64,000 bases of DNA from a virus. Positions 1-64,000 of the stretch are shown one piece after another. The notes under the pieces are model-generated. The model had not been told where the DNA came from and did no database searches. It saw only the letters and a program-made list of their open reading frames with translations. Each line of letters starts with the position of its first letter. Positions within the stretch are counted from its first letter, which is position 1. Position numbers and translations under genes: made by a program. The stretch spans positions 1 through 64,000 of the IMG/VR virus record IMGVR_UViG_3300009104_002192; one strand, 5' to 3'.

Positions 1-717
1 ATGAAAATAAATTACTTATTTGATATAGACGGAACCTTGACTCCCCCTCGAAGTAAAATGACTAGTGAGTTTTCTTTCTTTTTTTTAAATTGGATGACAG
101 GCAGAAACATTTACTTGGTGACGGGTAGCGATAGGGAAAAAATTATACAACAAGTTCCAAACAGTATATTAGTTAGGTGCAAGGGTGTTTTTTCATCTAT
201 GGCTAACGAATTCAGAAGTGAGGATCAGTTGATTTATAGTAATGATTGGAATCCTTCCCCTAAGTTAATTAAAGACTTAACAATGATTCGTGCAAGCTCA
301 AACTATGATCTGAAAAAAGAGAATTACATAGAGTACAGGAAGGGCATGGTTAATTTTTCGGTAGCCGGTAGAGAATCTACCATAAAACAAAGGCGGAGAT
401 ATTCGGCTTGGGATAAAGAGAATAATGAAAGAGAAGGTATCGTAAAAACCTTAAGAGCTAAATATAAAAGGCTTGAATTTTGTCTAGGCGGAGAAATAAG
501 CATAGATATACAGCCGAAAGGCAAGAATAAGTCTCAAGCGAGCAAATGGATTCGTAAATATGAAGGTGGAAAAATAGTATTTTTTGGAGATAAATGCATG
601 GAAGGCGGGAATGATTATGATATTGTTGAAGATATCAAAAAAAACAAGAAGGACAAGTATTTTCAGGTTGACAATTTTTTAACTACCCGTAAACTATTAG
701 AAGCGGATGAAGAATAA
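1..717 (+). CDS. Eukaryote-type phosphomannomutase (HAD superfamily)
   Basis: Predicted to interconvert mannose-6-phosphate and mannose-1-phosphate, the entry to GDP-mannose. Seen: the HAD nucleophile motif FDIDGTLTPPR at residues 7-17, then YRKGMVNFSVAGR near residue 112, matching the sugar-phosphate-binding signature of the eukaryotic PMM family, then SIDIQPKGKNKSQ, and FFGDKCMEGGNDYDI as the acidic metal-binding motif. At 238 aa it is close to the 245-260 aa of PMM1/PMM2. This is not the bacterial alpha-PGM-type enzyme. The ATG is the first base of the window, so upstream signals are invisible. The end overlaps the next gene by 11 bases. It probably feeds the glycan genes further along (inference). 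Confidence 0.9.
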   Translation: MKINYLFDIDGTLTPPRSKMTSEFSFFFLNWMTGRNIYLVTGSDREKIIQQVPNSILVRCKGVFSSMANEFRSEDQLIYSNDWNPSPKLIKDLTMIRASSNYDLKKENYIEYRKGMVNFSVAGRESTIKQRRRYSAWDKENNEREGIVKTLRAKYKRLEFCLGGEISIDIQPKGKNKSQASKWIRKYEGGKIVFFGDKCMEGGNDYDIVEDIKKNKKDKYFQVDNFLTTRKLLEADEE

Positions 718-913
718 GCAACAAGCTTTAGCTCTGTTGGAAGATTTAATAGAGGCTTCTTCTAATATAGATGAATTACATAAGAAAAAATCTATACAGG
801 AAGGCAAAGCGGTAAGAGCGGTGGGCGAGAGTTGGCTGTTGTTCCATTTAAGAGTGTTGCGCGACTTAATTAACGAGGAAGAAGCTCATGGACAAAAAGA
901 AACTAAAAACTAA
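707..913 (+). CDS. Small hypothetical protein, 68 aa
   Basis: Not recognised. A charged, mainly helical protein with no cysteines or membrane segment. It starts inside the end of the phosphomannomutase gene and its own end overlaps the next gene, indicating one translationally coupled unit. Confidence 0.7.
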   Translation: MKNKQQALALLEDLIEASSNIDELHKKKSIQEGKAVRAVGESWLLFHLRVLRDLINEEEAHGQKETKN

Positions 914-1430
914 AGACGGTAGCGAATTCACTGTTTTTTATTTAAAAACAGAGCCCAAATGGGGAAAAGATAAATTCGGACACAATGCCGATGAGAACAA
1001 ATACTATTTAACGCCCGAAGAGGCGGAACCTATAGTGCAAGATAATTACGCTTCTTGGGAAATAAAAGAGGCAGGGCTGTGGGACATTTACGGTCACCTT
1101 TATAAAGACCAAGAAAAGTCTTTAGAGGGTGACTTTTTTGACTTTCCTTTCCCCTCTTTTGGTTTACCTTTCTCCAAGAAAGAAGAAGTCGTGATAGACG
1201 ATAGAATAGAGTCGGATGCAGTTTTAACCCCTTTAAAGGGCTGTGTATATAGATATTCACAAGATATGCGTCTTTATAGGTACGTCTCAGAAAAAATGGT
1301 AGATCAGGAGCCCCTTTGGGAGCTTGCAGATAACAAGAAGAATATTTACCTTGTGCCAGCGGAAGATTGCTATCTTTATGCCGTTAACCAAAACGAGCTA
1401 GATGAATTTTTGAGAAAGGAGACTGGCTGA
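888..1430 (+). CDS. Hypothetical protein, 180 aa
   Basis: Not recognised. Soluble, acidic and rich in aromatic residues. The start MDKKKLKTKDGSEF lies in the 3' end of the preceding gene, behind the purine-rich GAGGAAGAAG. It ends one base before the methyltransferase gene. A function cannot be assigned. Confidence 0.75.
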   Translation: MDKKKLKTKDGSEFTVFYLKTEPKWGKDKFGHNADENKYYLTPEEAEPIVQDNYASWEIKEAGLWDIYGHLYKDQEKSLEGDFFDFPFPSFGLPFSKKEEVVIDDRIESDAVLTPLKGCVYRYSQDMRLYRYVSEKMVDQEPLWELADNKKNIYLVPAEDCYLYAVNQNELDEFLRKETG

Positions 1431-1431
1431 C

Positions 1432-2082
1432 ATGGCTTTTTTAGATGTTAATAACCTACTCTCTACGCCCAAGTGGCGACATATTAGCGGTCAAGGAATG
1501 TGTCACAGACCTCACAAAAGGCTTATTTTGCAAAGTTTAGTTTCCGTTTTAGAGTCTCATGTAGAAGGGGATATAGTCGAGTTAGGTTGTCACGAGGGCG
1601 GACTAAGCAAATATCTCAAACTCGTATTAGATTTATACGACGTGTACCCGCATCGTAAGAAGCTTTATCTTTATGATAGCTTTGAAGGACTCCCAACCAG
1701 TCGCCGTGCTCACGAAGCGGGATGGGAGGGGATGGAGACAACAGTAGAGGAAGTCCTCCTATCTTTTGAAATTAATAATATCTCCCCCCCATATAAAATA
1801 CATAAAGGTTGGTTCAAAGAACTTAAACCGGAGGACTTGCCCGAAAAAATCGCTTTCGCTTTTTATGATGGTGATTTATATGAGAGTATTTACGATAGCT
1901 TTGAAAAGACTTACCACTTGGTTTCCGAAGGGGGTACGATAGTAATTCACGATTACGGAGACCCTAGGTTTAAAGGGGTCGAAGAGGCTTGTCTCGATTT
2001 TTTAGGGGACAAAGCCCAAGATATTGTAATGTCCGATGAGTCAGCCGAATGCCGGTTCGTAGGAGTTTTACAAAAAAAATAA
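1432..2082 (+). CDS. TylF/macrocin-type O-methyltransferase
   Basis: SAM-dependent methyltransferase of the TylF family, which O-methylates sugars in macrolide and polysaccharide pathways. Seen: the nucleotide-binding start DIVELGCHEGG near residue 46, the family hallmark YDSFEGLP near residue 84, HKGWF near residue 124, FYDGDLYESIYDSFE near residue 144, and the GGTIVIHDYGDP strand near residue 169. The 216 aa length is normal for the family. It follows the previous stop by one base. With the phosphomannomutase and glycosyltransferases nearby, a glycan substrate is the natural guess, but the true acceptor is unknown. Confidence 0.85.
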   Translation: MAFLDVNNLLSTPKWRHISGQGMCHRPHKRLILQSLVSVLESHVEGDIVELGCHEGGLSKYLKLVLDLYDVYPHRKKLYLYDSFEGLPTSRRAHEAGWEGMETTVEEVLLSFEINNISPPYKIHKGWFKELKPEDLPEKIAFAFYDGDLYESIYDSFEKTYHLVSEGGTIVIHDYGDPRFKGVEEACLDFLGDKAQDIVMSDESAECRFVGVLQKK

Positions 2083-2086
2083 TATA

Positions 2087-2203
2087 ATGAAAAATAAAAA
2101 ATACAACATTGATCATAAGAATAATAAATTCGATGATAATCGCTTATCGAACCTTAAACTTATTAAGATTGAACCAAATAAACCAAAGAAGCCTTTAAAA
2201 TGA
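2087..2203 (+). CDS. 38-aa protein resembling the C-terminal tip of an HNH endonuclease
   Basis: Tiny ORF encoding IDHKNNKFDDNRLSNLKLI (residues 8-26). This fits the second half of the HNH homing-endonuclease core (DH...N.R..NL..I). The N-terminal strand and DNA-binding part of such enzymes are missing, so it is either a degenerate remnant or a short accessory peptide. It sits between the methyltransferase stop and the next start, which it overlaps by 4 bases. Confidence 0.5.
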   Translation: MKNKKYNIDHKNNKFDDNRLSNLKLIKIEPNKPKKPLK

Positions 2204-2430
2204 AAAAATCCTTATATAAAGCCTTAGAATCCAGATACAAAGCCGAACTGCATGAAGCAGAAGCCACCCTTGAGGTATATTTCAACAATGCCGTTGGAAT
2301 TGGCGAACATCCTCAAATGGTAGAAGAAATGGCAAAACAGTTAGAGAAAATGTCCAACGCGGAAGACTGTTTACTGACCTTGGAAGAAAACTTCAAAGAG
2401 GAGGAAGAGTACAGGTGTAAGCCTTTATGA
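2200..2430 (+). CDS. Small acidic helical protein, 76 aa
   Basis: Not recognised. Predicted almost fully helical with heptad-like Leu/Ala spacing and a Glu-rich C-terminus. It overlaps the preceding stop (ATGA) and is followed one base later by another small gene. Confidence 0.65.
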   Translation: MKKSLYKALESRYKAELHEAEATLEVYFNNAVGIGEHPQMVEEMAKQLEKMSNAEDCLLTLEENFKEEEEYRCKPL

Positions 2431-2431
2431 A

Positions 2432-2620
2432 ATGCCGTTGTCTCACAAGGAATTTATTGAAGCTTTAACAGAGATAGAACAGGAATACATAAAATTAAGA
2501 AGTAGTGACTCTTCACACGAAAGAAGAACAGCCCAATTAGCTTTGCTTGTTTTAAATAGACTGAAGAGAAGAATAACAAAGAAGATAATTGAGAAACATG
2601 GAAATCAAACTAAAACATAA
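2432..2620 (+). CDS. Small hypothetical protein, 62 aa
   Basis: Not recognised. Helical, with a basic C-terminal half (RLKRRITKK). It overlaps the next ORF by about 30 bases in another frame. Confidence 0.6.
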
Positions 2621-2810
2621 AGACGGCAGATCAATGCCTCTCGAAAGAGCTTTGAGAATTCTTAAGAAGAAGCTTGATAAAGAGGGCACTATTAAAGAGG
2701 TTAGAAAACGTAGATTTTACGAGAAGAAAAGCGTTAAAAAATACAGGAAAAAGAAAAACGCTAAATATGCCGCTAAGATGCAAGCTAAAGAAAACGAACT
2801 TTGGCGTTGA
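2589..2810 (+). CDS. Small strongly basic protein, 73 aa
   Basis: Not recognised. The start could be the first ATG ([12 protein letters not shown]) or the second at 2598 ([10 protein letters not shown]). Lys/Arg make up about 40 percent of residues, which suggests nucleic-acid contact. It ends where a candidate promoter begins at 2807. Confidence 0.6.
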
Positions 2811-2835
2811 CTTTGTTTTAACCTTCATGTAATAT
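2807..2835 (+). promoter_or_regulatory. P1-like promoter
   Basis: TTGACT at 2807-2812 and TAATAT at 2830-2835, 17 bp apart, with TAACCTTC in the spacer as in the P1 family. It also contains TGTAATAT, as in the late-like class. The ATG of the next gene lies 7 bases after the -10. Confidence 0.55.
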
Positions 2836-2841
2836 AAATAC

Positions 2842-3387
2842 ATGGAGAACAAAAATGTTTTAGATAAGACTCGTACCTATTTAGTGGGACATATGCAATA
2901 CTCCGATGGTAGAGATTGGAGAGAGCATGTCGAAAAAGAGTTAGAGTCTTTAAACATCACAGTCTTTAATCCTTATAAAAAACCTTTCGTAAAGGATGTC
3001 AATGAAGACGAAACTGCTCGAACAAGAATGTCGGAAGACATGGTTAATGGTTACTACAGTGATGTAGCCGAAAGGATGAGCACGGTTCGTAGTTACGATC
3101 TTAACCTAGTAGATAGATCTGATTTTATTATAGCTCATTTACTTCCAGATGTTGCAAGCTGGGGCAGCGCAGAAGAAATTGTTACCGCAGTAAGAATGAA
3201 GAAACCTATATTCATTTCAATGGAAGGCGGAAAATCCCAAACACCTCTTTGGATTATGGGTATGCTTCCGCATCATTATATTTATGATAGTGTTGATGAT
3301 GTTTTATCAATGATTCACCAAATAAACGACGGAAATAAAGCTATTGATAGCGATAGGTGGAGGCTTTTAAGAAAGGAGTTACGATAA
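2842..3387 (+). CDS. Nucleoside 2-deoxyribosyltransferase-like protein
   Basis: Seen: an N-terminal Rossmann-type strand TYLVGHMQYSDGRDWREHVE followed by NITVFNPY, a central D.NLVDRSDFIIAHL strand, and SWGSAEEIVTAVRMKKPIF, the layout of the nucleoside 2-deoxyribosyltransferase superfamily, in which the Glu after GS/GT is catalytic. Family members exchange bases on deoxynucleosides or hydrolyse nucleotides. Its 181 aa is slightly longer than usual. A role in nucleotide salvage, with GMP reductase two genes downstream, is inferred. Confidence 0.65.
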   Translation: MENKNVLDKTRTYLVGHMQYSDGRDWREHVEKELESLNITVFNPYKKPFVKDVNEDETARTRMSEDMVNGYYSDVAERMSTVRSYDLNLVDRSDFIIAHLLPDVASWGSAEEIVTAVRMKKPIFISMEGGKSQTPLWIMGMLPHHYIYDSVDDVLSMIHQINDGNKAIDSDRWRLLRKELR

Positions 3388-3390
3388 TCT

Positions 3391-3531
3391 ATGTTACCCG
3401 ATTGGCTATATAAAATAGAGAGGAAGTTAGATGATTGTAATCATATCATGGAGCTAGGTAGAACCTGTTTAGCTCTTTGCACTTTAGTGCTTCAAGTTGT
3501 AATACTGTTAAAATTATTTAATGTGATTTGA
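3391..3531 (+). CDS. 46-aa single-pass membrane peptide
   Basis: MLPDWLYKIERKLDDC followed by a hydrophobic helix from about residue 24 to 43. Starts 3 bases after the previous stop and overlaps the next ATG by one base. Function unknown. Confidence 0.55.
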   Translation: MLPDWLYKIERKLDDCNHIMELGRTCLALCTLVLQVVILLKLFNVI

Positions 3532-3938
3532 TGAAAACGGGTTTCGTAGCTAGTTGTTTTGATATGCTTCATGCGGGACATTGTCTTATGTTAAAAGACG
3601 CGTCTTTTCAATGTGATCATTTAGTAGCAGCACTTCAGACAGATCCGACAATAGATCGTCCGGAAAAAAATAGGCCAATACAGTCTTTCCCAGAAAGAAT
3701 GCTTCAGCTTGAAGCCGTCCGTTATATTGATGAAATTGTTGTTTACAATACTGAAGAAGAATTAGTTGAGTGGCTAAAAGTGATTAAGCCAGATGTCCGT
3801 ATTCTGGGTAGTGACTACAAAGATAAGTTTTATTATACGGGCAAAGATTTAGAAGAGCACTTAGGTATAGAGATATATTTTCATGATAGAAATTATCATT
3901 GGTCTACCAGCGAGTTAAGGGAAAGGGTATTAAAGTGA
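3531..3938 (+). CDS. Cytidylyltransferase-like nucleotidyltransferase (TagD/RfaE C-domain type)
   Basis: Small nucleotidyltransferase expected to activate a phosphorylated polyol or sugar with CTP or ATP. Seen: [16 protein letters not shown] at residues 9-24 with the HxGH motif, and [11 protein letters not shown] at the C-terminus matching the (I/W)STS.L...I motif. Its 135 aa matches the TagD/RfaE family. The start is the ATG at 3531, overlapping the previous stop. It overlaps the GMP reductase GTG start. The substrate is unknown; glycerol-3-phosphate or heptose-1-phosphate are possible. Confidence 0.85.
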
Positions 3939-5095
3939 GAATTGAGCCTGAAATGAAGTTAGATTATAAGGACGTTCTTTTGCGTCCTAAGCGTTCAGAG
4001 TTAACGTCTCGTAAGGACGTTAATTTGATGCGTGAGTTTACCTTTAAGAACGCTGGAGGGGAAGGGTCAGACCCTAAAGCGTATAGCTGGAAGGGCATCC
4101 CTATTGTGGCGGCAAATATGGATACCGTGGGGACTTTTGAAACGGCCAAGGCTCTTGCCCAACATCATATGTTGACTTGTATCAGTAAGCATAGTGATGT
4201 AGATAGGTGGATTCATAAGCTGTGTGGCTATGGGGTTTACAAAACCAAAGAGCAAAAGAAAGCTAATGAAGGAAGCTGGAAATATGAACGAGGAGCAAAG
4301 GATTGGCAAAGCAGAATTTATGACCATATTTGTCCTTCTATCGGTATTAAATATGATCCAAATAAAATGGATGATATAGATTATTTAAACAGTATTCAGT
4401 GGAACTTTTATCATAATAGGTTCGTATGTATTGATGCAGCGAATGGATATACATCAAGGTTTTGTGATTTTATTAAACGAGTCAGAGAAGAACACCCCGC
4501 TCTTATTATCATAGCGGGAAATGTTGTCACTGGCGAAATGACAGAGGAGATATTATTAAGTGGAGCAGATATTGTTAAAGTGGGTATTGGCGGCGGGTCT
4601 GTTTGCACTACTCGTATACAAACTGGTGTGGGTTATCCTCAACTCAGCGCAGTCATTGAATGCGCGGATGCTGCTCATGGGATTGGTGGGCATATTATGG
4701 CTGACGGTGGGTGTGTATCTGCTGGCGACGTGGCCAAAGCCTTTTGTGCTGGTGCTGATTTTGTTATGCTGGGCGGGATGTTGGCGGGTCATACTGAATC
4801 AGAAGGGCAAGAGGAAGAAGTAGACGGAGAGAAATATAAAACATTTTATGGAATGAGTTCCGACACGGCCATGAACAAATATCATGGCGGAGTTGCGAAC
4901 TATCGCTCCTCAGAAGGAAAAACAATAAGGATAAAACATCGTGGACTTATTAAGCATACTGTGGAACATATTCTTGGTGGCTTGCGTAGTGCTTGTACTT
5001 ATATTGGTGCTAAGGAGTTAAAAGATATGCCTAAGTGCGCTACCTTTATAAGAGTTAGTCAGCAATCAAACGAAGTGTTTGGAAAAAATATTTAA
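3935..5095 (+). CDS. guaC: GMP reductase
   Basis: NADPH-dependent reduction of GMP to IMP. Seen: the N-terminus (GTG start) [20 protein letters not shown] lines up with the start of E. coli GuaC. Next come [36 protein letters not shown], the phosphate-binding and catalytic-cysteine loop [26 protein letters not shown] and the C-terminal [12 protein letters not shown]. Length is 386 aa versus about 347 in E. coli. The excess is mainly an insertion at roughly residues 80-140 rich in Lys/Tyr/Trp, which is unusual. GTG is chosen because the conserved N-terminus begins there. Confidence 0.93.
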
Positions 5096-5713
5096 ATGGG
5101 CGGTTATACTAATCATAAATATTACAATAGCAATATAAGAGGTTCCGCTTGGAATAGGAGTATTTCTAAGGGTTCTAGATCTAACGGTTTTCTACCTAAA
5201 GATCAATACATTGCGAATTTAAAAGCGGGTAATAAATGGGATAATTACGCTTCTTATTACAAGAGCCCAGAGTGGAAAAGTAAAAGACTCAAGATAATAG
5301 AAAAAAATAACAATACTTGCGAAAGATGCTATAGGGTTTTCCCTTCGGAAGAGTTAGACGTACACCATCAACGATATAGTGTGCGTGTTGGTGAAGATGA
5401 TGAGGCGGATTTAGAATGTTTATGTAGTAATTGTCATATGCTACACAATGAAGTATGTGATATAGCAGGTGTCTATAAAGGAGGTGAAGCTCTTTTCATA
5501 AAACCTGATATGAAAGGGAGAATTGCGAGAGCTATGTATCAATATGCGCCTTGGATGTTTGAAGATGTTGATTTCGATCCCGATTGGGACTATTTAGATG
5601 ATTTAGATTATGATATAGTACTTAAAAAAATGAAGACTTTCCTTGGGAAATGGATGATGAACGTACCACAAGAAGACAATGTTCCCGATAAGGATTATTT
5701 AGATGATTTCTAA
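5096..5713 (+). CDS. HNH endonuclease
   Basis: Seen: the sequence YKSPEWKSKRLKIIEKN, CERCYRVF, LDVHHQRY and CLCSNCHMLH, that is, two CxxC zinc-binding pairs around the HH and the final H of a beta-beta-alpha-metal HNH nuclease. Length is 205 aa, with a Gly/Ser/Asn-rich N-terminus and a very acidic C-terminus. It starts directly after the GMP reductase stop. It may be a free-standing homing endonuclease or a packaging-type HNH; context does not decide. Confidence 0.85.
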   Translation: MGGYTNHKYYNSNIRGSAWNRSISKGSRSNGFLPKDQYIANLKAGNKWDNYASYYKSPEWKSKRLKIIEKNNNTCERCYRVFPSEELDVHHQRYSVRVGEDDEADLECLCSNCHMLHNEVCDIAGVYKGGEALFIKPDMKGRIARAMYQYAPWMFEDVDFDPDWDYLDDLDYDIVLKKMKTFLGKWMMNVPQEDNVPDKDYLDDF

Positions 5714-5745
5714 TAAAATAAATTATATTTAATTTTTAATAAAAC

Positions 5746-5751
5746 TATAAT
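5746..5751 (+). promoter_or_regulatory. Isolated TATAAT upstream of the ExbB-like gene
   Basis: The sequence AAACTATAATAAATAGTATG puts TATAAT 8 bases before the ATG, with no recognisable -35. The same AAACTATAAT word precedes the GT25 gene at 47,712. Possibly a phage-specific late or activator-dependent promoter. Confidence 0.35.
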
Positions 5752-5758
5752 AAATAGT

Positions 5759-6250
5759 ATGAATACTTTCACTAAATGGTTCTTATTAAATGCTGTTATG
5801 TTGACAGCCATTTTTTTTGCACAGCAAAGAGACTTAATCTCAACAATGATAGAGGGGGATTTATCCCATATTTCAGTGCTTATAATGATTTTATACATAC
5901 TGATGTCCGCTTTCGTGGGTAGGCTTTGCTATTTATCTGATAAAATAAGTAAAGATAGTAAGATTAAAAGAGTTAAAGAGAAAGACTACTTAACTAAACG
6001 AGCAGATGTAGGTTGGTTTGCGGCAGAGCATTTCTTCTCTTTGGGCCTTTTGGGGACTATTATTGGGCTTATATTAGCTACACAGGGGAGTCTTGATAGC
6101 TCCACACCCACAAGTGAAATAGTGGCGGGGTTGAAGAAGGGTCTGAACACGGCGTTTTATACGACAGTGTGCGGTATAGTTTTCAGTTTACCTCTTCAGG
6201 TTCAGCTTATGATATTAAAGTTTAAGTTGGAGAAAAAAGAAGATGCGTAG
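5759..6250 (+). CDS. MotA/TolQ/ExbB-like proton-channel protein
   Basis: Inner-membrane stator-type subunit. Seen: hydrophobic helices at about residues 7-22, 39-57, 94-108 and 128-152. The last two carry LGLLGTIIGLILA and AFYTTVCGIVFSLP, which match the Thr-containing pore helices of ExbB/TolQ/MotA (GLxGTVxGL and A...T..G...A.P). Length is 163 aa, shorter than E. coli ExbB (244 aa). It overlaps the next gene, an ExbD-like protein, by 8 bases, the expected partner order. In known families the pair couples the proton gradient to work on the envelope; what this phage pair does is unknown. Confidence 0.82.
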   Translation: MNTFTKWFLLNAVMLTAIFFAQQRDLISTMIEGDLSHISVLIMILYILMSAFVGRLCYLSDKISKDSKIKRVKEKDYLTKRADVGWFAAEHFFSLGLLGTIIGLILATQGSLDSSTPTSEIVAGLKKGLNTAFYTTVCGIVFSLPLQVQLMILKFKLEKKEDA

Positions 6251-6833
6251 ATTTTTTTCATTTCGGCCATTTATTGACGTTTTATTTTGCTGCTTACTCA
6301 TGTTAGTAGCGATACTTTTCTTATTGAAAACCGAAGAGGAGAAAACTAAAATGCGCCCACCAAATGTCATCTATGAAGTTGTTTTAACTTGGGATGGTAA
6401 AAGCGGTGACGATTTAGACCTATACGTTCAGGCGGCTTCAGGACACGTCGTAAGCTTCAATAATAGAGAAGGGGGTAGCGGCAGTTTAATTAGCTTAGAT
6501 CATGATGCTCTTGGCTTAAGGAACAATAGTCTCGGAGAAGGACAAGAGGGGCAGATTACGCCCTTTCATGAAGAAGTGGTATCTTTCAGGGGAGTTCTTG
6601 AGGGAGAGAACGTAGTGACTATTCATGTCTACGCAAAAAGGGACGACGAACCAATAAAAGCTACTATTAAATTAATTAGGGTTAAGCCTTTTAAAGAAGT
6701 CGTTACGAAAGAAATAGTATTTGAATCCGTAGGGCAAGAAAAAACCGCCTTTAGATTTAAGACAAGTAAGACCGCAGAGGTCATAGACATTAACGAGTTA
6801 CCTGCTAAATTGGTTAGGTCTTTAGGACAATGA
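6243..6833 (+). CDS. ExbD/TolR-like protein with a beta-sandwich periplasmic domain
   Basis: Seen: a short basic N-terminus and one membrane helix (about residues 8-27) starting RPFIDVLFCCLLMLVAILF. PFIDV is the exact motif of the ExbD/TolR helix, in which the Asp is the proton-carrying residue. Instead of the usual small ExbD periplasmic domain, residues 40-150 contain VVLTWDGKSGDDLDLYVQ and later strands, resembling the beta-sandwich of DUF2135/YfaP-type proteins that present D-x-D-L side chains. It is probably the partner of the ExbB-like protein encoded just upstream. The replacement domain is the notable feature. Confidence 0.8.
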   Translation: MRRFFSFRPFIDVLFCCLLMLVAILFLLKTEEEKTKMRPPNVIYEVVLTWDGKSGDDLDLYVQAASGHVVSFNNREGGSGSLISLDHDALGLRNNSLGEGQEGQITPFHEEVVSFRGVLEGENVVTIHVYAKRDDEPIKATIKLIRVKPFKEVVTKEIVFESVGQEKTAFRFKTSKTAEVIDINELPAKLVRSLGQ

Positions 6834-6952
6834 AAAAACTAGAAAAAACCAAGGATTTGTTTTTATTAGCTTTTTGGGGCACCGCTTATCTCTTAAAAGC
6901 TATAGTTGAGATTCCTTACTTGTGGATCAAATCGTTATTTGATAAAAAATGA
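6830..6952 (+). CDS. 40-aa membrane peptide
   Basis: MKKLEKTKDLFLLAFWGTAY and a continuing hydrophobic stretch to about residue 34. It overlaps both neighbours by 4 bases (ATGA), so it is co-translated with the ExbB/ExbD-like pair and might be a small third subunit. Confidence 0.55.
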   Translation: MKKLEKTKDLFLLAFWGTAYLLKAIVEIPYLWIKSLFDKK

Positions 6953-7485
6953 TTTATTTATTATATGGTCAACCAGCGTCAGGCAAGACGACCCTAGGAG
7001 GTCTACTTGCTAAACAATTAGACACGCCATTCATCATAGATGGAGATGAGTTTAGGGAAATGTTTACTAATAAAAATTATGGGCGTGAAGGGCGTGAGGA
7101 GAACATTAGAAACGCAAACGCCGTAGCAACCTATTTGAACAAAAAGGGCAAAAATGGGAATTGGAAGGCTGTTTATACGAACAATGGAGAAAATAGCTGG
7201 GAAAGCCATCCTATCAATAAAGAAACTCACGTGGTTATGTCTTTAGTAAACCCCTACAAACACTTGAGAGATGAATTGACTCAAAATAATATGCGGGAGT
7301 TCCCCCCTCAAGAGGATGGTTGGGTTCGGAATGAGGTGGTGGAGATATTATTGCGGTCAGGCAGAGACTTAAGGAAAGAGTACCATGTAGAAGATTTTGA
7401 AGAGGGTAATCCAAATTATATTATAAACACAGATCAAGAAGTAGGAGAGAGTTGGGATTACTTGAAGACTTTATTAGATTTATGA
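6949..7485 (+). CDS. APS-kinase-like P-loop kinase (CysC family)
   Basis: Seen: Walker A GQPASGKTT at residues 7-15, then FIIDGDEFREMF near residue 28, corresponding to the DGD motif of adenylylsulfate kinases, then YGREGREENIRNANAVA near residue 44, corresponding to the CysC ENIRR..EVA helix. Length is 178 aa; CysC is about 200. CysC makes PAPS, the donor used by sulfotransferases, and this phage encodes two sulfotransferases at 48.4-49.6 kb. Other small-molecule kinases share this fold, so APS specificity is likely but unproven. Confidence 0.72.
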   Translation: MIYLLYGQPASGKTTLGGLLAKQLDTPFIIDGDEFREMFTNKNYGREGREENIRNANAVATYLNKKGKNGNWKAVYTNNGENSWESHPINKETHVVMSLVNPYKHLRDELTQNNMREFPPQEDGWVRNEVVEILLRSGRDLRKEYHVEDFEEGNPNYIINTDQEVGESWDYLKTLLDL

Positions 7486-7730
7486 GATTACTATTATTAC
7501 TATTATTAGTCTTGTCTATAGGCTGCAAGACCTATTACGCTCCGAGCGGTAAAGCTTTTCCTTGGGGTTGGGGTCAACCTCCACAAATACAGACAAAAGA
7601 TTATGTTCCTCTTCCAGATGGGTACGGACACGGGAGCAGCACGCTAAAAAGTTGGATAAAGCTAAATAAACAGAAAGTCCAAGTACAAAAGGCCCTTAAT
7701 GAAATGAATGAACATGGGAGGAGTTATTGA
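7482..7730 (+). CDS. Small lipoprotein, 82 aa
   Basis: The ATG at 7482 overlaps the kinase stop. Residues 1-14 form a lipoprotein signal peptide, MRLLLLLLLVLSIGC, with the lipobox LSIGC. The mature part is rich in Pro/Gly/Lys. Its place next to the ExbB/ExbD-like genes suggests an envelope role (inference). Confidence 0.75.
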   Translation: MRLLLLLLLVLSIGCKTYYAPSGKAFPWGWGQPPQIQTKDYVPLPDGYGHGSSTLKSWIKLNKQKVQVQKALNEMNEHGRSY

Positions 7731-7817
7731 ATGATACCACTCATAGCAGTAGGAGTAGCGATAGGAATAACGATATTAATATGTATCTGGTTAACTAAGT
7801 TCATAGAGCTAAAATGA
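7731..7817 (+). CDS. 28-aa membrane peptide
   Basis: MIPLIAVGVAIGITILICIW then a short basic end. It follows the lipoprotein stop without a gap and overlaps the next gene by 4 bases. The arrangement makes translation likely; function unknown. Confidence 0.5.
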   Translation: MIPLIAVGVAIGITILICIWLTKFIELK

Positions 7818-8380
7818 AAATTAACACAATAAAAAATGACGTTCTTGATAACAAGGACATGGCCTTTGTAGATAAGATCTTAAACGAAGAGTATAAGCAA
7901 TATTATCTAGATTTATCAGGAAGGGAGCATTATAGATTGTTGTCATATTTATCCGAACAAATTTCAGACGCACAAATATTGGACATAGGTACGCTCAAAG
8001 GATGCAGCGCGCTGGCATTTGCTAGCAATTCCACAAATAAAGTATTTTCATTTAATATAGCTCACCAATTACAACTAAAAGACCCTCCATCGAATATAAA
8101 ATTTATTATTGATGATGTCACACATCCACAATATGTGCCTTTAATACAAGAATCCAAAATAATAATGCTAGATACAATGCATGACGGTTCATTTGAAGTT
8201 CAATTTTTACAGCATTTACTAGATATCGGTTTTAGAGGCGAACTAATACTTGATGATATATATCTCAATCCTGCTATGGAAAATTTTTGGGCTGGTATTC
8301 AATTACCCAAAATAGATATTACACATATTGGCCATTCTACAGGCACAGGAGTAGTATTTTTTAATAATAATGAAGAATAA
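7814..8380 (+). CDS. Class I SAM methyltransferase-like protein
   Basis: Seen: QILDIGTLKGCSALAFA near residue 54 (SAM-binding motif I), the strand KVFSFNI, IIDDVTHP, IIMLDTMHDGSFEVQFL (motif equivalent to D-x-x-H of MTase_24-type enzymes) and ELILDDIYL. Length is 188 aa. The substrate is unknown; the neighbouring glycan enzymes make a sugar or small molecule plausible. Confidence 0.75.
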   Translation: MKINTIKNDVLDNKDMAFVDKILNEEYKQYYLDLSGREHYRLLSYLSEQISDAQILDIGTLKGCSALAFASNSTNKVFSFNIAHQLQLKDPPSNIKFIIDDVTHPQYVPLIQESKIIMLDTMHDGSFEVQFLQHLLDIGFRGELILDDIYLNPAMENFWAGIQLPKIDITHIGHSTGTGVVFFNNNEE

Positions 8381-8383
8381 AAA

Positions 8384-8557
8384 ATGATTAATGAAAGTGA
8401 CATTTTTGGCGGTAAGACATGGACGAAGGAGCAGCAGTTTGAGCATGAGATGGAAAGCATGAAGTACCAAATGAAATATACGATACAAAGCTACAGGAGG
8501 CTAAAGAAGGGTGAATGGAGGAAGATACAAGAGTTTATTGATGGAATAGAAAGATGA
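8384..8557 (+). CDS. Small hypothetical protein, 57 aa
   Basis: Not recognised. Predicted helical, with many Glu/Lys/Gln and a Trp-Thr-Lys motif near the start. Begins 3 bases after the methyltransferase stop. Confidence 0.55.
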   Translation: MINESDIFGGKTWTKEQQFEHEMESMKYQMKYTIQSYRRLKKGEWRKIQEFIDGIER

Positions 8558-8561
8558 TAAA

Positions 8562-8846
8562 ATGCCAGACCAAGAAAAATTCATAAAATGCAGTTGTCAC
8601 GGCGAGGGTATGCTACTTACCAAGTTTGACGACGAAGAAGAAATCTACGTTAGTTTTTGGCGAGAGGGCATAAATCCTGTTAAGCTAAGTTGGTGGATGA
8701 GGTTAAAGTTATGTTGGATGGCACTAACAAAAGGCAGCTATTACGATGATCAGGTTATTCTAAATAGACAAAAATCTGTGGAACTTGCGTGTTGGTTAAT
8801 TTTAGAATCTGGAGTATTAGACAAAAAAGATGAGAATAACAATTGA
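8562..8846 (+). CDS. Hypothetical protein, 94 aa
   Basis: Not recognised. Contains CSCHGEG near residue 9 and Trp-rich SWWMRLKLCWMALTKG near residue 44. Soluble or membrane-peripheral. Overlaps the next gene. Confidence 0.65.
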   Translation: MPDQEKFIKCSCHGEGMLLTKFDDEEEIYVSFWREGINPVKLSWWMRLKLCWMALTKGSYYDDQVILNRQKSVELACWLILESGVLDKKDENNN

Positions 8847-9051
8847 ACCATCAAAAGACCAAAGAGGTGAAACGTATCCGTACTCTAAAGTTTCAGTAGA
8901 GTACCCACACGATGATGTTGATATTAAAACCATGATGGGCGAAGTAGTTAAGGCTGTCCAAGCGTGGGGTTTTGATAATACAAATATTGCAGAATACTTA
9001 GACGAAGAATTTGCCAAACAAAGGGGATTAATTAGAAATGAAAAACTTTGA
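8830..9051 (+). CDS. Hypothetical protein, 73 aa
   Basis: Not recognised. A two-strand start (MRITIEPSKDQRG) followed by a helix. It overlaps both neighbouring genes, as is usual in this operon. Confidence 0.6.
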   Translation: MRITIEPSKDQRGETYPYSKVSVEYPHDDVDIKTMMGEVVKAVQAWGFDNTNIAEYLDEEFAKQRGLIRNEKL

Positions 9052-9208
9052 AAAATGGTGGGAAGAAAGCGATGGTCGCCAGTGTGCAGCAGATTTTTCG
9101 TTAAAGACTTTAGCGGTATTAGATTTAACAAAAAAACTCTGTCAACGAGCCTTTGAAGCGGGGCAAAAGTACGAAGCGCAAAGAGTGACGAGAGAAAATG
9201 AAGACTGA
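9038..9208 (+). CDS. Small hypothetical protein, 56 aa
   Basis: MKNFEKWWEESDGRQCAADF then a helix. Not recognised. Overlaps the preceding gene by 14 and the next by 11 bases. Confidence 0.5.
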   Translation: MKNFEKWWEESDGRQCAADFSLKTLAVLDLTKKLCQRAFEAGQKYEAQRVTRENED

Positions 9209-9749
9209 AAGAAAAATAGTATCAAAAAAAGTCGTACCTAGAATGCTTGGCGACATTACGGGTAAGATACCATTTTTCAAGAAATGGTTTTACTATAAGC
9301 CGAGTTGGTGGTGGATGGATTTTTCCTATTGGGTTAGGCGTAAATGGCAAAGGTTGACTACGGGATTCGAGCATCGTGAATCTTATGACTATTTTCACTG
9401 GAATGCAAAAATGGCTGTTCCGAGGCTAAAAATGTTGAGAGATAACTTAAATGGCTGTCCATCAGAATTTGCGCCAGAAGGTAAGGATGTAGAAGAGGGT
9501 GCCAAAGAGTGGAAAAAAATATTAAATAAAATAATTTGGTCTTTTGAAAATTTAGATAACGAGCCATCCCCCAAGAAGCCAGACGATTATGACCCTCGAC
9601 ACACTAGAATTGAGTATGATGATGGCTCTGTAGCCTATGAACCTTTCGATGGCAGAAAATGGGATTGGTCAGAAGCGGAAGAACACGCTAAAAAAGTACA
9701 AGAGGGATTAGATTTGTACGGTAAGTATTATTTGAATTTGTGGGATTGA
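9198..9749 (+). CDS. Hypothetical protein, 183 aa
   Basis: Not recognised. Trp- and Tyr-rich. Residues 25-55 contain several WW/KW pairs that recall proteins binding to membrane surfaces, but no clear transmembrane helix. The C-terminal half is acidic, including RIEYDDGSVAYEPFDGRKWD. Confidence 0.7.
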   Translation: MKTERKIVSKKVVPRMLGDITGKIPFFKKWFYYKPSWWWMDFSYWVRRKWQRLTTGFEHRESYDYFHWNAKMAVPRLKMLRDNLNGCPSEFAPEGKDVEEGAKEWKKILNKIIWSFENLDNEPSPKKPDDYDPRHTRIEYDDGSVAYEPFDGRKWDWSEAEEHAKKVQEGLDLYGKYYLNLWD

Positions 9750-9752
9750 TTT

Positions 9753-10046
9753 ATGAAAACAGATAAAAAATACAAAGGAATACCCCTTAACGACGACACC
9801 CTTGAAGAAGTCATGACTAGTGATTTTCCGAGAGTTTATATACATGACGTGAAAGATAACCCAGACGACACCTGCTCTATGGAAATTTCTACCAATAAAG
9901 CTTTTGACGAACTCTTTAAGAAAGAAAAAAATCGTAAGCGAGTTAGCAATAAAGGAATACGGGAGTTTTTTATAGAGCTACTCGAAAAGGGCATAGCTAA
10001 AGAAGATGGGTACGATTTAAAAAAGGCAAGTGAACTTTACAAATAG
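9753..10046 (+). CDS. Hypothetical protein, 97 aa
   Basis: Not recognised. Acidic first half, basic middle (KKEKNRKRVSNKG). Located 3 bases after the preceding gene. Confidence 0.65.
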   Translation: MKTDKKYKGIPLNDDTLEEVMTSDFPRVYIHDVKDNPDDTCSMEISTNKAFDELFKKEKNRKRVSNKGIREFFIELLEKGIAKEDGYDLKKASELYK

Positions 10047-10061
10047 ACGGATAAATATAAA

Positions 10062-10649
10062 ATGAATATAGCATTACCAGTTTTATTATTAGTATTTGGT
10101 GGATTAAGCTTTTGGGTACTGAATGAGTCGAAGCTCAAGTGGTATTTTAAAACTATTTGCATAAGTACTTTCTGCGTTTTTACCATCGTGTTTTGGTCTT
10201 CTATTCACACTTTCTTAGGTTGGCCAGCTTTAGAGAAAGACGTTCCCGATAAGGTTCTTCTGCATTGGGTGATAATCAAAGAGCCGAATAAAATTACAGA
10301 GTTTAAAGGCAGGATTTATTTTCTAGTAGAGTCTGGTAAATATTCTGCGCCAGACCCGCTTGCTAAATTTTTTGGCTACAAGAAAGAGGATGTAGAGCCT
10401 CGTTTATACGGGGTGAAATATAACAGACAACTGCATGAACGTTTAGAGAAAGGCATAATACCTAAATTAAAAAAAGGTCAGCCTGTTTTAGGAAGATTGT
10501 CTAAAGCTGAGCGAAAAGAAGGAGGGGTGGGAAAAAACGGAGAAAATAAACAAGAAAATGAAGAAGGAGATGGAAGTGAGTCTCAGGAGCAAGATTGGCA
10601 ATTTCACGAGTTGAGACCTTCCGATATACAGGGAAAACCAACAGACTAA
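10062..10649 (+). CDS. Membrane-anchored hypothetical protein, 195 aa
   Basis: Two hydrophobic helices at about residues 4-20 and 28-50, then a soluble domain. The last 60 residues are low-complexity, Glu/Gly/Lys/Gln-rich. Not recognised. It precedes the Tat-signal protein and may be an inner-membrane partner. Confidence 0.65.
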   Translation: MNIALPVLLLVFGGLSFWVLNESKLKWYFKTICISTFCVFTIVFWSSIHTFLGWPALEKDVPDKVLLHWVIIKEPNKITEFKGRIYFLVESGKYSAPDPLAKFFGYKKEDVEPRLYGVKYNRQLHERLEKGIIPKLKKGQPVLGRLSKAERKEGGVGKNGENKQENEEGDGSESQEQDWQFHELRPSDIQGKPTD

Positions 10650-10650
10650 G

Positions 10651-10660
10651 GAGTGTAAAT
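10651..10660 (+). promoter_or_regulatory. Late-like promoter element GAGTGTAAAT
   Basis: A GAGTGTAAA word shared with 19,776, 35,791, 51,346 and 52,324 (minus). Here its last base is 8 before the ATG of the Tat-signal gene. Confidence 0.5.
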
Positions 10661-10667
10661 ATTAAAA

Positions 10668-11219
10668 ATGAATAGGAGAGATTTCATAAAAAAGGCGTCC
10701 GTTATGGGTGCGCTAACTACTTGGACAGTGACTTGTAAATACGAGGAAGAAGAGCACCACCCAAAGGGGGAAGAGGGCGAAGTTGGAGAGACTGGTTATA
10801 ACTGGGATTATAGAGTTTATTGTTATGAGCGTCAGCAGGGTGAATGGATATTCAGTCAAAACACCAGAGGTAGTTTTTCTTATCAGAGAGAATATATGCT
10901 TGAGGAAGATAACCCTAGTCCTTACGCTGGTTGGATGGACGGAGGTAAGTTACATTTTGTGACACTCGAAGAAGCTCAAGACTTTGTTGATTGTCATGTT
11001 AGAGCTAAAGATGATACCAATCTTATAGATTCTATTTATGATATTTATTATATCAAGAGGAATCTAGATGTCGTTGATGGGGCAGATACAATCGAAGAGG
11101 TTTGGAGGGAAACAGAAATAAAAGTAGCTCATTATTGGTTTAACGGAGAGACGGGTAGACAAATACACTGGGTCGCAGAGAAGCCTTATACAGATTGGAG
11201 TAAAGTAGAAAGCTCTTAA
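10668..11219 (+). CDS. Exported protein with twin-arginine (Tat) signal
   Basis: Residues 1-22 are MNRRDFIKKASVMGALTTWT, a typical Tat signal (R-R-x-F-x-K then a mildly hydrophobic helix), followed by VTC, possibly a lipobox. The mature domain of about 160 aa is acidic and Tyr/Trp-rich and not recognised. Tat export implies folding, or cofactor or metal loading, in the cytoplasm. Confidence 0.7.
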   Translation: MNRRDFIKKASVMGALTTWTVTCKYEEEEHHPKGEEGEVGETGYNWDYRVYCYERQQGEWIFSQNTRGSFSYQREYMLEEDNPSPYAGWMDGGKLHFVTLEEAQDFVDCHVRAKDDTNLIDSIYDIYYIKRNLDVVDGADTIEEVWRETEIKVAHYWFNGETGRQIHWVAEKPYTDWSKVESS

Positions 11220-11225
11220 TTAAAA

Positions 11226-11945
11226 ATGACTAAAGGTATTTTATATATTTGTTATGATGGAGGAGTTGAGGTAAAAGTACCTTATTTTAAAGAGGTCAAA
11301 AGAAGTATCTCTAGCTTGAGGAAGTATTGTAAATTGCCTATTACTATTTATACAAACGGTAACGTAAAAAACGAGGATTTTAACCAAGGGCTTGAGGATG
11401 TTAACGTCTTGATAAGGAACGAAATCAAATCTAGTCTTCCTTCTGAGCCCAGATTAGACCCACAACGAAGGGGGTGGACTTTTCCTAAATTACATTGTTT
11501 TAAAAATCTACCTTACGACATGACTATCTTTGTTGATACAGATACGGTATTTTTTGATGATCCGTCTGGATTAATTTCCGAAGATTATGATTTAGCTATA
11601 TGCCGAGATGTGTATTACAAGAAGCGAAGGAAGGCCGGTCAATTAACCAAACACTTTAATACCGGATTTTTTATAGCTCGAAGAGGAGAGCCTTTTAAGA
11701 AGCTCATAGACATGGCCTTAGACCTAGTTGGGAAAGAAGAGTTTTCTAAAGAAAGTAGGTATACGAGTGAAAACCATGATAATCGTGATCAGCCTCTTTT
11801 CAATTTAGCTCTAGACTTTATTCACGATATTAATATTAGAATTTTACCTCAAAAATGGAACGTTAGAGGTCATATTTCAAGTTTTATAGACGAGCCTAAG
11901 ATGATTCATGATAGGAGGCTTATCAGTTTTGGAGGGCTGTCATGA
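11226..11945 (+). CDS. Glycosyltransferase (GT-A fold, DxD)
   Basis: Seen: an N-terminal strand GILYICYDGG, LPITIYTNGN, then MTIFVDTDTVFFDD near residue 99 carrying the nucleotide-sugar/metal-binding DxD, then HFNTGFFIARRGE near residue 140 and DNRDQPLFNLAL near residue 188, where acceptor and catalytic residues lie in GT8-like families. At 239 aa it is a compact enzyme. Donor and acceptor are unknown. Confidence 0.75.
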   Translation: MTKGILYICYDGGVEVKVPYFKEVKRSISSLRKYCKLPITIYTNGNVKNEDFNQGLEDVNVLIRNEIKSSLPSEPRLDPQRRGWTFPKLHCFKNLPYDMTIFVDTDTVFFDDPSGLISEDYDLAICRDVYYKKRRKAGQLTKHFNTGFFIARRGEPFKKLIDMALDLVGKEEFSKESRYTSENHDNRDQPLFNLALDFIHDINIRILPQKWNVRGHISSFIDEPKMIHDRRLISFGGLS

Positions 11946-12121
11946 TAAAAGGGTGGAAAGAGGTGAGCGTGGATTGGAAAAAAAATATGCTTATCTTTAT
12001 GAAAGTGATTGGTGAGGAGACGGGAGATTGGTGTCCTGAACATTGGGAAGAATACGGTATAAGTAGGGAAGACGCCCAGATAATTTTAGACGAATATGAA
12101 AAGACGTTTCCAGAGGATTAA
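11942..12121 (+). CDS. Small hypothetical protein, 59 aa
   Basis: Overlaps the glycosyltransferase stop by 4 bases and ends 2 bases before glmS. Trp-rich acidic protein (WCPEHWEEYG). Not recognised. Confidence 0.6.
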   Translation: MIKGWKEVSVDWKKNMLIFMKVIGEETGDWCPEHWEEYGISREDAQIILDEYEKTFPED

Positions 12122-12123
12122 AA

Positions 12124-13962
12124 ATGTGTGGAATAATTGGATACATTGGAGAGGAGAAAGCCTCAGATAAGATATATTCGGGATTAGAAAAATTAGAATA
12201 TAGAGGTTACGATTCTTGCGGCGTTGCGGTATTTAATAAAAATACTAATGAATTAGCTTGTTCCTACCACCTCTCTGCGCCTAGTGAAATCGAATCTTAT
12301 AACGCTTTACCTGAATCTTTTTGCGGCATAGGTCATACAAGATGGGCGACACACGGCGCGGTCACCTTAACTAATACTCATCCTCATAAAAGCTGTGACG
12401 ACACCGTATACCTTGTCCATAATGGGGTTATAGAAAATGCTGATCAAATAAAGAAGGGGCTAGAAAACGAGGAGTGTGAATTTTATAGCGAGACAGACAC
12501 AGAAGCTCTCGTTAATTTAATTGCATTTTGTTATAACGACTCTAGCGATAAAGAGCCCGTTTTAGCAATTAACCAAGCTTTGAAAGAGGTCGAAGGGACT
12601 TACGGTCTTGCTATTATGTTTAAAGATCACCCTAGCGTCATCTTTGCGGTTAGAAGAAGCTCTCCTTTAGTGTTGGGACTCAAAGAGGAAGAAACTTATA
12701 TCTCTAGCGATACGAACGCTTTGCCTTCTGATACGGAGAAGGTTGTATATTTGGAAGATGGAGACGTAGCGGAGGTTAAAAAAGACAGCTTTAAGATTTA
12801 TGATAGAAATAGCAAACAATACGATAGTAGGCGCACCGCTATAAAAATAAAAATACCAAAAAGACACCATCAGCTTGGGAGTTACGAAACATTTTTAGAA
12901 AAAGAGATTTATGAGCAACCAGACTCGATAAGGGAGACAACGAGAGGTCGGTTCAATAAGGATTTTGATTCTGTGATTTTAGGGGGCATAGATACCGAAA
13001 GGGACATTAAGAGGGTTCTGTTTATAGGTTGCGGCACCGCTTACCACGCTGGCCTTTTGGGTAAATACTTTATAGAAAACATAGCTAAGGTTCCCGCTAG
13101 TGTAGAGATCGCTTCAGAGTATAAATATAAGAATAACCCCACGGAAGACGGGACTCTTGTGGTTGTGATAAGCCAGTCTGGTGAAACCATAGATACTCTA
13201 GCGGCACTGAAGGAGGCTCAAGATAGGGGGCTTGATACAATAGCTATAACAAATACCGTCATGAGCAGTATAGCTCGTCAGGTTGAGGAGGGAATCTACC
13301 AACGTGTCGGCCCTGAGGTTTCAGTGGCTTCAACTAAGGCTTTTACGTCTCAAATAACTCTAGCTTTGATGCTGGCTATTTTAATTGGGCGTAAGAATGG
13401 GATGAGTTTATTGGAGTCAAAAAGGATGATTGGGTATTTAAGGAGGTTACCGAGCTTGATAGATCAAACTTTAAGTATGACCAAAGAAAAGGCGCGTAAG
13501 CTTGCGGTTGGACATTCTTTATTAAAAGAGATGACCTTTTTGGGTAGGCAGTATATGTACCCAATAGCTTTAGAAGCGGCGTTAAAAACGAGAGAGCTTG
13601 CCTATGTAAATACTATCGGTTATACGTCTGGAGAAATGAAACACGGGCCGTTAGCCTCTATAAGTAGCCATTCTTTTGTTTGGGTTTTAGCTCCCCAAGA
13701 AGGATTGAAAGAAAAAAATATAACGACGATTAAAGAACTTAGCTCTAGAGGGGTAAACCATATAACCGTGGTAAAGCAGGAGGGGCAAGATTTCCCAAAA
13801 GATTGTCATGATAATTTTATAAATATACCTAAAGCTCCAGAGTTTCTTTTACCCGTGTTGGCGACTATCCCCATCCAGTTGTTTGCTTTAGAGATGGCCA
13901 AAGTCAGAAATTTAAATGTAGACAAGCCGAGGCATTTAGCGAAATCTGTTACAGTAGAATGA
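12124..13962 (+). CDS. glmS: Glutamine-fructose-6-phosphate aminotransferase
   Basis: Makes glucosamine-6-phosphate from fructose-6-phosphate and glutamine, the first step to UDP-GlcNAc. Seen: Cys2 nucleophile in MCGIIGYIG, GHTRWATHG near residue 72, HNGVIEN near residue 98 (glutaminase domain, 1-240), then two SIS domains with GCGTAYHAG, SQSGETIDTL, VASTKAFTSQ and the C-terminal KPRHLAKSVTVE that closes the active site. Its 612 aa equals the bacterial enzyme length (609), and all key residues are present, so it looks functional. It should supply amino sugar for the phage's glycan genes (inference). Confidence 0.96.
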   Translation: MCGIIGYIGEEKASDKIYSGLEKLEYRGYDSCGVAVFNKNTNELACSYHLSAPSEIESYNALPESFCGIGHTRWATHGAVTLTNTHPHKSCDDTVYLVHNGVIENADQIKKGLENEECEFYSETDTEALVNLIAFCYNDSSDKEPVLAINQALKEVEGTYGLAIMFKDHPSVIFAVRRSSPLVLGLKEEETYISSDTNALPSDTEKVVYLEDGDVAEVKKDSFKIYDRNSKQYDSRRTAIKIKIPKRHHQLGSYETFLEKEIYEQPDSIRETTRGRFNKDFDSVILGGIDTERDIKRVLFIGCGTAYHAGLLGKYFIENIAKVPASVEIASEYKYKNNPTEDGTLVVVISQSGETIDTLAALKEAQDRGLDTIAITNTVMSSIARQVEEGIYQRVGPEVSVASTKAFTSQITLALMLAILIGRKNGMSLLESKRMIGYLRRLPSLIDQTLSMTKEKARKLAVGHSLLKEMTFLGRQYMYPIALEAALKTRELAYVNTIGYTSGEMKHGPLASISSHSFVWVLAPQEGLKEKNITTIKELSSRGVNHITVVKQEGQDFPKDCHDNFINIPKAPEFLLPVLATIPIQLFALEMAKVRNLNVDKPRHLAKSVTVE

Positions 13963-14543
13963 GCACTCCTAGACAATACATAGAAGAAGTTGAGCGACTT
14001 ATAAATGAGTGGCACGTTCCCTTACATGAAAATAAAACAACTTTGACGGAAGCTCTGAAATCTATGGAGGGTTTTAAATTAGAGGCGGAAGATGTCCCTT
14101 TGATTATCAAATTGGTAGAAAACCCCAAGTACGACATCGGTTTATTCGCAGGTAATGTTTCTCTTCATAATCATGACTGTATTCATTTACTTCTTGGTAG
14201 AGGTCTTAGAGTGAAAGATGAGGCTTTCGTAATAGGTTATACGATGGGAAGCACAAAGAAGATGTGGAGATGGAGAAGAAATTTATATATGTTCTGTGCC
14301 AAATACTTATTTCCGAAAGGTTATAGATTCGGAGAGGAAGAAAGGTTTGTATTTAACGTAGGAGTGATGTTAGGGGAGAGTTGTGACACGGATCTTTCCG
14401 AAGTCGATTTTAAGGCTTTAGGAAAATATAGAATAGAGAAAGTTAGGAGATTACTCGGTATAGATAAAGAATTATTAAAAAGTTATTATGAAATTGAAAA
14501 AAAATGTTTCTTAAATAGCGAGGAGAGTCAAAGACTAACATAA
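13959..14543 (+). CDS. Hypothetical protein, 194 aa
   Basis: Overlaps the glmS stop by 4 bases. Contains LEAEDVPLIIKLVENPKYD, HNHDCIHLLLGRGL and DEAFVIGYTMGS, then a basic Trp/Tyr stretch. Helical overall. The conserved-looking HNHDCIH could bind a metal. The family is not recognised. Confidence 0.7.
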   Translation: MSTPRQYIEEVERLINEWHVPLHENKTTLTEALKSMEGFKLEAEDVPLIIKLVENPKYDIGLFAGNVSLHNHDCIHLLLGRGLRVKDEAFVIGYTMGSTKKMWRWRRNLYMFCAKYLFPKGYRFGEEERFVFNVGVMLGESCDTDLSEVDFKALGKYRIEKVRRLLGIDKELLKSYYEIEKKCFLNSEESQRLT

Positions 14544-14803
14544 TGGAAGATTACAAAGAAATTTGGGAAAAGTATCATGAAAAGATTATCGAAAGGCTTG
14601 GATGGGTTGGGGCGTTTCTTGTGGTATTGGGCTATTACCTTAATGCTCAACATTATCTATGTTGTTGGCTTGTATGGACGGTGGGTAATGCGTTTATTGC
14701 GGGGTATTCGATCCACAAAAAAGCATACCCAACGGCGTTAATGTCTTTAATTATCGCTATAATGAATATATATGGATACATAGAATGGAAGGAGGCTTTA
14801 TGA
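14543..14803 (+). CDS. Small three-helix membrane protein (PnuC/CBU_0592-like)
   Basis: Residues 18-82 form three hydrophobic helices, including GWVGAFLVVLGYYLNAQ, WLVWTVGNAFIAGYSI and ALMSLIIAIMNIYGYIEW. The Asn/Trp/Tyr pattern resembles small PnuC- or CBU_0592-type membrane proteins. No substrate can be named. Confidence 0.6.
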   Translation: MEDYKEIWEKYHEKIIERLGWVGAFLVVLGYYLNAQHYLCCWLVWTVGNAFIAGYSIHKKAYPTALMSLIIAIMNIYGYIEWKEAL

Positions 14804-14997
14804 AAAACACAAAAAAGAGAATGCACCGAACGTCAGACCCGACTTGGCATACCTACACATATAGTGGAGAGACAAAAAGCCCATTTGACATAGAAATGAT
14901 TAAATATTATAATGAATCCGAAGGCAGGGATCAAATATTGTTCCTTTATAAAGATAAAACCGATGGGAAAATTTTTAAATATAGAATATTACAGTGA
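14800..14997 (+). CDS. Small hypothetical protein, 65 aa
   Basis: The ATG at 14800 is preferred because GGAGG lies 5 bases upstream. An in-frame ATG at 14785 would add five residues. Basic, with HRTSDPTWHTYTYSG. It overlaps both neighbours by 4 bases. Confidence 0.6.
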   Translation: MKNTKKRMHRTSDPTWHTYTYSGETKSPFDIEMIKYYNESEGRDQILFLYKDKTDGKIFKYRILQ

Positions 14998-16097
14998 TCG
15001 ATGAAGATAAAAAAATACTTAATGACTTTTTTGAGTCCTTGGTAGTAGGAAAGGAGACTTTTATAGGTTATCCCGTTAATACCCTTTTCGATTATTCTGA
15101 ATTATTTAAATTTTTATCTATACCCCTGAACAACGTAGGCGACCCCTTTTGTTCTAGTTATTATGGCCTCGATTCAAGACTGATGGAAAGAGAGGTGTTG
15201 GATTGGTTTGCCAAACTCCACAACGCTCCATTAGATAATTATTGGGGTTACGTTACAAATGGAGGTACGGAAGGTAATATGTATGGTCTTTATCTCGCTA
15301 GGGAACTGTATCCCAAAGGGGTTGTTTATTATTCGCAAGACACGCATTATAGCGTGAGTAAAAATATTCGTATGTTAAACATGGAACACGTTATGATAAA
15401 GTCTCGTCGTAGCGGAGAAATGGATTACCAAGATTTACATGAAATGATTTCAACTTGGCGTTCGGCTCCTCCTGTTATTTTCGCTAACGTGGGGACAACA
15501 ATGAGAGAGGGTTTCGATGATATAAATGAAATAAAAAAAGTTTTAAGAGCTTTAGCCATCCCAGAGTATTATATTCATGCGGATGCGGCATTAGGAGGAA
15601 TGACATTACCATTTATAGAAAATTCCCCTGCTTTTGATTTTACGACAGGCGTACAAAGTATGTCTATTAGTGGTCATAAATTTATAGGCTCTCCTTTGCC
15701 GTGCGGAGTTGTTTTAGCTTTAAAAAGTAATGTAGGTAGAGTAGCGAGGGCGGTAGAGTATGTAGGGTCTTTGGATAGCACGGTTAGTGGCTCTAGAAAT
15801 GGCTTTACTCCCATACTTTTATGGTACGCGATAAAGAAATTTGGATTTAATGGCTTCAAGAAAATGGTTAGAGGTTGCGTCAGAACAGCAGAATTAGCCG
15901 TTAGAAAGATGAACGACAGCAATATAAAGGCTTGGAAAAACGACTATGCTATAACGGTAGTTTTCCCTAGACCCGCTGAAAATGTGGTAAAAAAGTGGAA
16001 ATTAGCGGTACAAGACGATATTGCTCATATTATTTGTATGCCTCAAGTTAATGGGGATGTAATTAATAATGTAATAAAAGACATAAGAGAAAGGTGA
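14994..16097 (+). CDS. PLP-dependent decarboxylase, histidine-decarboxylase-like
   Basis: Group II-type PLP decarboxylase. Seen: YWGYVTNGGTEGNMYGLYLA near residue 82 (PLP phosphate contacts), YYSQDTHYSVSKN, IFANVGTTMREG, YYIHADAALGG (Asp to the pyridine N and Ala), and SMSISGHKFIGSPLPCG near residue 222 with the Schiff-base Lys. The layout matches Gram-negative PLP histidine decarboxylases (about 380 aa); here 367 aa. The GTG start overlaps the previous stop and fits the conserved length. Product (histamine or another amine) not certain. Confidence 0.85.
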   Translation: MIDEDKKILNDFFESLVVGKETFIGYPVNTLFDYSELFKFLSIPLNNVGDPFCSSYYGLDSRLMEREVLDWFAKLHNAPLDNYWGYVTNGGTEGNMYGLYLARELYPKGVVYYSQDTHYSVSKNIRMLNMEHVMIKSRRSGEMDYQDLHEMISTWRSAPPVIFANVGTTMREGFDDINEIKKVLRALAIPEYYIHADAALGGMTLPFIENSPAFDFTTGVQSMSISGHKFIGSPLPCGVVLALKSNVGRVARAVEYVGSLDSTVSGSRNGFTPILLWYAIKKFGFNGFKKMVRGCVRTAELAVRKMNDSNIKAWKNDYAITVVFPRPAENVVKKWKLAVQDDIAHIICMPQVNGDVINNVIKDIRER

Positions 16098-16103
16098 TGT
16101 TTT

Positions 16104-16268
16104 ATGGAAGAAAAATGGGTGGCAATTGTTTATAATGGAGGAGACAAAGTAGGTTCTCGAATCTTTGAGGGCGAGGAGTCACAAACCCGACCAGAAGCGA
16201 GGCGTTGGGTCATCTCCCAATTTGGTGAGGGTACGGACTGGTCTTTTCATCATGTAATAGAGCGTTAA
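16104..16268 (+). CDS. Small hypothetical protein, 54 aa
   Basis: MEEKWVAIVYNGGDKVGSRI begins a beta-rich small protein. It lies between the decarboxylase and proline dehydrogenase genes. Not recognised. Confidence 0.5.
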   Translation: MEEKWVAIVYNGGDKVGSRIFEGEESQTRPEARRWVISQFGEGTDWSFHHVIER

Positions 16269-16282
16269 TTGGAATATGAAGA

Positions 16283-17125
16283 ATGAATTTTTTATATCCA
16301 TTAGCGAAAAGGTTTATTGCTGGCTATGATTTGGAATCTGCCAGAGATAATATTCAACGCCTAATGGATGAAGGCTACGAGGTTTCAATAGATTACGTCG
16401 GTGAGAATAGTAAAAGTCAGGAGGACTGTTTGAAAGCTTTTAAGCAGTATGTCAAAATTATAAAATTTTATAAAAATAAAAAAATAAACATCTCCATTAA
16501 GCCTTCTCAATTAGGAATAAACATCCACCCAATACTTTCTTATTCTCACATTTCCAAATTAGCTGAACTAGCTAAAAAACATAACCATACAATCCGTTTA
16601 GATATGGAAGATTCAAAAGTTACAGAGCTTACGAGGAATCTTGCTGTTTGTTTAAATAGGAGGTTTGGAAATGTGGGAGTAGCGATACAAGCTAATTTAC
16701 ATAGAAGTAATAAAGACATTGATAATCTAATAAAGGAAGGGGTTTCTGTTCGTTTAGTTAAGGGGGCATATAAAGAAAATGAGAAAGTAGCTTATCAAAA
16801 TTATTTTGATATAACTGGCTCTTTTTTTGATTATGCTGCTAGGTTGTATTCAAGAAAGGCAAATAAACCAGCACTCGCCACCCATGATGAAGAGTTGTTA
16901 GGGGATGTAGAGGAACTTATACCCCATCCTGATTATTTTGAATATGAGTTTCTTTATGGAGTTCGTAGAGATTTACAAAAAAGCTTGAAAGATAAAGGGT
17001 ATACGGTTAGAGTATATATACCATTTGGAAAGAATTGGCTACCTTATACGTTGAGGAGACTTAAAGAGTGGAAGAACTTAAAGTTTGTAATAAAAAATAT
17101 ACTGTATGAGATATTTAAGCGATGA
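16283..17125 (+). CDS. Proline dehydrogenase
   Basis: FAD-dependent oxidation of L-proline to pyrroline-5-carboxylate. Seen: NISIKPSQLG near residue 70, IRLDMEDSKV near residue 111, VAIQANLHRS, VRLVKGAYKE near residue 156 (FAD contacts), LATHD near residue 198, and the C-terminal substrate-binding helix YGVRRDLQ...YIPFGKNWLPYTLRRLKE. 280 aa is typical of monofunctional PRODH. It overlaps the next gene, an ornithine-cyclodeaminase-family enzyme, by 20 bases. Confidence 0.92.
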   Translation: MNFLYPLAKRFIAGYDLESARDNIQRLMDEGYEVSIDYVGENSKSQEDCLKAFKQYVKIIKFYKNKKINISIKPSQLGINIHPILSYSHISKLAELAKKHNHTIRLDMEDSKVTELTRNLAVCLNRRFGNVGVAIQANLHRSNKDIDNLIKEGVSVRLVKGAYKENEKVAYQNYFDITGSFFDYAARLYSRKANKPALATHDEELLGDVEELIPHPDYFEYEFLYGVRRDLQKSLKDKGYTVRVYIPFGKNWLPYTLRRLKEWKNLKFVIKNILYEIFKR

Positions 17126-18020
17126 AGAAGTTTCCGGCTTATTGGAAAATAAATGGAGTCAAATAATAAACTCTATCGAATCTGCTTTTCTTGACCCATC
17201 TGTAGACATGGTTCCTAAAATTTACCTTAAGGGTGAAGGTGGAGATTTTAGAGCTATGCCAGCGGCACTTGGCAAATATGCGGCTATCAAGTGGATTGGA
17301 GTGTTCCCAGACAACTATCAGATTCCAATACCCACAACGAATGGTTCGCTTATTTTGAGTGACAGGGAAACAGGAGTGCCTCTAATGGGTATGGACTGTA
17401 CCACTCTTACAGCATATAGAACTGCGGCTACTTCAGCGATAGCCGCCAAGTATTGCTCTCCTGAAGCTGAGAACTTTGCGATCATAGGTTGTGGGTTACA
17501 AGCCAAATATCATATTGAGGCTTATGAAACTATCTTTAGTCACATGAAGATGGATGTTGAGCTTTACGATAAAAATGAAAAAATACAAAAGGATGTATTT
17601 AATTGGTTAGGTAGCGAAAATCTTTGTAGGGCTTGGGGCAGAAATAAATCAGTAAAGGAAGCGGTTAAATATGCAGACGTTATTACTACTCTTACACCAT
17701 CTACATCACCTTATTTGGACATCCATGATGTTAAAAGTGATTGTCATATCAACGCTGTCGGTGCGGATGCAGTCGGGAAAAGAGAATTGATGACTAACAT
17801 CATTGATGGGTCATCGTTTATTGTCTGTGACGATGAAGAACAAGCTTTGCATTCTGGAGAGCTACAATATAACACATGGCCGAACTTACAACCGCAGTCT
17901 ATTAATTCTCTAATTAAGAACAAAAAAATCCCAAATAAAGGAGTATCAGTGTTTGATTCCACGGGAGTAGCTATTGAAGATGTAGCTATCGCAGCATTAA
18001 TCTACAAATTATCGGAGTAA
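17106..18020 (+). CDS. Ornithine cyclodeaminase/mu-crystallin family protein
   Basis: NAD(P)-dependent family that converts ornithine to proline or reduces cyclic imines. Seen: FRAMPAALG near residue 39, LILSDRETGVPLMGMDCTTLTAYRTAATSAIAA around residues 81-113 (substrate loop; quoted in parts: ILSDRETG, TAYRTAATSA), FAIIGCGLQAKYHIEA near residue 123 (Rossmann GxGxQA), INAVGADAVGKREL, and SVFDSTGVAIEDVAIA. 304 aa is slightly short of the usual 320-350. Adjacent to proline dehydrogenase, so ornithine-to-proline-to-P5C is one reading. Confidence 0.88.
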   Translation: MRYLSDEEVSGLLENKWSQIINSIESAFLDPSVDMVPKIYLKGEGGDFRAMPAALGKYAAIKWIGVFPDNYQIPIPTTNGSLILSDRETGVPLMGMDCTTLTAYRTAATSAIAAKYCSPEAENFAIIGCGLQAKYHIEAYETIFSHMKMDVELYDKNEKIQKDVFNWLGSENLCRAWGRNKSVKEAVKYADVITTLTPSTSPYLDIHDVKSDCHINAVGADAVGKRELMTNIIDGSSFIVCDDEEQALHSGELQYNTWPNLQPQSINSLIKNKKIPNKGVSVFDSTGVAIEDVAIAALIYKLSE

Positions 18021-18021
18021 T

Positions 18022-18186
18022 ATGAACGAGGCAGATAGATTAAAATGGAAAATTACCAGACTCAATTCTATAATAAGAGATTTAGAATCAGAGAATAAAA
18101 AATTAAAAAAAGGGTTTGGGGTGAGAAGGTGTTGCAAACGTACATATTCGATACGCAAGCTGGACAAGACTTTTACAAAAGACTAG
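18022..18186 (+). CDS. Small hypothetical coiled-coil protein, 54 aa
   Basis: Preceded by GGAGTAAT. Residues 1-32 form a helix with heptads ending in KKLKKG, followed by a basic tail. It overlaps the next gene by about 58 bases in another frame, which lowers confidence. Confidence 0.4.
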   Translation: MNEADRLKWKITRLNSIIRDLESENKKLKKGFGVRRCCKRTYSIRKLDKTFTKD

Positions 18187-18539
18187 ATGATCTACATGAT
18201 GAATATGTATACCATTTATTATTAAGCGGTCTAGCAGAAAAAGGATTAGATTTAGAGTCTATAAAAATGACAAAGAATCCTGACGTAAGCGAAAAGTATT
18301 GCAAAAGAGTAGTAGGTGGGCTGGTAAACGTAAAACCCCAAATAATAGTAAAGCTAACCGAAGACAAGAAACCTAGACTGGAGTGTATATTTACAGTCCT
18401 TAATGATAACGAGTACGTCAGGAATGAGTTGTTTATGATACAGAACGTGATGGATTGGCCGCAATTAGGAAAATATAGTTGCCAAATATGGTATTTAGGC
18501 GAGACTGCCCTAGAAGAAGTGAGGAAGAAGTGGGAATGA
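18129..18539 (+). CDS. Hypothetical protein, 136 aa
   Basis: GTG start behind GAGAAGG. Not recognised. Mixed alpha/beta, with KPRLECIFTVLNDNEYVRNE near residue 80. Overlaps the next start by 4 bases. Confidence 0.65.
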   Translation: MLQTYIFDTQAGQDFYKRLDDLHDEYVYHLLLSGLAEKGLDLESIKMTKNPDVSEKYCKRVVGGLVNVKPQIIVKLTEDKKPRLECIFTVLNDNEYVRNELFMIQNVMDWPQLGKYSCQIWYLGETALEEVRKKWE

Positions 18540-18736
18540 AAGCATCGAGAAACGGACAAAGACCTTGTTATACTCCTCCTTTTTCAAGACGTAAAGATTT
18601 TTGTAGGAAAGTCAGAGAGACAGAGAAGCAAATACAGCGATGTAAAGATGAAGGGGCTTGGAAGAAGGCGAGTCACCTTCAATGGGTTCTAAGAAATGTT
18701 TGGTGGGGCTATAAAAGATACCAGTATGAAAATTGA
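18536..18736 (+). CDS. Small basic protein, 66 aa
   Basis: MKASRNGQRPCYTPPFSRRK, then a basic helix. ATGA overlap with the previous gene. Not recognised; may bind nucleic acid. Confidence 0.6.
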   Translation: MKASRNGQRPCYTPPFSRRKDFCRKVRETEKQIQRCKDEGAWKKASHLQWVLRNVWWGYKRYQYEN

Positions 18737-18995
18737 AGAAGACTTAAACGATTACGGTAAATATTTAGAATATGATTTTGATAACAGAATCAGTTATGAT
18801 GAAGACTCAGACTCTATGTATATCTATGTAGCTCCACCTCAAGGTCAGGTTGGCGCGGTGATGGTTTACGCAGACAAGCAGCATAATATGGTGTCAATAG
18901 ATACCGATGAAGTAAATACCCAAGTAGGGATAGAGATAGTCGGAGTATCGAGGTTAATGAAAAAATTTAATTTAAATAAAATAAAAAATAATTAA
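18726..18995 (+). CDS. DUF2283-like small protein, 89 aa
   Basis: Residues 22-75 contain SYDEDSDSMYIYVAPP and VSIDTDEVNTQVGIEIVG, matching the DUF2283 pattern (YD...D.lYi... iD.d....vGIEil). This family is small and uncharacterised. The ATG at 18726 is chosen over an upstream start inside the preceding gene. Confidence 0.65.
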   Translation: MKIEEDLNDYGKYLEYDFDNRISYDEDSDSMYIYVAPPQGQVGAVMVYADKQHNMVSIDTDEVNTQVGIEIVGVSRLMKKFNLNKIKNN

Positions 18996-18999
18996 CATC

Positions 19000-19524
19000 A
19001 TGGAAGACCAACCTTATTTGTTCCCAGAGTTTGCTCGTAGGGCAAAGATGCTTCAAACGATCCTGAAAGAACAGGCTATGGACATTTCTAAAATTAATAT
19101 TCATTTTGATGGAGAATCAGAAATGCACATCAAATCTAATAGAAAAGTGAAACAGCTTCAATCATTGGAGGAAAAAAGGTTTTATGCTTTTAAAGGAGAT
19201 GAAGAAAATCCAATGCCGTATATTAAAAATATCAAAACGGGGAAAGTTCTAAAGATTGCTTATACTAGGGATAAATACCCCTGTATTACTTTAGGGCATC
19301 GTGACACTCTGACGACAACCCCAGTTCATAGATTACTTGCTATGTGTTTTATAGAGAACCCTGACCCTAGTAAACTTATGGAGGTTGACCATTTAAATGG
19401 AAATAAGAGAGATTGGAGGTTAGAGAATTTAGAGTGGGTTAGCTCTAGTGAAAATAACAAAAGGAGGAAGATTCTTAAAAAGCAGCAAGAGGACTCCCAA
19501 ACTCCACCAAATTATCATATATGA
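19000..19524 (+). CDS. HNH homing endonuclease
   Basis: Residues 60-150 contain NPMPYIKNIKTGKVLKIAYT, VHRLLAMCFIENPDPSKLME, VDHLNGNKRDWRLENLEWVS and SSENNKRR, the NUMOD4/HNH_3 arrangement with the DH, N and N of the HNH core. The first 55 residues are a distinct helical segment. Probably a free-standing mobile endonuclease inserted among unrelated genes. Confidence 0.85.
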   Translation: MEDQPYLFPEFARRAKMLQTILKEQAMDISKINIHFDGESEMHIKSNRKVKQLQSLEEKRFYAFKGDEENPMPYIKNIKTGKVLKIAYTRDKYPCITLGHRDTLTTTPVHRLLAMCFIENPDPSKLMEVDHLNGNKRDWRLENLEWVSSSENNKRRKILKKQQEDSQTPPNYHI

Positions 19525-19772
19525 AAAAGTATTGGGATCATAGCACTAAACCCTCTACTTATGTAATTGTGATTGACGGGGAGGAGGCGTTTCGTGGTAA
19601 TTATGCTGACGGTATGATGTATGTTAAATCTTTAGAAAATGACGGTATGATAAGTTTCAAAGATGATTATCTTCCCGAAATGAATCGTATATCAAAGATA
19701 ACTTACCGTGCGCTCCATGTCGAAAAAGAATTGAGACGAGAAATAATTAAATTAAAAAAAGAGCTTAAATAA
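19521..19772 (+). CDS. Hypothetical protein, 83 aa
   Basis: Begins with a beta-hairpin-like segment (STYVIVIDGEEAFRGNYADG) and ends in a basic helix. Overlaps the HNH stop by 4 bases. Not recognised. Confidence 0.6.
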   Translation: MKKYWDHSTKPSTYVIVIDGEEAFRGNYADGMMYVKSLENDGMISFKDDYLPEMNRISKITYRALHVEKELRREIIKLKKELK

Positions 19773-19775
19773 CGG

Positions 19776-19785
19776 GAGTGTAAAA
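19776..19785 (+). promoter_or_regulatory. Late-like promoter element GAGTGTAAAA
   Basis: GGGAGTGTAAAA ends 7 bases before the ATG at 19792, as at other copies of this element. Confidence 0.45.
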
Positions 19786-19791
19786 GGGCTT

Positions 19792-20025
19792 ATGGAAGAC
19801 AAAATAAAAAAAATTTTAGAAAAGTATGCAGACCTTCAAATGAATATGGGTTCTGAAGCGGCTAGGGAAATTTTAGCTATTGATTTGGCTAGATTTTTTA
19901 AGCATGAGGTTGCAGAGCTTAAATCCGAAGTGGAATTAAATAAGAGAATAATGAATAATTTCCACATGGTCGCAAATAAATACCCAGAAATAAAACAAAT
20001 AATTAGTGGCGAGCTAGTTAAATGA
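19792..20025 (+). CDS. Small helical protein, 77 aa
   Basis: Fully helical, Glu/Lys-rich, possibly a coiled coil. Overlaps the glycosyltransferase start by 4 bases. Not recognised. Confidence 0.6.
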   Translation: MEDKIKKILEKYADLQMNMGSEAAREILAIDLARFFKHEVAELKSEVELNKRIMNNFHMVANKYPEIKQIISGELVK

Positions 20026-20888
20026 AAGTGACAATCTTCAGTCTTTGGAGGGACTCTCAACCCTATATTGATAGAGCTTTATCACAGCTTGAAGCTCTTG
20101 AAATAAATAATAAAGACGTTAAGTTCGAGTATTATTTTTATGAAAATGACTCACAAGATGATACCAAATGTATTTTAGAAAACTTTCTTGAGAATAGAGA
20201 GGGCAAGCTCGTCTCTGAAAATTTAAACGCCACCAAATTCGGCTCTACAATCGAAGGAGAAAGAATGAGAGCTATGGCGAAATATAGAAATAACATTCTT
20301 TATGCTGCGAAGCCTATGGATTCTGATTATTGTCTACTCTGGGACAGTGATGTAGAATTTGAGTCAGATATTTTAAATAAATTTTTAAAATATAAAGATG
20401 AAGGGGGGATGTTGTGTCCCAACATAAGACAAAACGTGCCTTGCGTTATGGGTAGTGGCGACGATACTACTTATTATGATAGTTTGTCTTTGATTGACAA
20501 GTGGGGCGTTGGTTGTATGACTTGGGCAAGTAACCCCTTCTATGATGAGGAAGATAGAGCCAAATATGAACAGGGATTACCTATCGAGGTAACGGCGGCT
20601 TTTGGGGGTTGCGTTCTTATTAAGACTGATTTATTAAATAATAAAAAAGTTGAATGGCATTCCGATGGAAAGTTAGAGCATTGGGGTTTATGTGCTAGAA
20701 TTTTAAAATACACTAAAGAAAAAATTATTTTTTTACCTAATGTTGAAGTAAGGGTTCAAATATCCGAAAAAACTATAAATGAAATAAAGCATCATCGCCC
20801 TCTATACGCAGCGCATCAACAAGAAAGTATGGAAATGACCTCTTGGGAAAGACAATTAAAACAAAACGTGCCTAGAGAAGATGTGTAA
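20022..20888 (+). CDS. Glycosyltransferase (Anp1/GT62-like GT-A enzyme)
   Basis: Seen: VTIFSLWRDSQPYIDRALSQ start, FEYYFYENDSQDDTK near residue 39, ERMRAMAKYRN near residue 84, YCLLWDSDVEFESD near residue 104 with the DxD metal motif, and the AAFGGCVLIKTDLL strand near residue 189. The ENDS...D.T plus R..MA..RN pattern recalls Anp1/Mnn9-type mannosyltransferases. 288 aa. Together with the phosphomannomutase this is compatible with mannose transfer (inference). Confidence 0.72.
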   Translation: MKVTIFSLWRDSQPYIDRALSQLEALEINNKDVKFEYYFYENDSQDDTKCILENFLENREGKLVSENLNATKFGSTIEGERMRAMAKYRNNILYAAKPMDSDYCLLWDSDVEFESDILNKFLKYKDEGGMLCPNIRQNVPCVMGSGDDTTYYDSLSLIDKWGVGCMTWASNPFYDEEDRAKYEQGLPIEVTAAFGGCVLIKTDLLNNKKVEWHSDGKLEHWGLCARILKYTKEKIIFLPNVEVRVQISEKTINEIKHHRPLYAAHQQESMEMTSWERQLKQNVPREDV

Positions 20889-20917
20889 ATAAATGTGTGT
20901 TTGTAGTAGAAGTCATC

Positions 20918-21256
20918 ATGCCCCAAAGCCTTTCTTCTTGGCAAGAAAGAGGCTATATTGCTTCAGCAGATGAGATAGCTTGTGATAAGTGCAAATTAGG
21001 ATACTCTAAAGACCACTATCAAATTCTTTTTAAAAGTAAGAAACTTGGATACTTCCTTTACCCTCACCCAGAAGATGCCCCCGCGATAGATTTACTTTGT
21101 CACGATTGTCTTTTTAAAAATTTAAAAAAATATGCAGCGGGAGAAGTCGTAGACTTACTCATACTAGACGAAGAAAGAGAGTATAATTGTAAGTTTTATC
21201 CAGAAGATGTAGACCCCGAATGGGATGACGATAGTGACGATTTTCCATTTAAGTAA
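20918..21256 (+). CDS. Zinc-ribbon-like acidic protein, 112 aa
   Basis: Two Cys pairs, CDKC (about residue 18) and CHDC (about residue 57), could hold zinc. C-terminal 20 residues are nearly all acidic. Start ambiguous: a GTG at 20897 lies 7 bases after a TGTAAAT word and would add MFVVEVI. Confidence 0.6.
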   Translation: MPQSLSSWQERGYIASADEIACDKCKLGYSKDHYQILFKSKKLGYFLYPHPEDAPAIDLLCHDCLFKNLKKYAAGEVVDLLILDEEREYNCKFYPEDVDPEWDDDSDDFPFK

Positions 21257-21265
21257 AAAAAAGTC

Positions 21266-21293
21266 TTGACTGCATCCTAACCGTCTCTATAAT
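21266..21293 (+). promoter_or_regulatory. P1 promoter
   Basis: TTGACT (21266-21271), 16-bp spacer containing TAACCGTC, TATAAT (21288-21293). The ATG of the next gene is 9 bases after the -10. Confidence 0.85.
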
Positions 21294-21301
21294 GAGACTC
21301 C

Positions 21302-22051
21302 ATGCAGATCAAACAGTTAGATTTCATCGGTTCTCCAAAGATTGAAAGACAGGAGGAGCAATTCAACTTATGGGACGAAAAAGGAAAGCCCAACAAAATC
21401 CGTAATGACGTTGACTTTGCGAAGATTGACAAATTATTCAACTCTTTCGACAGAGAAGAAGTAGAACGGTATAAATCTTACTGGGAAAGTATCAAGCCCC
21501 AAAATGATACAGAACTTTTTCAGCGTTGGCTTTTCGCCTTCATGTCCGTACATACCAGTTGGGAATCTAACGTGCGTGGATATGAAGCGGTGAAAGATTG
21601 GATTTCTTGGGTAAATCGTGATGATGAACTTGAACGTAGACTTGTCGAAAGCCGAGTCGGTCTGCATAAAAATCGTACAAGATTTATCTCGCAATTTGCC
21701 CAAAATTTTTGGAGTGATCCAGAATGGTACAAGCACCAAGAAGGAAACTGGCAGACGTTTCGTGATAGACTTGTCAAAAAGATTCTTGGATTGGGCATCG
21801 CAAAAGTGTCGTTTGCTTTGGAAATGGTTTACCCTAACGAAGCTGAAGTGACCTGTATGGATACTCACTTATTCCAAGCGTATGGCCTTGACCAAACAAA
21901 GGACGCTAGACGATATACCGAAATTGAGAATTATTGGCTAGATATGTGTCGTATGTGGAATGTACCCTCGACTATCGCAAGAGCAATCTTGTGGGACAGA
22001 AAGCAAAACCAAACTGATAGCCGTTACTGGAGTTATGTATTGGAGGATTAA
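21302..22051 (+). CDS. HhH-GPD-like DNA glycosylase
   Basis: Residues 155-190 contain KKILGLGIAKVSFALEM and VTCMDTHLFQAYG, matching the helix-hairpin-helix (LPGVG/K) and catalytic-Asp region (VD.H) of OGG1/EndoIII-type base-excision glycosylases. It has no iron-sulfur cysteines at the C-terminus. 249 aa. First gene of an operon that also holds a DNA ligase, which supports a repair role. Confidence 0.65.
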   Translation: MQIKQLDFIGSPKIERQEEQFNLWDEKGKPNKIRNDVDFAKIDKLFNSFDREEVERYKSYWESIKPQNDTELFQRWLFAFMSVHTSWESNVRGYEAVKDWISWVNRDDELERRLVESRVGLHKNRTRFISQFAQNFWSDPEWYKHQEGNWQTFRDRLVKKILGLGIAKVSFALEMVYPNEAEVTCMDTHLFQAYGLDQTKDARRYTEIENYWLDMCRMWNVPSTIARAILWDRKQNQTDSRYWSYVLED

Positions 22052-22052
22052 A

Positions 22053-22235
22053 ATGAGAAACTACGAACTAATTAAAGCAATCTACGATAGATGTCCCGAT
22101 GCAACCGACCATCCTTATACCATAGACCAATACTTTGACCGTTGCCAAGACATTATAGACATGATTGAGAGAGAAAGACCAGAGCTTAAAAGTAAGAATC
22201 ATTACCCACAACAAGAAGCAGGAATTGATTATTAA
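22053..22235 (+). CDS. Small hypothetical protein, 60 aa
   Basis: GGAGG lies 8 bases upstream of the ATG. Acidic helical protein; not recognised. Confidence 0.6.
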   Translation: MRNYELIKAIYDRCPDATDHPYTIDQYFDRCQDIIDMIERERPELKSKNHYPQQEAGIDY

Positions 22236-22236
22236 A

Positions 22237-22545
22237 ATGAGATTAACAGAGAAAAATCAAAGAGTATTTTATTGGACAGTCATAGGTATTGTGCTTGCAA
22301 TGTTTGGAATGTTATACACCCAATATGTAGATTTAGAGGAGACGCTTCATCGAACGCATAGGGTTAGCAGTAGACAGGCTCAATTAACCACAAAAAGTTG
22401 GTACGATAAAGTATTGATTAAAGACAGAAAAATTGAACTGCTTGAACAGCATATTCTTTTTGCAGAGGAACATCACATAAAAGAAATTGGCGCGTGTGTA
22501 GCGTATTACACCAGCGTATTAGAAGAAGTAAAAAACAAGAGATAA
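22237..22545 (+). CDS. Single-pass membrane protein with coiled coil, 102 aa
   Basis: Membrane helix at residues 11-29 (VFYWTVIGIVLAMFGMLYT), then about 65 residues of charged helix. Spanin-like in layout but far from the lysis cluster. Not recognised. Confidence 0.6.
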   Translation: MRLTEKNQRVFYWTVIGIVLAMFGMLYTQYVDLEETLHRTHRVSSRQAQLTTKSWYDKVLIKDRKIELLEQHILFAEEHHIKEIGACVAYYTSVLEEVKNKR

Positions 22546-22549
22546 AAAA

Positions 22550-23794
22550 ATGAAATTTAAGACTTTATACAAACGAACTACCGTTGGGAAAATCCAAGAG
22601 TGGACTATTGAAGTGGTCGGTGATAAGTACCGTACCATTTCGGGACAGCAAGACGGTAAGAAGATTACAAACAACTGGACTACTTGTTACCCAAAGAACG
22701 TAGGTAAGGCTAACGCTACTACTGGTGAATTACAGGCACAAAATGAAGCCTCTGCGAAGCACCAGAAAAAGGTTGAGTCAGGTTATCGCCACTCCATAAG
22801 CAACATCGACAAGAAGAAATTTTATGTGCCTATGTTGGCGAAAGATTTTAAAGACAAGAACCGACAGAAAGAAGTGATGGGTGAGATTGATGAATCGGGA
22901 GTGGGTGCGCCCGTATTCTCCCAACCCAAGCTGGATGGCATACGTTGTATTGCTATGCGTGAGGGATTGTTCACTAGGAGTGGCAAGAAGATTACTGCTT
23001 GTCCTCACATTAGCGTTGCACTGGAAGATTTCTTTGAGAAGTATCCTAATGCTGTTCTTGATGGCGAGTTGTATAATCATAAGTATAAAGATGATTTCAA
23101 CAAAATCATTCATCTTGTGCGTAAGCAGAATCTTACTGAAGAACATTTGGCAGAGAGCAAGAGGATGATTCAATATCATATTTATGATGCTCCAGTAATA
23201 GGTAAGGACAACCCATTCCGTAAAGGTGGAGCCTACACAGAGAAGGATTCGTTTTCGGACAGAACTTCCGTACTAGACGCACAGTTCGCTAATCTAGGAC
23301 TTGATAAGTCTTGTCGTATTTTTCGTAGGAAGTTCAAAAATGGAAGGAGTCATCAAGGTTTGACGCTTGAAGATAACCCTCTTGTTATAGTAGAGACTAC
23401 CGAAATCCACGGCAGAGAGCAACTAGACCGTTGCTATGAAGATTATGTAGAAGCGGGGTACGAAGGACAGATGATTAGGCTTGACGGGCCTTACGAAAAC
23501 AAGCGTTCATCAAAACTGCTGAAACGTAAAGAGTTTATTGATGAAGAATATACTATTCTTGGGTACGAAGAAGGCGAGGGTAATCGTGAGGGAACGATTA
23601 AGCATTTTAAATTTAAGAATAAGGACGGTAGAGATTTTAACTCAAACGTCAAAGGTACATTTGAATACCTAACAGGGCTGCTAGAAAAAGCAGACAGTTT
23701 AATAGGTAAAGAAGCAACAATCAAATACTTCAACCTTACTCCCGATGGAGTGCCAAGGTTTCCGTATGTGATTGCAATTAGAGACTACGAATAA
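22550..23794 (+). CDS. ATP-dependent DNA ligase
   Basis: Seals nicks using ATP. Seen: an N-terminal WGR-like segment (residues 1-85), then motif I QPKLDGIRC near residue 127 with the adenylated Lys, FTRSGKKIT (motif Ia/III region), VLDGELYNH (motif III), EGQMIRLDGPYENKRSSKLLKRKEF (quoted in parts: EGQMIR = motif IV, SKLLKRKEF = motif V), and an OB-fold tail. 414 aa. Fusion of a WGR-like domain to a phage ligase is noteworthy. It is in the same unit as the glycosylase. Confidence 0.92.
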   Translation: MKFKTLYKRTTVGKIQEWTIEVVGDKYRTISGQQDGKKITNNWTTCYPKNVGKANATTGELQAQNEASAKHQKKVESGYRHSISNIDKKKFYVPMLAKDFKDKNRQKEVMGEIDESGVGAPVFSQPKLDGIRCIAMREGLFTRSGKKITACPHISVALEDFFEKYPNAVLDGELYNHKYKDDFNKIIHLVRKQNLTEEHLAESKRMIQYHIYDAPVIGKDNPFRKGGAYTEKDSFSDRTSVLDAQFANLGLDKSCRIFRRKFKNGRSHQGLTLEDNPLVIVETTEIHGREQLDRCYEDYVEAGYEGQMIRLDGPYENKRSSKLLKRKEFIDEEYTILGYEEGEGNREGTIKHFKFKNKDGRDFNSNVKGTFEYLTGLLEKADSLIGKEATIKYFNLTPDGVPRFPYVIAIRDYE

Positions 23795-23798
23795 AATT

Positions 23799-23960
23799 AT
23801 GGGATACAAAATACTAGACGTTAAAGCAGACATCCACGAAGATATTGAAAAATACTTTGAGGAAAAATGGCCCCAACTGCGAGAGTTCGGTTGGAAGAAT
23901 CAACTAGAAGGAGATGTTCTTGACATTGTAGACGAACATTTTAAAAAGATAGAAAGATAA
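23799..23960 (+). CDS. Small acidic protein, 53 aa
   Basis: Follows the ligase by 4 bases. Helical, acidic (DIHEDIEKYFEEKW). Not recognised. Confidence 0.55.
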   Translation: MGYKILDVKADIHEDIEKYFEEKWPQLREFGWKNQLEGDVLDIVDEHFKKIER

Positions 23961-23963
23961 ATT

Positions 23964-24149
23964 ATGCCAATATCAAAACATAGAAAAAAAGGACTAACGC
24001 CTCGACAATGGAGAAAGAGGCGTAACAAGAGGAAGTCTCAAGAAATGTTGGACAGGAAATCTGAAATGCGTCGAGCCATGATGAAGATGATGCAACAGCA
24101 AATGCTTGACGAGGCAGAAAAGGAGGGGGAAAAAGAAAATGAGAATTAA
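23964..24149 (+). CDS. Small basic protein, 61 aa
   Basis: Basic N-terminal half (RKKGLTPRQWRKRRNKRKSQ) and an acidic C-terminal helix, a nucleic-acid-binding look. Not recognised. Confidence 0.6.
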   Translation: MPISKHRKKGLTPRQWRKRRNKRKSQEMLDRKSEMRRAMMKMMQQQMLDEAEKEGEKENEN

Positions 24150-24330
24150 ACCAGTAGAAGAATGTCATAATATCATTAAATATGAACAGGAACGTAGGCA
24201 AATTGGAGAACAGTCTATTGAAGCGATTAAGGATAGTATGCCTTCAGAGATTCAGACTAAATACAATCAACGAGACATAGAGAAACGTAGGTTAAACACT
24301 CAATGGGATAGAGGAGGAATAAACGAATGA
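24139..24330 (+). CDS. Small hypothetical protein, 63 aa
   Basis: Overlaps neighbours. Helical and charged, ends NTQWDRGGINE. Not recognised. Confidence 0.55.
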   Translation: MRIKPVEECHNIIKYEQERRQIGEQSIEAIKDSMPSEIQTKYNQRDIEKRRLNTQWDRGGINE

Positions 24331-24659
24331 AGGTAACAATTAAAGAAGGAATACAAAATTACCTAGAGGATAATTATCCAGATTTCGTTGATGATATTCT
24401 TTTAGCTGATGGTTTTGAAAAAGCGTTTATGGGAGTATCTGAAGTCTATGGGCAAAAACCAGTAGCTTGTTACGATAGTTCAAAATGTATTGACATACTA
24501 ATGGAAAGAGACGAAATGGATTGTGACGAGGCCATTGAGTATTTTCATTTCAATGTGACGGGAGCATACGCTGGAGAATTTACTCCCGCTTTTATATTTC
24601 CATTTGACGAGAAGTACGATTGTATAAGCATACTAGAACACGAATTAGAAAATGAATAA
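24327..24659 (+). CDS. Hypothetical protein, 110 aa
   Basis: Acidic alpha/beta protein with ACYDSSKCIDILMERDEMD and EYFHFNVTGAYAG. The same general type as many phage 'DUF' accessory proteins. Not recognised. GAGGAATAA precedes the ATG. Confidence 0.65.
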   Translation: MKVTIKEGIQNYLEDNYPDFVDDILLADGFEKAFMGVSEVYGQKPVACYDSSKCIDILMERDEMDCDEAIEYFHFNVTGAYAGEFTPAFIFPFDEKYDCISILEHELENE

Positions 24660-24786
24660 ATTAGCATATTATAGAGAAGCCATAGACTGTCCCGAATGTG
24701 GACTACCTACGAATTACCTACAAGAAGTAGAAGAAGATGAGCAAAGAGTATTAAAGTGTGAGGACTGCTTCAAAGAAGAAGAATAA
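24652..24786 (+). CDS. 44-aa zinc-ribbon protein
   Basis: Two CxxC pairs: CPEC near residue 13 and CEDC near residue 36, with acidic surroundings, likely one zinc. Overlaps the previous gene by 8 bases. Confidence 0.6.
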   Translation: MNKLAYYREAIDCPECGLPTNYLQEVEEDEQRVLKCEDCFKEEE

Positions 24787-24790
24787 ATTA

Positions 24791-24804
24791 TTTAAAATTT
24801 TAAA
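24791..24804. repeat. AT-only palindrome TTTAAAATTTTAAA
   Basis: A perfect palindrome in the gap before 24810. Similar words recur at unit boundaries at 27812, 30235, 31823, 32163 and 33454. Confidence 0.5.
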
Positions 24805-24809
24805 TTATT

Positions 24810-25007
24810 ATGAAGTTTGAAGTAAACAGAAATAGCGCAAGGCCATCAGATATTCAACTTATCGCCCAAGCACTTGAGAAGGCGAAGCCTTGGGGGTTAG
24901 AAGCGGAGTTTATGTGGAGTTTGGCGACCCATTTTAAAACTTACCCTTCAGACCCTATGGATATGGCAGTTCAAGTTGCACTGGACGATTGGGATTTAGA
25001 TGATTGA
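24810..25007 (+). CDS. Small hypothetical protein, 65 aa
   Basis: MKFEVNRNSARPSDIQLIAQ, then helices; acidic end. Its stop codon overlaps the -35 of the next P1 promoter. Confidence 0.6.
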   Translation: MKFEVNRNSARPSDIQLIAQALEKAKPWGLEAEFMWSLATHFKTYPSDPMDMAVQVALDDWDLDD

Positions 25008-25031
25008 CCTTAACCTAACTATTTGTATAAT
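25004..25031 (+). promoter_or_regulatory. P1 promoter
   Basis: TTGACC (25004-25009), 16-bp spacer with TAACTATT, TATAAT (25026-25031). ATG 13 bases after the -10. Confidence 0.8.
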
Positions 25032-25043
25032 ATAGAGACGGAC

Positions 25044-25238
25044 ATGAAAACAATTAAAAAAGGAAAGATCATTAAACGTGCGTCAGACGAGGACGCAGAA
25101 CAACAGGTGAAATCGGGCTGGAAATACTGTCCCAAGTCTGAATGGCGTGAGAAAGTTCGTGACGCTAAACCAGTAGAGGAGAAGAAAGTAGAGGAGAAGA
25201 AGAAAGTAACAAAGAAGAAAGCTGTGAAAAAGAAATGA
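25044..25238 (+). CDS. Lys-rich small protein, 64 aa
   Basis: Begins MKTIKKGKIIKRASDEDAEQ, contains one WKYCPKSEW motif, and ends in a run of Lys/Val/Glu. May bind nucleic acid. Not recognised. Confidence 0.65.
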   Translation: MKTIKKGKIIKRASDEDAEQQVKSGWKYCPKSEWREKVRDAKPVEEKKVEEKKKVTKKKAVKKK

Positions 25239-25411
25239 GCGGAAAAGAAAAGCAAGAGCAAAAGCAACGCCTAGATAGGATGTTGAGTAACAGTCTCCAA
25301 GAGACTCTTGAGCGTAAAGCCCAATACTATAAGAAGTATGGGATGGAGGTTCAAGCCAAGAAGGTTCGTGCCTTCAAAAAACAAGTACGAGAAATGGTAG
25401 GAAGTCTTTAA
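25235..25411 (+). CDS. Small helical protein, 58 aa
   Basis: ATGA overlap with the preceding gene. Charged helix throughout. Not recognised. Confidence 0.55.
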   Translation: MSGKEKQEQKQRLDRMLSNSLQETLERKAQYYKKYGMEVQAKKVRAFKKQVREMVGSL

Positions 25412-25413
25412 AT

Positions 25414-25677
25414 ATGACTGATAAACAAATACTAGATGAAGCGTACCGTACCCTTCAAGTAGCAAAAAATTGTGGTGAAGGAAAGATGCAAAACGAATTA
25501 GTCACGGAGCTTGTGTCTGTAATCGAACAAGAATGGCAGAAGCGAGACGAAGAAGAAATGGTTAGCCAATACAATAGAAACAGAAGTCCAAAAGATTGGA
25601 TCGTTGACGTTCGTGAAATGGAGCGGCATCGTGGATTAGAAATTGGAGAAGATGGAACAGTTACAGATTTAAAATAA
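25414..25677 (+). CDS. Hypothetical protein, 87 aa
   Basis: Helical, acidic, with NRNRSPKDWIVDVREMERHR. Two bases after the preceding gene. Not recognised. Confidence 0.6.
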   Translation: MTDKQILDEAYRTLQVAKNCGEGKMQNELVTELVSVIEQEWQKRDEEEMVSQYNRNRSPKDWIVDVREMERHRGLEIGEDGTVTDLK

Positions 25678-25678
25678 C

Positions 25679-26032
25679 ATGAAAATAAAATGGGAAAAAA
25701 ATAGCAGGGTGCTGGGTTTAGCATCTCAAGGCAAGATTAACCAAGAAGATATTGTACCTCGTTCAAGGACGGATGAATTTCTTGATGAAGTTGCTACCGT
25801 GAGGATGAGCAGCGTAAGAGAGAAAGACCCTTTCTTGACAATCCATATTAGAGGCCCGTTAAGGCATCAGAAAAAACCTTGGGGTACATATAAATATGCG
25901 AGCGTGTGTCGTATTAACCTTGGAGGCCCGTACACAAAGAGTATGTGTTCAAACGGCGACCTTTCAGAAGCATATAGCTGGCAAGACGTTCACAACGTAG
26001 TAGAAGAAGTGAAGGAGGTGATGAGTCTATGA
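25679..26032 (+). CDS. Hypothetical protein, 117 aa
   Basis: Mixed alpha/beta, beta-rich centre (DPFLTIHIRGPLRHQKKPWG). Not recognised. It overlaps the following lipoprotein gene by 4 bases. Confidence 0.65.
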   Translation: MKIKWEKNSRVLGLASQGKINQEDIVPRSRTDEFLDEVATVRMSSVREKDPFLTIHIRGPLRHQKKPWGTYKYASVCRINLGGPYTKSMCSNGDLSEAYSWQDVHNVVEEVKEVMSL

Positions 26033-26202
26033 AGAACTTAATCCTTATTCTAGTGCTTCCACTTATCGGGTGTAGCTCGACGAGACAGGAGCCAAATATA
26101 GAGTTGCCAGAAGGTATCCATGACCTTCTTCATATAGGGGATACTTACGCCTATAAGAGCATTACAATCAAAGATTATTTCCCGCCAGCAGAAGTAAATT
26201 AA
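26029..26202 (+). CDS. Small lipoprotein, 57 aa
   Basis: Signal peptide MKNLILILVLPLIGC with lipobox LIGC at residues 12-15, then a short acidic mature part. Function unknown. Confidence 0.65.
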   Translation: MKNLILILVLPLIGCSSTRQEPNIELPEGIHDLLHIGDTYAYKSITIKDYFPPAEVN

Positions 26203-26233
26203 ATAACCTCAATCAAGAAAGGGTCAGAGTCTA

Positions 26234-27076
26234 ATGGTTATGTCAAAGAATCACCAAGCGTTAAACCCCCACTATGCAAGTTACAATTTTCTTCCTGTTA
26301 TGAGTCGAGAGGAGGAGCTTGAGGTGGGTGCAAAACTATCTAGTAAAAACGAAAGAGAGAGGAGAAAAGCTCAAGAAGAATTTGTTAACAGAAATTTAAG
26401 GCTGGTAATAAAAATTGCTTCTGGATACTCAAGGTGTGGTCTTGAGTTAGACGACATGGTTTGCGAGGGAAATATGGGATTAATGGAAGCGGCTAAAAGG
26501 TATGACCCATTAGTAGGGACGAAGTTCAGCACTTATGCCGCTTATTGGATTCGTCAAAAAATAACCAGAGCATTATGTAATCATGGACGTTTAATTAGAT
26601 TGCCTGTCCAGTTGGTTCAGTTACAACTAAAGGTTATCAAGTATGTAGACTCTTATTCTCAAGAGAACAATAACGAGGCTACCCCCAAACAAATTGCTGA
26701 AGCGTTGGAGGAGCCTGTCCATTTAGTTGAGAAAGTATTAAATTCAAAATACACTTTTACAAGCGTCGATTCTTTAATGTGCGCTGACGATGCTGCCTCA
26801 AGTTTTGGTAGCGTATTTGCTGATGAGAAAACTGATTCTCCATTAGACTCTCTTGTTAAGAATAATGACAAAGAAGTAATAAATAAATTCTTGAATAAAC
26901 TTAAAGACAGAGAAAAGTATATCATTGAGCATAGGTTCGGTCTTAATAATAAAGATATAAAAACTTTAGAAAAAATAGGTGAAGAATTTAATGTCACTAG
27001 GGAGAGGATCAGACAGGTTGAGTTTGAGGCCATGAAGAAGTTACGTTTTGCAATACAGAAAGCGTATAAGGACTAA
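26234..27076 (+). CDS. Sigma-70 family RNA polymerase sigma factor (RpoD-like, lacks region 1.1)
   Basis: Directs host RNA polymerase to promoters. Seen: region 2 from about residue 45, RNLRLVIKIASGY, DMVCEGNMGLMEAAKRYDP, FSTYAAYWIRQKITRAL (2.3/2.4); region 3 after IRLP; and region 4.2 TLEKIGEEFNVTRERIRQVE near residue 245 as the -35 reading helix. 280 aa resembles group 2/3 sigma factors. Start ATG 26234 has AAGAAAGGG 10 bases upstream; ATG 26240 is an alternative. It could serve the P1 or P2 promoters found throughout 21-47 kb (inference). Confidence 0.93.
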   Translation: MVMSKNHQALNPHYASYNFLPVMSREEELEVGAKLSSKNERERRKAQEEFVNRNLRLVIKIASGYSRCGLELDDMVCEGNMGLMEAAKRYDPLVGTKFSTYAAYWIRQKITRALCNHGRLIRLPVQLVQLQLKVIKYVDSYSQENNNEATPKQIAEALEEPVHLVEKVLNSKYTFTSVDSLMCADDAASSFGSVFADEKTDSPLDSLVKNNDKEVINKFLNKLKDREKYIIEHRFGLNNKDIKTLEKIGEEFNVTRERIRQVEFEAMKKLRFAIQKAYKD

Positions 27077-27085
27077 TTCCTTCTT

Positions 27086-27173
27086 GGGGAAGTGGTGGAA
27101 TTGGCAGACACAACAGACTTAAAATCTGTCGAACATTGAGTTCGTGCGGGTTCAAGTCCCGCCTTCCCTACCA
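27086..27173 (+). tRNA. tRNA-Leu (anticodon UAA)
   Basis: The 88-nt cloverleaf includes an encoded CCA. Acceptor GGGGAAG pairs with CTTCCCT. The anticodon stem is ACAGA/TCTGT, with loop CTTAAAA giving anticodon TAA at 27120-27122. The long variable arm CGAAC-ATTGA-GTTCG marks a class II (Leu) tRNA, and the T-arm GCGGGTTCAAGTCCCGC is canonical. It reads UUA/UUG, fitting the AT-rich codon use here. Confidence 0.97.
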
Positions 27174-27192
27174 ATCTTTTTTTAATATAAAA

Positions 27193-27807
27193 ATGTTTGA
27201 TGAATTTAAAACAATTTTTTCCAAACTCAAAGGTAGAGTTAATGAAAAGAGAAAGAAACTTGATAAGATTAAATTTAATAAGGTCGGAACTGGTGGAGCT
27301 AAAGAATATGGGATAAATGATGAAGAAGTTCAGAACTTAAAAGAGGTACGAAAGTTAAGACGTAAACCGCGACTGTACGGTAGACGTAAAAATTTCCGTC
27401 AGATTGCTGACGAGATGAACAAACAAGGACGTAAGAATCGTCAGGGTAATCCTTGGACAGAGCAAGCTATTAGAGTTATGTTTATTGATCGAACCGATAG
27501 AACTAAAGCTAATAAAAGACGTAAAAATCAGATTAAAAGTCTTGAAGCGGAGGTGGAATTTGATTTAACCCTTGAATACCTAGCTGAACTTTGGGAACAA
27601 CAAAAGGGTTTGTGTGCTATCACTGGATTAAAAATGATTAAACCGGATCAGCCTAGATCACCTTTAAATGGTTCACCAGATAGAGTAGATTCCAGTAAAG
27701 GCTACGTTAAAGGTAACGTCCAGTGGTTATGCACGTTTGTTAATTATGCTAAAAATGATTTCAATAATAGGGAAATTAAGGAGATATTTCAAGCTATTAA
27801 GATTTGA
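27193..27807 (+). CDS. HNH endonuclease with recombinase-like helical region
   Basis: C-terminal residues 140-200: QKGLCAITGLKM, SPLNGSPDRVDSSKGYVKGN and VQWLCTFVNYAKNDF, an HNH variant common in phages (C..TG ... DR.d...GY..gN). Residues 75-110 (IADEMNKQGRKNRQGNPWTE) resemble the helical segment in serine recombinases that reads repeats. ATG 27193 chosen; the frame stays open upstream through the tRNA, which is not coding. Lies directly beside the tRNA gene. Confidence 0.8.
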   Translation: MFDEFKTIFSKLKGRVNEKRKKLDKIKFNKVGTGGAKEYGINDEEVQNLKEVRKLRRKPRLYGRRKNFRQIADEMNKQGRKNRQGNPWTEQAIRVMFIDRTDRTKANKRRKNQIKSLEAEVEFDLTLEYLAELWEQQKGLCAITGLKMIKPDQPRSPLNGSPDRVDSSKGYVKGNVQWLCTFVNYAKNDFNNREIKEIFQAIKI

Positions 27808-27811
27808 ATTA

Positions 27812-27827
27812 TTTTAAAATTTTAAAA
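27812..27827. repeat. AT-only palindrome TTTTAAAATTTTAAAA
   Basis: Perfect 16-bp palindrome just downstream of the HNH gene. Followed by a small hairpin GTACCG-AAA-CGGTA and a T-rich run that may end transcription. Confidence 0.5.
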
Positions 27828-27871
27828 AAAGTACCGAAACGGTAGCTTGATTTATTTTTTTCAAAAAAGAT

Positions 27872-27899
27872 TTGACTCAACTCTAACCATCGCTATAAT
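27872..27899 (+). promoter_or_regulatory. P1 promoter of rIIA
   Basis: TTGACT, 16-bp spacer with TAACCATC, TATAAT (27894-27899). ATG is 9 bases after the -10 with no Shine-Dalgarno between. Confidence 0.9.
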
Positions 27900-27907
27900 T
27901 AGCATCA

Positions 27908-30145
27908 ATGAAACCATTAGAGAAAAGACAAACCCTTAAAACCAGCGGCATCCAAAAGTCTGTTAGCTTTGGAATCAAGCAGTCTGGCATCCACCACGTT
28001 CTAGGCATCTTGCGTGACCAACTTTATTCAGACAAGGTTCTTGCAATTATTCGTGAGTATTCTACCAATGCGGTTGACGCTCATATTGAAGCGGGAAATG
28101 CGGATCGTCCTATCGAAGTAACTTTCCCAACTAAATTAAAGCCAGTATTCAAGGTTCGTGACTTTGGTGATGGTCTTACAGAGCAAGAGATTCAAGACGT
28201 TTACGCTTTTTACGGTGAATCCACCAAACGTAATAGTAACGACTGTACGGGTATGCTAGGTATCGGCTCAAAGTCTGCTTTCTCATACGGAGACAATTTC
28301 GTTATTAATTCTTTCGTAAAAGGTAAGAAGATTACTTACAACGCCTTTATTGATCCGTCTCAAGTCGGCCAGATTTCCAAGCTGTCTGAAGAAGATACTG
28401 ATGAAGAAGATGGTATTGAAATTTCTGTACCTGTTCGTGAGGATGATTGTCAGGAGTTCCTAGACAAAGGCAAGACTCTGTTTGAGTGGTTCTCCGTCCG
28501 TCCTAATGTGAAAGGTTGTAATCCTTTCGAGTATAAGGACTCAAAAGTTTTATTTTCTGGTGATAATTGGGAGTGGAGAGATGTAGTGAGTGACAGGTAT
28601 CACAGTTATCGTAGTCGTCATGGCGAGTTGACTGTTGTTATGGGCAACATTGGATACCCTGTTGATTCCTCCGACTTGAATTTATCTTATGATGATAAAA
28701 TTTCTCATCTTGTGTCGGAGAATTTGGTTTTGCGTGTGCCTATTGGAGATGTAGAGATTTCTGCTTCACGGGAAAAGTTACAGTTTACTGATTATACTCG
28801 TAAAAAGTTGAAGATGCACCTTCAAACGGTTCGTGAAGAACTTTCTAGTACGATTAGCAAGCAGTTCAAAGTGTGTAACACCTTGTTTGAAGCGAAATGT
28901 TTATATGGCAGTACGTTCCGTACAGATTCGCCTTTGTATGCTTTAAGGGATGTTATTAAAGATCATCTTGTATGGAATGGTAAAACGGTAGATGGAGACT
29001 CCTACAACACTTACGGTACAGGTGGAGCAACTACGGTAAGGTTTAAGAAAAGTTATCGTGGTGAGCGTTACAAAAGTGACGAATGTGGCTCGTTCTCTTG
29101 CGATAAGAATTTGGTTCTTATCGAAAATGATATAGGGCATCGTCGTGGAATGATGGGTAGGATTTTACCTATCATCCACAATCAGAAGAAAACTCCTGTC
29201 ATGCTTGAGTTCCAATCTTTTTCTGACGGTGATAAAATCATCAAAGCTGATAAGGTTCGTGCTAATTGGATTAAAAAGGAAAAATTCGATGGCACTCTTG
29301 TGAAGTTGTCGGAGTTGCCAAAGCATAAGATGAGTGAGTTCGTTGGTTATCAACGGAGTGCTTCCACTACCTCTGGAGGGGTTAAGAATGGTAAACATTC
29401 TGCAAAGTTATTTGAGCTTGATATAGTTACCGAAAGAAGGGGTTGGCATAGTCCAAAATCTGACTTTTGGAACATTGCGGAAGTAGACATGGATAACGGT
29501 GGAGTATTTGTAATTATTGACAAATTCAATGCTTTGAGAGGGTTGTCCGATGAGTGTGCTAGTCAACTTATCAATAAAGTTAAAGACTTAAAAGCTATTG
29601 GAGTTAAGGTTCCTAAAGTCTACGCAGTTAAGATTAAACAACGTAGTCAGTTAGAGGGTAAAAAAGGTTGGCAGAATTTTTATGATTTTGCCAAGGAAAA
29701 AACCCTAGAGAAGTTAAACGAAGGTTCTTTAACTCAATCTTACGTCGATTACAAGTCTGCTACGGACTTTACTGGAAATCGTGAAGATGCTTGGGGTTCA
29801 TATAAATCTGAAGCGTTGGAAATGTTACTGAAAGGATTGCCTCAACTAGCAGACAAAGAAGGAACGATAGCCACTTTCTTAACTAATTACCAGTTGATGA
29901 AATCGGCCAATGGTAAAGCCAAACAGTTGCAGAAATTGGTGGAGGTAGCGAACGAATATACTGACATTAAAAAGTTAAAGATTAAACCTACTTACGATCT
30001 AAAACAAGAGTTTAAGACCGTGATTGAAAAGTATTCGATGCTGAAGCACCTTGATTCTCATGGTTGGAGATGGAATAATACCAAGGAAATTCAAAGCGAT
30101 GTCATTAATTACATTAACGTCATTGACCTTTGCAACAAGAGTTAG
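27908..30145 (+). CDS. rIIA: rIIA-like protein (GHKL ATPase fold)
   Basis: T4 rIIA homologues are membrane-associated proteins that influence lysis timing and exclusion by other prophages. Seen: the GHKL ATP-binding boxes REYSTNAVDAHIEAG near residue 47 (N box), VRDFGDGLTEQEI near residue 83 (G1) and GMLGIGSKSAFSYGDN near residue 116 (G2). Length 745 aa, close to T4 rIIA (725). The rIIB homologue lies 0.8 kb downstream in its own unit. Confidence 0.85.
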   Translation: MKPLEKRQTLKTSGIQKSVSFGIKQSGIHHVLGILRDQLYSDKVLAIIREYSTNAVDAHIEAGNADRPIEVTFPTKLKPVFKVRDFGDGLTEQEIQDVYAFYGESTKRNSNDCTGMLGIGSKSAFSYGDNFVINSFVKGKKITYNAFIDPSQVGQISKLSEEDTDEEDGIEISVPVREDDCQEFLDKGKTLFEWFSVRPNVKGCNPFEYKDSKVLFSGDNWEWRDVVSDRYHSYRSRHGELTVVMGNIGYPVDSSDLNLSYDDKISHLVSENLVLRVPIGDVEISASREKLQFTDYTRKKLKMHLQTVREELSSTISKQFKVCNTLFEAKCLYGSTFRTDSPLYALRDVIKDHLVWNGKTVDGDSYNTYGTGGATTVRFKKSYRGERYKSDECGSFSCDKNLVLIENDIGHRRGMMGRILPIIHNQKKTPVMLEFQSFSDGDKIIKADKVRANWIKKEKFDGTLVKLSELPKHKMSEFVGYQRSASTTSGGVKNGKHSAKLFELDIVTERRGWHSPKSDFWNIAEVDMDNGGVFVIIDKFNALRGLSDECASQLINKVKDLKAIGVKVPKVYAVKIKQRSQLEGKKGWQNFYDFAKEKTLEKLNEGSLTQSYVDYKSATDFTGNREDAWGSYKSEALEMLLKGLPQLADKEGTIATFLTNYQLMKSANGKAKQLQKLVEVANEYTDIKKLKIKPTYDLKQEFKTVIEKYSMLKHLDSHGWRWNNTKEIQSDVINYINVIDLCNKS

Positions 30146-30220
30146 ATTCGGTAGGTATTTGAGTGGTTTCGACTACTGAATCATTTAGAGGCGGCTTTTC
30201 TTTCGGGAGGAGTCGCCTCT
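30145..30220 (+). terminator. Two hairpins after rIIA
   Basis: Hairpin 1: GATTC/GAATC around AGTGGT-TTCG-ACTACT (a UUCG tetraloop). Hairpin 2 (30187-30220): AGAGGCG...CGCCTCT with further G-U pairs. No U-run follows, so they may be a processed or stabilising 3' end rather than a classic terminator. Confidence 0.45.
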
Positions 30221-30234
30221 CTACTGTAAATTAA

Positions 30235-30250
30235 TTTAAAATTTTTTAAA
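30235..30250. repeat. AT-only near-palindrome
   Basis: TTTAAAATTTTTTAAA, a variant of the palindromes at 24791 and 27812, again in a gap between genes. Confidence 0.4.
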
Positions 30251-30267
30251 AATTAGAGAAGATTATT

Positions 30268-30435
30268 ATGAGTAAACAAGAAAACATAGACGGGGTACAG
30301 CTTGAGAAACTTCTTGCAAAGTACGAAAAAGAGTACGAGAGTATTATAGTGATGGATGATTATGATGGAGGCCGAAAAGAAGCCTTGAGAGTAGTCATAG
30401 AAGATTTGCATAAAAAAATGTGGTGGACAATTTAG
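30268..30435 (+). CDS. Small hypothetical protein, 55 aa
   Basis: Acidic helical protein (MSKQENIDGVQLEKLLAKYE...). Not recognised. Confidence 0.55.
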   Translation: MSKQENIDGVQLEKLLAKYEKEYESIIVMDDYDGGRKEALRVVIEDLHKKMWWTI

Positions 30436-30505
30436 AAAATTTATTATTCCTTCTCTTGCGAGAAGAAAACTATTAAATTAATAATTATTAGGATTTGAAA
30501 AAATT

Positions 30506-30856
30506 ATGGAAAAACCAAAATTATCTTACTCAAGGCTGGAAGAAAAGCCATTACTATTTAATCAAGCAGCAATCGAAGCGGCAGTAGAGCATCTGAATAA
30601 ACATGATGCTTATTACTATCAAGGTCTGCCAGAATTTGAAGCTGATGATAAATTTAAAGATTATTATATTCAAGAACACAATAGAGAACCAGAACAAGAA
30701 GATATTCAAAAGTATGTGGTAGATTTAATTATGGAGTGCGTAGAAGAAAACAAGAAAGAGCAGGAGAGAGTAGAGAAAAGTAAAGAGTCTTGTTCAAGGG
30801 TTAATATCTCACAAGGCCAAGAATATAATTCTAAAAAAAGAAAGAAAAAGGGTTGA
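30506..30856 (+). CDS. Hypothetical protein, 116 aa
   Basis: Helical, Glu/Lys/Gln-rich with YYYQGLPEFEADDKFKDYYI. Basic C-terminal tail KKRKKKG. Its end overlaps the -35 of the rIIB promoter. Confidence 0.65.
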   Translation: MEKPKLSYSRLEEKPLLFNQAAIEAAVEHLNKHDAYYYQGLPEFEADDKFKDYYIQEHNREPEQEDIQKYVVDLIMECVEENKKEQERVEKSKESCSRVNISQGQEYNSKKRKKKG

Positions 30857-30880
30857 CCCCGCTTTAACCATCTGTATAAT
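30853..30880 (+). promoter_or_regulatory. P1 promoter of rIIB
   Basis: TTGACC (30853-30858), 16-bp spacer with TAACCATC, TATAAT (30875-30880). Here the ATG is 36 bases downstream, with GAAGGAAAAA in between. Confidence 0.88.
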
Positions 30881-30915
30881 AGAGAGAGTAAGCAGTTAAA
30901 GAAGGAAAAAATTAT

Positions 30916-31737
30916 ATGATACCATATATCTTAACCGAAAAGAGTCTAACGGTTGTAATCGAAGGCAAGGCTCATACTATGAACAACGATCACCCATCGT
31001 TTGAACGTGCTAAAGAAGCGTTAAAGGACGAGGAGTGGGAGCGTTTAGAAAACCTATTTGATGTATCGAAGGCAGTCGAAGACTATCTTGATTCAGATGC
31101 AGAAATCGAGGTAAAGGATGGAGCAGTATTCTACCAAGGTGAATCAGTTCACAACTTGGTCGTGGATAAGATTTTGAACTTCATGCGTAACAATGAGCCA
31201 TATCAACCCTTGATTAAATTCCTTGGGAATATGATGGATAACCCATCTCATCGTGCTATTGATGAGCTATACTCTTTCTTGGAGCATAAGGCGATGCCTA
31301 TTACTCCTGACGGCAATTTCCTTGCCTACAAGGGTGTAACCGATGATTTCAAGGACTTCCATACTCGTACCTTCTCCAATAAGGTTGGAGATGTGCTTGA
31401 AATGCGTAGGAATGGTGTGTGTGACGATGCTAACCTTGGTTGTTCGTCAGGATTCCATGCTGGTAGCTATGACTACGCTAAAGGGTATGCGAGTAACGGA
31501 GGCAATCTTATGATTGTTGAAATTAATCCAGCAGACGTTGTAAGCGTCCCTTATGATTGCAGTTGTCAGAAGTTGCGTACATCCAAGTATAAGGTTGTGG
31601 GTCATTACGAAACAGTTGATGCCCCGCCCTTAAATGAAGGTCTGAATACCGATTTTGGTGATTGGGATGAAGATTATAGTAGTGATTGGAATGAGGGTTA
31701 CGAACAGGCCAAGAAGGACTTTGGGCTTGACGATTAG
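30916..31737 (+). CDS. rIIB: rIIB-like protein
   Basis: Partner of rIIA in T4-like phages. Seen: N-terminal sheet followed by VVDKILNFMRNNEPYQPLIK near residue 76, MDNPSHRAIDELYSFLEH, MPITPDGNFLAYKGV near residue 126, LGCSSGFHAGSYDYAKGYA and VPYDCSCQKLRTSKYKVVG, all hallmarks of rIIB and related phage proteins. 273 aa versus 312 in T4. Ends in an acidic tail. Confidence 0.87.
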   Translation: MIPYILTEKSLTVVIEGKAHTMNNDHPSFERAKEALKDEEWERLENLFDVSKAVEDYLDSDAEIEVKDGAVFYQGESVHNLVVDKILNFMRNNEPYQPLIKFLGNMMDNPSHRAIDELYSFLEHKAMPITPDGNFLAYKGVTDDFKDFHTRTFSNKVGDVLEMRRNGVCDDANLGCSSGFHAGSYDYAKGYASNGGNLMIVEINPADVVSVPYDCSCQKLRTSKYKVVGHYETVDAPPLNEGLNTDFGDWDEDYSSDWNEGYEQAKKDFGLDD

Positions 31738-31779
31738 GAGAAAGTAATCTGCGTGTTGCTATACACGGGGGGAACAAAA

Positions 31780-31826
31780 ACGAGGTCGTTGAGCTTGCCT
31801 TCAGCTTGATGGCCTCGTTTTATTTT
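31780..31826 (+). terminator. Terminator after rIIB
   Basis: ACGAGG pairs with CCTCGT across a 27-base loop containing a smaller stem (GAGCTTG/CAGCTTG region), followed by TTTTATTTT. Confidence 0.7.
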
Positions 31827-31860
31827 AAAATTATTTTAAATTTAATATAATTCGAGAAAG

Positions 31861-32157
31861 ATGTTTAAAGCAAAACCATACGTTAAAGTAGGAACAGGGG
31901 AGTGGATTGCAATTATCCCCCGTCCTCCAAAATATGCCACACACGCCGTTCTAACGATGCACAACGATTTGAAGGAGAATGGTAAGCCCAAGACGGCAAC
32001 TCTCCCCATACAGGATTTTGGGTGCTTTAAAGGGGTATCTGGGAGCTTTCACTATATCCGTATGGACAACAGGCGTAAGGTGCATGAGGAGTATAAAGAA
32101 AGTTGGAAATGGAACGGTAGAGAGGTCGAAGGCATAGAGCAACTATTAGAACAATAG
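31861..32157 (+). CDS. Hypothetical protein, 98 aa
   Basis: Beta-rich start (KPYVKVGTGEWIAIIPRPPK), basic centre, helical end. Not recognised. Flanked on both sides by terminators. Confidence 0.7.
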   Translation: MFKAKPYVKVGTGEWIAIIPRPPKYATHAVLTMHNDLKENGKPKTATLPIQDFGCFKGVSGSFHYIRMDNRRKVHEEYKESWKWNGREVEGIEQLLEQ

Positions 32158-32183
32158 AATTATTTAAAATTTTAATTAATTTG

Positions 32184-32212
32184 AACGGGGCATTTGCTCC
32201 GTTATTTTTTTC
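32184..32212 (+). terminator. Rho-independent terminator
   Basis: AACGGGGC-ATTT-GCTCCGTT hairpin followed by ATTTTTTT. Confidence 0.85.
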
Positions 32213-32321
32213 ATTTATTCCTTGCTTATACCCATGCTTAAACTATGTTGAAAGGTAGTTTGAGTGTCTTATTACATATACAAGAGACTCTTTTTAATAT
32301 ATGAATTAATAGGTATAAAAA

Positions 32322-32465
32322 ATGGATGTAATTATTGTTATTGGGGGAGCGTTACTGTTAATGTATATGTCTACCCCAAAGAGAGAAAGCGGAGAGGGAG
32401 GGACTAATGTGTCCATAAACGACTCAAAAGGTGATGATAATAGCCTATTTAGTTGGTTCTTCTAG
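32322..32465 (+). CDS. 47-aa membrane peptide
   Basis: MDVIIVIGGALLLMYMSTPK then a polar tail. Function unknown. The stop codon is part of a TAGGTTGTCTGAT repeat. Confidence 0.45.
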   Translation: MDVIIVIGGALLLMYMSTPKRESGEGGTNVSINDSKGDDNSLFSWFF

Positions 32466-32475
32466 GTTGTCTGAT
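32463..32475 (+). repeat. TAGGTTGT repeat, copy 1
   Basis: TAGGTTGTCTGAT; the word recurs at 32855, 33337 and 33366. Confidence 0.5.
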
Positions 32476-32608
32476 ATAGGAGGAAATATAGAGTAGAATA
32501 ATAGGAGTAATCACTTATTATTATTATTGTGTGTATAAACATGGGTATGTGTAAAATTTATATTTAATTTAATATAATTATTTAAAACTTATTTATTTAT
32601 TTTTAATT

Positions 32609-32815
32609 ATGAAGATAGAAGCTAACAAGAAAAAAGATTTATTTAAAATTTATGTCAATGCTGCTTTAAGCAATGTACGGGCATGGAATAAGAAAGTAAA
32701 GGGAACAAAATATGCTATCAATAAAAAAGATAGTTATTCAGATAAATTATTAAAAATTTATAGATATGCTAATGAGCATGAAGAATCTGACTATAACAGC
32801 GGCCCCCAATTATAA
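32609..32815 (+). CDS. Small basic protein, 68 aa
   Basis: Lys-rich helical protein (MKIEANKKKDLFKIYVNAAL...). Not recognised. It sits in very AT-rich surroundings. Confidence 0.55.
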   Translation: MKIEANKKKDLFKIYVNAALSNVRAWNKKVKGTKYAINKKDSYSDKLLKIYRYANEHEESDYNSGPQL

Positions 32816-32854
32816 ATAATATATTATAATTTAATTTAATTATATTTAATTTTT

Positions 32855-32880
32855 GTAGGTTGTCTGATTTTCTCGAAATA
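32855..32880 (+). repeat. GTAGGTTGT repeat, copy 2
   Basis: GTAGGTTGTCTGATT followed by CTCGAAATA, which also follows copy 3. Confidence 0.55.
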
Positions 32881-32886
32881 AAGCAC

Positions 32887-32915
32887 TTGACCCTCCTATA
32901 ACTATATGTTATAAT
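32887..32915 (+). promoter_or_regulatory. P1-like promoter
   Basis: TTGACC (32887-32892), 17-bp spacer with TAACTATA, TATAAT (32910-32915). Drives the zinc-finger gene through a long leader with a hairpin. Confidence 0.75.
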
Positions 32916-32970
32916 ATATATGTTGATGGGGTAGGTCTCATAGCATAGTGTGTGTTGTTCATAAGCGAAG

Positions 32971-33000
32971 TCCTCTGTCCTGCGAGTGTAGGATGGAGGA
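32971..33000 (+). promoter_or_regulatory. Leader hairpin
   Basis: TCCTC-T-GTCCT and AGGAT-G-GAGGA pair around an 8-base loop, within the 5' leader of the gene at 33034. Could regulate translation or be a binding site; no U-run follows. Confidence 0.45.
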
Positions 33001-33033
33001 TTTTCGTGTAAATATAGGTGATGAAACAACACT

Positions 33034-33267
33034 ATGTATTTCTACGCTTGTCCATACTGCGCTCCGTGCGCCCAAGCTCATCTCTTTCTGTCGAAAGAGA
33101 AAGCGGTACAGTGTGGTTGTAAGCAGGGGTTCTTCAACAAAGATAAAGAATGTAAGAAACAAAAATATAAATGTAAAGAGGTTTGGAAATGCAGAAAATG
33201 TAAAGAGGTTTGGGTTGAGTCAGAAGAATTTTTAAAAGAGCAAAAAAGAAAAATAAAAGATGGATAA
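33034..33267 (+). CDS. Cysteine-rich zinc-finger protein, 77 aa
   Basis: MYFYACPYCAPCAQAH at the start, CGCKQG, and CRKCKEVW near residue 53. At least two CxxC pairs, Lys-rich throughout. This frame is preferred over an overlapping one because of the ordered Cys pairs. A transcription or RNA-binding regulator is possible. Confidence 0.65.
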   Translation: MYFYACPYCAPCAQAHLFLSKEKAVQCGCKQGFFNKDKECKKQKYKCKEVWKCRKCKEVWVESEEFLKEQKRKIKDG

Positions 33268-33340
33268 TATAATAATAATTATTACATTGATAGTAGCTCC
33301 TTATTTATTTTGGAAAATATGGAATCGCTCCAAATGGTAG
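33260..33340 (+). CDS. 26-aa membrane peptide
   Basis: MDNIIIIITLIVAPYLFWKI with a short basic end, overlapping the preceding gene by 8 bases. Its stop lies in repeat copy 3. Confidence 0.35.
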   Translation: MDNIIIIITLIVAPYLFWKIWNRSKW

Positions 33341-33363
33341 GTTGTAGGATTCGCTCGAAATAA
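33337..33363 (+). repeat. GTAGGTTGT repeat, copy 3
   Basis: GTAGGTTGTAGGATTCGCTC followed by GAAATAA. The CTCGAAATA end is shared with copy 2. Confidence 0.55.
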
Positions 33364-33365
33364 CC

Positions 33366-33380
33366 GTAGGTTGTAGGATT
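33366..33380 (+). repeat. GTAGGTTGT repeat, copy 4
   Basis: GTAGGTTGTAGGATT only 3 bases after copy 3. A tandem TAGGTGATTT/TAGGTGATTA pair follows at 33411-33430. Confidence 0.55.
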
Positions 33381-33453
33381 TTTGACTAAATAAATACAGG
33401 GGGTAGATTCTAGGTGATTTTAGGTGATTATTTACAATTAGATTGTTATAGGC

Positions 33454-33484
33454 AAAATTTTAAATAATTTTAAATAATTTTAGG
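33454..33484. repeat. AT repeat tract
   Basis: AAAATTTTAAAT then two TAATTTTAAAT-type units immediately upstream of a promoter. Easily melted DNA. Confidence 0.4.
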
Positions 33485-33485
33485 C

Positions 33486-33516
33486 TTGTTTCAAATCTAA
33501 CTATATATACTATAAA
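33486..33516 (+). promoter_or_regulatory. P1-like promoter
   Basis: TTGTTT (33486-33491), TAACTATA in the spacer, and TACTAT (33508) or TATAAA (33511-33516) as the -10. ATG at 33525. Confidence 0.55.
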
Positions 33517-33524
33517 AGGACAAT

Positions 33525-33809
33525 ATGACTACTTCAAAATCTCAAAGATCAAAAAAGAAAATAAATAAACGACCTAATGACAATAATCTTGTATTAAGAT
33601 ATGAAGATGCTTGGAATTATATCGTTAGCCATATGCCTTTATGGAAGCAGGACATTGTAATAAACATGACTCCAGAAGAAGCTAAAGAAAAAGAAGTGCA
33701 TGAACGTGCGAGTCAGATATTTGATGAGATGGCTAAAGAAGTGAGGAAGTTAGCTGAGTCAAATAGGAAGATTCCACCGCCTAAAGAGAACTGGTCAAAG
33801 CCCGAATGA
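33525..33809 (+). CDS. Hypothetical protein, 94 aa
   Basis: Basic N-terminus (SQRSKKKINKRPN), helical body. Not recognised. Followed by a strong terminator. Confidence 0.65.
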   Translation: MTTSKSQRSKKKINKRPNDNNLVLRYEDAWNYIVSHMPLWKQDIVINMTPEEAKEKEVHERASQIFDEMAKEVRKLAESNRKIPPPKENWSKPE

Positions 33810-33822
33810 TTGTTACAATTAA

Positions 33823-33850
33823 ACCCGCCGCTCTGGCGGGTATTTTTTTT
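33823..33850 (+). terminator. Rho-independent terminator
   Basis: ACCCGCC-GCTCT-GGCGGGT followed by ATTTTTTTT. Confidence 0.93.
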
Positions 33851-33895
33851 AAAAAATTATCTTGTTTTATTTTTAACTTTAATTAAAATGGATGT

Positions 33896-34225
33896 ATGCC
33901 AGTTAAGAAGAAAACGAAAAACAAAGACGGCTCCATACGAAAGAAAGGTTCGGGTCGTACAAAAGGTTCGGTTAGTTTTGTAGAGGTTAGTCTAGGAGAC
34001 TTAAAACAATCTCTTGAGCCTTTGGGAGACAACGCCACTATCCTTGTAGGACGTAAGTGGGTGGAAGGTCTTGAAATGGTGGGCATACGTTTATCTGCAA
34101 AGAAGTTAGACTCTTGCCAAGCTACCAGTAAAGGCAACATCGAAGCAGCAACTACTTCAGTAGACATGAAGGTAGAGGACTTTGATAGTGATGATGAAGT
34201 AGGGATAGATGAAGTAGAATTTTAA
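33896..34225 (+). CDS. Hypothetical protein, 109 aa
   Basis: N-terminal 25 residues are Lys/Arg/Gly/Ser-rich (KKTKNKDGSIRKKGSGRTKG), then an alpha/beta domain and a strongly acidic tail. The basic start suggests DNA binding. Not recognised. Confidence 0.65.
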   Translation: MPVKKKTKNKDGSIRKKGSGRTKGSVSFVEVSLGDLKQSLEPLGDNATILVGRKWVEGLEMVGIRLSAKKLDSCQATSKGNIEAATTSVDMKVEDFDSDDEVGIDEVEF

Positions 34226-34242
34226 ATAATTTTATTTTATTC

Positions 34243-34270
34243 TTGTGTCTGTTTTAACTATGTGCATAAT
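34243..34270 (+). promoter_or_regulatory. P1 promoter
   Basis: TTGTGT (34243-34248), 16-bp spacer with TAACTATG, CATAAT (34265-34270). ATG of the RuvB-like gene 9 bases after the -10. Confidence 0.75.
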
Positions 34271-34278
34271 TGATAAAG

Positions 34279-35226
34279 ATGAGCGACAAAACCACTAAAC
34301 TATTTCCTGACATTGTTGGTCAGGACAAAGCAAAGAAGAAACTTATGTTCTTCCATCGAGGCTATAAAGCCTCTGGGATCATTCCACACCTTATGTTTAT
34401 CGCACCCAAGGGATGCGGTAAGACCACTCTTGCCAAAGCTATTGGTAAGAACCTTGAGGGTGAGAAGGGCAAGCCAAAGCGTTTCCTTGAGATCAACTGT
34501 TCTACTATCAAGAACGTGAAGCAGTTCTTCAATCAAGTAATCGTACCTCACGTTGCGAATAAAGAATGTACCGTTCTTTTTGACGAAGCCAGCGAGCTTC
34601 CCAAGGATGTGACAATGATGTTACTGACCTGTCTGAACCCGAACGAGAACAATCGTAACGAGTTTGCGTATGAAGATTATGTTGTTGATTTCGATTTTCG
34701 TATCCACTCGTTTCTGTTCGCCACTACCGAAGCTCATAAGATTTTCCATGCGTTGATGGATCGTTGCGAGCGTATTGATCTGGAGGAATACTCCTATAAT
34801 CAGTTAGGCACGATCATCTCTCGTCAGATGAAAGGTATTAAGTTTGAGAAGGGCGTTCTTGAGGATGTCGCCACTATCCTGCGAGGCAACGCCCGTGCTG
34901 CTCAAAAGATGGCAAACAACATGAAATCCTACTTAAAGGTTAAGGGTTCTGATAAGTTTATGAACAAAGATTGGGAGATCATGCGTGACGAATTGGGCAT
35001 CCTACCTTTAGGCGTGAATCGTATTGAGCTTATCGTGTTGAAGGCACTGAAGGAGAAAAAAGAATGTTCACTGACTCACCTTGCTGCCAAGACGGGGTTG
35101 ACTCCTCAATGTCTGCGTCAAGATTTTGAGATGTACCTTCAGAAGATGAATCTGATGGAGATTACAACCAGTGGTCGTGCGCTTACCAAAACAGGGCATG
35201 AATACTTGGAGCGGGAGGATGTTTAA
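34279..35226 (+). CDS. RuvB-like AAA+ ATPase
   Basis: Seen: DIVGQDKAKKKL near residue 10, Walker A APKGCGKTTLAKA near residue 37, Walker B CTVLFDEASEL near residue 95, the sensor FLFATTEAHK, the arginine-finger-like DRCER, and a C-terminal winged helix (SLTHLAAKTGLTPQCLRQDF, then SGRALTKTGHEYLE) that matches the RuvB C-terminus. 315 aa (RuvB about 335). Branch migration or clamp-loader-type DNA work is expected. RuvA and RuvC are not in the window. Confidence 0.85.
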   Translation: MSDKTTKLFPDIVGQDKAKKKLMFFHRGYKASGIIPHLMFIAPKGCGKTTLAKAIGKNLEGEKGKPKRFLEINCSTIKNVKQFFNQVIVPHVANKECTVLFDEASELPKDVTMMLLTCLNPNENNRNEFAYEDYVVDFDFRIHSFLFATTEAHKIFHALMDRCERIDLEEYSYNQLGTIISRQMKGIKFEKGVLEDVATILRGNARAAQKMANNMKSYLKVKGSDKFMNKDWEIMRDELGILPLGVNRIELIVLKALKEKKECSLTHLAAKTGLTPQCLRQDFEMYLQKMNLMEITTSGRALTKTGHEYLEREDV

Positions 35227-35539
35227 AGTGATAGATCAAACCTCATATAGTATTTATAAAGATATGGAGTTAGATACTGTAACCCGTTGGAGTGAAAATA
35301 ATTGGAAATGTATAACTACAAATGGATTCTATTTAAATATAAAAATTAAAGGCGGCACACTATATGCTGATTTAGCTGAAACAGAAAATGAGTTAGGATA
35401 TAATGCAATGCCATTAATTAAATATGATAATAAAACTTTAAAGGAATGGGTTCTAAATAATAAAAAGGAAACATCATTTGAACAAATAAAAGAATTTATG
35501 AATTGGACTTGCGCTTCTGACAAAATATGGGATATTTAA
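35219..35539 (+). CDS. Hypothetical protein, 106 aa
   Basis: ATG 35219 overlaps the RuvB-like stop; a GTG at 35228 is possible. Alpha/beta, with NNWKCITTNGFYLNIKIKGG. Not recognised. Confidence 0.65.
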   Translation: MFKVIDQTSYSIYKDMELDTVTRWSENNWKCITTNGFYLNIKIKGGTLYADLAETENELGYNAMPLIKYDNKTLKEWVLNNKKETSFEQIKEFMNWTCASDKIWDI

Positions 35540-35543
35540 CACG

Positions 35544-35708
35544 ATGAAAAATAAGAATAAAACATACTTGATTCAAGTAACTACCAAAGGAAATAAAGCT
35601 GAAGTCACTCAAGCAATGGAGGTGACAAGTAACGGATACGTTCCGACTGACAAACGTCAGGTTACTCGACAAGTGCTAAATAAGGCTTCTACATTCGTTA
35701 CCAAGTAG
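35544..35708 (+). CDS. 54-aa basic protein
   Basis: MKNKNKTYLIQVTTKGNKAE then Thr/Val/Lys-rich. Four bases after the preceding gene and directly followed by a terminator. Not recognised. Confidence 0.6.
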   Translation: MKNKNKTYLIQVTTKGNKAEVTQAMEVTSNGYVPTDKRQVTRQVLNKASTFVTK

Positions 35709-35727
35709 CGAAATAAAGTAGAACAGG

Positions 35728-35771
35728 CCGCCTACCCTTTCTGTCGTTCATCTGGGGGTGGGCGGTTTTTT
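35728..35771 (+). terminator. Rho-independent terminator
   Basis: CCGCCTACCC pairs fully with GGGTGGGCGG across an 18-base loop, followed by TTTTTT. Confidence 0.92.
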
Positions 35772-35790
35772 GTTAAATAGTCAAATAAAG

Positions 35791-35800
35791 GAGTGTAAAT
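35791..35800 (+). promoter_or_regulatory. Late-like promoter element GAGTGTAAAT
   Basis: The same word as at 10,651, but with no ORF behind it. It precedes a stable stem, so it may drive a small RNA. Confidence 0.45.
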
Positions 35801-35806
35801 AAAGAC

Positions 35807-35875
35807 AGTAAGATAATTTGCGGCAAGGCTAGGACGCTTGTTCCGAAATTATATTTTAGGCTGGATAAAGAATCT
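35807..35875 (+). ncRNA. Candidate small structured RNA
   Basis: Begins 7 bases after the GAGTGTAAAT element. ATAATTT-G-CGG at 35813-35823 pairs with CCG-A-AATTAT at 35843-35852, and an inner CAAG/CTTG stem closes a 9-base loop. No ORF. Its 3' end is not defined. Confidence 0.35.
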
Positions 35876-35905
35876 TATTATTATTAATTAGGTCATATTA
35901 TAGCT

Positions 35906-35933
35906 TGCTTTCCATTCAACTATCTCTATAATA
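35906..35933 (+). promoter_or_regulatory. P1 promoter
   Basis: TTGCTT (35906-35911), 16-bp spacer with CAACTATC, TATAAT (35928-35933). The ATG lies 10 bases after the -10; AGGAGGA falls between them. Confidence 0.82.
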
Positions 35934-35942
35934 GGAGGACAT

Positions 35943-36242
35943 ATGAAACAATTCAACACACCAACTATATTATTTATTATTGTATTTAGTATTTATTTTT
36001 TATGTGGATGTTCTTCTCCTAATACAGTGGAGTATCTTTCTCCGTCTATGAGAGGAGCTTTCGGCCCACCAGCTAAAAAGGTTGAAGATAAGTCGCCTTG
36101 GGGTGACTTGAATAAACAGTATATCAGACAGATGTGGGGTAGATTCCCGAACGGAAGGCCTTGGAAGGGATCTTATGCTAGGCCAAATCCGTGGAAACAC
36201 TCATACAGAGACGATGTTTATTGGAGTTGGAATTTCAAATAA
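35943..36242 (+). CDS. Lipoprotein, 99 aa
   Basis: Signal peptide with hydrophobic residues 8-20 and lipobox LCGC. The mature part is rich in Trp/Pro/Gly/Arg (WGRFPNGRPWKGSYARPNPW). Preceded by a good ribosome-binding site. Envelope-located; function unknown. Confidence 0.75.
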   Translation: MKQFNTPTILFIIVFSIYFLCGCSSPNTVEYLSPSMRGAFGPPAKKVEDKSPWGDLNKQYIRQMWGRFPNGRPWKGSYARPNPWKHSYRDDVYWSWNFK

Positions 36243-36247
36243 AAAAC

Positions 36248-36275
36248 TTGCGTTTAGATTAACTACCCGTATAAT
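36248..36275 (+). promoter_or_regulatory. P1 promoter of the structured RNA
   Basis: TTGCGT (36248-36253), 16-bp spacer with TAACTACC, TATAAT (36270-36275). No start codon with a credible protein follows. Confidence 0.8.
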
Positions 36276-36281
36276 GGGTAT

Positions 36282-36760
36282 AGTTCTTTGAGAGATTGAC
36301 AATTTAAGTTGCGGAAACGCGACAACAATTTAAGCTGACGACGGTTGGCTTAAGGGAATGGCTGAACAACCCTCCATCATAAGGGGTAAGGCATAGGGAT
36401 ACGTGTTAGAGTATAATCGTATGAGACACGTGTTTCTAGTAGACTGGTAAACTTGAACTGTATTGTGCACTGGTCTTGATGGTAATGCAGCAATCCATCT
36501 TCCCATTAATTTTGTGCGTGGTGCTGGGTTACAGGCCACGTAACAGGAAGAAACACAGGTTACCTCAACCGGAAGCGCGTAAGTATTCCTCGCGTCTGCA
36601 AAGGGAGAAGCAGCGGGTAACCAACGTGAGATCCCAAAATTTCCGTAGTCCAAAATCAAAGGGCTACGGTTTCAACAAGGTCGGGAAAAACAAACGCAGT
36701 TGATGCGCCCGTTAAAGATGAGTTCACACCGAACGTGACCATCGCCTTGTTATTTTTTTT
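36282..36760 (+). ncRNA. Candidate large structured non-coding RNA, about 480 nt
   Basis: Transcribed from its own P1 promoter. Visible stems: GUUGCG-GAAA-CGCGAC (36308-36323, a GNRA tetraloop) flanked by two ACAATTTAAG direct repeats; ACGTGT/ACACGT (36401/36426); GCGTGG/CCACGT in the middle; CCGTAGTCC/GGGCTACGG (36643-36669, 9 bp); then GATG-GTTC/GAAC-CATC before ATTTTTTTT at 36752-36760 as the end. The only ORF (36476-36703) lacks a ribosome-binding site. I do not recognise it as RNase P, tmRNA or a group I intron. The size and phage setting recall the ROOL/GOLLD type of ornate RNAs. Confidence 0.55.
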
Positions 36761-36770
36761 GCCCTAATAG

Positions 36771-36809
36771 CACTTGGCACGAATCGTGCTGCCCGATTTC
36801 AACCAAGTG
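36771..36809 (+). repeat. 39-bp palindromic repeat, copy 1
   Basis: Starts CACTTGGCACGAATCGTGC and ends ACCAAGTG. Outer arms CACTTGG/CCAAGTG. First of eight dispersed copies between 36.8 and 46.4 kb, each 39 bp. Confidence 0.9.
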
Positions 36810-36821
36810 TCAAGCGTAAAG

Positions 36822-36830
36822 TTATTCACA
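36822..36830 (+). promoter_or_regulatory. DnaA-box-like site TTATTCACA
   Basis: Matches the TTATNCACA DnaA-box consensus; 12 bp after repeat copy 1. The rest of 36831-37040 holds no gene, only two CGCTCATT direct repeats (about 36954 and 36993). Confidence 0.5.
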
Positions 36831-37040
36831 CCTCAAAAAATTTCTTAAAATCAACGAATTTCACACCGGAGAAAGTGGGGGTAAACAAGAAATTTTCAGG
36901 CATGATACCTCACAAAAGCAGGGCTTTCTTTCAAAACAATTACCCCCTTTGTCGCTCATTAATTGCCATAATTGATTGACAAACTATTTTGCCGCTCATT
37001 TGTGATCGACAAAAAAATGCATCTAATGTGCATTTAATGC

Positions 37041-37068
37041 TTGTCACAGGCTTAACTATGCTTATAAT
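37041..37068 (+). promoter_or_regulatory. P1 promoter
   Basis: TTGTCA (37041-37046), 16-bp spacer with TAACTATG, TATAAT (37063-37068). The ATG is 52 bases downstream, with AAAAGGAAC as ribosome-binding region. Confidence 0.82.
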
Positions 37069-37119
37069 GGTTATAACAGTTTGAGACATTAACACTAGAA
37101 AAAAGGAACTATATATATT

Positions 37120-38022
37120 ATGCCTATAGAAGCAAAACAACAGATTGATGAGGGCTACGACTTCACCGCCAAACAGGTTGAAGTACCCCATCCAATCACC
37201 GGAAAAAAATCCGGTTATTACATGAACATCCGTGAAGACACGGGCGACATCATGGGGTGGACTACTGACCGTTACGGTCTGGTTAATCACCGTGACATAG
37301 TAGGGTTTGCAGACAATGCGTTTGCTGACCGTGGTATCGAGGTTAATCGTAAAGTTTACGTGACCGAAAACGGTGCGAAGTGCCGTGCGGTTTATGACCT
37401 TATCGGTTCGGAATATCAAGCGGAAGTTCCCCAAGTCGGTGACATTATGGGCTATCGTTTGACTGCTCAAAACTCGCTTGACCGTAGTCTTCGGATGGCT
37501 TATTCGTTAGGCTTAAAGCGTCTGGCTTGTTTGAATGGCATGACCACAACCGAGTCGGAAGTGGAAATGACAAAGAAACATTCTTTGAATGTTAACTTGA
37601 ACGAGGTGCTTTCTCCAAAAGCCTTGGATACTGCTCTTGCCAAGATGAAGCAGAGCCTGACTGTTTACGGTCGGTTGTCGCAGTCGGAAGTTTCTCAAGA
37701 GCAAGGAATCATTATCCTTCAGAACCTAGCAAATGCCAAGGTGTTTTCTGAAAAGGTGCGTGAGTCTATCGCTCAAGTTTGGAACGGCCAACCAGAGGGA
37801 CTTGGCAGAGGTGGAGATGCCGATAAGAGTCGGAACCTTTACAACCTTAACAATGCCGTCACGGAGCATTTGACCTATGAGGTTGCGGATACTCGTTTCG
37901 AGTATGCAAATCGTGTGACCTCTCAAGTCTTAAAGAGGTTCGACAAGGCGACTCGGAACCAAAAAGTTTTGGAGAAACTTTGGACTCCCGCCAAAAATGA
38001 TCAAATAGTGATTACTGAGTAG
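37120..38022 (+). CDS. DUF932 family protein
   Basis: Seen: GYYMNIREDTGDIMGWTTDR near residue 31, YGLVNHRDIVGFAD, RAVYDLIG, GDIMGYRLTAQNSLDRSL near residue 107, and LGLKRLACLNGM near residue 130, the pattern of DUF932 proteins common on phages and plasmids. 300 aa. The function of the family is not established. Confidence 0.75.
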   Translation: MPIEAKQQIDEGYDFTAKQVEVPHPITGKKSGYYMNIREDTGDIMGWTTDRYGLVNHRDIVGFADNAFADRGIEVNRKVYVTENGAKCRAVYDLIGSEYQAEVPQVGDIMGYRLTAQNSLDRSLRMAYSLGLKRLACLNGMTTTESEVEMTKKHSLNVNLNEVLSPKALDTALAKMKQSLTVYGRLSQSEVSQEQGIIILQNLANAKVFSEKVRESIAQVWNGQPEGLGRGGDADKSRNLYNLNNAVTEHLTYEVADTRFEYANRVTSQVLKRFDKATRNQKVLEKLWTPAKNDQIVITE

Positions 38023-38033
38023 GCTACCCAACC

Positions 38034-38074
38034 GATCCCCTCGCTGCGTTAATCGTGGCGGGGGGATTTTTTTT
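38034..38074 (+). terminator. Rho-independent terminator
   Basis: ATCCCC-T-CGC pairs with GCG-GGGGAT across a short loop, followed by TTTTTTTT. Confidence 0.88.
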
Positions 38075-38144
38075 GCCCGTTTAAATAATAACTATTAAAT
38101 AACGATTATTAAATAGACCCGAAAAAATAATAACACCAAATAAG

Positions 38145-38183
38145 CACTTGGCACGGATCTTGCAGCCTGATTTTTAACTAGTG
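38145..38183 (+). repeat. 39-bp palindromic repeat, copy 2
   Basis: CACTTGGCACGGATCTTGC... ends AACTAGTG. The most diverged right arm; still 39 bp and followed by GTCAAGCG, as in copy 1 (TCAAGCG). Confidence 0.8.
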
Positions 38184-38212
38184 GTCAAGCGAAAAAAAAA
38201 GAAAAAAAATGC

Positions 38213-38240
38213 TTGCATGAGTCTTAACCATCCCTATAAT
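38213..38240 (+). promoter_or_regulatory. P1 promoter
   Basis: TTGCAT, 16-bp spacer with TAACCATC, TATAAT (38235-38240). ATG 8 bases after the -10. Confidence 0.88.
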
Positions 38241-38247
38241 TAAGAAC

Positions 38248-38427
38248 ATGAGCAAAACATACGGAACCTATCAAGCAAGAAACGCTGTCAAAGCAGCACA
38301 AGTCACCAACCATATCAAAGCACAGAAAAAGATTGGCGTAACTCACGAGGAAGCTAAGGCTGAAGCCTATCGGATCTTCAACATCAAGGCAGCATTACCA
38401 ATCTTAACCCGTCACTTCTTACTTTAG
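38248..38427 (+). CDS. Small basic protein, 59 aa
   Basis: Ala/Lys-rich helical protein (YQARNAVKAAQVTNHIKAQ). Not recognised. Directly behind its own promoter with no leader. Confidence 0.65.
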   Translation: MSKTYGTYQARNAVKAAQVTNHIKAQKKIGVTHEEAKAEAYRIFNIKAALPILTRHFLL

Positions 38428-38430
38428 GGG

Positions 38431-38458
38431 TTGACACGAGGCTAACTTTCGCTATAAT
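38431..38458 (+). promoter_or_regulatory. P1 promoter
   Basis: TTGACA (38431-38436), 16-bp spacer with TAACTTTC, TATAAT (38453-38458). ATG 9 bases after the -10. Confidence 0.88.
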
Positions 38459-38466
38459 TAAGGAAG

Positions 38467-38658
38467 ATGAAAATTAAAGGAATCAGAAACGGTTCGTTAT
38501 ATTATAACGAAGGAACCCAACGAGTAGAACGTGTTCGTAGTAAAGCGAATAGTCAATCAGTTTTCACCACTGTCCATAACAAAGCGTTGGCTGTGGTTCC
38601 GGCTAAATCTTTGAATTTGGCTAGTGGAGAACAGATTGCAAGCTACTTGCAATCATAA
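38467..38658 (+). CDS. Small basic protein, 63 aa
   Basis: MKIKGIRNGSLYYNEGTQRV begins a probable small beta-barrel-like protein; ends LASGEQIASYLQS. Not recognised. Own promoter and terminator. Confidence 0.7.
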   Translation: MKIKGIRNGSLYYNEGTQRVERVRSKANSQSVFTTVHNKALAVVPAKSLNLASGEQIASYLQS

Positions 38659-38662
38659 ACAT

Positions 38663-38704
38663 AACCCTCTCGCCCTTTCTTTACTTTTGGGTGAGAGGGT
38701 TTTT
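38663..38704 (+). terminator. Rho-independent terminator
   Basis: AACCCTCTC-G-CCC pairs with GGG-T-GAGAGGGTT, followed by TTT; the next -35 starts 3 bases later. Confidence 0.88.
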
Positions 38705-38706
38705 AC

Positions 38707-38734
38707 TTGTTAAGAATATAACTATCATTATAAT
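38707..38734 (+). promoter_or_regulatory. P1 promoter
   Basis: TTGTTA, 16-bp spacer with TAACTATC, TATAAT (38729-38734). ATG 8 bases after the -10. Confidence 0.82.
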
Positions 38735-38741
38735 TGGAACT

Positions 38742-39314
38742 ATGAAAGAAACACTTAAAGATTTAGGGAATACCGCTTTGGATATTCTGTTAACCCTTAT
38801 TTTAACTTTGCTTGCCTTGCATATGCTTTTGTTTGCTGCTGTGTCAGTAGCATCAGCGCAAGAGCTAACGCCCGACCAAACAGTTGTCGCAAAGACTATT
38901 CTTGGCGAAGCGCGTGGAGAAGGTAAGGCGGGTATGTATGCCGTTGCTTGTGTCATAGCGCAACGAGCAATTCTGCGGAACAAAACTCCAAAAGAAGTTT
39001 GCAAACAGCCTTCGCAATTTTCTTTTTGGGTTAAAGATAAAAAAACTACCCTTGACGACAGGAATAGAGCAACGGTTGAGCGGCTTATGAAGCACGATAT
39101 CGAATCAGTGCGTTACGCTAAAGCTTTGGCTATTCATGTAATGAAAGTAGATCGTTCTTATACTGACCACGCAGACCACTATTGCGCGACAAGAGTTAGT
39201 CCTTACTGGGTAAGAGGGAGGACACCTGTAAGAATCATAGGCAATCATAAATTCTTTAGAATTAACTCCAGAGTTTTTGGAATAACAAAATCTTCTGTCT
39301 TGACTCAACCTTAA
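38742..39314 (+). CDS. SleB-type cell-wall hydrolase, secreted
   Basis: Hydrolase_2 family. Seen: a signal or anchor helix at about residues 14-38 ending SVASAQE, then VVAKTILGEARGEGKAGMYA near residue 50 with the catalytic Glu, VIAQRAILRN, FSFW, and HYCATRVSPYW near residue 147. 190 aa. Expected to cleave peptidoglycan as an endolysin (signal-anchor type) or accessory wall enzyme. It is far from the holin/spanin cluster at 61.7-63 kb. Confidence 0.85.
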   Translation: MKETLKDLGNTALDILLTLILTLLALHMLLFAAVSVASAQELTPDQTVVAKTILGEARGEGKAGMYAVACVIAQRAILRNKTPKEVCKQPSQFSFWVKDKKTTLDDRNRATVERLMKHDIESVRYAKALAIHVMKVDRSYTDHADHYCATRVSPYWVRGRTPVRIIGNHKFFRINSRVFGITKSSVLTQP

Positions 39315-39327
39315 CCATCATTATAAT
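39300..39327 (+). promoter_or_regulatory. P1 promoter
   Basis: TTGACT, 16-bp spacer with TAACCATC, TATAAT (39322-39327). The -35 lies in the 3' end of the hydrolase gene. ATG 10 bases after the -10. Confidence 0.9.
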
Positions 39328-39336
39328 TAAGAAACA

Positions 39337-39666
39337 ATGAAGGCAATCATAGAAATCGAATTAGGCAACTCATCATTTGGCAACAACGATGCTGAAAGAC
39401 TATTTGAGATGCGAAACGTCATTGAAAGACTAATGGACAACGCTGACCGTATTATGGCAGCAGACGTTGGAGACTTCACAACCGCGCAAGACGCTAACGG
39501 TAACACGGTCGCTAGAATGGACATCGTAGAAGGTGGCAGGACACCAAAGATGTACGGTCTGGAAAATCAAGCACCTGATCAGCAACTGAACGTAGACCCC
39601 GCAGACAAGTATCAAGAGATGCGGAATGAAAACTGGGCAGACTCAAACGTCAGCGACCCATACTAA
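39337..39666 (+). CDS. Hypothetical protein, 109 aa
   Basis: MKAIIEIELGNSSFGNNDAE then helices and an acidic, Asn-rich end. Not recognised. Confidence 0.7.
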   Translation: MKAIIEIELGNSSFGNNDAERLFEMRNVIERLMDNADRIMAADVGDFTTAQDANGNTVARMDIVEGGRTPKMYGLENQAPDQQLNVDPADKYQEMRNENWADSNVSDPY

Positions 39667-39670
39667 AATT

Positions 39671-39883
39671 ATGAGCGACTATTGGACCGGACTTGTTAAC
39701 TATAAACCAAAAAAGAAAATGACTGATAAAGAATCAAAGCAATTAGATATCTGTCTTGCGTTGTTGGCAATGGCATCCGCAAAGGGAGCGCACCCCACGG
39801 ATATGCTTAACGCATTCACCTTTGATATGAATCTAATAAGGAACGGGGAAGATCCTACTGAAACTCAAAAACTAATTGAGTAA
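39671..39883 (+). CDS. Small hypothetical protein, 70 aa
   Basis: ATG 39671 follows the previous stop by 4 bases. Central helix QLDICLALLAMASAKGA. Not recognised. Confidence 0.65.
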   Translation: MSDYWTGLVNYKPKKKMTDKESKQLDICLALLAMASAKGAHPTDMLNAFTFDMNLIRNGEDPTETQKLIE

Positions 39884-39902
39884 TTTCTGATATAAAAACT
39901 TG

Positions 39903-39941
39903 CACTTTATGTAAATCGGGCCGCACGATTCGTGCCAAGTG
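39903..39941 (-). repeat. 39-bp palindromic repeat, copy 3 (reverse)
   Basis: On the minus strand it reads CACTTGGCACGAATCGTGCG...AAAGTG. Left arm perfect, right arm degenerate. Confidence 0.85.
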
Positions 39942-39963
39942 CAAGTAAAGTTTTCGAAAAAAG

Positions 39964-39972
39964 TTATTCACA
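39964..39972 (+). promoter_or_regulatory. DnaA-box-like site TTATTCACA
   Basis: Matches TTATNCACA; 22 bp after repeat copy 3 and 5 bp before the P2 -35. Confidence 0.5.
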
Positions 39973-39977
39973 ATGCC

Positions 39978-40006
39978 TTGACAGGAGGGCGTTTCTGTGT
40001 TATATT
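39978..40006 (+). promoter_or_regulatory. P2 promoter
   Basis: TTGACA (39978-39983), 17-bp spacer ending CTGTGT, TATATT (40001-40006). ATG 8 bases after the -10. Confidence 0.85.
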
Positions 40007-40013
40007 TATTTCA

Positions 40014-40160
40014 ATGAAAGTGAGAAGGAAAAGAAAACGCAGAGCAAGAGCGAGAGTGAACCGCGAAGGCTTTATGAATAGCGCAACCCGTGAACATCGC
40101 GTGAAGAAGGGTAAAGGCTCTTTTAGGCGTAGAAAAAAACATCAAAAAAAATTCGATTAG
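40014..40160 (+). CDS. 48-aa strongly basic protein
   Basis: MKVRRKRKRRARARVNREGF and a second basic cluster SFRRRKKHQKK. About half the residues are Arg/Lys. Presumably binds DNA or RNA. Own promoter, apparently leaderless. Confidence 0.65.
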   Translation: MKVRRKRKRRARARVNREGFMNSATREHRVKKGKGSFRRRKKHQKKFD

Positions 40161-40163
40161 GGC

Positions 40164-40192
40164 TTGCATTGTCCTGCTCGACCTGTCATAAT
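40164..40192 (+). promoter_or_regulatory. Promoter (TTGCAT/CATAAT)
   Basis: TTGCAT (40164-40169), 17-bp spacer, CATAAT (40187-40192). Lacks the TAAC word of P1. ATG at 40216. Confidence 0.6.
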
Positions 40193-40215
40193 CCTATCCA
40201 GAAAGTAAATCAATT

Positions 40216-40656
40216 ATGTATAACAACCACACAAACACAAAACTAGAGTATCAAGACTTCAGCACTAAAATCATCGTTGCCATCACTGGCGCACCTGAAG
40301 ATGTGGAAGCTGATTTCTGGGGATTCTTCAACACCAACGCCACCGATGCGGGATTGCATCATTTTGGCGAGGCGCGTATTCATTGGCTAACACCTACCAC
40401 CGCGCAATTTTACACAACCCGTGAGCGTTTGCTTGCTGGTATGGAATTGCGAGCTTTGAACAAACTTCTAAACGAGTCTGCCGATGGTTACAAAGGCACA
40501 AAAGGCGGTGCGTTGGCAGATGCTAAACAAATGGCGCAAGAGTGGTTTGACTCGATGGAACGTGTCACGGACATCATCAAAAAGAATGTGCGAGAGACTA
40601 CTTACGGCATGGGAACCATCTCGGCCGAAAAGCCTGACAGCGATTATAGTGCTTGA
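40216..40656 (+). CDS. Hypothetical protein, 146 aa
   Basis: Mixed alpha/beta with LHHFGEARIHWLTPTTAQFY near residue 46. Not recognised. The stop overlaps the next -35. Confidence 0.7.
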   Translation: MYNNHTNTKLEYQDFSTKIIVAITGAPEDVEADFWGFFNTNATDAGLHHFGEARIHWLTPTTAQFYTTRERLLAGMELRALNKLLNESADGYKGTKGGALADAKQMAQEWFDSMERVTDIIKKNVRETTYGMGTISAEKPDSDYSA

Positions 40657-40680
40657 ATCAATCTTAACTATCTGTATAAT
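40653..40680 (+). promoter_or_regulatory. P1 promoter
   Basis: TTGAAT (40653-40658), 16-bp spacer with TAACTATC, TATAAT (40675-40680). ATG 9 bases after the -10. Confidence 0.88.
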
Positions 40681-40688
40681 TAACAAAG

Positions 40689-41432
40689 ATGAACGACCTA
40701 TTAAAATTTGGAGATCCGAACTCCAAGCTAAAGAAAATGATTCGGAAGCTTGGGCTTAAACTAAAAACCTTCACGCTTCCCGCTGGACACACTTGCCCCG
40801 GAGCAAAAGACTGTTTATCAAAAGCAGATCCTGAAACCGGAAAGATTCAAGACGGGCCAGATACGGAGTGGCGATGCTTTGCCGCTAGTGCAGAGGCAAC
40901 GTATCCGTCATTGCGTAAAATGGTTTGGCATAACTTCGACTTGCTAAAGCAAGCTTTGAAATTAGACCAAGAGGCAGGATTTGAGAACTGCCCACACACT
41001 ACCGATTTAATCAATCGGAGCTTGCCCAAAAAGTTTGACATCATGCGTGTCCACGTTGGCGGGGATTTCTTTTCAAAGCGTTACTTGCAAGCGTGGGTTG
41101 ACGTTGCAAGGCAAAACCCTGACAAGGTTTTTTATGCCTACTCGAAAAGTCTTAATTTCTTTTTGGAATGGGCGTTGCCTTCTAACCTTGTCTTGACTGC
41201 CTCGCGTGGTGGCAAGCATGATGAATTGATTGACGTTGCCGGTTGGAAAGAAGCTGTTGTTGTTTACAGTGAGCAAGAAGCAATCGACAAAGGTTTAGAA
41301 ATCGACCACGACGACACACACGCAGCGTTTGGAAAAGAAAACTTTGCGTTGTTAATTCACGGGACACAGCCAGCAGGGAGTATGGCAAGTAAGGCGTTGC
41401 AACTTCTTAAACGGGGAAAGGTTGCCGCGTGA
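40689..41432 (+). CDS. GP88-like phage protein
   Basis: Seen: FGDPNSKLKKMIRKLGL, FTLPAGHTCPGAKDCLSKAD near residue 34, EWRCFAASAEATYPSLR near residue 61, HVGGDFFSKRYLQAWVDVA near residue 122 and YAYSKSLNFF near residue 149. These match the phage GP88 family, with conserved cysteines suggesting a metal centre. 247 aa. Biochemical role unknown. Confidence 0.75.
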   Translation: MNDLLKFGDPNSKLKKMIRKLGLKLKTFTLPAGHTCPGAKDCLSKADPETGKIQDGPDTEWRCFAASAEATYPSLRKMVWHNFDLLKQALKLDQEAGFENCPHTTDLINRSLPKKFDIMRVHVGGDFFSKRYLQAWVDVARQNPDKVFYAYSKSLNFFLEWALPSNLVLTASRGGKHDELIDVAGWKEAVVVYSEQEAIDKGLEIDHDDTHAAFGKENFALLIHGTQPAGSMASKALQLLKRGKVAA

Positions 41433-41491
41433 GCTTAGAAGTAATATTTATAATTGCCTTTTTAATATTTCTTTTCCAGCTACAAAAATGA
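41429..41491 (+). CDS. Possible 20-aa membrane peptide
   Basis: GTG start overlapping the GP88 stop; encodes one hydrophobic helix (IFIIAFLIFLF) with a short polar end. Supported only by overlap and hydrophobicity. Confidence 0.25.
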   Translation: MSLEVIFIIAFLIFLFQLQK

Positions 41492-41547
41492 AAATCCGAA
41501 TAACAAACAAAGGCCCGCCCTAAAATTTTTCTTAAAAAAAGCTTGAC

Positions 41548-41586
41548 CACTCGCCAAAAATCGGGCAGCACGATTCGTGCCAAGTG
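41548..41586 (-). repeat. 39-bp palindromic repeat, copy 4 (reverse)
   Basis: Minus-strand reading CACTTGGCACGAATCGTGCT...GCGAGTG, followed by GTCAAGC as in copies 1 and 2. Confidence 0.87.
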
Positions 41587-41696
41587 CTCAAAGCTAGGTG
41601 GGACATTGGCTGTCCACCCACTTAAATTATTTTTCAGACCGCTATTTGAGCCCACAAAAACAGGGTTATTCTGCACCATTTTTTTTTGCGTATCAC

Positions 41697-41725
41697 TTGC
41701 ATTATTCGTAAAAGTGGAGTATATT
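41697..41725 (+). promoter_or_regulatory. P2-like promoter
   Basis: TTGCAT (41697-41702), 17-bp spacer ending GTGGAG, TATATT (41720-41725). ATG 6 bases after the -10. Confidence 0.7.
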
Positions 41726-41730
41726 AAGGT

Positions 41731-42009
41731 ATGTTAAACAAAGAACTAACAGTAGAACAAGAAGCTCAACTCCTACTCAACCAAGAGATTGAGGTAACAA
41801 GCTCACGCATCATGCAGCTTTGGGGTAAGCGTGGAATCGTTGAGGCTGTCATGGCAGATGGTCGTACGTTAGACATTAAGCTAGCTGATGGCAAGAGCGT
41901 TTTCCTAGATGTCACCTTTGTGGGTGAAGTGCGGGAAGGCATAGCGTTTGCCAAGCAAGAACAGTCTCTTGGCCCAATCGCTAACAGCGTAGTGAAAAGC
42001 ACTCTTTAG
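41731..42009 (+). CDS. Hypothetical protein, 92 aa
   Basis: N-terminal helix then a beta-rich part (VEAVMADGRTLDIKLADGKS). Not recognised. Confidence 0.7.
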   Translation: MLNKELTVEQEAQLLLNQEIEVTSSRIMQLWGKRGIVEAVMADGRTLDIKLADGKSVFLDVTFVGEVREGIAFAKQEQSLGPIANSVVKSTL

Positions 42010-42011
42010 GC

Positions 42012-42039
42012 TTTACAGGCATTTAACTATCCCTATAAT
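42012..42039 (+). promoter_or_regulatory. P1 promoter
   Basis: TTTACA (42012-42017), 16-bp spacer with TAACTATC, TATAAT (42034-42039). ATG 8 bases after the -10. Confidence 0.8.
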
Positions 42040-42046
42040 TATAACA

Positions 42047-42307
42047 ATGATGAACGAACTAGACCAATTCAAAGAAGATACCGCGATGCGCCTGTTTGGG
42101 CGTAGTCGTCGCCTTGCCATCGCTGGCAACCAATGCGTTAAGTGTGGCGCACACGATCTTGAGTTCCGTGACGAACTCAGCAGCAAGGAGCATGGCATCT
42201 CCGGTTTCTGCCAGTCCTGTCAGGACGACATCTTTGGCCCCAGCGATGAGGAGAAAGAGGAGGTTCTTGGAATCACTCACCAAATGTTTGGAGGTGAAGA
42301 ATGTTAG
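42047..42307 (+). CDS. Zinc-ribbon protein, 86 aa
   Basis: CVKC near residue 30 and CQSC near residue 55 probably bind one zinc. The C-terminus is acidic. Start at 42047 or 42050 (tandem ATG). Overlaps the next gene by 7 bases. Confidence 0.7.
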   Translation: MMNELDQFKEDTAMRLFGRSRRLAIAGNQCVKCGAHDLEFRDELSSKEHGISGFCQSCQDDIFGPSDEEKEEVLGITHQMFGGEEC

Positions 42308-42858
42308 ACATCACTGACAAAAAAGCTGTAAGAAAAACTTTCCGCCGTGATGTTTACCGCAATCTTCATTTCAGAGATGAGGTTGTCTATTCTGTGCGTA
42401 AAGATGGTCTGGTTGAGGGTCACGCCCTTTGTTATGTAATGGATGGCGTTACCTTTCACGTTGGGCCTAAAGGCAACCAGCGTGTGCGTGATGAGGAGCG
42501 TAAAAACGTTCACGCTGTTATTCGCGGGCACGTTATCAATGCCGTTTGGTATGATGAGGATGAGATGGAATGGGCCAAGAGTGCTGCCCAACAATTGGCT
42601 GAGATAGAAATGTGTGGTGTGCCTGTGAGTCGTAACACGAATGTAAGTGACTTGGATGATCCGCGCGCGTGGGAGCCTATGTATAAATGGGTAGAGGTTA
42701 AGTATAACCCTTATAAGTTCAAGAGCTTTGTCAGCCCTGTTTATTTGCCATTTGGTTCCGAGGAGCCAGAATTCAGACCCATCTTTGAGGCTCGTAAGGT
42801 TGTTATTTACAGCGAGGACAACAAGAGCAAAGTCATGGCAATGGTTCCAATTATTTAA
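42301..42858 (+). CDS. Hypothetical protein, 185 aa
   Basis: Beta-rich with GHALCYVMDGVTFHVGPKGN and HAVIRGHVINAVWYDEDEME. Not recognised. Confidence 0.7.
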   Translation: MLDITDKKAVRKTFRRDVYRNLHFRDEVVYSVRKDGLVEGHALCYVMDGVTFHVGPKGNQRVRDEERKNVHAVIRGHVINAVWYDEDEMEWAKSAAQQLAEIEMCGVPVSRNTNVSDLDDPRAWEPMYKWVEVKYNPYKFKSFVSPVYLPFGSEEPEFRPIFEARKVVIYSEDNKSKVMAMVPII

Positions 42859-42899
42859 CTTGCCCTTCTTAACTAATTCAACGAAACCTTATTCTGTAT

Positions 42900-43148
42900 A
42901 TGAAAAATTCAAAGAAAACTGATAAAATCCTGAACGAACTCCGTCGTCAGGGATGCACGATTAAAGAGAAGAAAAACAATGTGATGATTATTCCTCCTGA
43001 TTCGAATGTGGAAGCTTACACTGTCCATAGAAGTGACAGACACGTTGGAGCATTGATTGACCATTGCTTGAAAAGATATAGCCACCTTTTGAATTTCAAG
43101 AAGCTGGCAAAGTATCACAAGAGATTTCAAAACGGAGCGAAGGACTAA
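42900..43148 (+). CDS. Small basic protein, 82 aa, HicA-like layout
   Basis: ILNELRRQGCTIKEKKNNVM then IIPPDSNVEAYTVHRSDRHV resembles the helix-then-three-strand layout with a conserved His of HicA mRNA-interferase proteins. No HicB partner is adjacent, so this is a weak suggestion only. Confidence 0.55.
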   Translation: MKNSKKTDKILNELRRQGCTIKEKKNNVMIIPPDSNVEAYTVHRSDRHVGALIDHCLKRYSHLLNFKKLAKYHKRFQNGAKD

Positions 43149-43153
43149 ACACG

Positions 43154-43180
43154 AGCGGCGCGAGCCGCTTTTTATTTTTT
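43154..43180 (+). terminator. Rho-independent terminator
   Basis: AGCGGC-GCGA-GCCGCT hairpin followed by TTTTATTTTTT. Confidence 0.93.
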
Positions 43181-43185
43181 ACTTG

Positions 43186-43224
43186 CACTTGGCACGAATC
43201 CGGCAGCACGATTCATGCCAAGTG
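43186..43224 (+). repeat. 39-bp palindromic repeat, copy 5
   Basis: CACTTGGCACGAATCCGGC...GATTCATGCCAAGTG; the outer 9-bp arms CACTTGGCA/TGCCAAGTG are perfect. Confidence 0.92.
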
Positions 43225-43228
43225 CTAT

Positions 43229-43237
43229 TGTGAATAA
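43229..43237 (-). promoter_or_regulatory. DnaA-box-like site (reverse)
   Basis: TGTGAATAA, the complement of TTATTCACA, 4 bp after repeat copy 5. Confidence 0.5.
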
Positions 43238-43264
43238 CTTTCTGAAAAAAATGCCTTCCAGCCC

Positions 43265-43293
43265 TTGACAAACGGTCGTTTGTGTGTTATATT
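43265..43293 (+). promoter_or_regulatory. P2 promoter
   Basis: TTGACA (43265-43270), 17-bp spacer ending GTGTGT, TATATT (43288-43293). ATG 9 bases after the -10. Confidence 0.88.
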
Positions 43294-43301
43294 TATACAA
43301 G

Positions 43302-43742
43302 ATGAACGAAGAAAGACTAAAACCACTTTTTGATTTAGACGGAACCCTAATCCGTGAGGATCGTGACAGCGATCGCCTTTTTGATTTCTTTCGCCCTCAC
43401 GCTATCCTCGCACTAACAGAAGATGATTTAACTCCTCTCGGCGTACTCGTTAGAGACTCTGGAAAAGAATTTGATATCCTTACAGCGAGAGGCCATAAAA
43501 ACGCAGAATTTGTTCGCATCGCTCTTACTGCTCTCGGATTCAATGTAAACAAGATCGTCACCGTTGGAGTAGACATTAACTCTCCAGAAGACATGGATAA
43601 CGTCAGCAGCAAAAGAGTAGCGGAAAGGAAAATCAGAATCGCCAAATTTGTTCAAAGAAAATTAGTTGACAATGACGAACGGAATCTGGTAGGATTGGGC
43701 GAGTTAGGAGAATTAGTAAGCCAAGATCAAAAGGAATTTTAA
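43302..43742 (+). CDS. HAD-like phosphatase
   Basis: Seen: PLFDLDGTLI at residues 9-18 (nucleophile DxD), DILTARGHKN near residue 55 (motif II), and LVDNDERNL near residue 126 (motif IV region). 146 aa, a small cap-less HAD enzyme. Phage relatives include 5' nucleotidase/polynucleotide phosphatase types. Substrate unknown. Confidence 0.75.
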   Translation: MNEERLKPLFDLDGTLIREDRDSDRLFDFFRPHAILALTEDDLTPLGVLVRDSGKEFDILTARGHKNAEFVRIALTALGFNVNKIVTVGVDINSPEDMDNVSSKRVAERKIRIAKFVQRKLVDNDERNLVGLGELGELVSQDQKEF

Positions 43743-43744
43743 TT

Positions 43745-43978
43745 ATGATAAAGAACGGAAAAGAACAAAACGTAGTACCCACCACACGCAAACAAAACCT
43801 TGCTGCTGCCAAGGCTTGTGACGACCACTATGAGGCTTGCAGCTTGTTTCGGGCGTTGCAGTACGCCAACAACATGGGAACAGGTGAGGATGACTTTGAC
43901 GAATTGGCAGAGCATTTCATCAACAAGCAAGGGCTTACGGACTACTGCGAAAACGGATTTAAGAAAGTTAATCGGTAG
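43745..43978 (+). CDS. Hypothetical protein, 77 aa
   Basis: Helical, acidic, with ACDDHYEACSLFRALQYANN. Not recognised. The end runs into the 23-bp inverted repeat. Confidence 0.65.
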   Translation: MIKNGKEQNVVPTTRKQNLAAAKACDDHYEACSLFRALQYANNMGTGEDDFDELAEHFINKQGLTDYCENGFKKVNR

Positions 43979-44010
43979 GACTACGGATGTCCTACCCCCT
44001 GTGGTATACT
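43974..44010 (+). promoter_or_regulatory. Inverted-repeat promoter, copy A
   Basis: GGTAGGAC-TACGGAT-GTCCTACC (43974-43996), then exactly 8 bases CCCTGTGG and TATACT (44005-44010). No TTGACA; the repeat occupies the -35 region. ATG 7 bases after the -10. Confidence 0.75.
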
Positions 44011-44016
44011 ATACGT

Positions 44017-44187
44017 ATGAAAATGATTATGAAAGACATAGAACTAAACGAAAACGGAAACGCCGTGGTAGACGGCACAGAGTATGAAGTGCGTGGATTT
44101 GACCACGAAGGACAAGAGGCGATCGTGATTCACGAATTGGATTTGATTTCTTACGACGAAGGCGATAACTGGGAGGAAATGGAATAG
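44017..44187 (+). CDS. Small acidic protein, 56 aa
   Basis: MKMIMKDIELNENGNAVVDG begins a beta-rich acidic protein. The first ATG (44017) would be leaderless; ATGs at 44023 and 44029 are alternatives. The similar MKMIMK start at 46,661 shares the same promoter type. Confidence 0.65.
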   Translation: MKMIMKDIELNENGNAVVDGTEYEVRGFDHEGQEAIVIHELDLISYDEGDNWEEME

Positions 44188-44190
44188 ATT

Positions 44191-44454
44191 ATGACATTTA
44201 ACGATTTGAAATTTAGCGACATATCTGAAACGCATGGAGAAGATGCAATTCAGGCGTATGTGGAATTGCCGAATGGTTATGATGTTTCCGTGGTGAAGCA
44301 TCGGTTTTCATACGGTGGCGAAAAAGGTATGTATGAGATTGGTTGCTTCTTTAACAATCACATGGTTGATCCTGCTGACTGGGGTGATACCGTCAAGGGT
44401 TGGTTGAATGAAAGTGATGTAGAAGATTGGATAAATGTGATTAAAAAATTATGA
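44191..44454 (+). CDS. Hypothetical protein, 87 aa
   Basis: Alpha/beta with YVELPNGYDVSVVKHRFSYG. Not recognised. Overlaps the next gene by 4 bases. Confidence 0.65.
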   Translation: MTFNDLKFSDISETHGEDAIQAYVELPNGYDVSVVKHRFSYGGEKGMYEIGCFFNNHMVDPADWGDTVKGWLNESDVEDWINVIKKL

Positions 44455-44567
44455 GAGAATTAGATTCCATTATGTTTATTGTTTTCTTTTTAATGCTTTG
44501 CGCTATTGGCGTTTTTGTTATAGGCGTAGCGCATGACGCTTACATTGTTTGGTATATAAACAATTAA
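44451..44567 (+). CDS. 38-aa membrane peptide
   Basis: MRELDSIMFIVFFLMLCAIG followed by more hydrophobic residues. ATGA overlap with the preceding stop supports translation. Confidence 0.5.
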   Translation: MRELDSIMFIVFFLMLCAIGVFVIGVAHDAYIVWYINN

Positions 44568-44568
44568 A

Positions 44569-44694
44569 ATGAATATTTCAACAAACAAAAAAACAGGCAC
44601 GACTACAATCGTAATTTCTTCTAAATTAAAAGAGAAATTTTATAGTATTCTTATAGCTTTTGCTTTGGGGTTAATTATCGGTTGGATATTTTAG
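44569..44694 (+). CDS. 41-aa membrane peptide
   Basis: Polar first 23 residues, then a C-terminal hydrophobic helix ILIAFALGLIIGWIF, suggesting a C-tail anchor. Confidence 0.45.
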   Translation: MNISTNKKTGTTTIVISSKLKEKFYSILIAFALGLIIGWIF

Positions 44695-44699
44695 GCTTG

Positions 44700-44738
44700 C
44701 ACTTGGCACGAATCCGGCTGCCCGATTTATGCCAAGTG
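44700..44738 (+). repeat. 39-bp palindromic repeat, copy 6
   Basis: CACTTGGCACGAATCCGGCT...TATGCCAAGTG, followed by GTCAAGAAC. Confidence 0.92.
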
Positions 44739-44786
44739 GTCAAGAACTTCTTAACAGGGAGAGAATAACTTTCTTTATTTAAAGGG

Positions 44787-44815
44787 TTGACAAATGGGCG
44801 TTTGCGTGTTATATT
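44787..44815 (+). promoter_or_regulatory. P2 promoter
   Basis: TTGACA (44787-44792), 17-bp spacer ending GCGTGT, TATATT (44810-44815). ATG 7 bases after the -10. Confidence 0.88.
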
Positions 44816-44821
44816 TATACC

Positions 44822-45133
44822 ATGAAGATGATACTGAAAGCTGCCCGCAACGCAAGCCGCCGCACTCGTAACCGTGTCCGTGAGCACGGGCCCGTGTTCG
44901 AGGACGTTACCCGTCAACATACTGGGCGTAACTTGGGCAGGGGAGTGGTGGATGGTATGGACTGTGTATTGGTGCGTGCTGGTAGCTGGTTTGGCTGGCT
45001 ACCCATAGATGAGATTGAGCGCACCACTGAGGGTGGGGTTAAGTTCTGCTGGCCATTAGATGAGGATGGTGACTTAGGTAGCGCAGGGTGGCTATGCTTA
45101 AACCATCAGGCATGGCTTAAAGAGCGTGAATAA
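44822..45133 (+). CDS. Hypothetical protein, 103 aa, GC-rich gene
   Basis: Arg-rich start (KAARNASRRTRNRVREHG), Trp-rich end. Base composition is clearly more GC-rich than the genes at 1-35 kb, hinting at recent acquisition. Not recognised. Confidence 0.7.
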   Translation: MKMILKAARNASRRTRNRVREHGPVFEDVTRQHTGRNLGRGVVDGMDCVLVRAGSWFGWLPIDEIERTTEGGVKFCWPLDEDGDLGSAGWLCLNHQAWLKERE

Positions 45134-45141
45134 CTTACCCC

Positions 45142-45170
45142 TTGACAAGCACCCCTATGTGTGTTATATT
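45142..45170 (+). promoter_or_regulatory. P2 promoter
   Basis: TTGACA (45142-45147), 17-bp spacer ending GTGTGT, TATATT (45165-45170). ATG 7 bases after the -10. Confidence 0.88.
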
Positions 45171-45176
45171 CTTACC

Positions 45177-45419
45177 ATGATGAATGACATGAGCAACACC
45201 ACCAACCACGACGCGCGTATCTCCTGCGAGGAGGCCTTCACTGAGGACATGGGCCCTGCCCATTGGGCTAATGAACCTGAGCAGCCCACCCACAAGGAGG
45301 TAGCTGGTGTGTGTGAGGATGCCCCTTGCTGTGGGTGCTGTGGTGACAGCATGGACGATGGCTATGGCACGTATGCTGATGATGCGTGGCATGATGCCAA
45401 CGAGTACCCTGACTGGTAG
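45177..45419 (+). CDS. Cys-containing acidic protein, 80 aa
   Basis: Contains APCCGCCGDSM near residue 48 (four Cys in six residues), which could bind a metal, and a very acidic Asp/Tyr/Trp tail. GC-rich like its neighbour. Not recognised. Confidence 0.65.
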   Translation: MMNDMSNTTNHDARISCEEAFTEDMGPAHWANEPEQPTHKEVAGVCEDAPCCGCCGDSMDDGYGTYADDAWHDANEYPDW

Positions 45420-45424
45420 GGTAG

Positions 45425-45463
45425 CACTTGGCACGAATCGTGCAGCCAGATCGGGGCCAAGTG
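45425..45463 (+). repeat. 39-bp palindromic repeat, copy 7
   Basis: CACTTGGCACGAATCGTGCA...GGCCAAGTG, between two convergent genes, followed by GTCAAGAAC as in copy 6. Confidence 0.92.
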
Positions 45464-45478
45464 GTCAAGAACTTTCTT

Positions 45479-45754
45479 TTATTCTTTCTCGTCTTCCCAG
45501 TAGTAGCCTTCCGGTGGCATGATCTCGTTAAGGGTTGTACCTGTTGCCTTGCTCACTATGTATGGCTTAAGCTCTGCCATGTCTACCATACCCCATTCTT
45601 TAGCGAAGCCCATTACATAGCCGAAGCTCAAGCCGTAGCTGTCTTCTTCTTCTAGGTAATACTCCCAACCATTACGCAGGATGATGTGTTGAGCCACAGC
45701 GAAAGGCTCTTTCGTGTCTTCATTGTTCGAGTTGATGATATTTCTTGTTTTCAT
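45479..45754 (-). CDS. Hypothetical protein, 91 aa
   Basis: Minus strand. MKTRNIINSNNEDTKEPFAV start; contains GWEYYLEEEDSYGLSFGYVM. Not recognised. The last gene of the minus-strand island. Confidence 0.65.
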   Translation of the reverse strand: MKTRNIINSNNEDTKEPFAVAQHIILRNGWEYYLEEEDSYGLSFGYVMGFAKEWGMVDMAELKPYIVSKATGTTLNEIMPPEGYYWEDEKE

Positions 45755-45761
45755 AATTCAA

Positions 45762-46004
45762 TTACCTTTCAACACCAAGCTCTTTGTGGAGCTTGTTAAT
45801 CTTATTAGTAGTGTGATTCCAAATCACTTTCATATCATTGGTGCGGTAAATCGCAGCACTACCAACACCGCCAAAGTGTTTACCATGAATTCTGACTTCA
45901 ACGTCATTAACTTCAATTTGTGTCACAACGTCAAAGCGCGTGATGTTCTCAGCAATAAATTCTTGCTCTTCTTTATTTAGTTCTATGTTTTTCATATTCT
46001 TCAT
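45762..46004 (-). CDS. Hypothetical protein, 80 aa
   Basis: Minus strand. MKNMKNIELNKEEQEFIAEN then VEVRIHGKHFGGVG. The first ATG is 7 bases from the -10 of inverted-repeat promoter B, so it would be leaderless; ATG 45995 is an alternative. Not recognised. Confidence 0.65.
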   Translation of the reverse strand: MKNMKNIELNKEEQEFIAENITRFDVVTQIEVNDVEVRIHGKHFGGVGSAAIYRTNDMKVIWNHTTNKINKLHKELGVER

Positions 46005-46010
46005 GCGTCT

Positions 46011-46047
46011 AGTATACCATACAGGGTGGGACATCCGTAGTCCTACC
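46011..46047 (-). promoter_or_regulatory. Inverted-repeat promoter, copy B
   Basis: Minus strand: GGTAGGAC-TACGGAT-GTCCCACC (46047-46025), 8 bases, then TATACT (46016-46011). ATG 7 bases on. Confidence 0.75.
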
Positions 46048-46243
46048 AGTTAATTTCTTTCACTCGAATGCTGCCGAGTCGGGCAACATCAGGAAACATC
46101 TTTGCGGCTACTCTGTGAGCGTGTGCCATATCAAATGCTTGAATAGTTTCTGTTTGCTCGCAAGCGGGACGGCTAGGGTCAACTTGCGTTACTAGGGTTA
46201 GTTGGAATAGTTTGTCTTTTATCATGTCTGTTTCAATCATCAT
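46043..46243 (-). CDS. Hypothetical protein, 66 aa, AHA-motif
   Basis: Minus strand. Beta start, then TIQAFDMAHAHRVAAKMFPD. The same pattern, IKAMDEAHARRIIA, occurs in the divergent plus-strand gene at 46446, so the two look like paralogues of one small domain. The end overlaps promoter B. Confidence 0.65.
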   Translation of the reverse strand: MMIETDMIKDKLFQLTLVTQVDPSRPACEQTETIQAFDMAHAHRVAAKMFPDVARLGSIRVKEINW

Positions 46244-46249
46244 GCGTAT

Positions 46250-46286
46250 AGTATAGCACATGAGGTGGGACATCCGTAGTCCTACC
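46250..46286 (-). promoter_or_regulatory. Inverted-repeat promoter, copy C
   Basis: Minus strand: GGTAGGAC-TACGGAT-GTCCCACC (46286-46264), 8 bases TCATGTGC, then TATACT (46255-46250). ATG at 46243, 7 bases on. Confidence 0.75.
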
Positions 46287-46316
46287 AAAAAGAAAGTTAG
46301 ATTTTTTTTACTTGAG

Positions 46317-46355
46317 CACTTGGCACGAATCGTGCCGCACGATCTATGCCAAGTG
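46317..46355 (+). repeat. 39-bp palindromic repeat, copy 8
   Basis: CACTTGGCACGAATCGTGCC...CTATGCCAAGTG. Both the outer 9-bp arms and the inner ATCGTGC/GCACGAT arms are perfect, the most symmetrical copy. It lies between divergent promoters. Confidence 0.93.
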
Positions 46356-46359
46356 CAAT

Positions 46360-46368
46360 TGTGAATAA
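46360..46368 (-). promoter_or_regulatory. DnaA-box-like site (reverse)
   Basis: TGTGAATAA, 4 bp after repeat copy 8, the same spacing as at copy 5. Confidence 0.5.
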
Positions 46369-46386
46369 CTTTATGCAGAAACACCC

Positions 46387-46415
46387 TTGACAAAGGGCGA
46401 TTTATGTGGTATACT
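46387..46415 (+). promoter_or_regulatory. P2 promoter
   Basis: TTGACA (46387-46392), 17-bp spacer ending ATGTGG, TATACT (46410-46415). ATG 31 bases after the -10. Confidence 0.82.
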
Positions 46416-46445
46416 ATATGTATTGAGAGTGAGAGATTAAAGATT

Positions 46446-46616
46446 ATGAAAACAGAAAGTATATTCACAGTAACCTTCACCGATGGTGGAGAGGTATTCA
46501 TTAAAGCAATGGACGAGGCTCACGCCCGCCGTATCATAGCGAACAACGGCCTTTGGCGTAGGAATACAGAGGATGAGCCATTCGAGCGTACCATAAAAAA
46601 AGTTGAGAAAAATTAA
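46446..46616 (+). CDS. Small protein, 56 aa, AHA-motif
   Basis: SIFTVTFTDGGEVFIKAMDE then AHARRIIANN, similar to the minus-strand 66-aa protein. A small beta-beta-alpha domain is likely. Function unknown. Confidence 0.65.
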   Translation: MKTESIFTVTFTDGGEVFIKAMDEAHARRIIANNGLWRRNTEDEPFERTIKKVEKN

Positions 46617-46617
46617 T

Positions 46618-46654
46618 GGTGGGACAGCGGATGTCTCACCCCCTGTGCTATACT
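46618..46654 (+). promoter_or_regulatory. Inverted-repeat promoter, copy D
   Basis: GGTGGGAC-AGCGGAT-GTCTCACC (46618-46640), 8 bases CCCTGTGC, then TATACT (46649-46654). ATG 7 bases on. Confidence 0.72.
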
Positions 46655-46660
46655 ATACGT

Positions 46661-47005
46661 ATGAAAATGATTATGAAAGAACAAACAAACAAAGCAAACA
46701 ACCTCATCCTCGGTGCGGTTTACATCAACGCAAACACGGGCGCACCTTGCCGCCTCGTTAACATCGTATCCTGCCAAGGTGTTTGGCTAGAGACTTATGA
46801 TGGTCAAGGCTATGGTGATCTAGTTAAGTTTAAGGATTGCCATTATGCTGACATCGATGAGGTGAATGATTATCTTGAAGATCACCGTGTTTACAACGCG
46901 AGCAAGAAAGCTCCTACTCATAAGCCTGTTAACTATGACACGTATTGGAACGTGCAAGGTTATTACGAAGATAGCTATGGCAACGACATTCGTTGCAGAG
47001 ACTAA
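46661..47005 (+). CDS. Hypothetical protein, 114 aa
   Basis: Begins MKMIMKEQTNKANNLILGAV; beta-rich, with NTGAPCRLVNIVSCQGVWLE and an acidic Tyr-rich end. Not recognised. The first ATG is again at the predicted transcription start. Confidence 0.65.
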   Translation: MKMIMKEQTNKANNLILGAVYINANTGAPCRLVNIVSCQGVWLETYDGQGYGDLVKFKDCHYADIDEVNDYLEDHRVYNASKKAPTHKPVNYDTYWNVQGYYEDSYGNDIRCRD

Positions 47006-47036
47006 CCTTATTACATTAACTAAACCTTTTTATATT

Positions 47037-47222
47037 ATGAAGAAAAACAAACTACCCTACATCGGAAAAATCCAAGACCTCAACGATGAATTCAACAACG
47101 CATTCCGTGATGAAGTGTTTATGCCTATGGTCACATTCGCGGGAACGCTTATCCTGTTTACCATACTACTTGACTATTCGTTCCAACTCGTGGAAGCACT
47201 CGACATCATCCTAGCCAATTAA
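47037..47222 (+). CDS. 61-aa single-pass membrane protein
   Basis: Hydrophobic helix at about residues 31-50 (PMVTFAGTLILFTILLDYSF). Not recognised. Confidence 0.6.
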   Translation: MKKNKLPYIGKIQDLNDEFNNAFRDEVFMPMVTFAGTLILFTILLDYSFQLVEALDIILAN

Positions 47223-47226
47223 GATT

Positions 47227-47538
47227 ATGAGAATTATAGAATTAGAAGAAGCAAGAGAGATTGCAAAGAGTAGTGAAGCAACTCATGTTCGGTTCACTTA
47301 CGCGAACCATTCTTATCACGAGTACCCCATCGAAAAGCTAGGGGAAGCAATCGAGTCACACAAGTGGAGTCGTTTGGGTTTGCATTACGGAGTGAAGTTA
47401 AACGACGAGTGCGAGATTAAAAACGAGGGTATGGCTACTGGTTGGCGTATCGATGACTTCATTCAAATTGGTGAGGTTGACTATTCTTGGAACAACGAGC
47501 AAACGGGTTCACCCGCGTGGGAATACCACAGACGTTAA
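47227..47538 (+). CDS. Hypothetical protein, 103 aa
   Basis: Helix-strand start MRIIELEEAREIAKSSEATH, VRFTYANHSYHEYPIEKLGE. Not recognised. From 47539 to 47700 there is no gene. Confidence 0.7.
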   Translation: MRIIELEEAREIAKSSEATHVRFTYANHSYHEYPIEKLGEAIESHKWSRLGLHYGVKLNDECEIKNEGMATGWRIDDFIQIGEVDYSWNNEQTGSPAWEYHRR

Positions 47539-47711
47539 AGTTGTTATTGAATTAATGAAAAATTATAGCACTCGCGGCCTGAGATATGGTCGGCGGGGGG
47601 TAATTTCAATCTTTCCGGCCGTTTCAAATCTTTGCATATATAGGAAGGTCAAAAAATCCCGAACAGCTATATTAATTTAGGTCTTTCTCTATATAGAAAC
47701 TATAATTATCG

Positions 47712-48434
47712 ATGCTTGTGCGAGAAAAAGATATAGATAAGGTTTTATTAGTTAATTTAGATAGCTCTACAAAAAGATATGCAGAATTTTCAGGTATAGA
47801 AGGCATAGAAAGGTTTCCCGCTATAGACTCTAGGGAAAATTGGTTTGTATATAAGGACTACGATTTAAAACTAAAGCCTTTTTGGAATTGGGAAACATAT
47901 TTCGCCCAAGGCAAGGGCGCGGTTGGTTGTTATTTGAGTCATTATTTAATTTGGCAAAAAATAATAAAAGAAGACATAGATTTATGCTTGGTGCTTGAAG
48001 ACGATGCTAATGCTGAAGATGTAAAAAACTTTTTAACTACAACTCAAAAAAAATACTACGCCCACTCTAATAGCATAATCAATTTAAATAAGCGTAAACA
48101 GTTCAGAAATTACATGGTGGGGACAGAGTCATACCTTCTTGATAAAAAAGGCGCACAGAGCCTTGTGGAGGCAGTAAACGGTATAATTGAAGAACCTGTA
48201 GATAGATTTATGGGAAGGGCACATTATAGAAAAAGAATAATAAAATTAATTTATGATCCATGTATAAATTTAAATTATGAAGTAGGAGGGTCTTGGGAGA
48301 GTAGTGAGGTCATGACAGACTACGCACCTTGGTCATTAAAAGACGAACAAGGGTGGACGCTGTCTTTAAAAGAGCAACATAAAATAATTAAAACCGAACA
48401 TGGAGAAAAATGGTGGTGGGAAAAAGATGATTGA
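47712..48434 (+). CDS. Glycosyltransferase family 25 protein
   Basis: LPS-type glycosyltransferase (GT25). Seen: VLLVNLDSSTKRYAEF near residue 11, FPAIDSREN, the family signature GKGAVGCYLSHYLIWQKII near residue 67, LCLVLEDDANAE near residue 92 with the acidic motif, and a SYLLDKKGAQSLVEAV helix. 240 aa. AAACTATAAT lies 6 bases before the ATG. It overlaps the first sulfotransferase by 8 bases. Confidence 0.85.
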   Translation: MLVREKDIDKVLLVNLDSSTKRYAEFSGIEGIERFPAIDSRENWFVYKDYDLKLKPFWNWETYFAQGKGAVGCYLSHYLIWQKIIKEDIDLCLVLEDDANAEDVKNFLTTTQKKYYAHSNSIINLNKRKQFRNYMVGTESYLLDKKGAQSLVEAVNGIIEEPVDRFMGRAHYRKRIIKLIYDPCINLNYEVGGSWESSEVMTDYAPWSLKDEQGWTLSLKEQHKIIKTEHGEKWWWEKDD

Positions 48435-49068
48435 TCATAAAAACAGATATATATACGTAAGGACACCGAAAGCTGCCTCTACAAGCATTCTCGGAGCGTT
48501 ATTCCAACAACAAACGACCCATTTCTTCACTAACGTCAATAAAGAGTTCCGAAGAAGGCTAATAAATGTCGAAACCTATTGGGAGGGTGATCGAAACCAT
48601 TATCCTTTAAGCGTCATGAAGAAAATAGTCCATCCTCAAATTATAAAAAATTATTTTAAATTTTCATTCGTTCGTAACCCGTGGGCTAGAGTTTTTTCTG
48701 CTTATAATTATGAAAAAGCGTGGCATGATGCGAATGGTCACGAATTAGTTCATCACATAAAGGGTGATTTCAATGAATATGTTGAAAATTACGATAATTG
48801 GTACAAAACACATAAAACTACCTATTTTGAGTACACTGAAGGTTGTGACTTCATTGGCAAAATGGAAAATTTACAAAATGATTTTGATGAAATGTGCTCT
48901 TTAGGTAATTTGAAGACAAAAACGCTGAAACATCTTAATGTCACAGATAAAAAGATAGAAGCTAAAGGTAATTTTTTTAAATATAGAGATCACTATACCT
49001 CTAAGACTAAAGATATAATTTATAAAAAATTTAAAAAAGATATAGAATTCTTCGAATATGAATATTAG
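48427..49068 (+). CDS. Sulfotransferase (family 2 type)
   Basis: Transfers sulfate from PAPS to a carbohydrate. Seen: YVRTPKAASTSILGAL near residue 10, the 5'-phosphosulfate loop, and FSFVRNPWARVFSAYNYEK near residue 78, the 3'-phosphate-binding motif. 213 aa. ATG 48427 is preferred since the frame upstream overlaps the GT25 gene. It overlaps the second sulfotransferase by 11 bases. Confidence 0.88.
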   Translation: MIDHKNRYIYVRTPKAASTSILGALFQQQTTHFFTNVNKEFRRRLINVETYWEGDRNHYPLSVMKKIVHPQIIKNYFKFSFVRNPWARVFSAYNYEKAWHDANGHELVHHIKGDFNEYVENYDNWYKTHKTTYFEYTEGCDFIGKMENLQNDFDEMCSLGNLKTKTLKHLNVTDKKIEAKGNFFKYRDHYTSKTKDIIYKKFKKDIEFFEYEY

Positions 49069-49636
49069 TAAGATCTTTGAGATTGGCGTGATGAAAACGG
49101 GCACGACAAGCCTTGGGGCAGCTTTTAGACAGTTAGGCTACAAGGACATGAAGTGGCATCCTGTAGCTTATAATAAATTTATTGAATCGCGGCATACTGA
49201 TTATAAATCTCTATTTGATATTATTGATCAATACGAAGCATTTCAAGATGGGCCGTGGCATGATTGTGATTTTAGAAAACTAGATGAGCATTACCCTAAT
49301 AGTAAGTTCATTATATTAGAAAGAGATGATGAAAGTTGGATTCGCAGTATGGAGTTACATAACTCACCAATCTATAATATAAATAAAATTCCTGATGAAT
49401 ATCTTCATGATGAATGGGTGCATGACAGATCTAATACTATTGATAGAAAATTGAAATGGAAAAAAGAAAAATACAATAGAATAAAAAACTATTTTAAAGA
49501 TAGGCCTAATGATCTATTAATTATGAATATTTGTGGCGGCGAAGGTTGGGAAAAGATTTGTCCCTTTTTGAATAAAGAAAAGCCTTCGTGGCCTTTCCCG
49601 ATAAGGAACGTTTCTCCTACTCAAGAAAAAAATTAG
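49058..49636 (+). CDS. Sulfotransferase-like protein
   Basis: Seen: FEIGVMKTGTTSLGAAFRQL near residue 6, the phosphosulfate loop typical of the PF17784-type sulfotransferases (G..RTGT.SL..AL..LGY), and KFIILERDDESWIRSM near residue 86 where the 3'-phosphate contacts lie. 192 aa. Together with GT25 and the other sulfotransferase it forms a three-gene glycan-sulfation unit. Confidence 0.8.
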   Translation: MNISKIFEIGVMKTGTTSLGAAFRQLGYKDMKWHPVAYNKFIESRHTDYKSLFDIIDQYEAFQDGPWHDCDFRKLDEHYPNSKFIILERDDESWIRSMELHNSPIYNINKIPDEYLHDEWVHDRSNTIDRKLKWKKEKYNRIKNYFKDRPNDLLIMNICGGEGWEKICPFLNKEKPSWPFPIRNVSPTQEKN

Positions 49637-49699
49637 ATATTCTATTTCAATATGAATGGGGCTTTCTGATAGATTGTCAAAAATAGTGTAACTATTATT

Positions 49700-50491
49700 A
49701 TGCCAGAAAAGAAAACTTCTTCTTCAGGGCCGAACAAACTTAAAATTCGTGGAGCAACGGAACTTGCAGAACAACTTACTGAAACAAATGAAAATCATGT
49801 GAAACAACATCAAGCAGCGAACCCGATAAAAACAAACATCAAGTTAAGACAATTCCCTTGGACAGAAAAACAAAAAGAATTTTTTAAAATTGCCCTGCAC
49901 CCTTCTACTAATATAATCATCGTTAAAGGACCGGCAGGTACTTCTAAAACATTATTAGCTACTTATTGTGCTCTTCAGTTATTAAACATGAAGGTAATAG
50001 ATAATATCATGTACCTAAGGTCTGCTGTCGAGTCGTCTGACAAAAGTTTAGGTTTTCTGCCGGGTACGGCTGAAGAAAAATTAAGATTTTTTAATTTACC
50101 TTTTTTAGATAAATTAGATGAACTTTTAGCTTCTATTAAAGCGGAAAAATTGGAAACCGAGAATCGCGTTTCCATGTTTCCTGTTGCATTTGCTAGAGGA
50201 ATGAATTGGACAGACAAATGCGTTATCCTAGATGAAGCACAGAATTCGACAATAAAAGAAATAACTACGGTTTTGACCCGATTAGGGAAAAACAGTAGAT
50301 GCTTCATTTTAGCAGATCCAGCCCAAACGGACCTTCATGAGAATAAACAAGGAGGGATAGAGAAAATTAACGAAAAATTTTCTGACGAAGAAAGCCTACA
50401 AATGGGAATTTATACGTTTGAATTTACCGAAGAAGATATAATGAGGTCAGAATTAGTAAAATTTATTGTGTCAAAACTTAATCAACTGTAA
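49700..50491 (+). CDS. phoH: PhoH-like ATPase
   Basis: Common phage auxiliary gene. Seen: Walker A VKGPAGTSKTLLA near residue 75, YLRSAVESSDKSLGFLPGTA, Walker B CVILDEAQNSTIKEI near residue 174, and SRCFILADPAQTDL near residue 197. The 263 aa length is typical. AGTGTAACT lies 7 bases upstream of the ATG. Its role in phages is unsettled; the host protein is linked to RNA metabolism and phosphate stress. Confidence 0.9.
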   Translation: MPEKKTSSSGPNKLKIRGATELAEQLTETNENHVKQHQAANPIKTNIKLRQFPWTEKQKEFFKIALHPSTNIIIVKGPAGTSKTLLATYCALQLLNMKVIDNIMYLRSAVESSDKSLGFLPGTAEEKLRFFNLPFLDKLDELLASIKAEKLETENRVSMFPVAFARGMNWTDKCVILDEAQNSTIKEITTVLTRLGKNSRCFILADPAQTDLHENKQGGIEKINEKFSDEESLQMGIYTFEFTEEDIMRSELVKFIVSKLNQL

Positions 50492-50512
50492 TATAATATA
50501 GGAGTAAATCAT

Positions 50513-51334
50513 ATGCCTAAGAAAAAAACAAAAAACGATGCCGAAGAAGTATCTAACAAAGAAGAACCAATCCCTGTCGAGCTCGTAGAAGAGAGCGAAA
50601 CAGACAAGCAAGTAAAACTTCAAAGCATCATCCAGTCTCAAGCGGAAGTTAAAAAAGTTGAAGCAGAGACGAGAAGGTCAGAAGCTGAAGCCTTAAAGGC
50701 TGAGGTGGAAGCTAAAAAAGTTTTTTACGCTTACGAAAAAGAACTACAGTCTGACGAAGAAAACTGCCTTTATCGCTTTTCGAGAGATGTCAACGAAAGC
50801 TCTGTATCTGGGTGTATGAAGAAGCTTACACAGTGGCACCGTAAAGCCCCAGAATGCCCCATAGAGGTCGTTTTCTCTTCTCCGGGGGGTAGTATCATAG
50901 ATGGATTCGAATTATTCGATTTCCTGCAAGATTTGAGGAATAAGGGGCACCACATTACGACAGGCTCATTAGGGATGGCTGCTTCGATGGCTGGCATTCT
51001 TTTACAAGCTGGAGACAAGAGGTGGATTGGTCACCAATCATGGATGATGATTCATAGGGCCGCTTTTGGAGCGATTGGCAAAACTTACGAAATCGAAGAC
51101 GAAGTTATGCTTGTAAAAAGGATAGAAGACAGAATCCTAGACATATTTACTTCTAGGTCTAAATTATCTCAAGCTCAATTGAGAAAAAATTGGGATAGAA
51201 AAGACTGGTGGATTGACGCAGACGAATGTAAGAAATTAGGGCTAGTTGATGAAATTAGAGCAATGATGCCTGAGCACCTTAATGCTCCTAAAAGGAAGAG
51301 GAAGCCTAGGAAAAAGAGCATTAGAAAGAAATAA
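50513..51334 (+). CDS. ClpP-like serine protease with coiled-coil N-terminus (possible head maturation protease)
   Basis: Seen: residues 30-70 are an Ala/Glu/Lys coiled coil, then a ClpP fold: VVFSSPGGSIIDGFELFDFL, TTGSLGMAASMAGILL with the nucleophile Ser, WMMIHRAAFG with the catalytic His, and a C-terminal basic tail. 273 aa. In many phages an S14-type protease beside the terminase and portal matures the procapsid. A ribosome-binding site AGGAG is present. No scaffold or capsid is visible in the window to confirm. Confidence 0.82.
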   Translation: MPKKKTKNDAEEVSNKEEPIPVELVEESETDKQVKLQSIIQSQAEVKKVEAETRRSEAEALKAEVEAKKVFYAYEKELQSDEENCLYRFSRDVNESSVSGCMKKLTQWHRKAPECPIEVVFSSPGGSIIDGFELFDFLQDLRNKGHHITTGSLGMAASMAGILLQAGDKRWIGHQSWMMIHRAAFGAIGKTYEIEDEVMLVKRIEDRILDIFTSRSKLSQAQLRKNWDRKDWWIDADECKKLGLVDEIRAMMPEHLNAPKRKRKPRKKSIRKK

Positions 51335-51345
51335 GGGTCTTAATA

Positions 51346-51355
51346 GAGTGTAAAG
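51346..51355 (+). promoter_or_regulatory. Late-like promoter element GAGTGTAAAG
   Basis: Element 12 bases before the lipoprotein ATG. Confidence 0.45.
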
Positions 51356-51366
51356 AGAAAATAGCT

Positions 51367-51519
51367 ATGAAAAAATTAATTGTATTTTGTGCGGCACTTT
51401 TTGTAATCGGCTGCAACTGGGGAAATTCCGGATGTCCGGACTGTTCCTGCGAAGCGGGCTGTTGTTCATCCGACAGTTGCTCAGTTGCCGATTGCAATTG
51501 TGCGTGCGAGAAAGAGTAA
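51367..51519 (+). CDS. Cysteine-rich lipoprotein, 50 aa
   Basis: Signal peptide MKKLIVFCAALFVIGC with lipobox VIGC. The mature 34 residues hold about ten cysteines (for example CPDCSCEAGCCSSDSC), metallothionein-like. Envelope-bound. Function unknown; metal binding or disulfide-rich peptide are both possible. Confidence 0.65.
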   Translation: MKKLIVFCAALFVIGCNWGNSGCPDCSCEAGCCSSDSCSVADCNCACEKE

Positions 51520-51525
51520 AAGTTT

Positions 51526-51741
51526 ATGGGAACTTGGAGTTCACGCATAGGCAAATTCAAAAAGAAAGACCCTAACCACGGATGGCTTTGGAAAAAAATT
51601 CAAGGTCAATTCCGTAAGGTTCGACACTGGTGCTGTAAGGCCGCTTTATGTAACTTCGACACATGTAAATGTGACTGCCACGAAAGAGATATACCTAACG
51701 ACTGTAAGAATCCAAAATGCGGTTGTAAGAAAAAGCGATAA
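51526..51741 (+). CDS. Cys-rich basic protein, 71 aa
   Basis: Basic first half (GKFKKKDPNHGWLWKKIQGQ), then WCCKAALCNFDTCKCDC and CKNPKCGCKKKR: nine cysteines in about 35 residues. Likely zinc-binding. Directly follows the Cys-rich lipoprotein. Confidence 0.65.
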   Translation: MGTWSSRIGKFKKKDPNHGWLWKKIQGQFRKVRHWCCKAALCNFDTCKCDCHERDIPNDCKNPKCGCKKKR

Positions 51742-51752
51742 AAAAGCGTTGG

Positions 51753-51944
51753 TTAAAGCTTAGGTAGGTGGGCTAAATCTTTGTGTATTTCTTGACCTAG
51801 CTTGTTAATGGCTACTGCTCTTTCCCAGAGATCATCCTTCGAGAACTTCTCTTGGTCTTTTATTATGATTAAAGATAGCTCTCCTATTTCTTCAAGCTTT
51901 TCTTGTATATGCTCAATCTTACTTTTTGGTAACAAATAATCCAT
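51753..51944 (-). CDS. Small helical protein, 63 aa
   Basis: Minus strand. Two amphipathic helices with heptad spacing (KIEHIQEKLEEIGELSLIII). Not recognised. Follows the metallopeptidase-like gene by 17 bases on the same strand. Confidence 0.6.
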   Translation of the reverse strand: MDYLLPKSKIEHIQEKLEEIGELSLIIIKDQEKFSKDDLWERAVAINKLGQEIHKDLAHLPKL

Positions 51945-51961
51945 ATTCTGGATTACACCTC

Positions 51962-52309
51962 TTACTTACCTCTATATTGAGCTTTACGGCTTCTTTCAGT
52001 TTTCCTCCACCCACATTCATGATATAAAAATCTACTTATAGTATTAGCAAATTTATATATTTCTTTTTCTGGCTTGTCCCAAAAGAAAGCATGAGCAAAT
52101 TCATGGATGCACGTATTAAGTTCTGTTTGCTTGGTATTGTAAGGATTTATACAGATTTTAGGATGTTTCTCGGTAGGATCTTCGCAAATCCCATCACATT
52201 TTTCCCCATAAAGCCTTTTATCTGGTTTTCTAAAAACAACCTCGTATTCCACCCCTTTACAGTTCCTAAACACGAAATTGCCATTTCTCGCCTTAGTCCG
52301 TCTGCGCAT
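51962..52309 (-). CDS. HExxH metallopeptidase-like protein
   Basis: Minus strand. Residues 60-100 contain TELNTCIHEFAHAFFWDKPE, an HEFAH zinc-binding motif in a helix, then NTISRFLYHECGWRK with further His/Glu. CDGICED precedes it. 115 aa, in the size range of SprT/phage Zn-protease domains. Substrate unknown. Confidence 0.7.
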   Translation of the reverse strand: MRRRTKARNGNFVFRNCKGVEYEVVFRKPDKRLYGEKCDGICEDPTEKHPKICINPYNTKQTELNTCIHEFAHAFFWDKPEKEIYKFANTISRFLYHECGWRKTERSRKAQYRGK

Positions 52310-52315
52310 ATCTAA

Positions 52316-52324
52316 ATTTACACT
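52316..52324 (-). promoter_or_regulatory. Late-like promoter element (minus)
   Basis: GAGTGTAAAT read on the minus strand; last base 7 before the metallopeptidase ATG at 52309. Confidence 0.5.
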
Positions 52325-52385
52325 CTATAAGAATACCGTCTAATTTATATTAGATTTTAAATTTTTTTTTAATATTATAAGATAA

Positions 52386-52769
52386 ATGAAGACTTATTGT
52401 ACAAATTGTGGTTGTAAGGTAGAGCACCTAGCTCAACAAAAACCCAACTTTTGCCCAAAGTGTGGATACTCTTTTACTGGGGTATCATCCTCTCAACAAA
52501 ATGCTCAAATTAATGAAGAAAATGAAGAGGATGAAGAGGCTTTAGGTTTAAATGTCGATAGCGATTTCGAGCTAGAATTCGAATTAGACGAAAAACCAAA
52601 ACGCTCTAATAAACTGTCCGATCTAATGGGAACATCTGGAGGAGCCCCCAACGATAGCGAGCAAAAGAAAAGGGGAAGAGGCAGGCCTAAAAAAATAAAT
52701 AAGGAAAAAGTCTGGGAAGACTTCAAAAAGGAAGCAGGTGGAAATCCTCATAAAGAAGCGAACGAATAA
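52386..52769 (+). CDS. Zinc-ribbon protein with AT-hook-like motif, 127 aa
   Basis: CTNCGCKVEHLAQQKPNFCP then KCGYSF, a zinc ribbon (two CxxC). An acidic linker follows, then KKRGRGRPKKINKEK, which matches the AT-hook core GRP. Probably DNA-binding. It precedes the second sigma-like gene and may be its cofactor (inference). Confidence 0.7.
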   Translation: MKTYCTNCGCKVEHLAQQKPNFCPKCGYSFTGVSSSQQNAQINEENEEDEEALGLNVDSDFELEFELDEKPKRSNKLSDLMGTSGGAPNDSEQKKRGRGRPKKINKEKVWEDFKKEAGGNPHKEANE

Positions 52770-52771
52770 AT

Positions 52772-53554
52772 ATGCCTCGCAAGAATGCAAAAGTTCAAAA
52801 AAATCCACCAAAAAAAAGAGCAGCTAATAAAAAGATAGCGAAAAAAAAACGCGTGTCTACTCCAAAAAAGCGCGTAAAGAAGTTGAAGTTCGAAGACTGC
52901 ATCCAAGAAATCGATGTAGAGATTTGCAAGAGAAAAAATAAATGGAATTTAACCGCCTTAGCTTGGATGGATTTTGATGACGTATCCCAAATTTTAAGAA
53001 TCCATATATTTAAAAAATGGCACCTGTTTGACCAAACAAAAAAACTAGTCCCTTGGATTAATAGAATAATATCCAACCAAATAAAAAACTTAATAAGAAA
53101 TCATTATGGTAACTACGTAAGGCCTTGCGTCAAATGCGCTGCGGCAGAAGGAGAAGATTTATGCGTCATATATGGTAAACAGTGCGCTGATTGTCCCTTG
53201 TTTAAAAATTGGTATAAAAACAAAAAAAGCGCATATGATACTAAACTACCCATAGCTTTAGAAAACCACTCTCAAGAAGTGTTTTCTGTACAGAACCAAG
53301 ACTCTTTAGATATGGACGTAGCGTCTCAAAAGCTACATGACAGAATGCAAAAAATGTTGAAAGTTAATGAATGGTTAGTTTATAAATATTTATATATAGA
53401 CCACATGTCAGAAGAACAAGCAGCCAAAAAAATGGGATATAAAACTACGGAAAAAAATAGAAGCCCCGGCTACAAACAAATAAAAAATTTAAAAAAATCT
53501 ATAATAGCTAAAGTTAAAAAATGCTTATTGAATGACGAAATAGATATATTTTAA
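52772..53554 (+). CDS. Sigma-70-like factor with cysteine-rich insertion
   Basis: Basic N-terminal tail (residues 1-35). Residues 55-110 resemble sigma region 2 (WMDFDDVSQILRIHIFKKWH, KLVPWINRIISNQIKNLIRN). A Cys-rich insertion at 115-145 (CVKCAAAEGEDLC, CADC) looks zinc-binding. Region-4-like helices follow (WLVYKYLYIDHMSEEQAAKK). 260 aa. Lies just before terminase, so a late sigma factor is the natural reading. Confidence 0.7.
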   Translation: MPRKNAKVQKNPPKKRAANKKIAKKKRVSTPKKRVKKLKFEDCIQEIDVEICKRKNKWNLTALAWMDFDDVSQILRIHIFKKWHLFDQTKKLVPWINRIISNQIKNLIRNHYGNYVRPCVKCAAAEGEDLCVIYGKQCADCPLFKNWYKNKKSAYDTKLPIALENHSQEVFSVQNQDSLDMDVASQKLHDRMQKMLKVNEWLVYKYLYIDHMSEEQAAKKMGYKTTEKNRSPGYKQIKNLKKSIIAKVKKCLLNDEIDIF

Positions 53555-53556
53555 TT

Positions 53557-54642
53557 ATGGAAGAAATTTTCTTATCAGAAGAACAAAAAGAAAAGGTTTT
53601 GAGCGAATGGAACTCAAAGCCTAACGACCCCCCATCACTTTTAGAGCTTATCAAGGCAGCGGGGTTTGAAGATAAAGATGGCCGAAGTAAAGAAGGTCGA
53701 GCGGTAAAACAATTTTTAGCTTCAAGGCAAATTAAAGCCCAAGGAGCCCAAAACTATCAACCTAAAAAAAGGGTCAATCTAACGGATGAAGACGTAGAGT
53801 TTATTATTAATAACATGGGGATGATGAAATCGATGGAGATGGCTCGGGTGATATTTAAAGATGAGACTTTGACCAATCTAAACCAAGAAACTCGAGCGGT
53901 CCTTGAGGTCGTACGTTCTCACGAAGAACAAGTGCAGCCTTATGAAAATACTGATGAAGCCTCTATAGACCAATACAAGCCCCCAAAAACTTTTGATCAG
54001 TCCTTGGCAAGAATTAATAAATATATGCATAATGGCATTAATAAAACGAAACTTAACATCAAGCAAAAGAAAGACATCCAAGCCCTAATAGGTTTCCTGC
54101 ATACTTATAGATTTACGCATCAAATTAACAGTTATAATACTACAACAGAAAGAGATTTATTTGAAAGTAGTTTTGTCAGATATGCATTTGATAAAAACGA
54201 TCTGACAGAAGAAGAAGTAGATCAATACATAGTGTTATCTACAGAGGTAGTTATAGCTTCAAACATCCAACACCGAGTAGAACACTTGCAGATGCTAATG
54301 GATGGGGTGGCAAACGACACAGAAGGCCGAAGAATTTCCATGTCTTTAGTGGAAGCTATTAGTACGGCTCAAACAGAGTATAACCAATGTGTTAACAGAC
54401 AGCATAAACTTTTAGAGAGTCTAAAAGAAAAAAGAAGTGACAAACTCAAGAAACAACTACATGAAAATGCTAGCATACTAAATCTAGTGGAGATGTGGAA
54501 AGAGGAAGAGAGCAGGAAGCAACTTATTGAGCTGACTGAGCTTCGCAAGAAGACCTTAAAGAGTGAAATAGATAAGCTTTCCGGGATGGACGAGGTAAGG
54601 GCTAGAATCATGGGCATAACAGATGACGAAGCCTTAAATTAG
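53557..54642 (+). CDS. Hypothetical protein, 361 aa, possible small terminase
   Basis: Helical throughout: N-terminal DNA-binding-like part (LLELIKAAGFEDKDGRSKEG, VNLTDEDVEFIINNMGMMKS), C-terminal coiled coil from about residue 290. Position two genes before TerL suggests small terminase or a packaging accessory. Sequence alone does not prove this. Confidence 0.6.
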   Translation: MEEIFLSEEQKEKVLSEWNSKPNDPPSLLELIKAAGFEDKDGRSKEGRAVKQFLASRQIKAQGAQNYQPKKRVNLTDEDVEFIINNMGMMKSMEMARVIFKDETLTNLNQETRAVLEVVRSHEEQVQPYENTDEASIDQYKPPKTFDQSLARINKYMHNGINKTKLNIKQKKDIQALIGFLHTYRFTHQINSYNTTTERDLFESSFVRYAFDKNDLTEEEVDQYIVLSTEVVIASNIQHRVEHLQMLMDGVANDTEGRRISMSLVEAISTAQTEYNQCVNRQHKLLESLKEKRSDKLKKQLHENASILNLVEMWKEEESRKQLIELTELRKKTLKSEIDKLSGMDEVRARIMGITDDEALN

Positions 54643-54647
54643 TTATA

Positions 54648-55580
54648 ATGATCTGTAAAGTCTGTAATAAAGAATTCGAAACAGAACGCCAACTTCATGC
54701 TCACTTAAAAGCTCATAAGTTGACGATGATAGAATATTATCAACAATACTACCCCCGTTACGATCTATACGATAAAAAAATAATAAAATTTAAAAATAAA
54801 ACTCAATACTTAAATACTGATTTTAACTCTAGGACTAATCTACGCATGTGGATGAAAGATAAGCCAGAAAATGAAGCTAAAGAATATTGCGCTTCTCTAA
54901 TGAAAAAAAGAATAGAAAAAAAGGGCATAGAGTACGCTCCAACTCAAGTAGAGCTAAGAACTATTTTAAGTCCCCCTATTCAGTATCATGATAAGCTATT
55001 CGGATCTTACAACCAGTTCTGTGAGGGTTTAGGCCTAAAGACTAAATTTGTATCTCCGGGAGAAATAGTCGAAGGCTCAAAATGGAAAGACGCTAAATAC
55101 AAAATCTACGTAGATACGAGAGAGCAAAGACCTTTAAAATTTAAAAATCGTCAAATAGAAATCAAAACTCTAAAGTTTGGAGATTACGCTTTTAGTAACA
55201 AGGAGGCGACCTGTAACTGTTATATAGAAAGAAAAAACTTGTCGGATTTCATAGGCACGATAAGTGGCGGCTACGAACGTTTTATAAATGAAATAGAAAG
55301 AGCCAAGGAAGCGGACGCTTATTTAGTTGTCCTAGTAGAAGACACCTTAACGAACTCGTTAAGCTTCCCATTCTTAAGGCATATATCTAAAAAAATTAAA
55401 GCTACTCCTGAATTTATTTTTAATAGAGTCAGAAGTCTTACTCAGACTTATCCGCATATCCAATTTTTATTTGTTAAAGGCCGGGTAGAGTCCTCGAGGG
55501 TTATAGAAAAAATATTTACTAGCGGGTGCGTTCATGAAAAGATCGATCTCCAACTAGCATACGATACTAAGAAGTTATAA
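54648..55580 (+). CDS. C2H2 zinc finger fused to ERCC4-type nuclease
   Basis: Residues 3-23: CKVCNKEFETERQLHAHLKAH, quoted in parts (CKVCNKEFE, LHAHLKAH), a C2H2 finger like the one in some phage nucleases. Residues 160-300: IYVDTREQRPLKF (the catalytic VDxRE), LKFGDYAF, CYIERKNLSDFIGTI (the ERKxxxD) and a helical tail, the XPF/ERCC4 nuclease core. 310 aa. It overlaps the TerL start by one base, suggesting a packaging- or recombination-linked structure-specific nuclease. Confidence 0.85.
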   Translation: MICKVCNKEFETERQLHAHLKAHKLTMIEYYQQYYPRYDLYDKKIIKFKNKTQYLNTDFNSRTNLRMWMKDKPENEAKEYCASLMKKRIEKKGIEYAPTQVELRTILSPPIQYHDKLFGSYNQFCEGLGLKTKFVSPGEIVEGSKWKDAKYKIYVDTREQRPLKFKNRQIEIKTLKFGDYAFSNKEATCNCYIERKNLSDFIGTISGGYERFINEIERAKEADAYLVVLVEDTLTNSLSFPFLRHISKKIKATPEFIFNRVRSLTQTYPHIQFLFVKGRVESSRVIEKIFTSGCVHEKIDLQLAYDTKKL

Positions 55581-57409
55581 TGTGGTACGCTCCAGAAAAA
55601 TACAAAAAAGATATACTTGATGTAAATCAAGAGCTTCTTAAGTTGAAAGGTGATCTAGGAGAAAAAGAGGCCAAGATTACTCTTGTAAAGTTTCTAAAAG
55701 CTAACATAGGTTTTACCACGGAGCTTTTATCAGGAATTAAATTAGCGCCCTATCAAGAGGTTACTCTTAAAGGATTATTTAATAGGAACTTTAGCATGTG
55801 TGTCTGGGGCCGTGGTTGTGGCAAATCTTTTATAGCTGCTGTTTACTGTTTTTTGCAATGTATTTTTGAGCCGGGAACGAAAATAATGATCGCTGGACCA
55901 ACCTTTAGGACAGCTAGGAACATATTTACCAATTTAGAAAAGATGGTAGATTCGAAAGGCGCTGAATTGTTACGGCAAGCGTTTCATATACAACCCTCTA
56001 AAAGAAACGACCAATATGAATGGCAAATTAATGGAGGAACGATAACAGCAATTCCGTTAAGCGGAGAAAAAATTCGTGGTTTTCGTGCAAACGTTTTGCT
56101 TTTAGACGAGTTCTTACTTCTTAGTGAAGACATAGTCAAAACTGTTCTTATGCCATTCTTGGTAGCTCCACAGAACATGAAGGAAAGAATTGAAATCAGA
56201 GAAATAGAAGACAGACTAATTAAAGAAGGAGCGATGAAAGAAGAAGACCGAATGGTGTTCGAGAACGATTCTAAAATGATAGCTCTGTCTTCCGCTAGTT
56301 ACACCTTCGAAAATTTATATAAAACCTACAAAGAGTGGGTGGAAAAAATTTACTCTAAAGAAGAGTTGGATGCGAGCTATTTTATATCTCAAATGGGATA
56401 CGAAGCTTTACCGGAAGAGATGATAGACACAACCATTATCGAAGAAGCTCAAAACGGAGGACAAAGTCATTCAAGTTTTCAACGAGAATATTGTGCTCAG
56501 TTCACAGATGGCAGCGATTCTTACTTTAGTGCTAAAAAAATGTTTGAGTGCACGGTCCCTGACGGAGATAAGCCAACCACTTTACTTAAAGGTAAACGAG
56601 ATAAAAAATATATATTAGGAATTGATCCATCTTTTTCTAATAGTCCCAGTTCTGATTATTTTGCGATGTCTATTCTAGAACTTGATGATGAAAGAAAAGA
56701 CGGAACCTTGGTACACAGTTATGCCGTAGCTGGTGGAGACTTAAAAGATCATATAAGATATCTTTATTATGTTATTAAAAACTTCGATATAGAAATGATT
56801 TGTATTGATAATGCCGGTTATCAATTTATCGACTCCGCTAACGAATCTGAGTTATTTTTAAAAGACAACATAGACCTTAAATTCTTCGACTTTAATAGTG
56901 AAAAAGATGGCGATAATTATGCTATGGAATTAAAAAGAGCTAGAAGGGCTTACAATAAACAAAATGGAGCCATATGCTTTAAACAGGTATTCACTTCTGA
57001 GTTTATTCGAAAAGCCAACGAACACTTACAAGCGTGTATAGACCATAAAAAAATATGGTTCGCTTCCAAAACCTCTGCTCATGGCGACGTCTTTACAGGA
57101 GCGACAAAACAAAAGGTGGACGTTAGGCTAGTTTCGGAAGAGAACGTGGGCACATTTATAGAAACTCAAGACGACTTAATCTATCAGACAAAAAGGCAAT
57201 GTGCTCTCGTAGAGGTTAAAACTACCGCAAGAGGTACGCAAACTTTCGATTTACCTCATCATCTGAAGCGTAGCACTTCTGCCTCAAGAGCTAGAAAAGA
57301 TAATTATACCACATTAATGCTTGCAAATTGGGCTTTAAAGTCTTATTATGATATGATGGAAATAAATTTAGAAGACCAAGACGCTACTTTCGTCCCGAGG
57401 ATGATATAA
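55580..57409 (+). CDS. terL: Terminase large subunit
   Basis: Packages DNA into the prohead. Seen: the ATPase domain with Walker A WGRGCGKSF near residue 76, Walker B NVLLLDEF near residue 170 and the coupling motif LSSASYTF near residue 231; the nuclease domain with ILGIDPSFS near residue 348, MICIDNAGY near residue 409 (second acidic) and YTTLMLANWAL at the end. 609 aa is typical. A region of 79 bases without genes separates it from the portal. Confidence 0.95.
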   Translation: MWYAPEKYKKDILDVNQELLKLKGDLGEKEAKITLVKFLKANIGFTTELLSGIKLAPYQEVTLKGLFNRNFSMCVWGRGCGKSFIAAVYCFLQCIFEPGTKIMIAGPTFRTARNIFTNLEKMVDSKGAELLRQAFHIQPSKRNDQYEWQINGGTITAIPLSGEKIRGFRANVLLLDEFLLLSEDIVKTVLMPFLVAPQNMKERIEIREIEDRLIKEGAMKEEDRMVFENDSKMIALSSASYTFENLYKTYKEWVEKIYSKEELDASYFISQMGYEALPEEMIDTTIIEEAQNGGQSHSSFQREYCAQFTDGSDSYFSAKKMFECTVPDGDKPTTLLKGKRDKKYILGIDPSFSNSPSSDYFAMSILELDDERKDGTLVHSYAVAGGDLKDHIRYLYYVIKNFDIEMICIDNAGYQFIDSANESELFLKDNIDLKFFDFNSEKDGDNYAMELKRARRAYNKQNGAICFKQVFTSEFIRKANEHLQACIDHKKIWFASKTSAHGDVFTGATKQKVDVRLVSEENVGTFIETQDDLIYQTKRQCALVEVKTTARGTQTFDLPHHLKRSTSASRARKDNYTTLMLANWALKSYYDMMEINLEDQDATFVPRMI

Positions 57410-57470
57410 ATTCTCATTTAAGGTTATTTTAGCTCATTTTTTTAAATTTTAGTTTTTTTTTATTCGTCAG

Positions 57471-57478
57471 TGTAATAT
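57471..57478 (+). promoter_or_regulatory. Late-like element TGTAATAT
   Basis: In CAGTGTAATATTATC, 11 bases before the portal ATG. A variant of the GAGTGTAAA class. Confidence 0.35.
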
Positions 57479-57488
57479 TATCTAAGTT

Positions 57489-59432
57489 ATGCCAGCTAAA
57501 AAGACCCAAACTACGAACGCGAAACAAGGGAAACCTTCTATAGAAAAAAAGGCTTCTAGGAGGAAAAAGACCTCAAACGAAAGTACCCCCTTGATGACAT
57601 CCTCTGCTTCTGCTAGGCAAGACACTGGGGTAAGAAGAAACAAATCTGGCTCTATAGTCCGAACGGACCGGTTTAGGAACATTGACGAAGGAATGGTTCC
57701 CTTTAACTATTCTCTGGGCCCGTATGGAAAATCAGCAACAAATTTAGACGTAAGAGATACAGTCATCTTATGCCAAAAAGCTTATTATAATTTTGCTGTA
57801 TTTAGAAACACTATCGATCTTATGACAGAGCTTTCTGTAAGCGAAGTTTATCTTACGGGTGGAAGTAAGAAGTCTAGGGAATTTTTTAACGCTTTTTTCA
57901 AGAAAGTTAATTTGAAAAGTCTACTTGATCGATTTTTCAGAGAGTATTATAGGTCAGGGAACGTTTTTTTATATAAGTTCGAAAAAGATATTACTAAAGC
58001 GGATGCGAAAAGACTGACTCAGACTTACGCTAACACTCTAGGCAAAATTTCAATTCCTGTTAGGTATACCTTGTTGAATCCCGCAGATATACAAGTAAGC
58101 GGTAATATCTCTTTCGCTACTGGAAAATTTTATAAAGTATTAAACTCTTATGAAATGATGAGGTTAAAGAACCCTCAGACAGAAGAAGACTACGAGGTTT
58201 TAGAAAGTCTTCCTAAAGAAACTAAAGAGCAATTAAATAATCAGTCCAAGCAATCCAACTCTATTCTAACCTTACCTTTGGACCCGAATAAAGTTTCAGC
58301 AGTTTTTTATAAGAAGCAAGATTATGAGCCTTTCGGAGTTCCGATGGGTTACCCAGTTTTAGAAGACATAAACTGGAAAGCTGAATTAAAAAAAATGGAC
58401 ATGGCTCTGACTCGGACTATGCAACAAATGATTTTACTTGTCACCATGGGTACCGAGCCCGACAAAGGAGGAGTGAACCAAAAGAATTTAGCGGCCATGC
58501 AGAGCCTTTTCGAAAATGAATCAATAGGCCGGGTTCTGATTGCAGATTATACGACAAAAGCAGAATTCGTTATCCCTAAGATTGCAGACTTACTAGACCC
58601 TAAAAAATATGAAGTGGTAGATAGAGATATACAAATGGGTTTAAATAATGTTTTAGTAGGGGGAGAAAAATTCGCTAACCAAAGCGCAAGAATCGATGTG
58701 TTTATAGCTAGACTAACCCAAGCGAGAGAAACTTTTATTAACGACTTCTTAATGCCTGAAATTAAATCTATAGCTAAAAAATTAGGCTTAAGAAATTATC
58801 CTACTCCAATTTTTGAAGACATTAAATTGAAAGACCCTTATAACAACAATAGAATCTATAGTCGTTTAATTGAGTTAGGTATTTTAACACCAGAAGAAGG
58901 TTTAGAGGCTTTGCAGAGCGGTAGATTACCGACTAAAGAAGAATCTCTTGAGTCTCAAAAAGAATATGTAGACTACAAAGAGGAAGGCTTGTTCGCGCCT
59001 ATAGCACCAAATCAAGACGCTGAAGAAGGCTCTAGTCAAACAGGCAGTGGTAGACCCAACGGGACGACCAGCCCTCAAAACACAAAAACTATCAAACCGA
59101 TAGGTGAAGGAGTGGGAAAGGAAATTTTTTCTCTTGAGAAGGTTAAAGATAACATGATTTTAGCCCAAAAATTAAATAATAAAATTGAGACAGAGCTTAA
59201 GAAAAAACACGAGCTTAAAGAATTGTCTCGAGAGCAATTAAATATAGCTTCTCAAATAGCAGACATAATCATAGTGAACGAAGAGCCTAAGTCTTGGATA
59301 AGAAAAGCTAAGAGCTATTTAAATAAGCCCGTAGATAAAAATTTAGATAAGGTCAAAGAGGTTCAAAAGCTTGCTGCTGACCATCAGGTTGATGAATATT
59401 TAGCGGGTATATTATATGTTAGTAAAAAGTAA
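57489..59432 (+). CDS. Portal protein
   Basis: 647 aa directly behind TerL. Seen: a basic low-complexity N-terminus (residues 1-60), then the portal body with NFAVFRNTIDLMTELSVSEV, REYYRSGNVFLYKFEKD near residue 150, LLNPADIQVSG near residue 195, MDMALTRTMQQMILLVTMGT near residue 304 (stem/wing helices), and a helical C-terminal crown with an Ala/Gly/Ser-rich linker at about residues 500-540. Position and length support the call. Confidence 0.82.
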   Translation: MPAKKTQTTNAKQGKPSIEKKASRRKKTSNESTPLMTSSASARQDTGVRRNKSGSIVRTDRFRNIDEGMVPFNYSLGPYGKSATNLDVRDTVILCQKAYYNFAVFRNTIDLMTELSVSEVYLTGGSKKSREFFNAFFKKVNLKSLLDRFFREYYRSGNVFLYKFEKDITKADAKRLTQTYANTLGKISIPVRYTLLNPADIQVSGNISFATGKFYKVLNSYEMMRLKNPQTEEDYEVLESLPKETKEQLNNQSKQSNSILTLPLDPNKVSAVFYKKQDYEPFGVPMGYPVLEDINWKAELKKMDMALTRTMQQMILLVTMGTEPDKGGVNQKNLAAMQSLFENESIGRVLIADYTTKAEFVIPKIADLLDPKKYEVVDRDIQMGLNNVLVGGEKFANQSARIDVFIARLTQARETFINDFLMPEIKSIAKKLGLRNYPTPIFEDIKLKDPYNNNRIYSRLIELGILTPEEGLEALQSGRLPTKEESLESQKEYVDYKEEGLFAPIAPNQDAEEGSSQTGSGRPNGTTSPQNTKTIKPIGEGVGKEIFSLEKVKDNMILAQKLNNKIETELKKKHELKELSREQLNIASQIADIIIVNEEPKSWIRKAKSYLNKPVDKNLDKVKEVQKLAADHQVDEYLAGILYVSKK

Positions 59433-59434
59433 TT

Positions 59435-60532
59435 ATGTTGCGAAACCGAATCATTCACCAGAATGAGCTTCTGTATGTTGGACACGCTTTAGAATCCGGT
59501 CAAACATATTCTGCCCCTATCGTTACTAATCTAGATAAAGTCCAGTCTATCTCTTACGAATTCGCTTATGGTAGGTCTGAAGTTTCTGTAGTTGGAGAAT
59601 CTAGCCCCGTTGATAGGCCCGTTAATTCTAGCCCTATAACAAATTTAAATATCGATTATTTAATTGGCTCTTTCCATAATGAAAAACACTTAGGAATGAA
59701 AATTACGCCTCAAGGTTTTAGTTCTAGTTTTGCTTTATTAAGCGGTTTAGCAGACGAAACAGATAGAAGTAACGATAGGAGAAATCTATATTTAGTTACA
59801 AGCGAACAGGGCGTAGATGTGATGGAGGGGCAAACCGGGAACATAAGCGGGGTGCTATGTTTTCACGATTGTCAAATAAATAGTTACAATGCTAGTTTTA
59901 CAGTAGGCGACTTACCTAGGGCTTCAATATCTTTGCAAGGGGTAAACGCAAGTTACTTTAGTTCGGGCTCAGGTTTAGATGTAAAAGTCTTGGATAGAAA
60001 AACTGCGGACACGGCAGATACTATAGATGTTTCCATACCCATGTCAGGGAACCAGATTTCTTTTTCAGAGACTTTTATTCCCGGAGAGATTAATGTAGAA
60101 TTCTATAACTCTGACGGTAGCCCTATAGCGACCACTGGATTTACTCCGATCACAAACCAAAAAGTCCAATCTTTTGATTTAAGTTTTTCCATTAATAGAA
60201 ATGAAATTAATTTAGTTGATCATAAGATTAATTATGACAGATTGTTGTCTACCCCAATTATAGGAACAAGCTCTATGTCAATTATAGATCACGGAACTCA
60301 ATCTGGAGACTTATCCGACGTTCTTAATAACTCTGAAGAGTATAAGATAATAACTAAAATAATGCATAACTCTGCTCATAAAATGAGCTTTACTCTCAAT
60401 AAAGTAAAAATAGATAAAATAAGTTACTCTCACTCTATAGGCGACAAGAAAATGATTAACCTTGCCCTCTCTTTCCCTATTGACCCGTTCAATGAAAACA
60501 AAAGCCTTAATTTCAGTGGTGCTTATTATTAG
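59435..60532 (+). CDS. Probable tail tube or other virion structural protein
   Basis: 365 aa, beta-rich and Ser/Asn-rich. Contains SYNASFTVGDLPRASISLQG near residue 152, a layout often seen in tail-tube proteins (alternating strands with VGD.P), and a repeat-like FDLSFSINRNEINL / MSFTLNKVKIDKISYSHSIG in the second half. Directly behind portal. Exact role not proven. Confidence 0.55.
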   Translation: MLRNRIIHQNELLYVGHALESGQTYSAPIVTNLDKVQSISYEFAYGRSEVSVVGESSPVDRPVNSSPITNLNIDYLIGSFHNEKHLGMKITPQGFSSSFALLSGLADETDRSNDRRNLYLVTSEQGVDVMEGQTGNISGVLCFHDCQINSYNASFTVGDLPRASISLQGVNASYFSSGSGLDVKVLDRKTADTADTIDVSIPMSGNQISFSETFIPGEINVEFYNSDGSPIATTGFTPITNQKVQSFDLSFSINRNEINLVDHKINYDRLLSTPIIGTSSMSIIDHGTQSGDLSDVLNNSEEYKIITKIMHNSAHKMSFTLNKVKIDKISYSHSIGDKKMINLALSFPIDPFNENKSLNFSGAYY

Positions 60533-60539
60533 TGTAAAG
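60531..60539 (+). promoter_or_regulatory. Late-like element AGTGTAAAG
   Basis: Precedes the tubulin-like gene; 5 bases before ATG 60544 and 17 before ATG 60556. Weak. Confidence 0.35.
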
Positions 60540-60543
60540 ACTA

Positions 60544-61707
60544 ATGGTAATCACCATGAATGAAGAAAGCCAAAATAAAACAACACCTTTAAACGAATAT
60601 CAATACGGCTCCCCGGACTTAATTGTGCCTGATATTCCTATGCCTGCTCCTCCGGAACCTAAGAAAGAAGTCGTAGATAAAGTCGATGGAGCTTTTCGGT
60701 TTGCTTTTGTCGGAGCGGGACAAGGCGGCTCTAGGATTGCAGAGATTTTTCACAAACTAGGCTATCGAAAAATAGCCGTCATGAATACCGCTCAGCAAGA
60801 TTTAAATTTAATAAAAGTAGAACATAAACTATGCATAGGTGACGGTGGTGCGGGCAAAGAGCCTTCTGTAGCAAGAAAAAAGTTTGATGAAAGAAAAGAA
60901 GACGTTTTTGATTTTCTGAGAGATTCTTTAGGAGAAGGCGTTGATAGATATTTTATTTGTGCGGGCGCTGGAGGGGGAACGGGCGCGGGGACGGTGATGC
61001 CTTTAATTGAAACTGCTTCAGAATTGCAAAAATCTCAAGGGTCTTCAACCGATAAAGTAGGAGTAATTTTAGCTTTACCAAAAGTCTCAGAAGGGACAAA
61101 AGTTAATGCTAATGCTTATCAGGTTTTAGAAGAAGTATACAGCGCTGTAGAAAGCGGCTTAGTCTCTCCTTTGGTTGTTGTCGACAACGAAAAAATAAAT
61201 AAACTTTACCCCGGTCTTGGCGTGGCTCCGTTTTGGCAAACAGCTAATATGAGTATAGCTGGACTATTCCATTTGTTCAATAATACTGCTACTAAAGACA
61301 GTTCTTTTTCTACTTTTGACACAAACGACTACAAACAGGTTCTCGATTCAGGCATGATAGTTTTCGGAGCTACCCAAATAATGCAATGGGAAAATCCAAG
61401 CGATATAGCTCAAGCAGTTAGAGACAACTTAAAAACTAATGTCCTTTCGGGAGGTGTAGACTTATCTACTGGCACTAGCGCAGGAGTAATCATGATAGGG
61501 GGGAACGAGGTCTTAAATAACGTTCCTCAGGATCACCTAGATAAAGCATTTGAACAATTTACTAGAATACTAGCAAATGGTAGCGTGGTGCATAGAGGTA
61601 TCTATAGCGGTAACAAAGATAATCTAACAGCTTATACCATGATTGGGGGCTTAGGTAAACCTCATGAGAAGCTGGAAGAACTTAAAAAACATGGAGGGCT
61701 TTTATAA
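60544..61707 (+). CDS. FtsZ/tubulin-like GTPase
   Basis: Seen: FAFVGAGQGGSRIAEIFHKL near residue 53 (T1 loop), AVMNTAQQDL, GDGGAGKEP (T3 region), the tubulin signature CAGAGGGTGAGT near residue 140 (T4), VGVILALP, VVVDNEKINKLYP (T6 region), and a C-terminal domain with TSAGVIMIGG. 387 aa, with a Pro-rich N-terminal extension. Other phages use such proteins to centre DNA or build a spindle. It sits inside the structural/lysis gene block, which is unusual. Start could be ATG 60556. Confidence 0.88.
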   Translation: MVITMNEESQNKTTPLNEYQYGSPDLIVPDIPMPAPPEPKKEVVDKVDGAFRFAFVGAGQGGSRIAEIFHKLGYRKIAVMNTAQQDLNLIKVEHKLCIGDGGAGKEPSVARKKFDERKEDVFDFLRDSLGEGVDRYFICAGAGGGTGAGTVMPLIETASELQKSQGSSTDKVGVILALPKVSEGTKVNANAYQVLEEVYSAVESGLVSPLVVVDNEKINKLYPGLGVAPFWQTANMSIAGLFHLFNNTATKDSSFSTFDTNDYKQVLDSGMIVFGATQIMQWENPSDIAQAVRDNLKTNVLSGGVDLSTGTSAGVIMIGGNEVLNNVPQDHLDKAFEQFTRILANGSVVHRGIYSGNKDNLTAYTMIGGLGKPHEKLEELKKHGGLL

Positions 61708-61708
61708 T

Positions 61709-62140
61709 ATGTCAATCGAATTGATAACAATGGCTGCTGGAGGAATAACCGGCTTTATCTTCAGATACTTAGCTGAACGAGCAAAAGAGAGAGCAGAGAT
61801 TTATAAAATGGCCTTAGGCATTAAAAAAGCCCAAGACGATTCTGCTGATAGAGCGGCTAAGAGGGTTCCAATAGATGCTGGTAAGTGGGTTAGAAGAGCT
61901 ATAGTTTGCGCTATACTATTTGCAGTTGTTTTAGCTCCATTCATTTTATCTTTATTAGGTCATTCTACAATCGTGCAGATAGAGACAGAAGCTCCAACTT
62001 GGTTCTTCGGTCTATTTGGGGGAGGCACGGAAGTTTTATTTGTAGAGATGAAAGGTTACTTAATGGTCCCAGAAGTGAGGCAAGCTTTGACAGCGATCAT
62101 AGGATTTTATTTTGGGAACGCAGCAGCTAAAACGAGGTGA
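61709..62140 (+). CDS. Three-helix holin-like membrane protein
   Basis: 143 aa. Hydrophobic segments at about residues 1-20, 64-82 (VRRAIVCAILFAVVLAPFIL) and 122-136, with a charged linker, as in '3TM' phage holins. Followed directly by a spanin-like lipoprotein gene. No endolysin adjoins. Confidence 0.65.
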   Translation: MSIELITMAAGGITGFIFRYLAERAKERAEIYKMALGIKKAQDDSADRAAKRVPIDAGKWVRRAIVCAILFAVVLAPFILSLLGHSTIVQIETEAPTWFFGLFGGGTEVLFVEMKGYLMVPEVRQALTAIIGFYFGNAAAKTR

Positions 62141-62168
62141 AATTAAACTGTTATTCGGGCTTTCTATT

Positions 62169-62864
62169 ATGAAGCTATTTATTCTATCTTTACTTGTGCT
62201 CATCGGTTGTTTGTCGGGTTGTAAAACAGGAGGATCTTGGGTTAAGTCCGCCTCTCCAAATATTAAGGTTATCTCGCCAAGCGATTTAATAAAGAACCCG
62301 AACGGAACTTTCCGTTTGAAAGATGGCAATACCCTTCCCGAAAAAGAAAAAGTTACTTCGAAAGAAATACCTCCGCCTAAAAAAGTCAACAAGCCTCAGG
62401 TAATTAACGAGCCTCAAAAAACAGAAAATAAAATTGTTAGCGAAAAAGTTAAGCTTCAGGGCGCGAAATCTAAACCTACCGCTCCAGCTAACTCTAGCGT
62501 AAAACCCCAACCTTTTCCTTCTGACCAAGTCAAAGCCTCCGGAAGCGAGACTGCTTTTGAGCCAACCGTAACTGACATAAGGATGAATATTGTGCCTAAA
62601 AATACAGAGCCTAAAGGAAAAGTTGACAAATCAATCGATACCGTTATTATAGAGGAAGAAAAAATGAAAATAGATTGGGCAGGATTATTTATGTTTTATT
62701 TCATGGCAATTATGATATTGATCATGAGTTGGATGGTTTACGACTTAATAAAAGACTTTTTGTACAATAAGAAAAGGAATAAAGAAATAAACCCTTTTAA
62801 AAAAGAAGAAGCTAAAAAGCCCCTCTATGGCGCAAAAGGTCGCAAAAGACGTCGAAAAGAATAA
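62169..62864 (+). CDS. Candidate unimolecular spanin (lipoprotein with C-terminal membrane anchor)
   Basis: Starts with a lipoprotein signal MKLFILSLLVLIGCLSGC (lipobox LSGC), then about 140 residues of Pro/Lys/Ser-rich linker, then a membrane helix at about residues 173-197 (LFMFYFMAIMILIMSWMVYD) and a basic cytosolic tail. This outer-membrane-to-inner-membrane layout is that of u-spanins such as T1 gp11. It lies one gene behind a holin-like protein. 231 aa is longer than known ones. Confidence 0.65.
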   Translation: MKLFILSLLVLIGCLSGCKTGGSWVKSASPNIKVISPSDLIKNPNGTFRLKDGNTLPEKEKVTSKEIPPPKKVNKPQVINEPQKTENKIVSEKVKLQGAKSKPTAPANSSVKPQPFPSDQVKASGSETAFEPTVTDIRMNIVPKNTEPKGKVDKSIDTVIIEEEKMKIDWAGLFMFYFMAIMILIMSWMVYDLIKDFLYNKKRNKEINPFKKEEAKKPLYGAKGRKRRRKE

Positions 62865-62886
62865 AAATCATTTCTTATCGTTTCCG

Positions 62887-62920
62887 AGAGTCGTAGTTTT
62901 ATTTTACGGCTCTTTTTTTT
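62887..62920 (+). terminator. Rho-independent terminator
   Basis: AGAGTCGTA pairs with TACGGCTCT (one G-U), followed by TTTTTTT. Confidence 0.9.
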
Positions 62921-62951
62921 ATGGTGTAATAAAAAAATAGGATTATTTGTT

Positions 62952-63335
62952 ATGAAATATTTAAAAGAAGCGCCAAGCCACATCTGGACGTTCATACATA
63001 AACATACTAACGTAGTTGTCACCGTTTTAATTTGTTTGTGTTTTTTCTTCTTCTATAAAATATCTAACGACACGAAGCATTACGAAAAATTACATAATCT
63101 TCAAATGGAAAACGTAATGCTGTCCAATGAGTTAGGACAAGCGATTGACATGATCACTGAACAAGGAAGACATGTAAATAAAATAGAAGAGAGTCTAGAG
63201 CTGAGAACGCAGCAATTAAATGAAGCTGCAGCGTTTGTAAATTTTCTAATCGAGAAGTTAAAGAGTTTAGGAGAATGGCCCCCTAAAGAGGACCCATCCC
63301 CAAAACCCGGTAATCCTACCAGAAGCGAAGCTTAA
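62952..63335 (+). CDS. Membrane-anchored coiled-coil protein, 127 aa
   Basis: Short N-terminus, membrane helix at about residues 20-37 (VVVTVLICLCFFFFYKI), then a 65-residue coiled coil and a Pro-rich end, an i-spanin/Rz-like shape. Possibly a second lysis or envelope protein. Preceded by a TGTAATA element at 62925. Confidence 0.6.
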   Translation: MKYLKEAPSHIWTFIHKHTNVVVTVLICLCFFFFYKISNDTKHYEKLHNLQMENVMLSNELGQAIDMITEQGRHVNKIEESLELRTQQLNEAAAFVNFLIEKLKSLGEWPPKEDPSPKPGNPTRSEA

Positions 63336-63347
63336 GGAAGGATAACC

Positions 63348-63617
63348 ATGAAAGAAAATGTACGCTTGTATACCAAGCAAAATAGGCATTGGTGGTCTCA
63401 TGAGAAAAATACCAAATGGGCCATACAAGATAAAGAAGGGTATTGGTGGCTTGTCGGTGGTTCTGAATTTCCAGAAAAGAAAATAGAAGAAAAAGAAATG
63501 AAATGCGGACTTCCTCCAACCTTCGATTTAAAGACTCTTGTTTGGAGAATATTTCTAGGGGCGCTTATCGGAACTTTCATCGGTATAGTCATAGGTTTAA
63601 TTATCCTTTCATTATGA
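63348..63617 (+). CDS. C-terminally anchored small protein, 89 aa
   Basis: Trp-rich N-terminal half (NRHWWSHEKNTKWAIQDKEG, YWWLVGGSEF), then a C-terminal membrane helix at residues 68-88 (FLGALIGTFIGIVIGLIIL) with glycine zipper spacing. Overlaps the next gene by 4 bases. Not recognised. Confidence 0.6.
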   Translation: MKENVRLYTKQNRHWWSHEKNTKWAIQDKEGYWWLVGGSEFPEKKIEEKEMKCGLPPTFDLKTLVWRIFLGALIGTFIGIVIGLIILSL

Positions 63618-64000
63618 GTAAATACATAATATACTTCATAATAATTTCTTATTTATCTTTATTTAATATAGGATGTTCTCTTTTTCGTCCAGACTCTTTA
63701 AGTAGAGAAGATGGCTACTACACTCAACATCTCCAATCTTGTGGCCCTAGGGCTGCTCAAAAAGCTATTCAGAATTTAAAGAAGCACGGAGTTTGGGATG
63801 AGAGATATATAACCGTTTTAGAGGTAGGCAAAAAAATACAAAATAATGGAGGTAACGCTTCTAGGCTCTTTTTATCTTTGTTCAACCATAGAACCATGCA
63901 AATAACCTTTCCTTACGAGATGGAAAGATTTTTTGAGAAGGAAGGGTTTAAAGTGTCTCGGGTTAAGTCTTTAAAAGGGTTAGACCCAGAAACAGATACA
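63614..64000 (+). CDS. Lipoprotein with possible C39-like cysteine peptidase domain (truncated by window end)
   Basis: Signal peptide MSKYIIYFIIISYLSLFNIG, then C (lipobox). LQSCGPRAAQKAIQNL near residue 41 resembles the Q..CGP.A. active-site Cys motif of C39/papain-like peptidases. The reading frame is still open at base 64000 (129 codons), so the His and rest of the domain lie outside the window. Confidence 0.55.
   Translation, partial: MSKYIIYFIIISYLSLFNIGCSLFRPDSLSREDGYYTQHLQSCGPRAAQKAIQNLKKHGVWDERYITVLEVGKKIQNNGGNASRLFLSLFNHRTMQITFPYEMERFFEKEGFKVSRVKSLKGLDPETDT

Follow-up and report, generated by a model that had tools for sequence, protein, structure and literature searches.

The dispersed palindrome analyzed here is most likely a docking site for a regulator, because it usually lies whole DNA turns upstream of the promoters of small genes. 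Judging from sequence patterns, we consider it likely that a sequence-specific regulator, probably a dimer, binds the palindrome upstream of the promoter and that the palindrome belongs to promoter cassettes. The window, that is, the whole analyzed stretch of 64,000 nucleotides, carries eight copies, for which the sequence-only reading had proposed three possible roles: a centromere, a cluster of replication origins, or operators of one regulator. The last of these is supported by the restriction of the palindrome to phages, by its location ahead of promoters and by helical phasing, which is seen in each of two clades.

Eight 39-bp sites, all between genes and two of them reversed, had been described in that reading, and all were recovered where it had placed them (Table 1): each is an imperfect, intergenic palindrome of 39 bp, and those in minus orientation are copies 3 and 4. 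The arms reported as common to all copies held up in part. Seven of the eight copies have the left arm CACTTGGCACGAATC unaltered and the copy at 38145 differs from it by one change, whereas the right arm is less conserved than the left, CCAAGTG being absent from copies 2, 3 and 4. Across the copies, 11 to 16 of the 19 arm positions are symmetric. With up to three mismatches allowed, the arm matched 13 times against 0.99 expected, a count not attained in any of 100 shuffles. The wider motif scan that the same reading had recommended, performed with a weight matrix over the 142,348-bp record, revealed no copy beyond the eight, and in a near-identical contig the arm was found only at the copies already seen in the window.

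Table 1. Palindrome copies, predicted promoters, DnaA-box-like words and a terminator-like element (window positions)
Feature	Position	Strand	Remark
Palindrome copy 1, core 36774-36806	36771..36809	+	14/19 arm positions symmetric
Palindrome copy 2, core 38148-38180	38145..38183	+	weakest copy, 11/19 symmetric
Palindrome copy 3, core 39906-39938	39903..39941	-	12/19 symmetric
Palindrome copy 4, core 41551-41583	41548..41586	-	14/19 symmetric
Palindrome copy 5, core 43189-43221	43186..43224	+	16/19 symmetric
Palindrome copy 6, core 44703-44735	44700..44738	+	16/19 symmetric
Palindrome copy 7, core 45428-45460	45425..45463	+	14/19 symmetric; convergent genes either side
Palindrome copy 8, core 46320-46352	46317..46355	+	16/19 symmetric; divergent genes either side
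Weaker promoter-like TTGCAT-16-TATAAT, family D3	38213..38240	+	32 bp past copy-2 core
Promoter TTGACA-17-TATATT	39978..40006	+	39 bp past copy-3 core
Promoter TTGACA-17-TATATT	43265..43293	+	43 bp past copy-5 core
Promoter TTGACA-17-TATATT	44787..44815	+	51 bp past copy-6 core
Promoter of the same class, no palindrome directly upstream	45142..45170	+	from sequence
Promoter TTGACA-17-TATACT	46387..46415	+	34 bp past copy-8 core
Box AAAGTTATTCACA by copy 1	36818..36830	+	no clear promoter after
Box AAAGTTATTCACA	39960..39972	+	GTTATTCAC starts 15 bp before -35
Box AAAGTTATTCACA	43229..43241	-	GTGAATAAC starts 35 bp before -35
Box AAAGTTATTCACA	46360..46372	-	GTGAATAAC starts 26 bp before -35
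Terminator-like hairpin + T-run, just before copy 5	43153..43179	+	GAGCGGCGCGAGCCGCTTTTTATTTTT, by eye

The record is a phage, encoding terminase, portal, head protease, rIIA, rIIB, a clamp-loader-like AAA protein and DNA ligase. At 142 kb it is not the whole genome, given that the near-identical contig continues leftwards past window position 1 for about 44 kb; the right end of the record (L141, record position ~142 kb) is a low-complexity repeat containing CCTTCGAATACTCC, where the assembly probably broke off. The AAA protein (34270-35226) was considered as a sigma54 activator and rejected as clamp-loader-like. A 361-aa protein at 53557, considered as a possible regulator, has a structure model without a PDB match and, because it adjoins the terminase, is a better fit to the small terminase subunit; a 109-aa protein at 33896 accompanies the palindrome in one clade only. 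Two other elements share the region. A manA RNA motif (RF01745; window 36331-36509, 71.9 bits, E 2.5e-16) lies just upstream of copy 1, and a second dispersed dyad, GGTAGGAC-N7-GTCCYACC, occurs at window positions 41597-41618, 43974-43996, 46025-46047, 46264-46286 and 46618-46640 as well as in contig G011. At 43974 and 46618 this dyad is joined to a TATACT promoter, with the start codon about 6 nt further on.

Two relatives found through their terminases share the plan of the palindrome but differ in its inner bases, and from them we derived a generalised core, the 33-bp palindrome TTGGCAYG-N6-GC-W-GC-N6-CRTGCCAA. It is present on about 23 IMG/VR contigs, usually in 3-15 copies spaced about 1 kb apart that form one small-gene array upstream of terminase; where the terminase was seen, its identity to that of the window is 42-80%. 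The 1-bp centre alone is enriched (27 sites, compared to 0-4 for other centres). Contig G021 has a terminase large subunit divided between two open frames (25465-27296). No cultured phage emerged as a close relative when the terminase and the array DNA were used as queries, and exact-arm matches in IMG/VR outside the near-identical contig were judged from their context to be chance. Host chromosomes, in which the sequence-only reading had allowed that copies might be equally frequent, yielded a single match to the generalised core among 85,000 prokaryote species (one genome per species), as opposed to the ~23 viral contigs. Homology of this GC-rich match, in Ardenticatenia, was rejected as it is probably due to chance.

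The palindromes are associated with predicted outward-facing promoters. Among 92 copies on twelve contigs, 55 (60%) have an outward sigma70-type promoter, predicted by consensus match, within 100 bp, compared to 13.7% of control positions, and inward promoters were found near only four. The distances from the core to the -35 element cluster near 30, 40, 50, 60 and 70 bp. For 39 non-redundant distances, a period of 10.0 fits best (R 0.59, Rayleigh p ~1e-6, jitter null 5e-5), with the proviso that these p-values overstate independence even after the removal of near-duplicates, because the cassettes are related by descent. At period 10, phasing is strong in one clade (p 1e-4) and weaker in the clade of the window (p 0.01-0.02). 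Such steps of ~10 bp are a sign of helical phasing. The array of contig G023 has a consistent layout, in which an AT-rich stretch and a TTGAC promoter come after the copy, often with a terminator-like end ahead of it. In the window, a strong promoter lies within 100 bp of four of the eight copies (3, 5, 6 and 8); copies 1, 4 and 7 have none within that distance, and our model leaves these three unexplained. In a separate observation, 13% of palindrome sides, versus 1.9% of controls, have a TTGAC that points into the palindrome from within 14 bp (G000, that is, this record, G021, G019 and others).

The structure of the core lends itself to a different reading, which we regard as unlikely, namely, that the palindrome consists of two sigma54-type -24/-12 sites (TTGGCACG-N6-GC-W halves) that share the central base and dock the host sigma54 RNA polymerase. 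The half-sites retain the sigma54 spacing GG-N10-GC along with the W after GC, and single half-sites, TTGGCACG-N4-YTGC, occur in G037, G038, L242 and L246 (also L066 and L067), with the first ATG 11-13 or 16-19 nt past the GC in 29 (about 30) cases, as suits a sigma54 start site. In L246, partly diverged palindromes (one arm) lie 26-27 bp upstream of single half-sites, and in G037 and G038, where GCWGC-centred palindromes have different arms, seven such palindromes directly abut a single half-site, TTGGCACG-N4-CTGC, that lies immediately ahead of a start codon. However, compared to the sigma54 consensus TGGCAC-N5-TTGC, which the sister single sites match, the palindrome keeps GG-N10-GC but not the TT of the -12 element, which is replaced by G/C and G/T. 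Moreover, the promoters near the palindrome are sigma70-like, the RpoN DNA-binding domain was not found in ten phage records, and no sigma54 activator above the cut-off was found in this record. Equally doubtful is the variant in which the fused sigma54-type pair would hold an idle sigma54 polymerase, or a phage protein that imitates its DNA-binding part, in helical phase with the neighbouring sigma70 promoters so as to control them, the sister half-sites being leaderless promoters.

Within the core, TTGGCACG and GC are conserved, and the six intervening bases are variable and GC-rich; because the search pattern fixed part of this conservation, it has to be judged from the inexact-match copies and the copies in the window. 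A DNA site for a protein is favoured over an RNA hairpin because G-U pairs are not in excess (19 versus 30 A-C), which speaks for the palindrome as a candidate protein-binding site. The converse interpretation, as an RNA hairpin or terminator, or as an integron attC-like recombination site that moves cassettes, appears highly improbable. The palindromic form itself, the frequent homology breaks at the palindrome edge and a slight excess of inner-position pairing (50% versus 40% in shuffles that ignore lineage, p 0.002) are compatible with it, but no T-run directly follows the arms, and the palindrome differs in this from an intrinsic terminator (an RNA hairpin followed by a U-run). The breaks, many as they are, were rejected as proof of site-specific recombination since those at the edge are partly trivial, the palindrome itself being conserved.

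Other lineages have other palindromes. In arrays of this type, contig G011 has seven copies of GGCGGGACCGGTCCCGCC-like palindromes and G001 and G010 have yet others, again located before similar promoters. Gene order in the array varies between relatives. Because of this variation, and because palindromes are swapped while the layout is kept, the cassettes appear to shuffle. G001 also contains a tandem array (L148 2216-2801) of ~65-bp units with a common AATTTAAGGGACTGCAACAC.

The DnaA-box-like TTATTCACA words that the sequence-only reading had noted beside copies 1, 3, 5 and 8 are all in place, and the conserved word proved to be longer, AAAGTTATTCACA, with four occurrences in the record, each beside a copy. 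Copies 3, 5 and 8 show the full layout with the box, and copy 6 has the same layout with a degenerate box, GAGAATAAC. The box is 14-fold enriched near the palindrome and, wherever both were seen, sits between the palindrome and the -35 element, starting ~15, 25, 35 or 40 bp before the latter (26 non-redundant distances, p ~1e-5 at 10.5 bp). The box keeps these distances from -35 even in relatives devoid of this palindrome and therefore belongs to the promoter; its binder is possibly host DnaA, an obvious candidate. The restriction of the box in this record to the vicinity of the palindromes, together with the AT-rich neighbourhoods of the sites, would fit a replication origin cluster that uses DnaA boxes, but we consider this very improbable given the phasing of the boxes to promoters, their presence in palindrome-free relatives, the palindrome without boxes in the clade at 42% identity, and a GC skew that does not change sign over the region.

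The least probable proposal, with hardly any weight in our assessment, is a centromere at which a partition protein would bind the dispersed sites and link them to a tubulin-like filament: the palindromes are indeed dispersed within ~10 kb and the tubulin-like gene noted earlier is real (PF00091, 60709-61209, E 2e-13), with counterparts in G021, G033 and G034, but ParB-type PF02195 is absent from the ten records examined, which include fragments, no tubulin turned up in the nine further contigs tested, each of which may be incomplete and among which are the six fragmentary contigs of the clade densest in copies (7-15 each), promoter phasing is unexpected for a centromere, and the phage carries rIIA and rIIB, like lytic T4-like phages.

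Taken together, these observations are best explained by a model in which the palindrome is the binding site of a regulator in the regulatory head of gene cassettes dispersed through the small-gene array of this phage group. A typical cassette comprises the terminator, or simply the end, of the gene before it, the palindrome, an AT-rich spacer, a sigma70-type promoter and one to a few small genes, with the AAAGTTATTCACA box located in the spacer in one clade. Under this model, a protein would bind the palindrome and, together with the box protein (possibly host DnaA), may touch RNA polymerase from one face of the helix in the manner of class I activators; alternatively, the two proteins could repress in a phased manner. 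The array would be switched as one regulon, and some lineages appear to have exchanged the palindrome for another, keeping the layout.

Such a model would provide a readable regulatory code for an uncultured, widespread phage group, indicating the members of the regulon, the promoter positions and bait DNA for the regulator. The exchange of one palindrome for another between sister lineages, within a kept layout, would make the turnover of regulators and operators in phages directly testable. Furthermore, two upstream sites phased to one class of promoters, one of them DnaA-like, suggest that phage expression may be coupled to the replication state of the host.

Among known systems, the sites of class I activators, such as CRP, are palindromes located at whole-helical-turn spacings upstream of -35, and the palindrome described here shares the helical-turn steps in distance from -35. 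Unlike CRP-type sites, it is 33 bp long and occurs as tens of sites in phage arrays, and its regulator is only postulated. Cluster O mycobacteriophages carry 17-bp palindromic repeats, many of them identical dyads, that are thought to bind a dimer and whose function is unknown; those repeats are mostly off promoters, and a third are inside genes (PMC4351075), whereas the present ones are intergenic and tied to promoters. In Cluster A mycobacteriophages, the stoperators are likewise dispersed sites of one regulator, according to the description in PMC4351075, but are 13 bp long, asymmetric and oriented with transcription, in contrast to a 33-bp palindrome upstream of promoters. Similarly, the SAS/ESAS of Cluster K mycobacteriophages are inverted-arm repeats ahead of many small genes, with SAS at translation starts (PMC3203893); the palindrome shares the inverted arms ahead of small genes but is far upstream of -35. 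The promoter early stem-loops (PeSLs), mobile regulatory cassettes of T4-like phages (Arbiol 2010; Comeau 2014; as cited in PMC4503421), are, as described there, also dispersed, repeated promoter units amid shuffled small genes. By the same description, a PeSL is a stem-loop that serves as a terminator and is fused to an early promoter, unlike the protein-type palindrome found here at phased distances upstream of the promoter. Lacking the stem-loop feature, the palindrome cassettes are not PeSLs, although they resemble them in layout.
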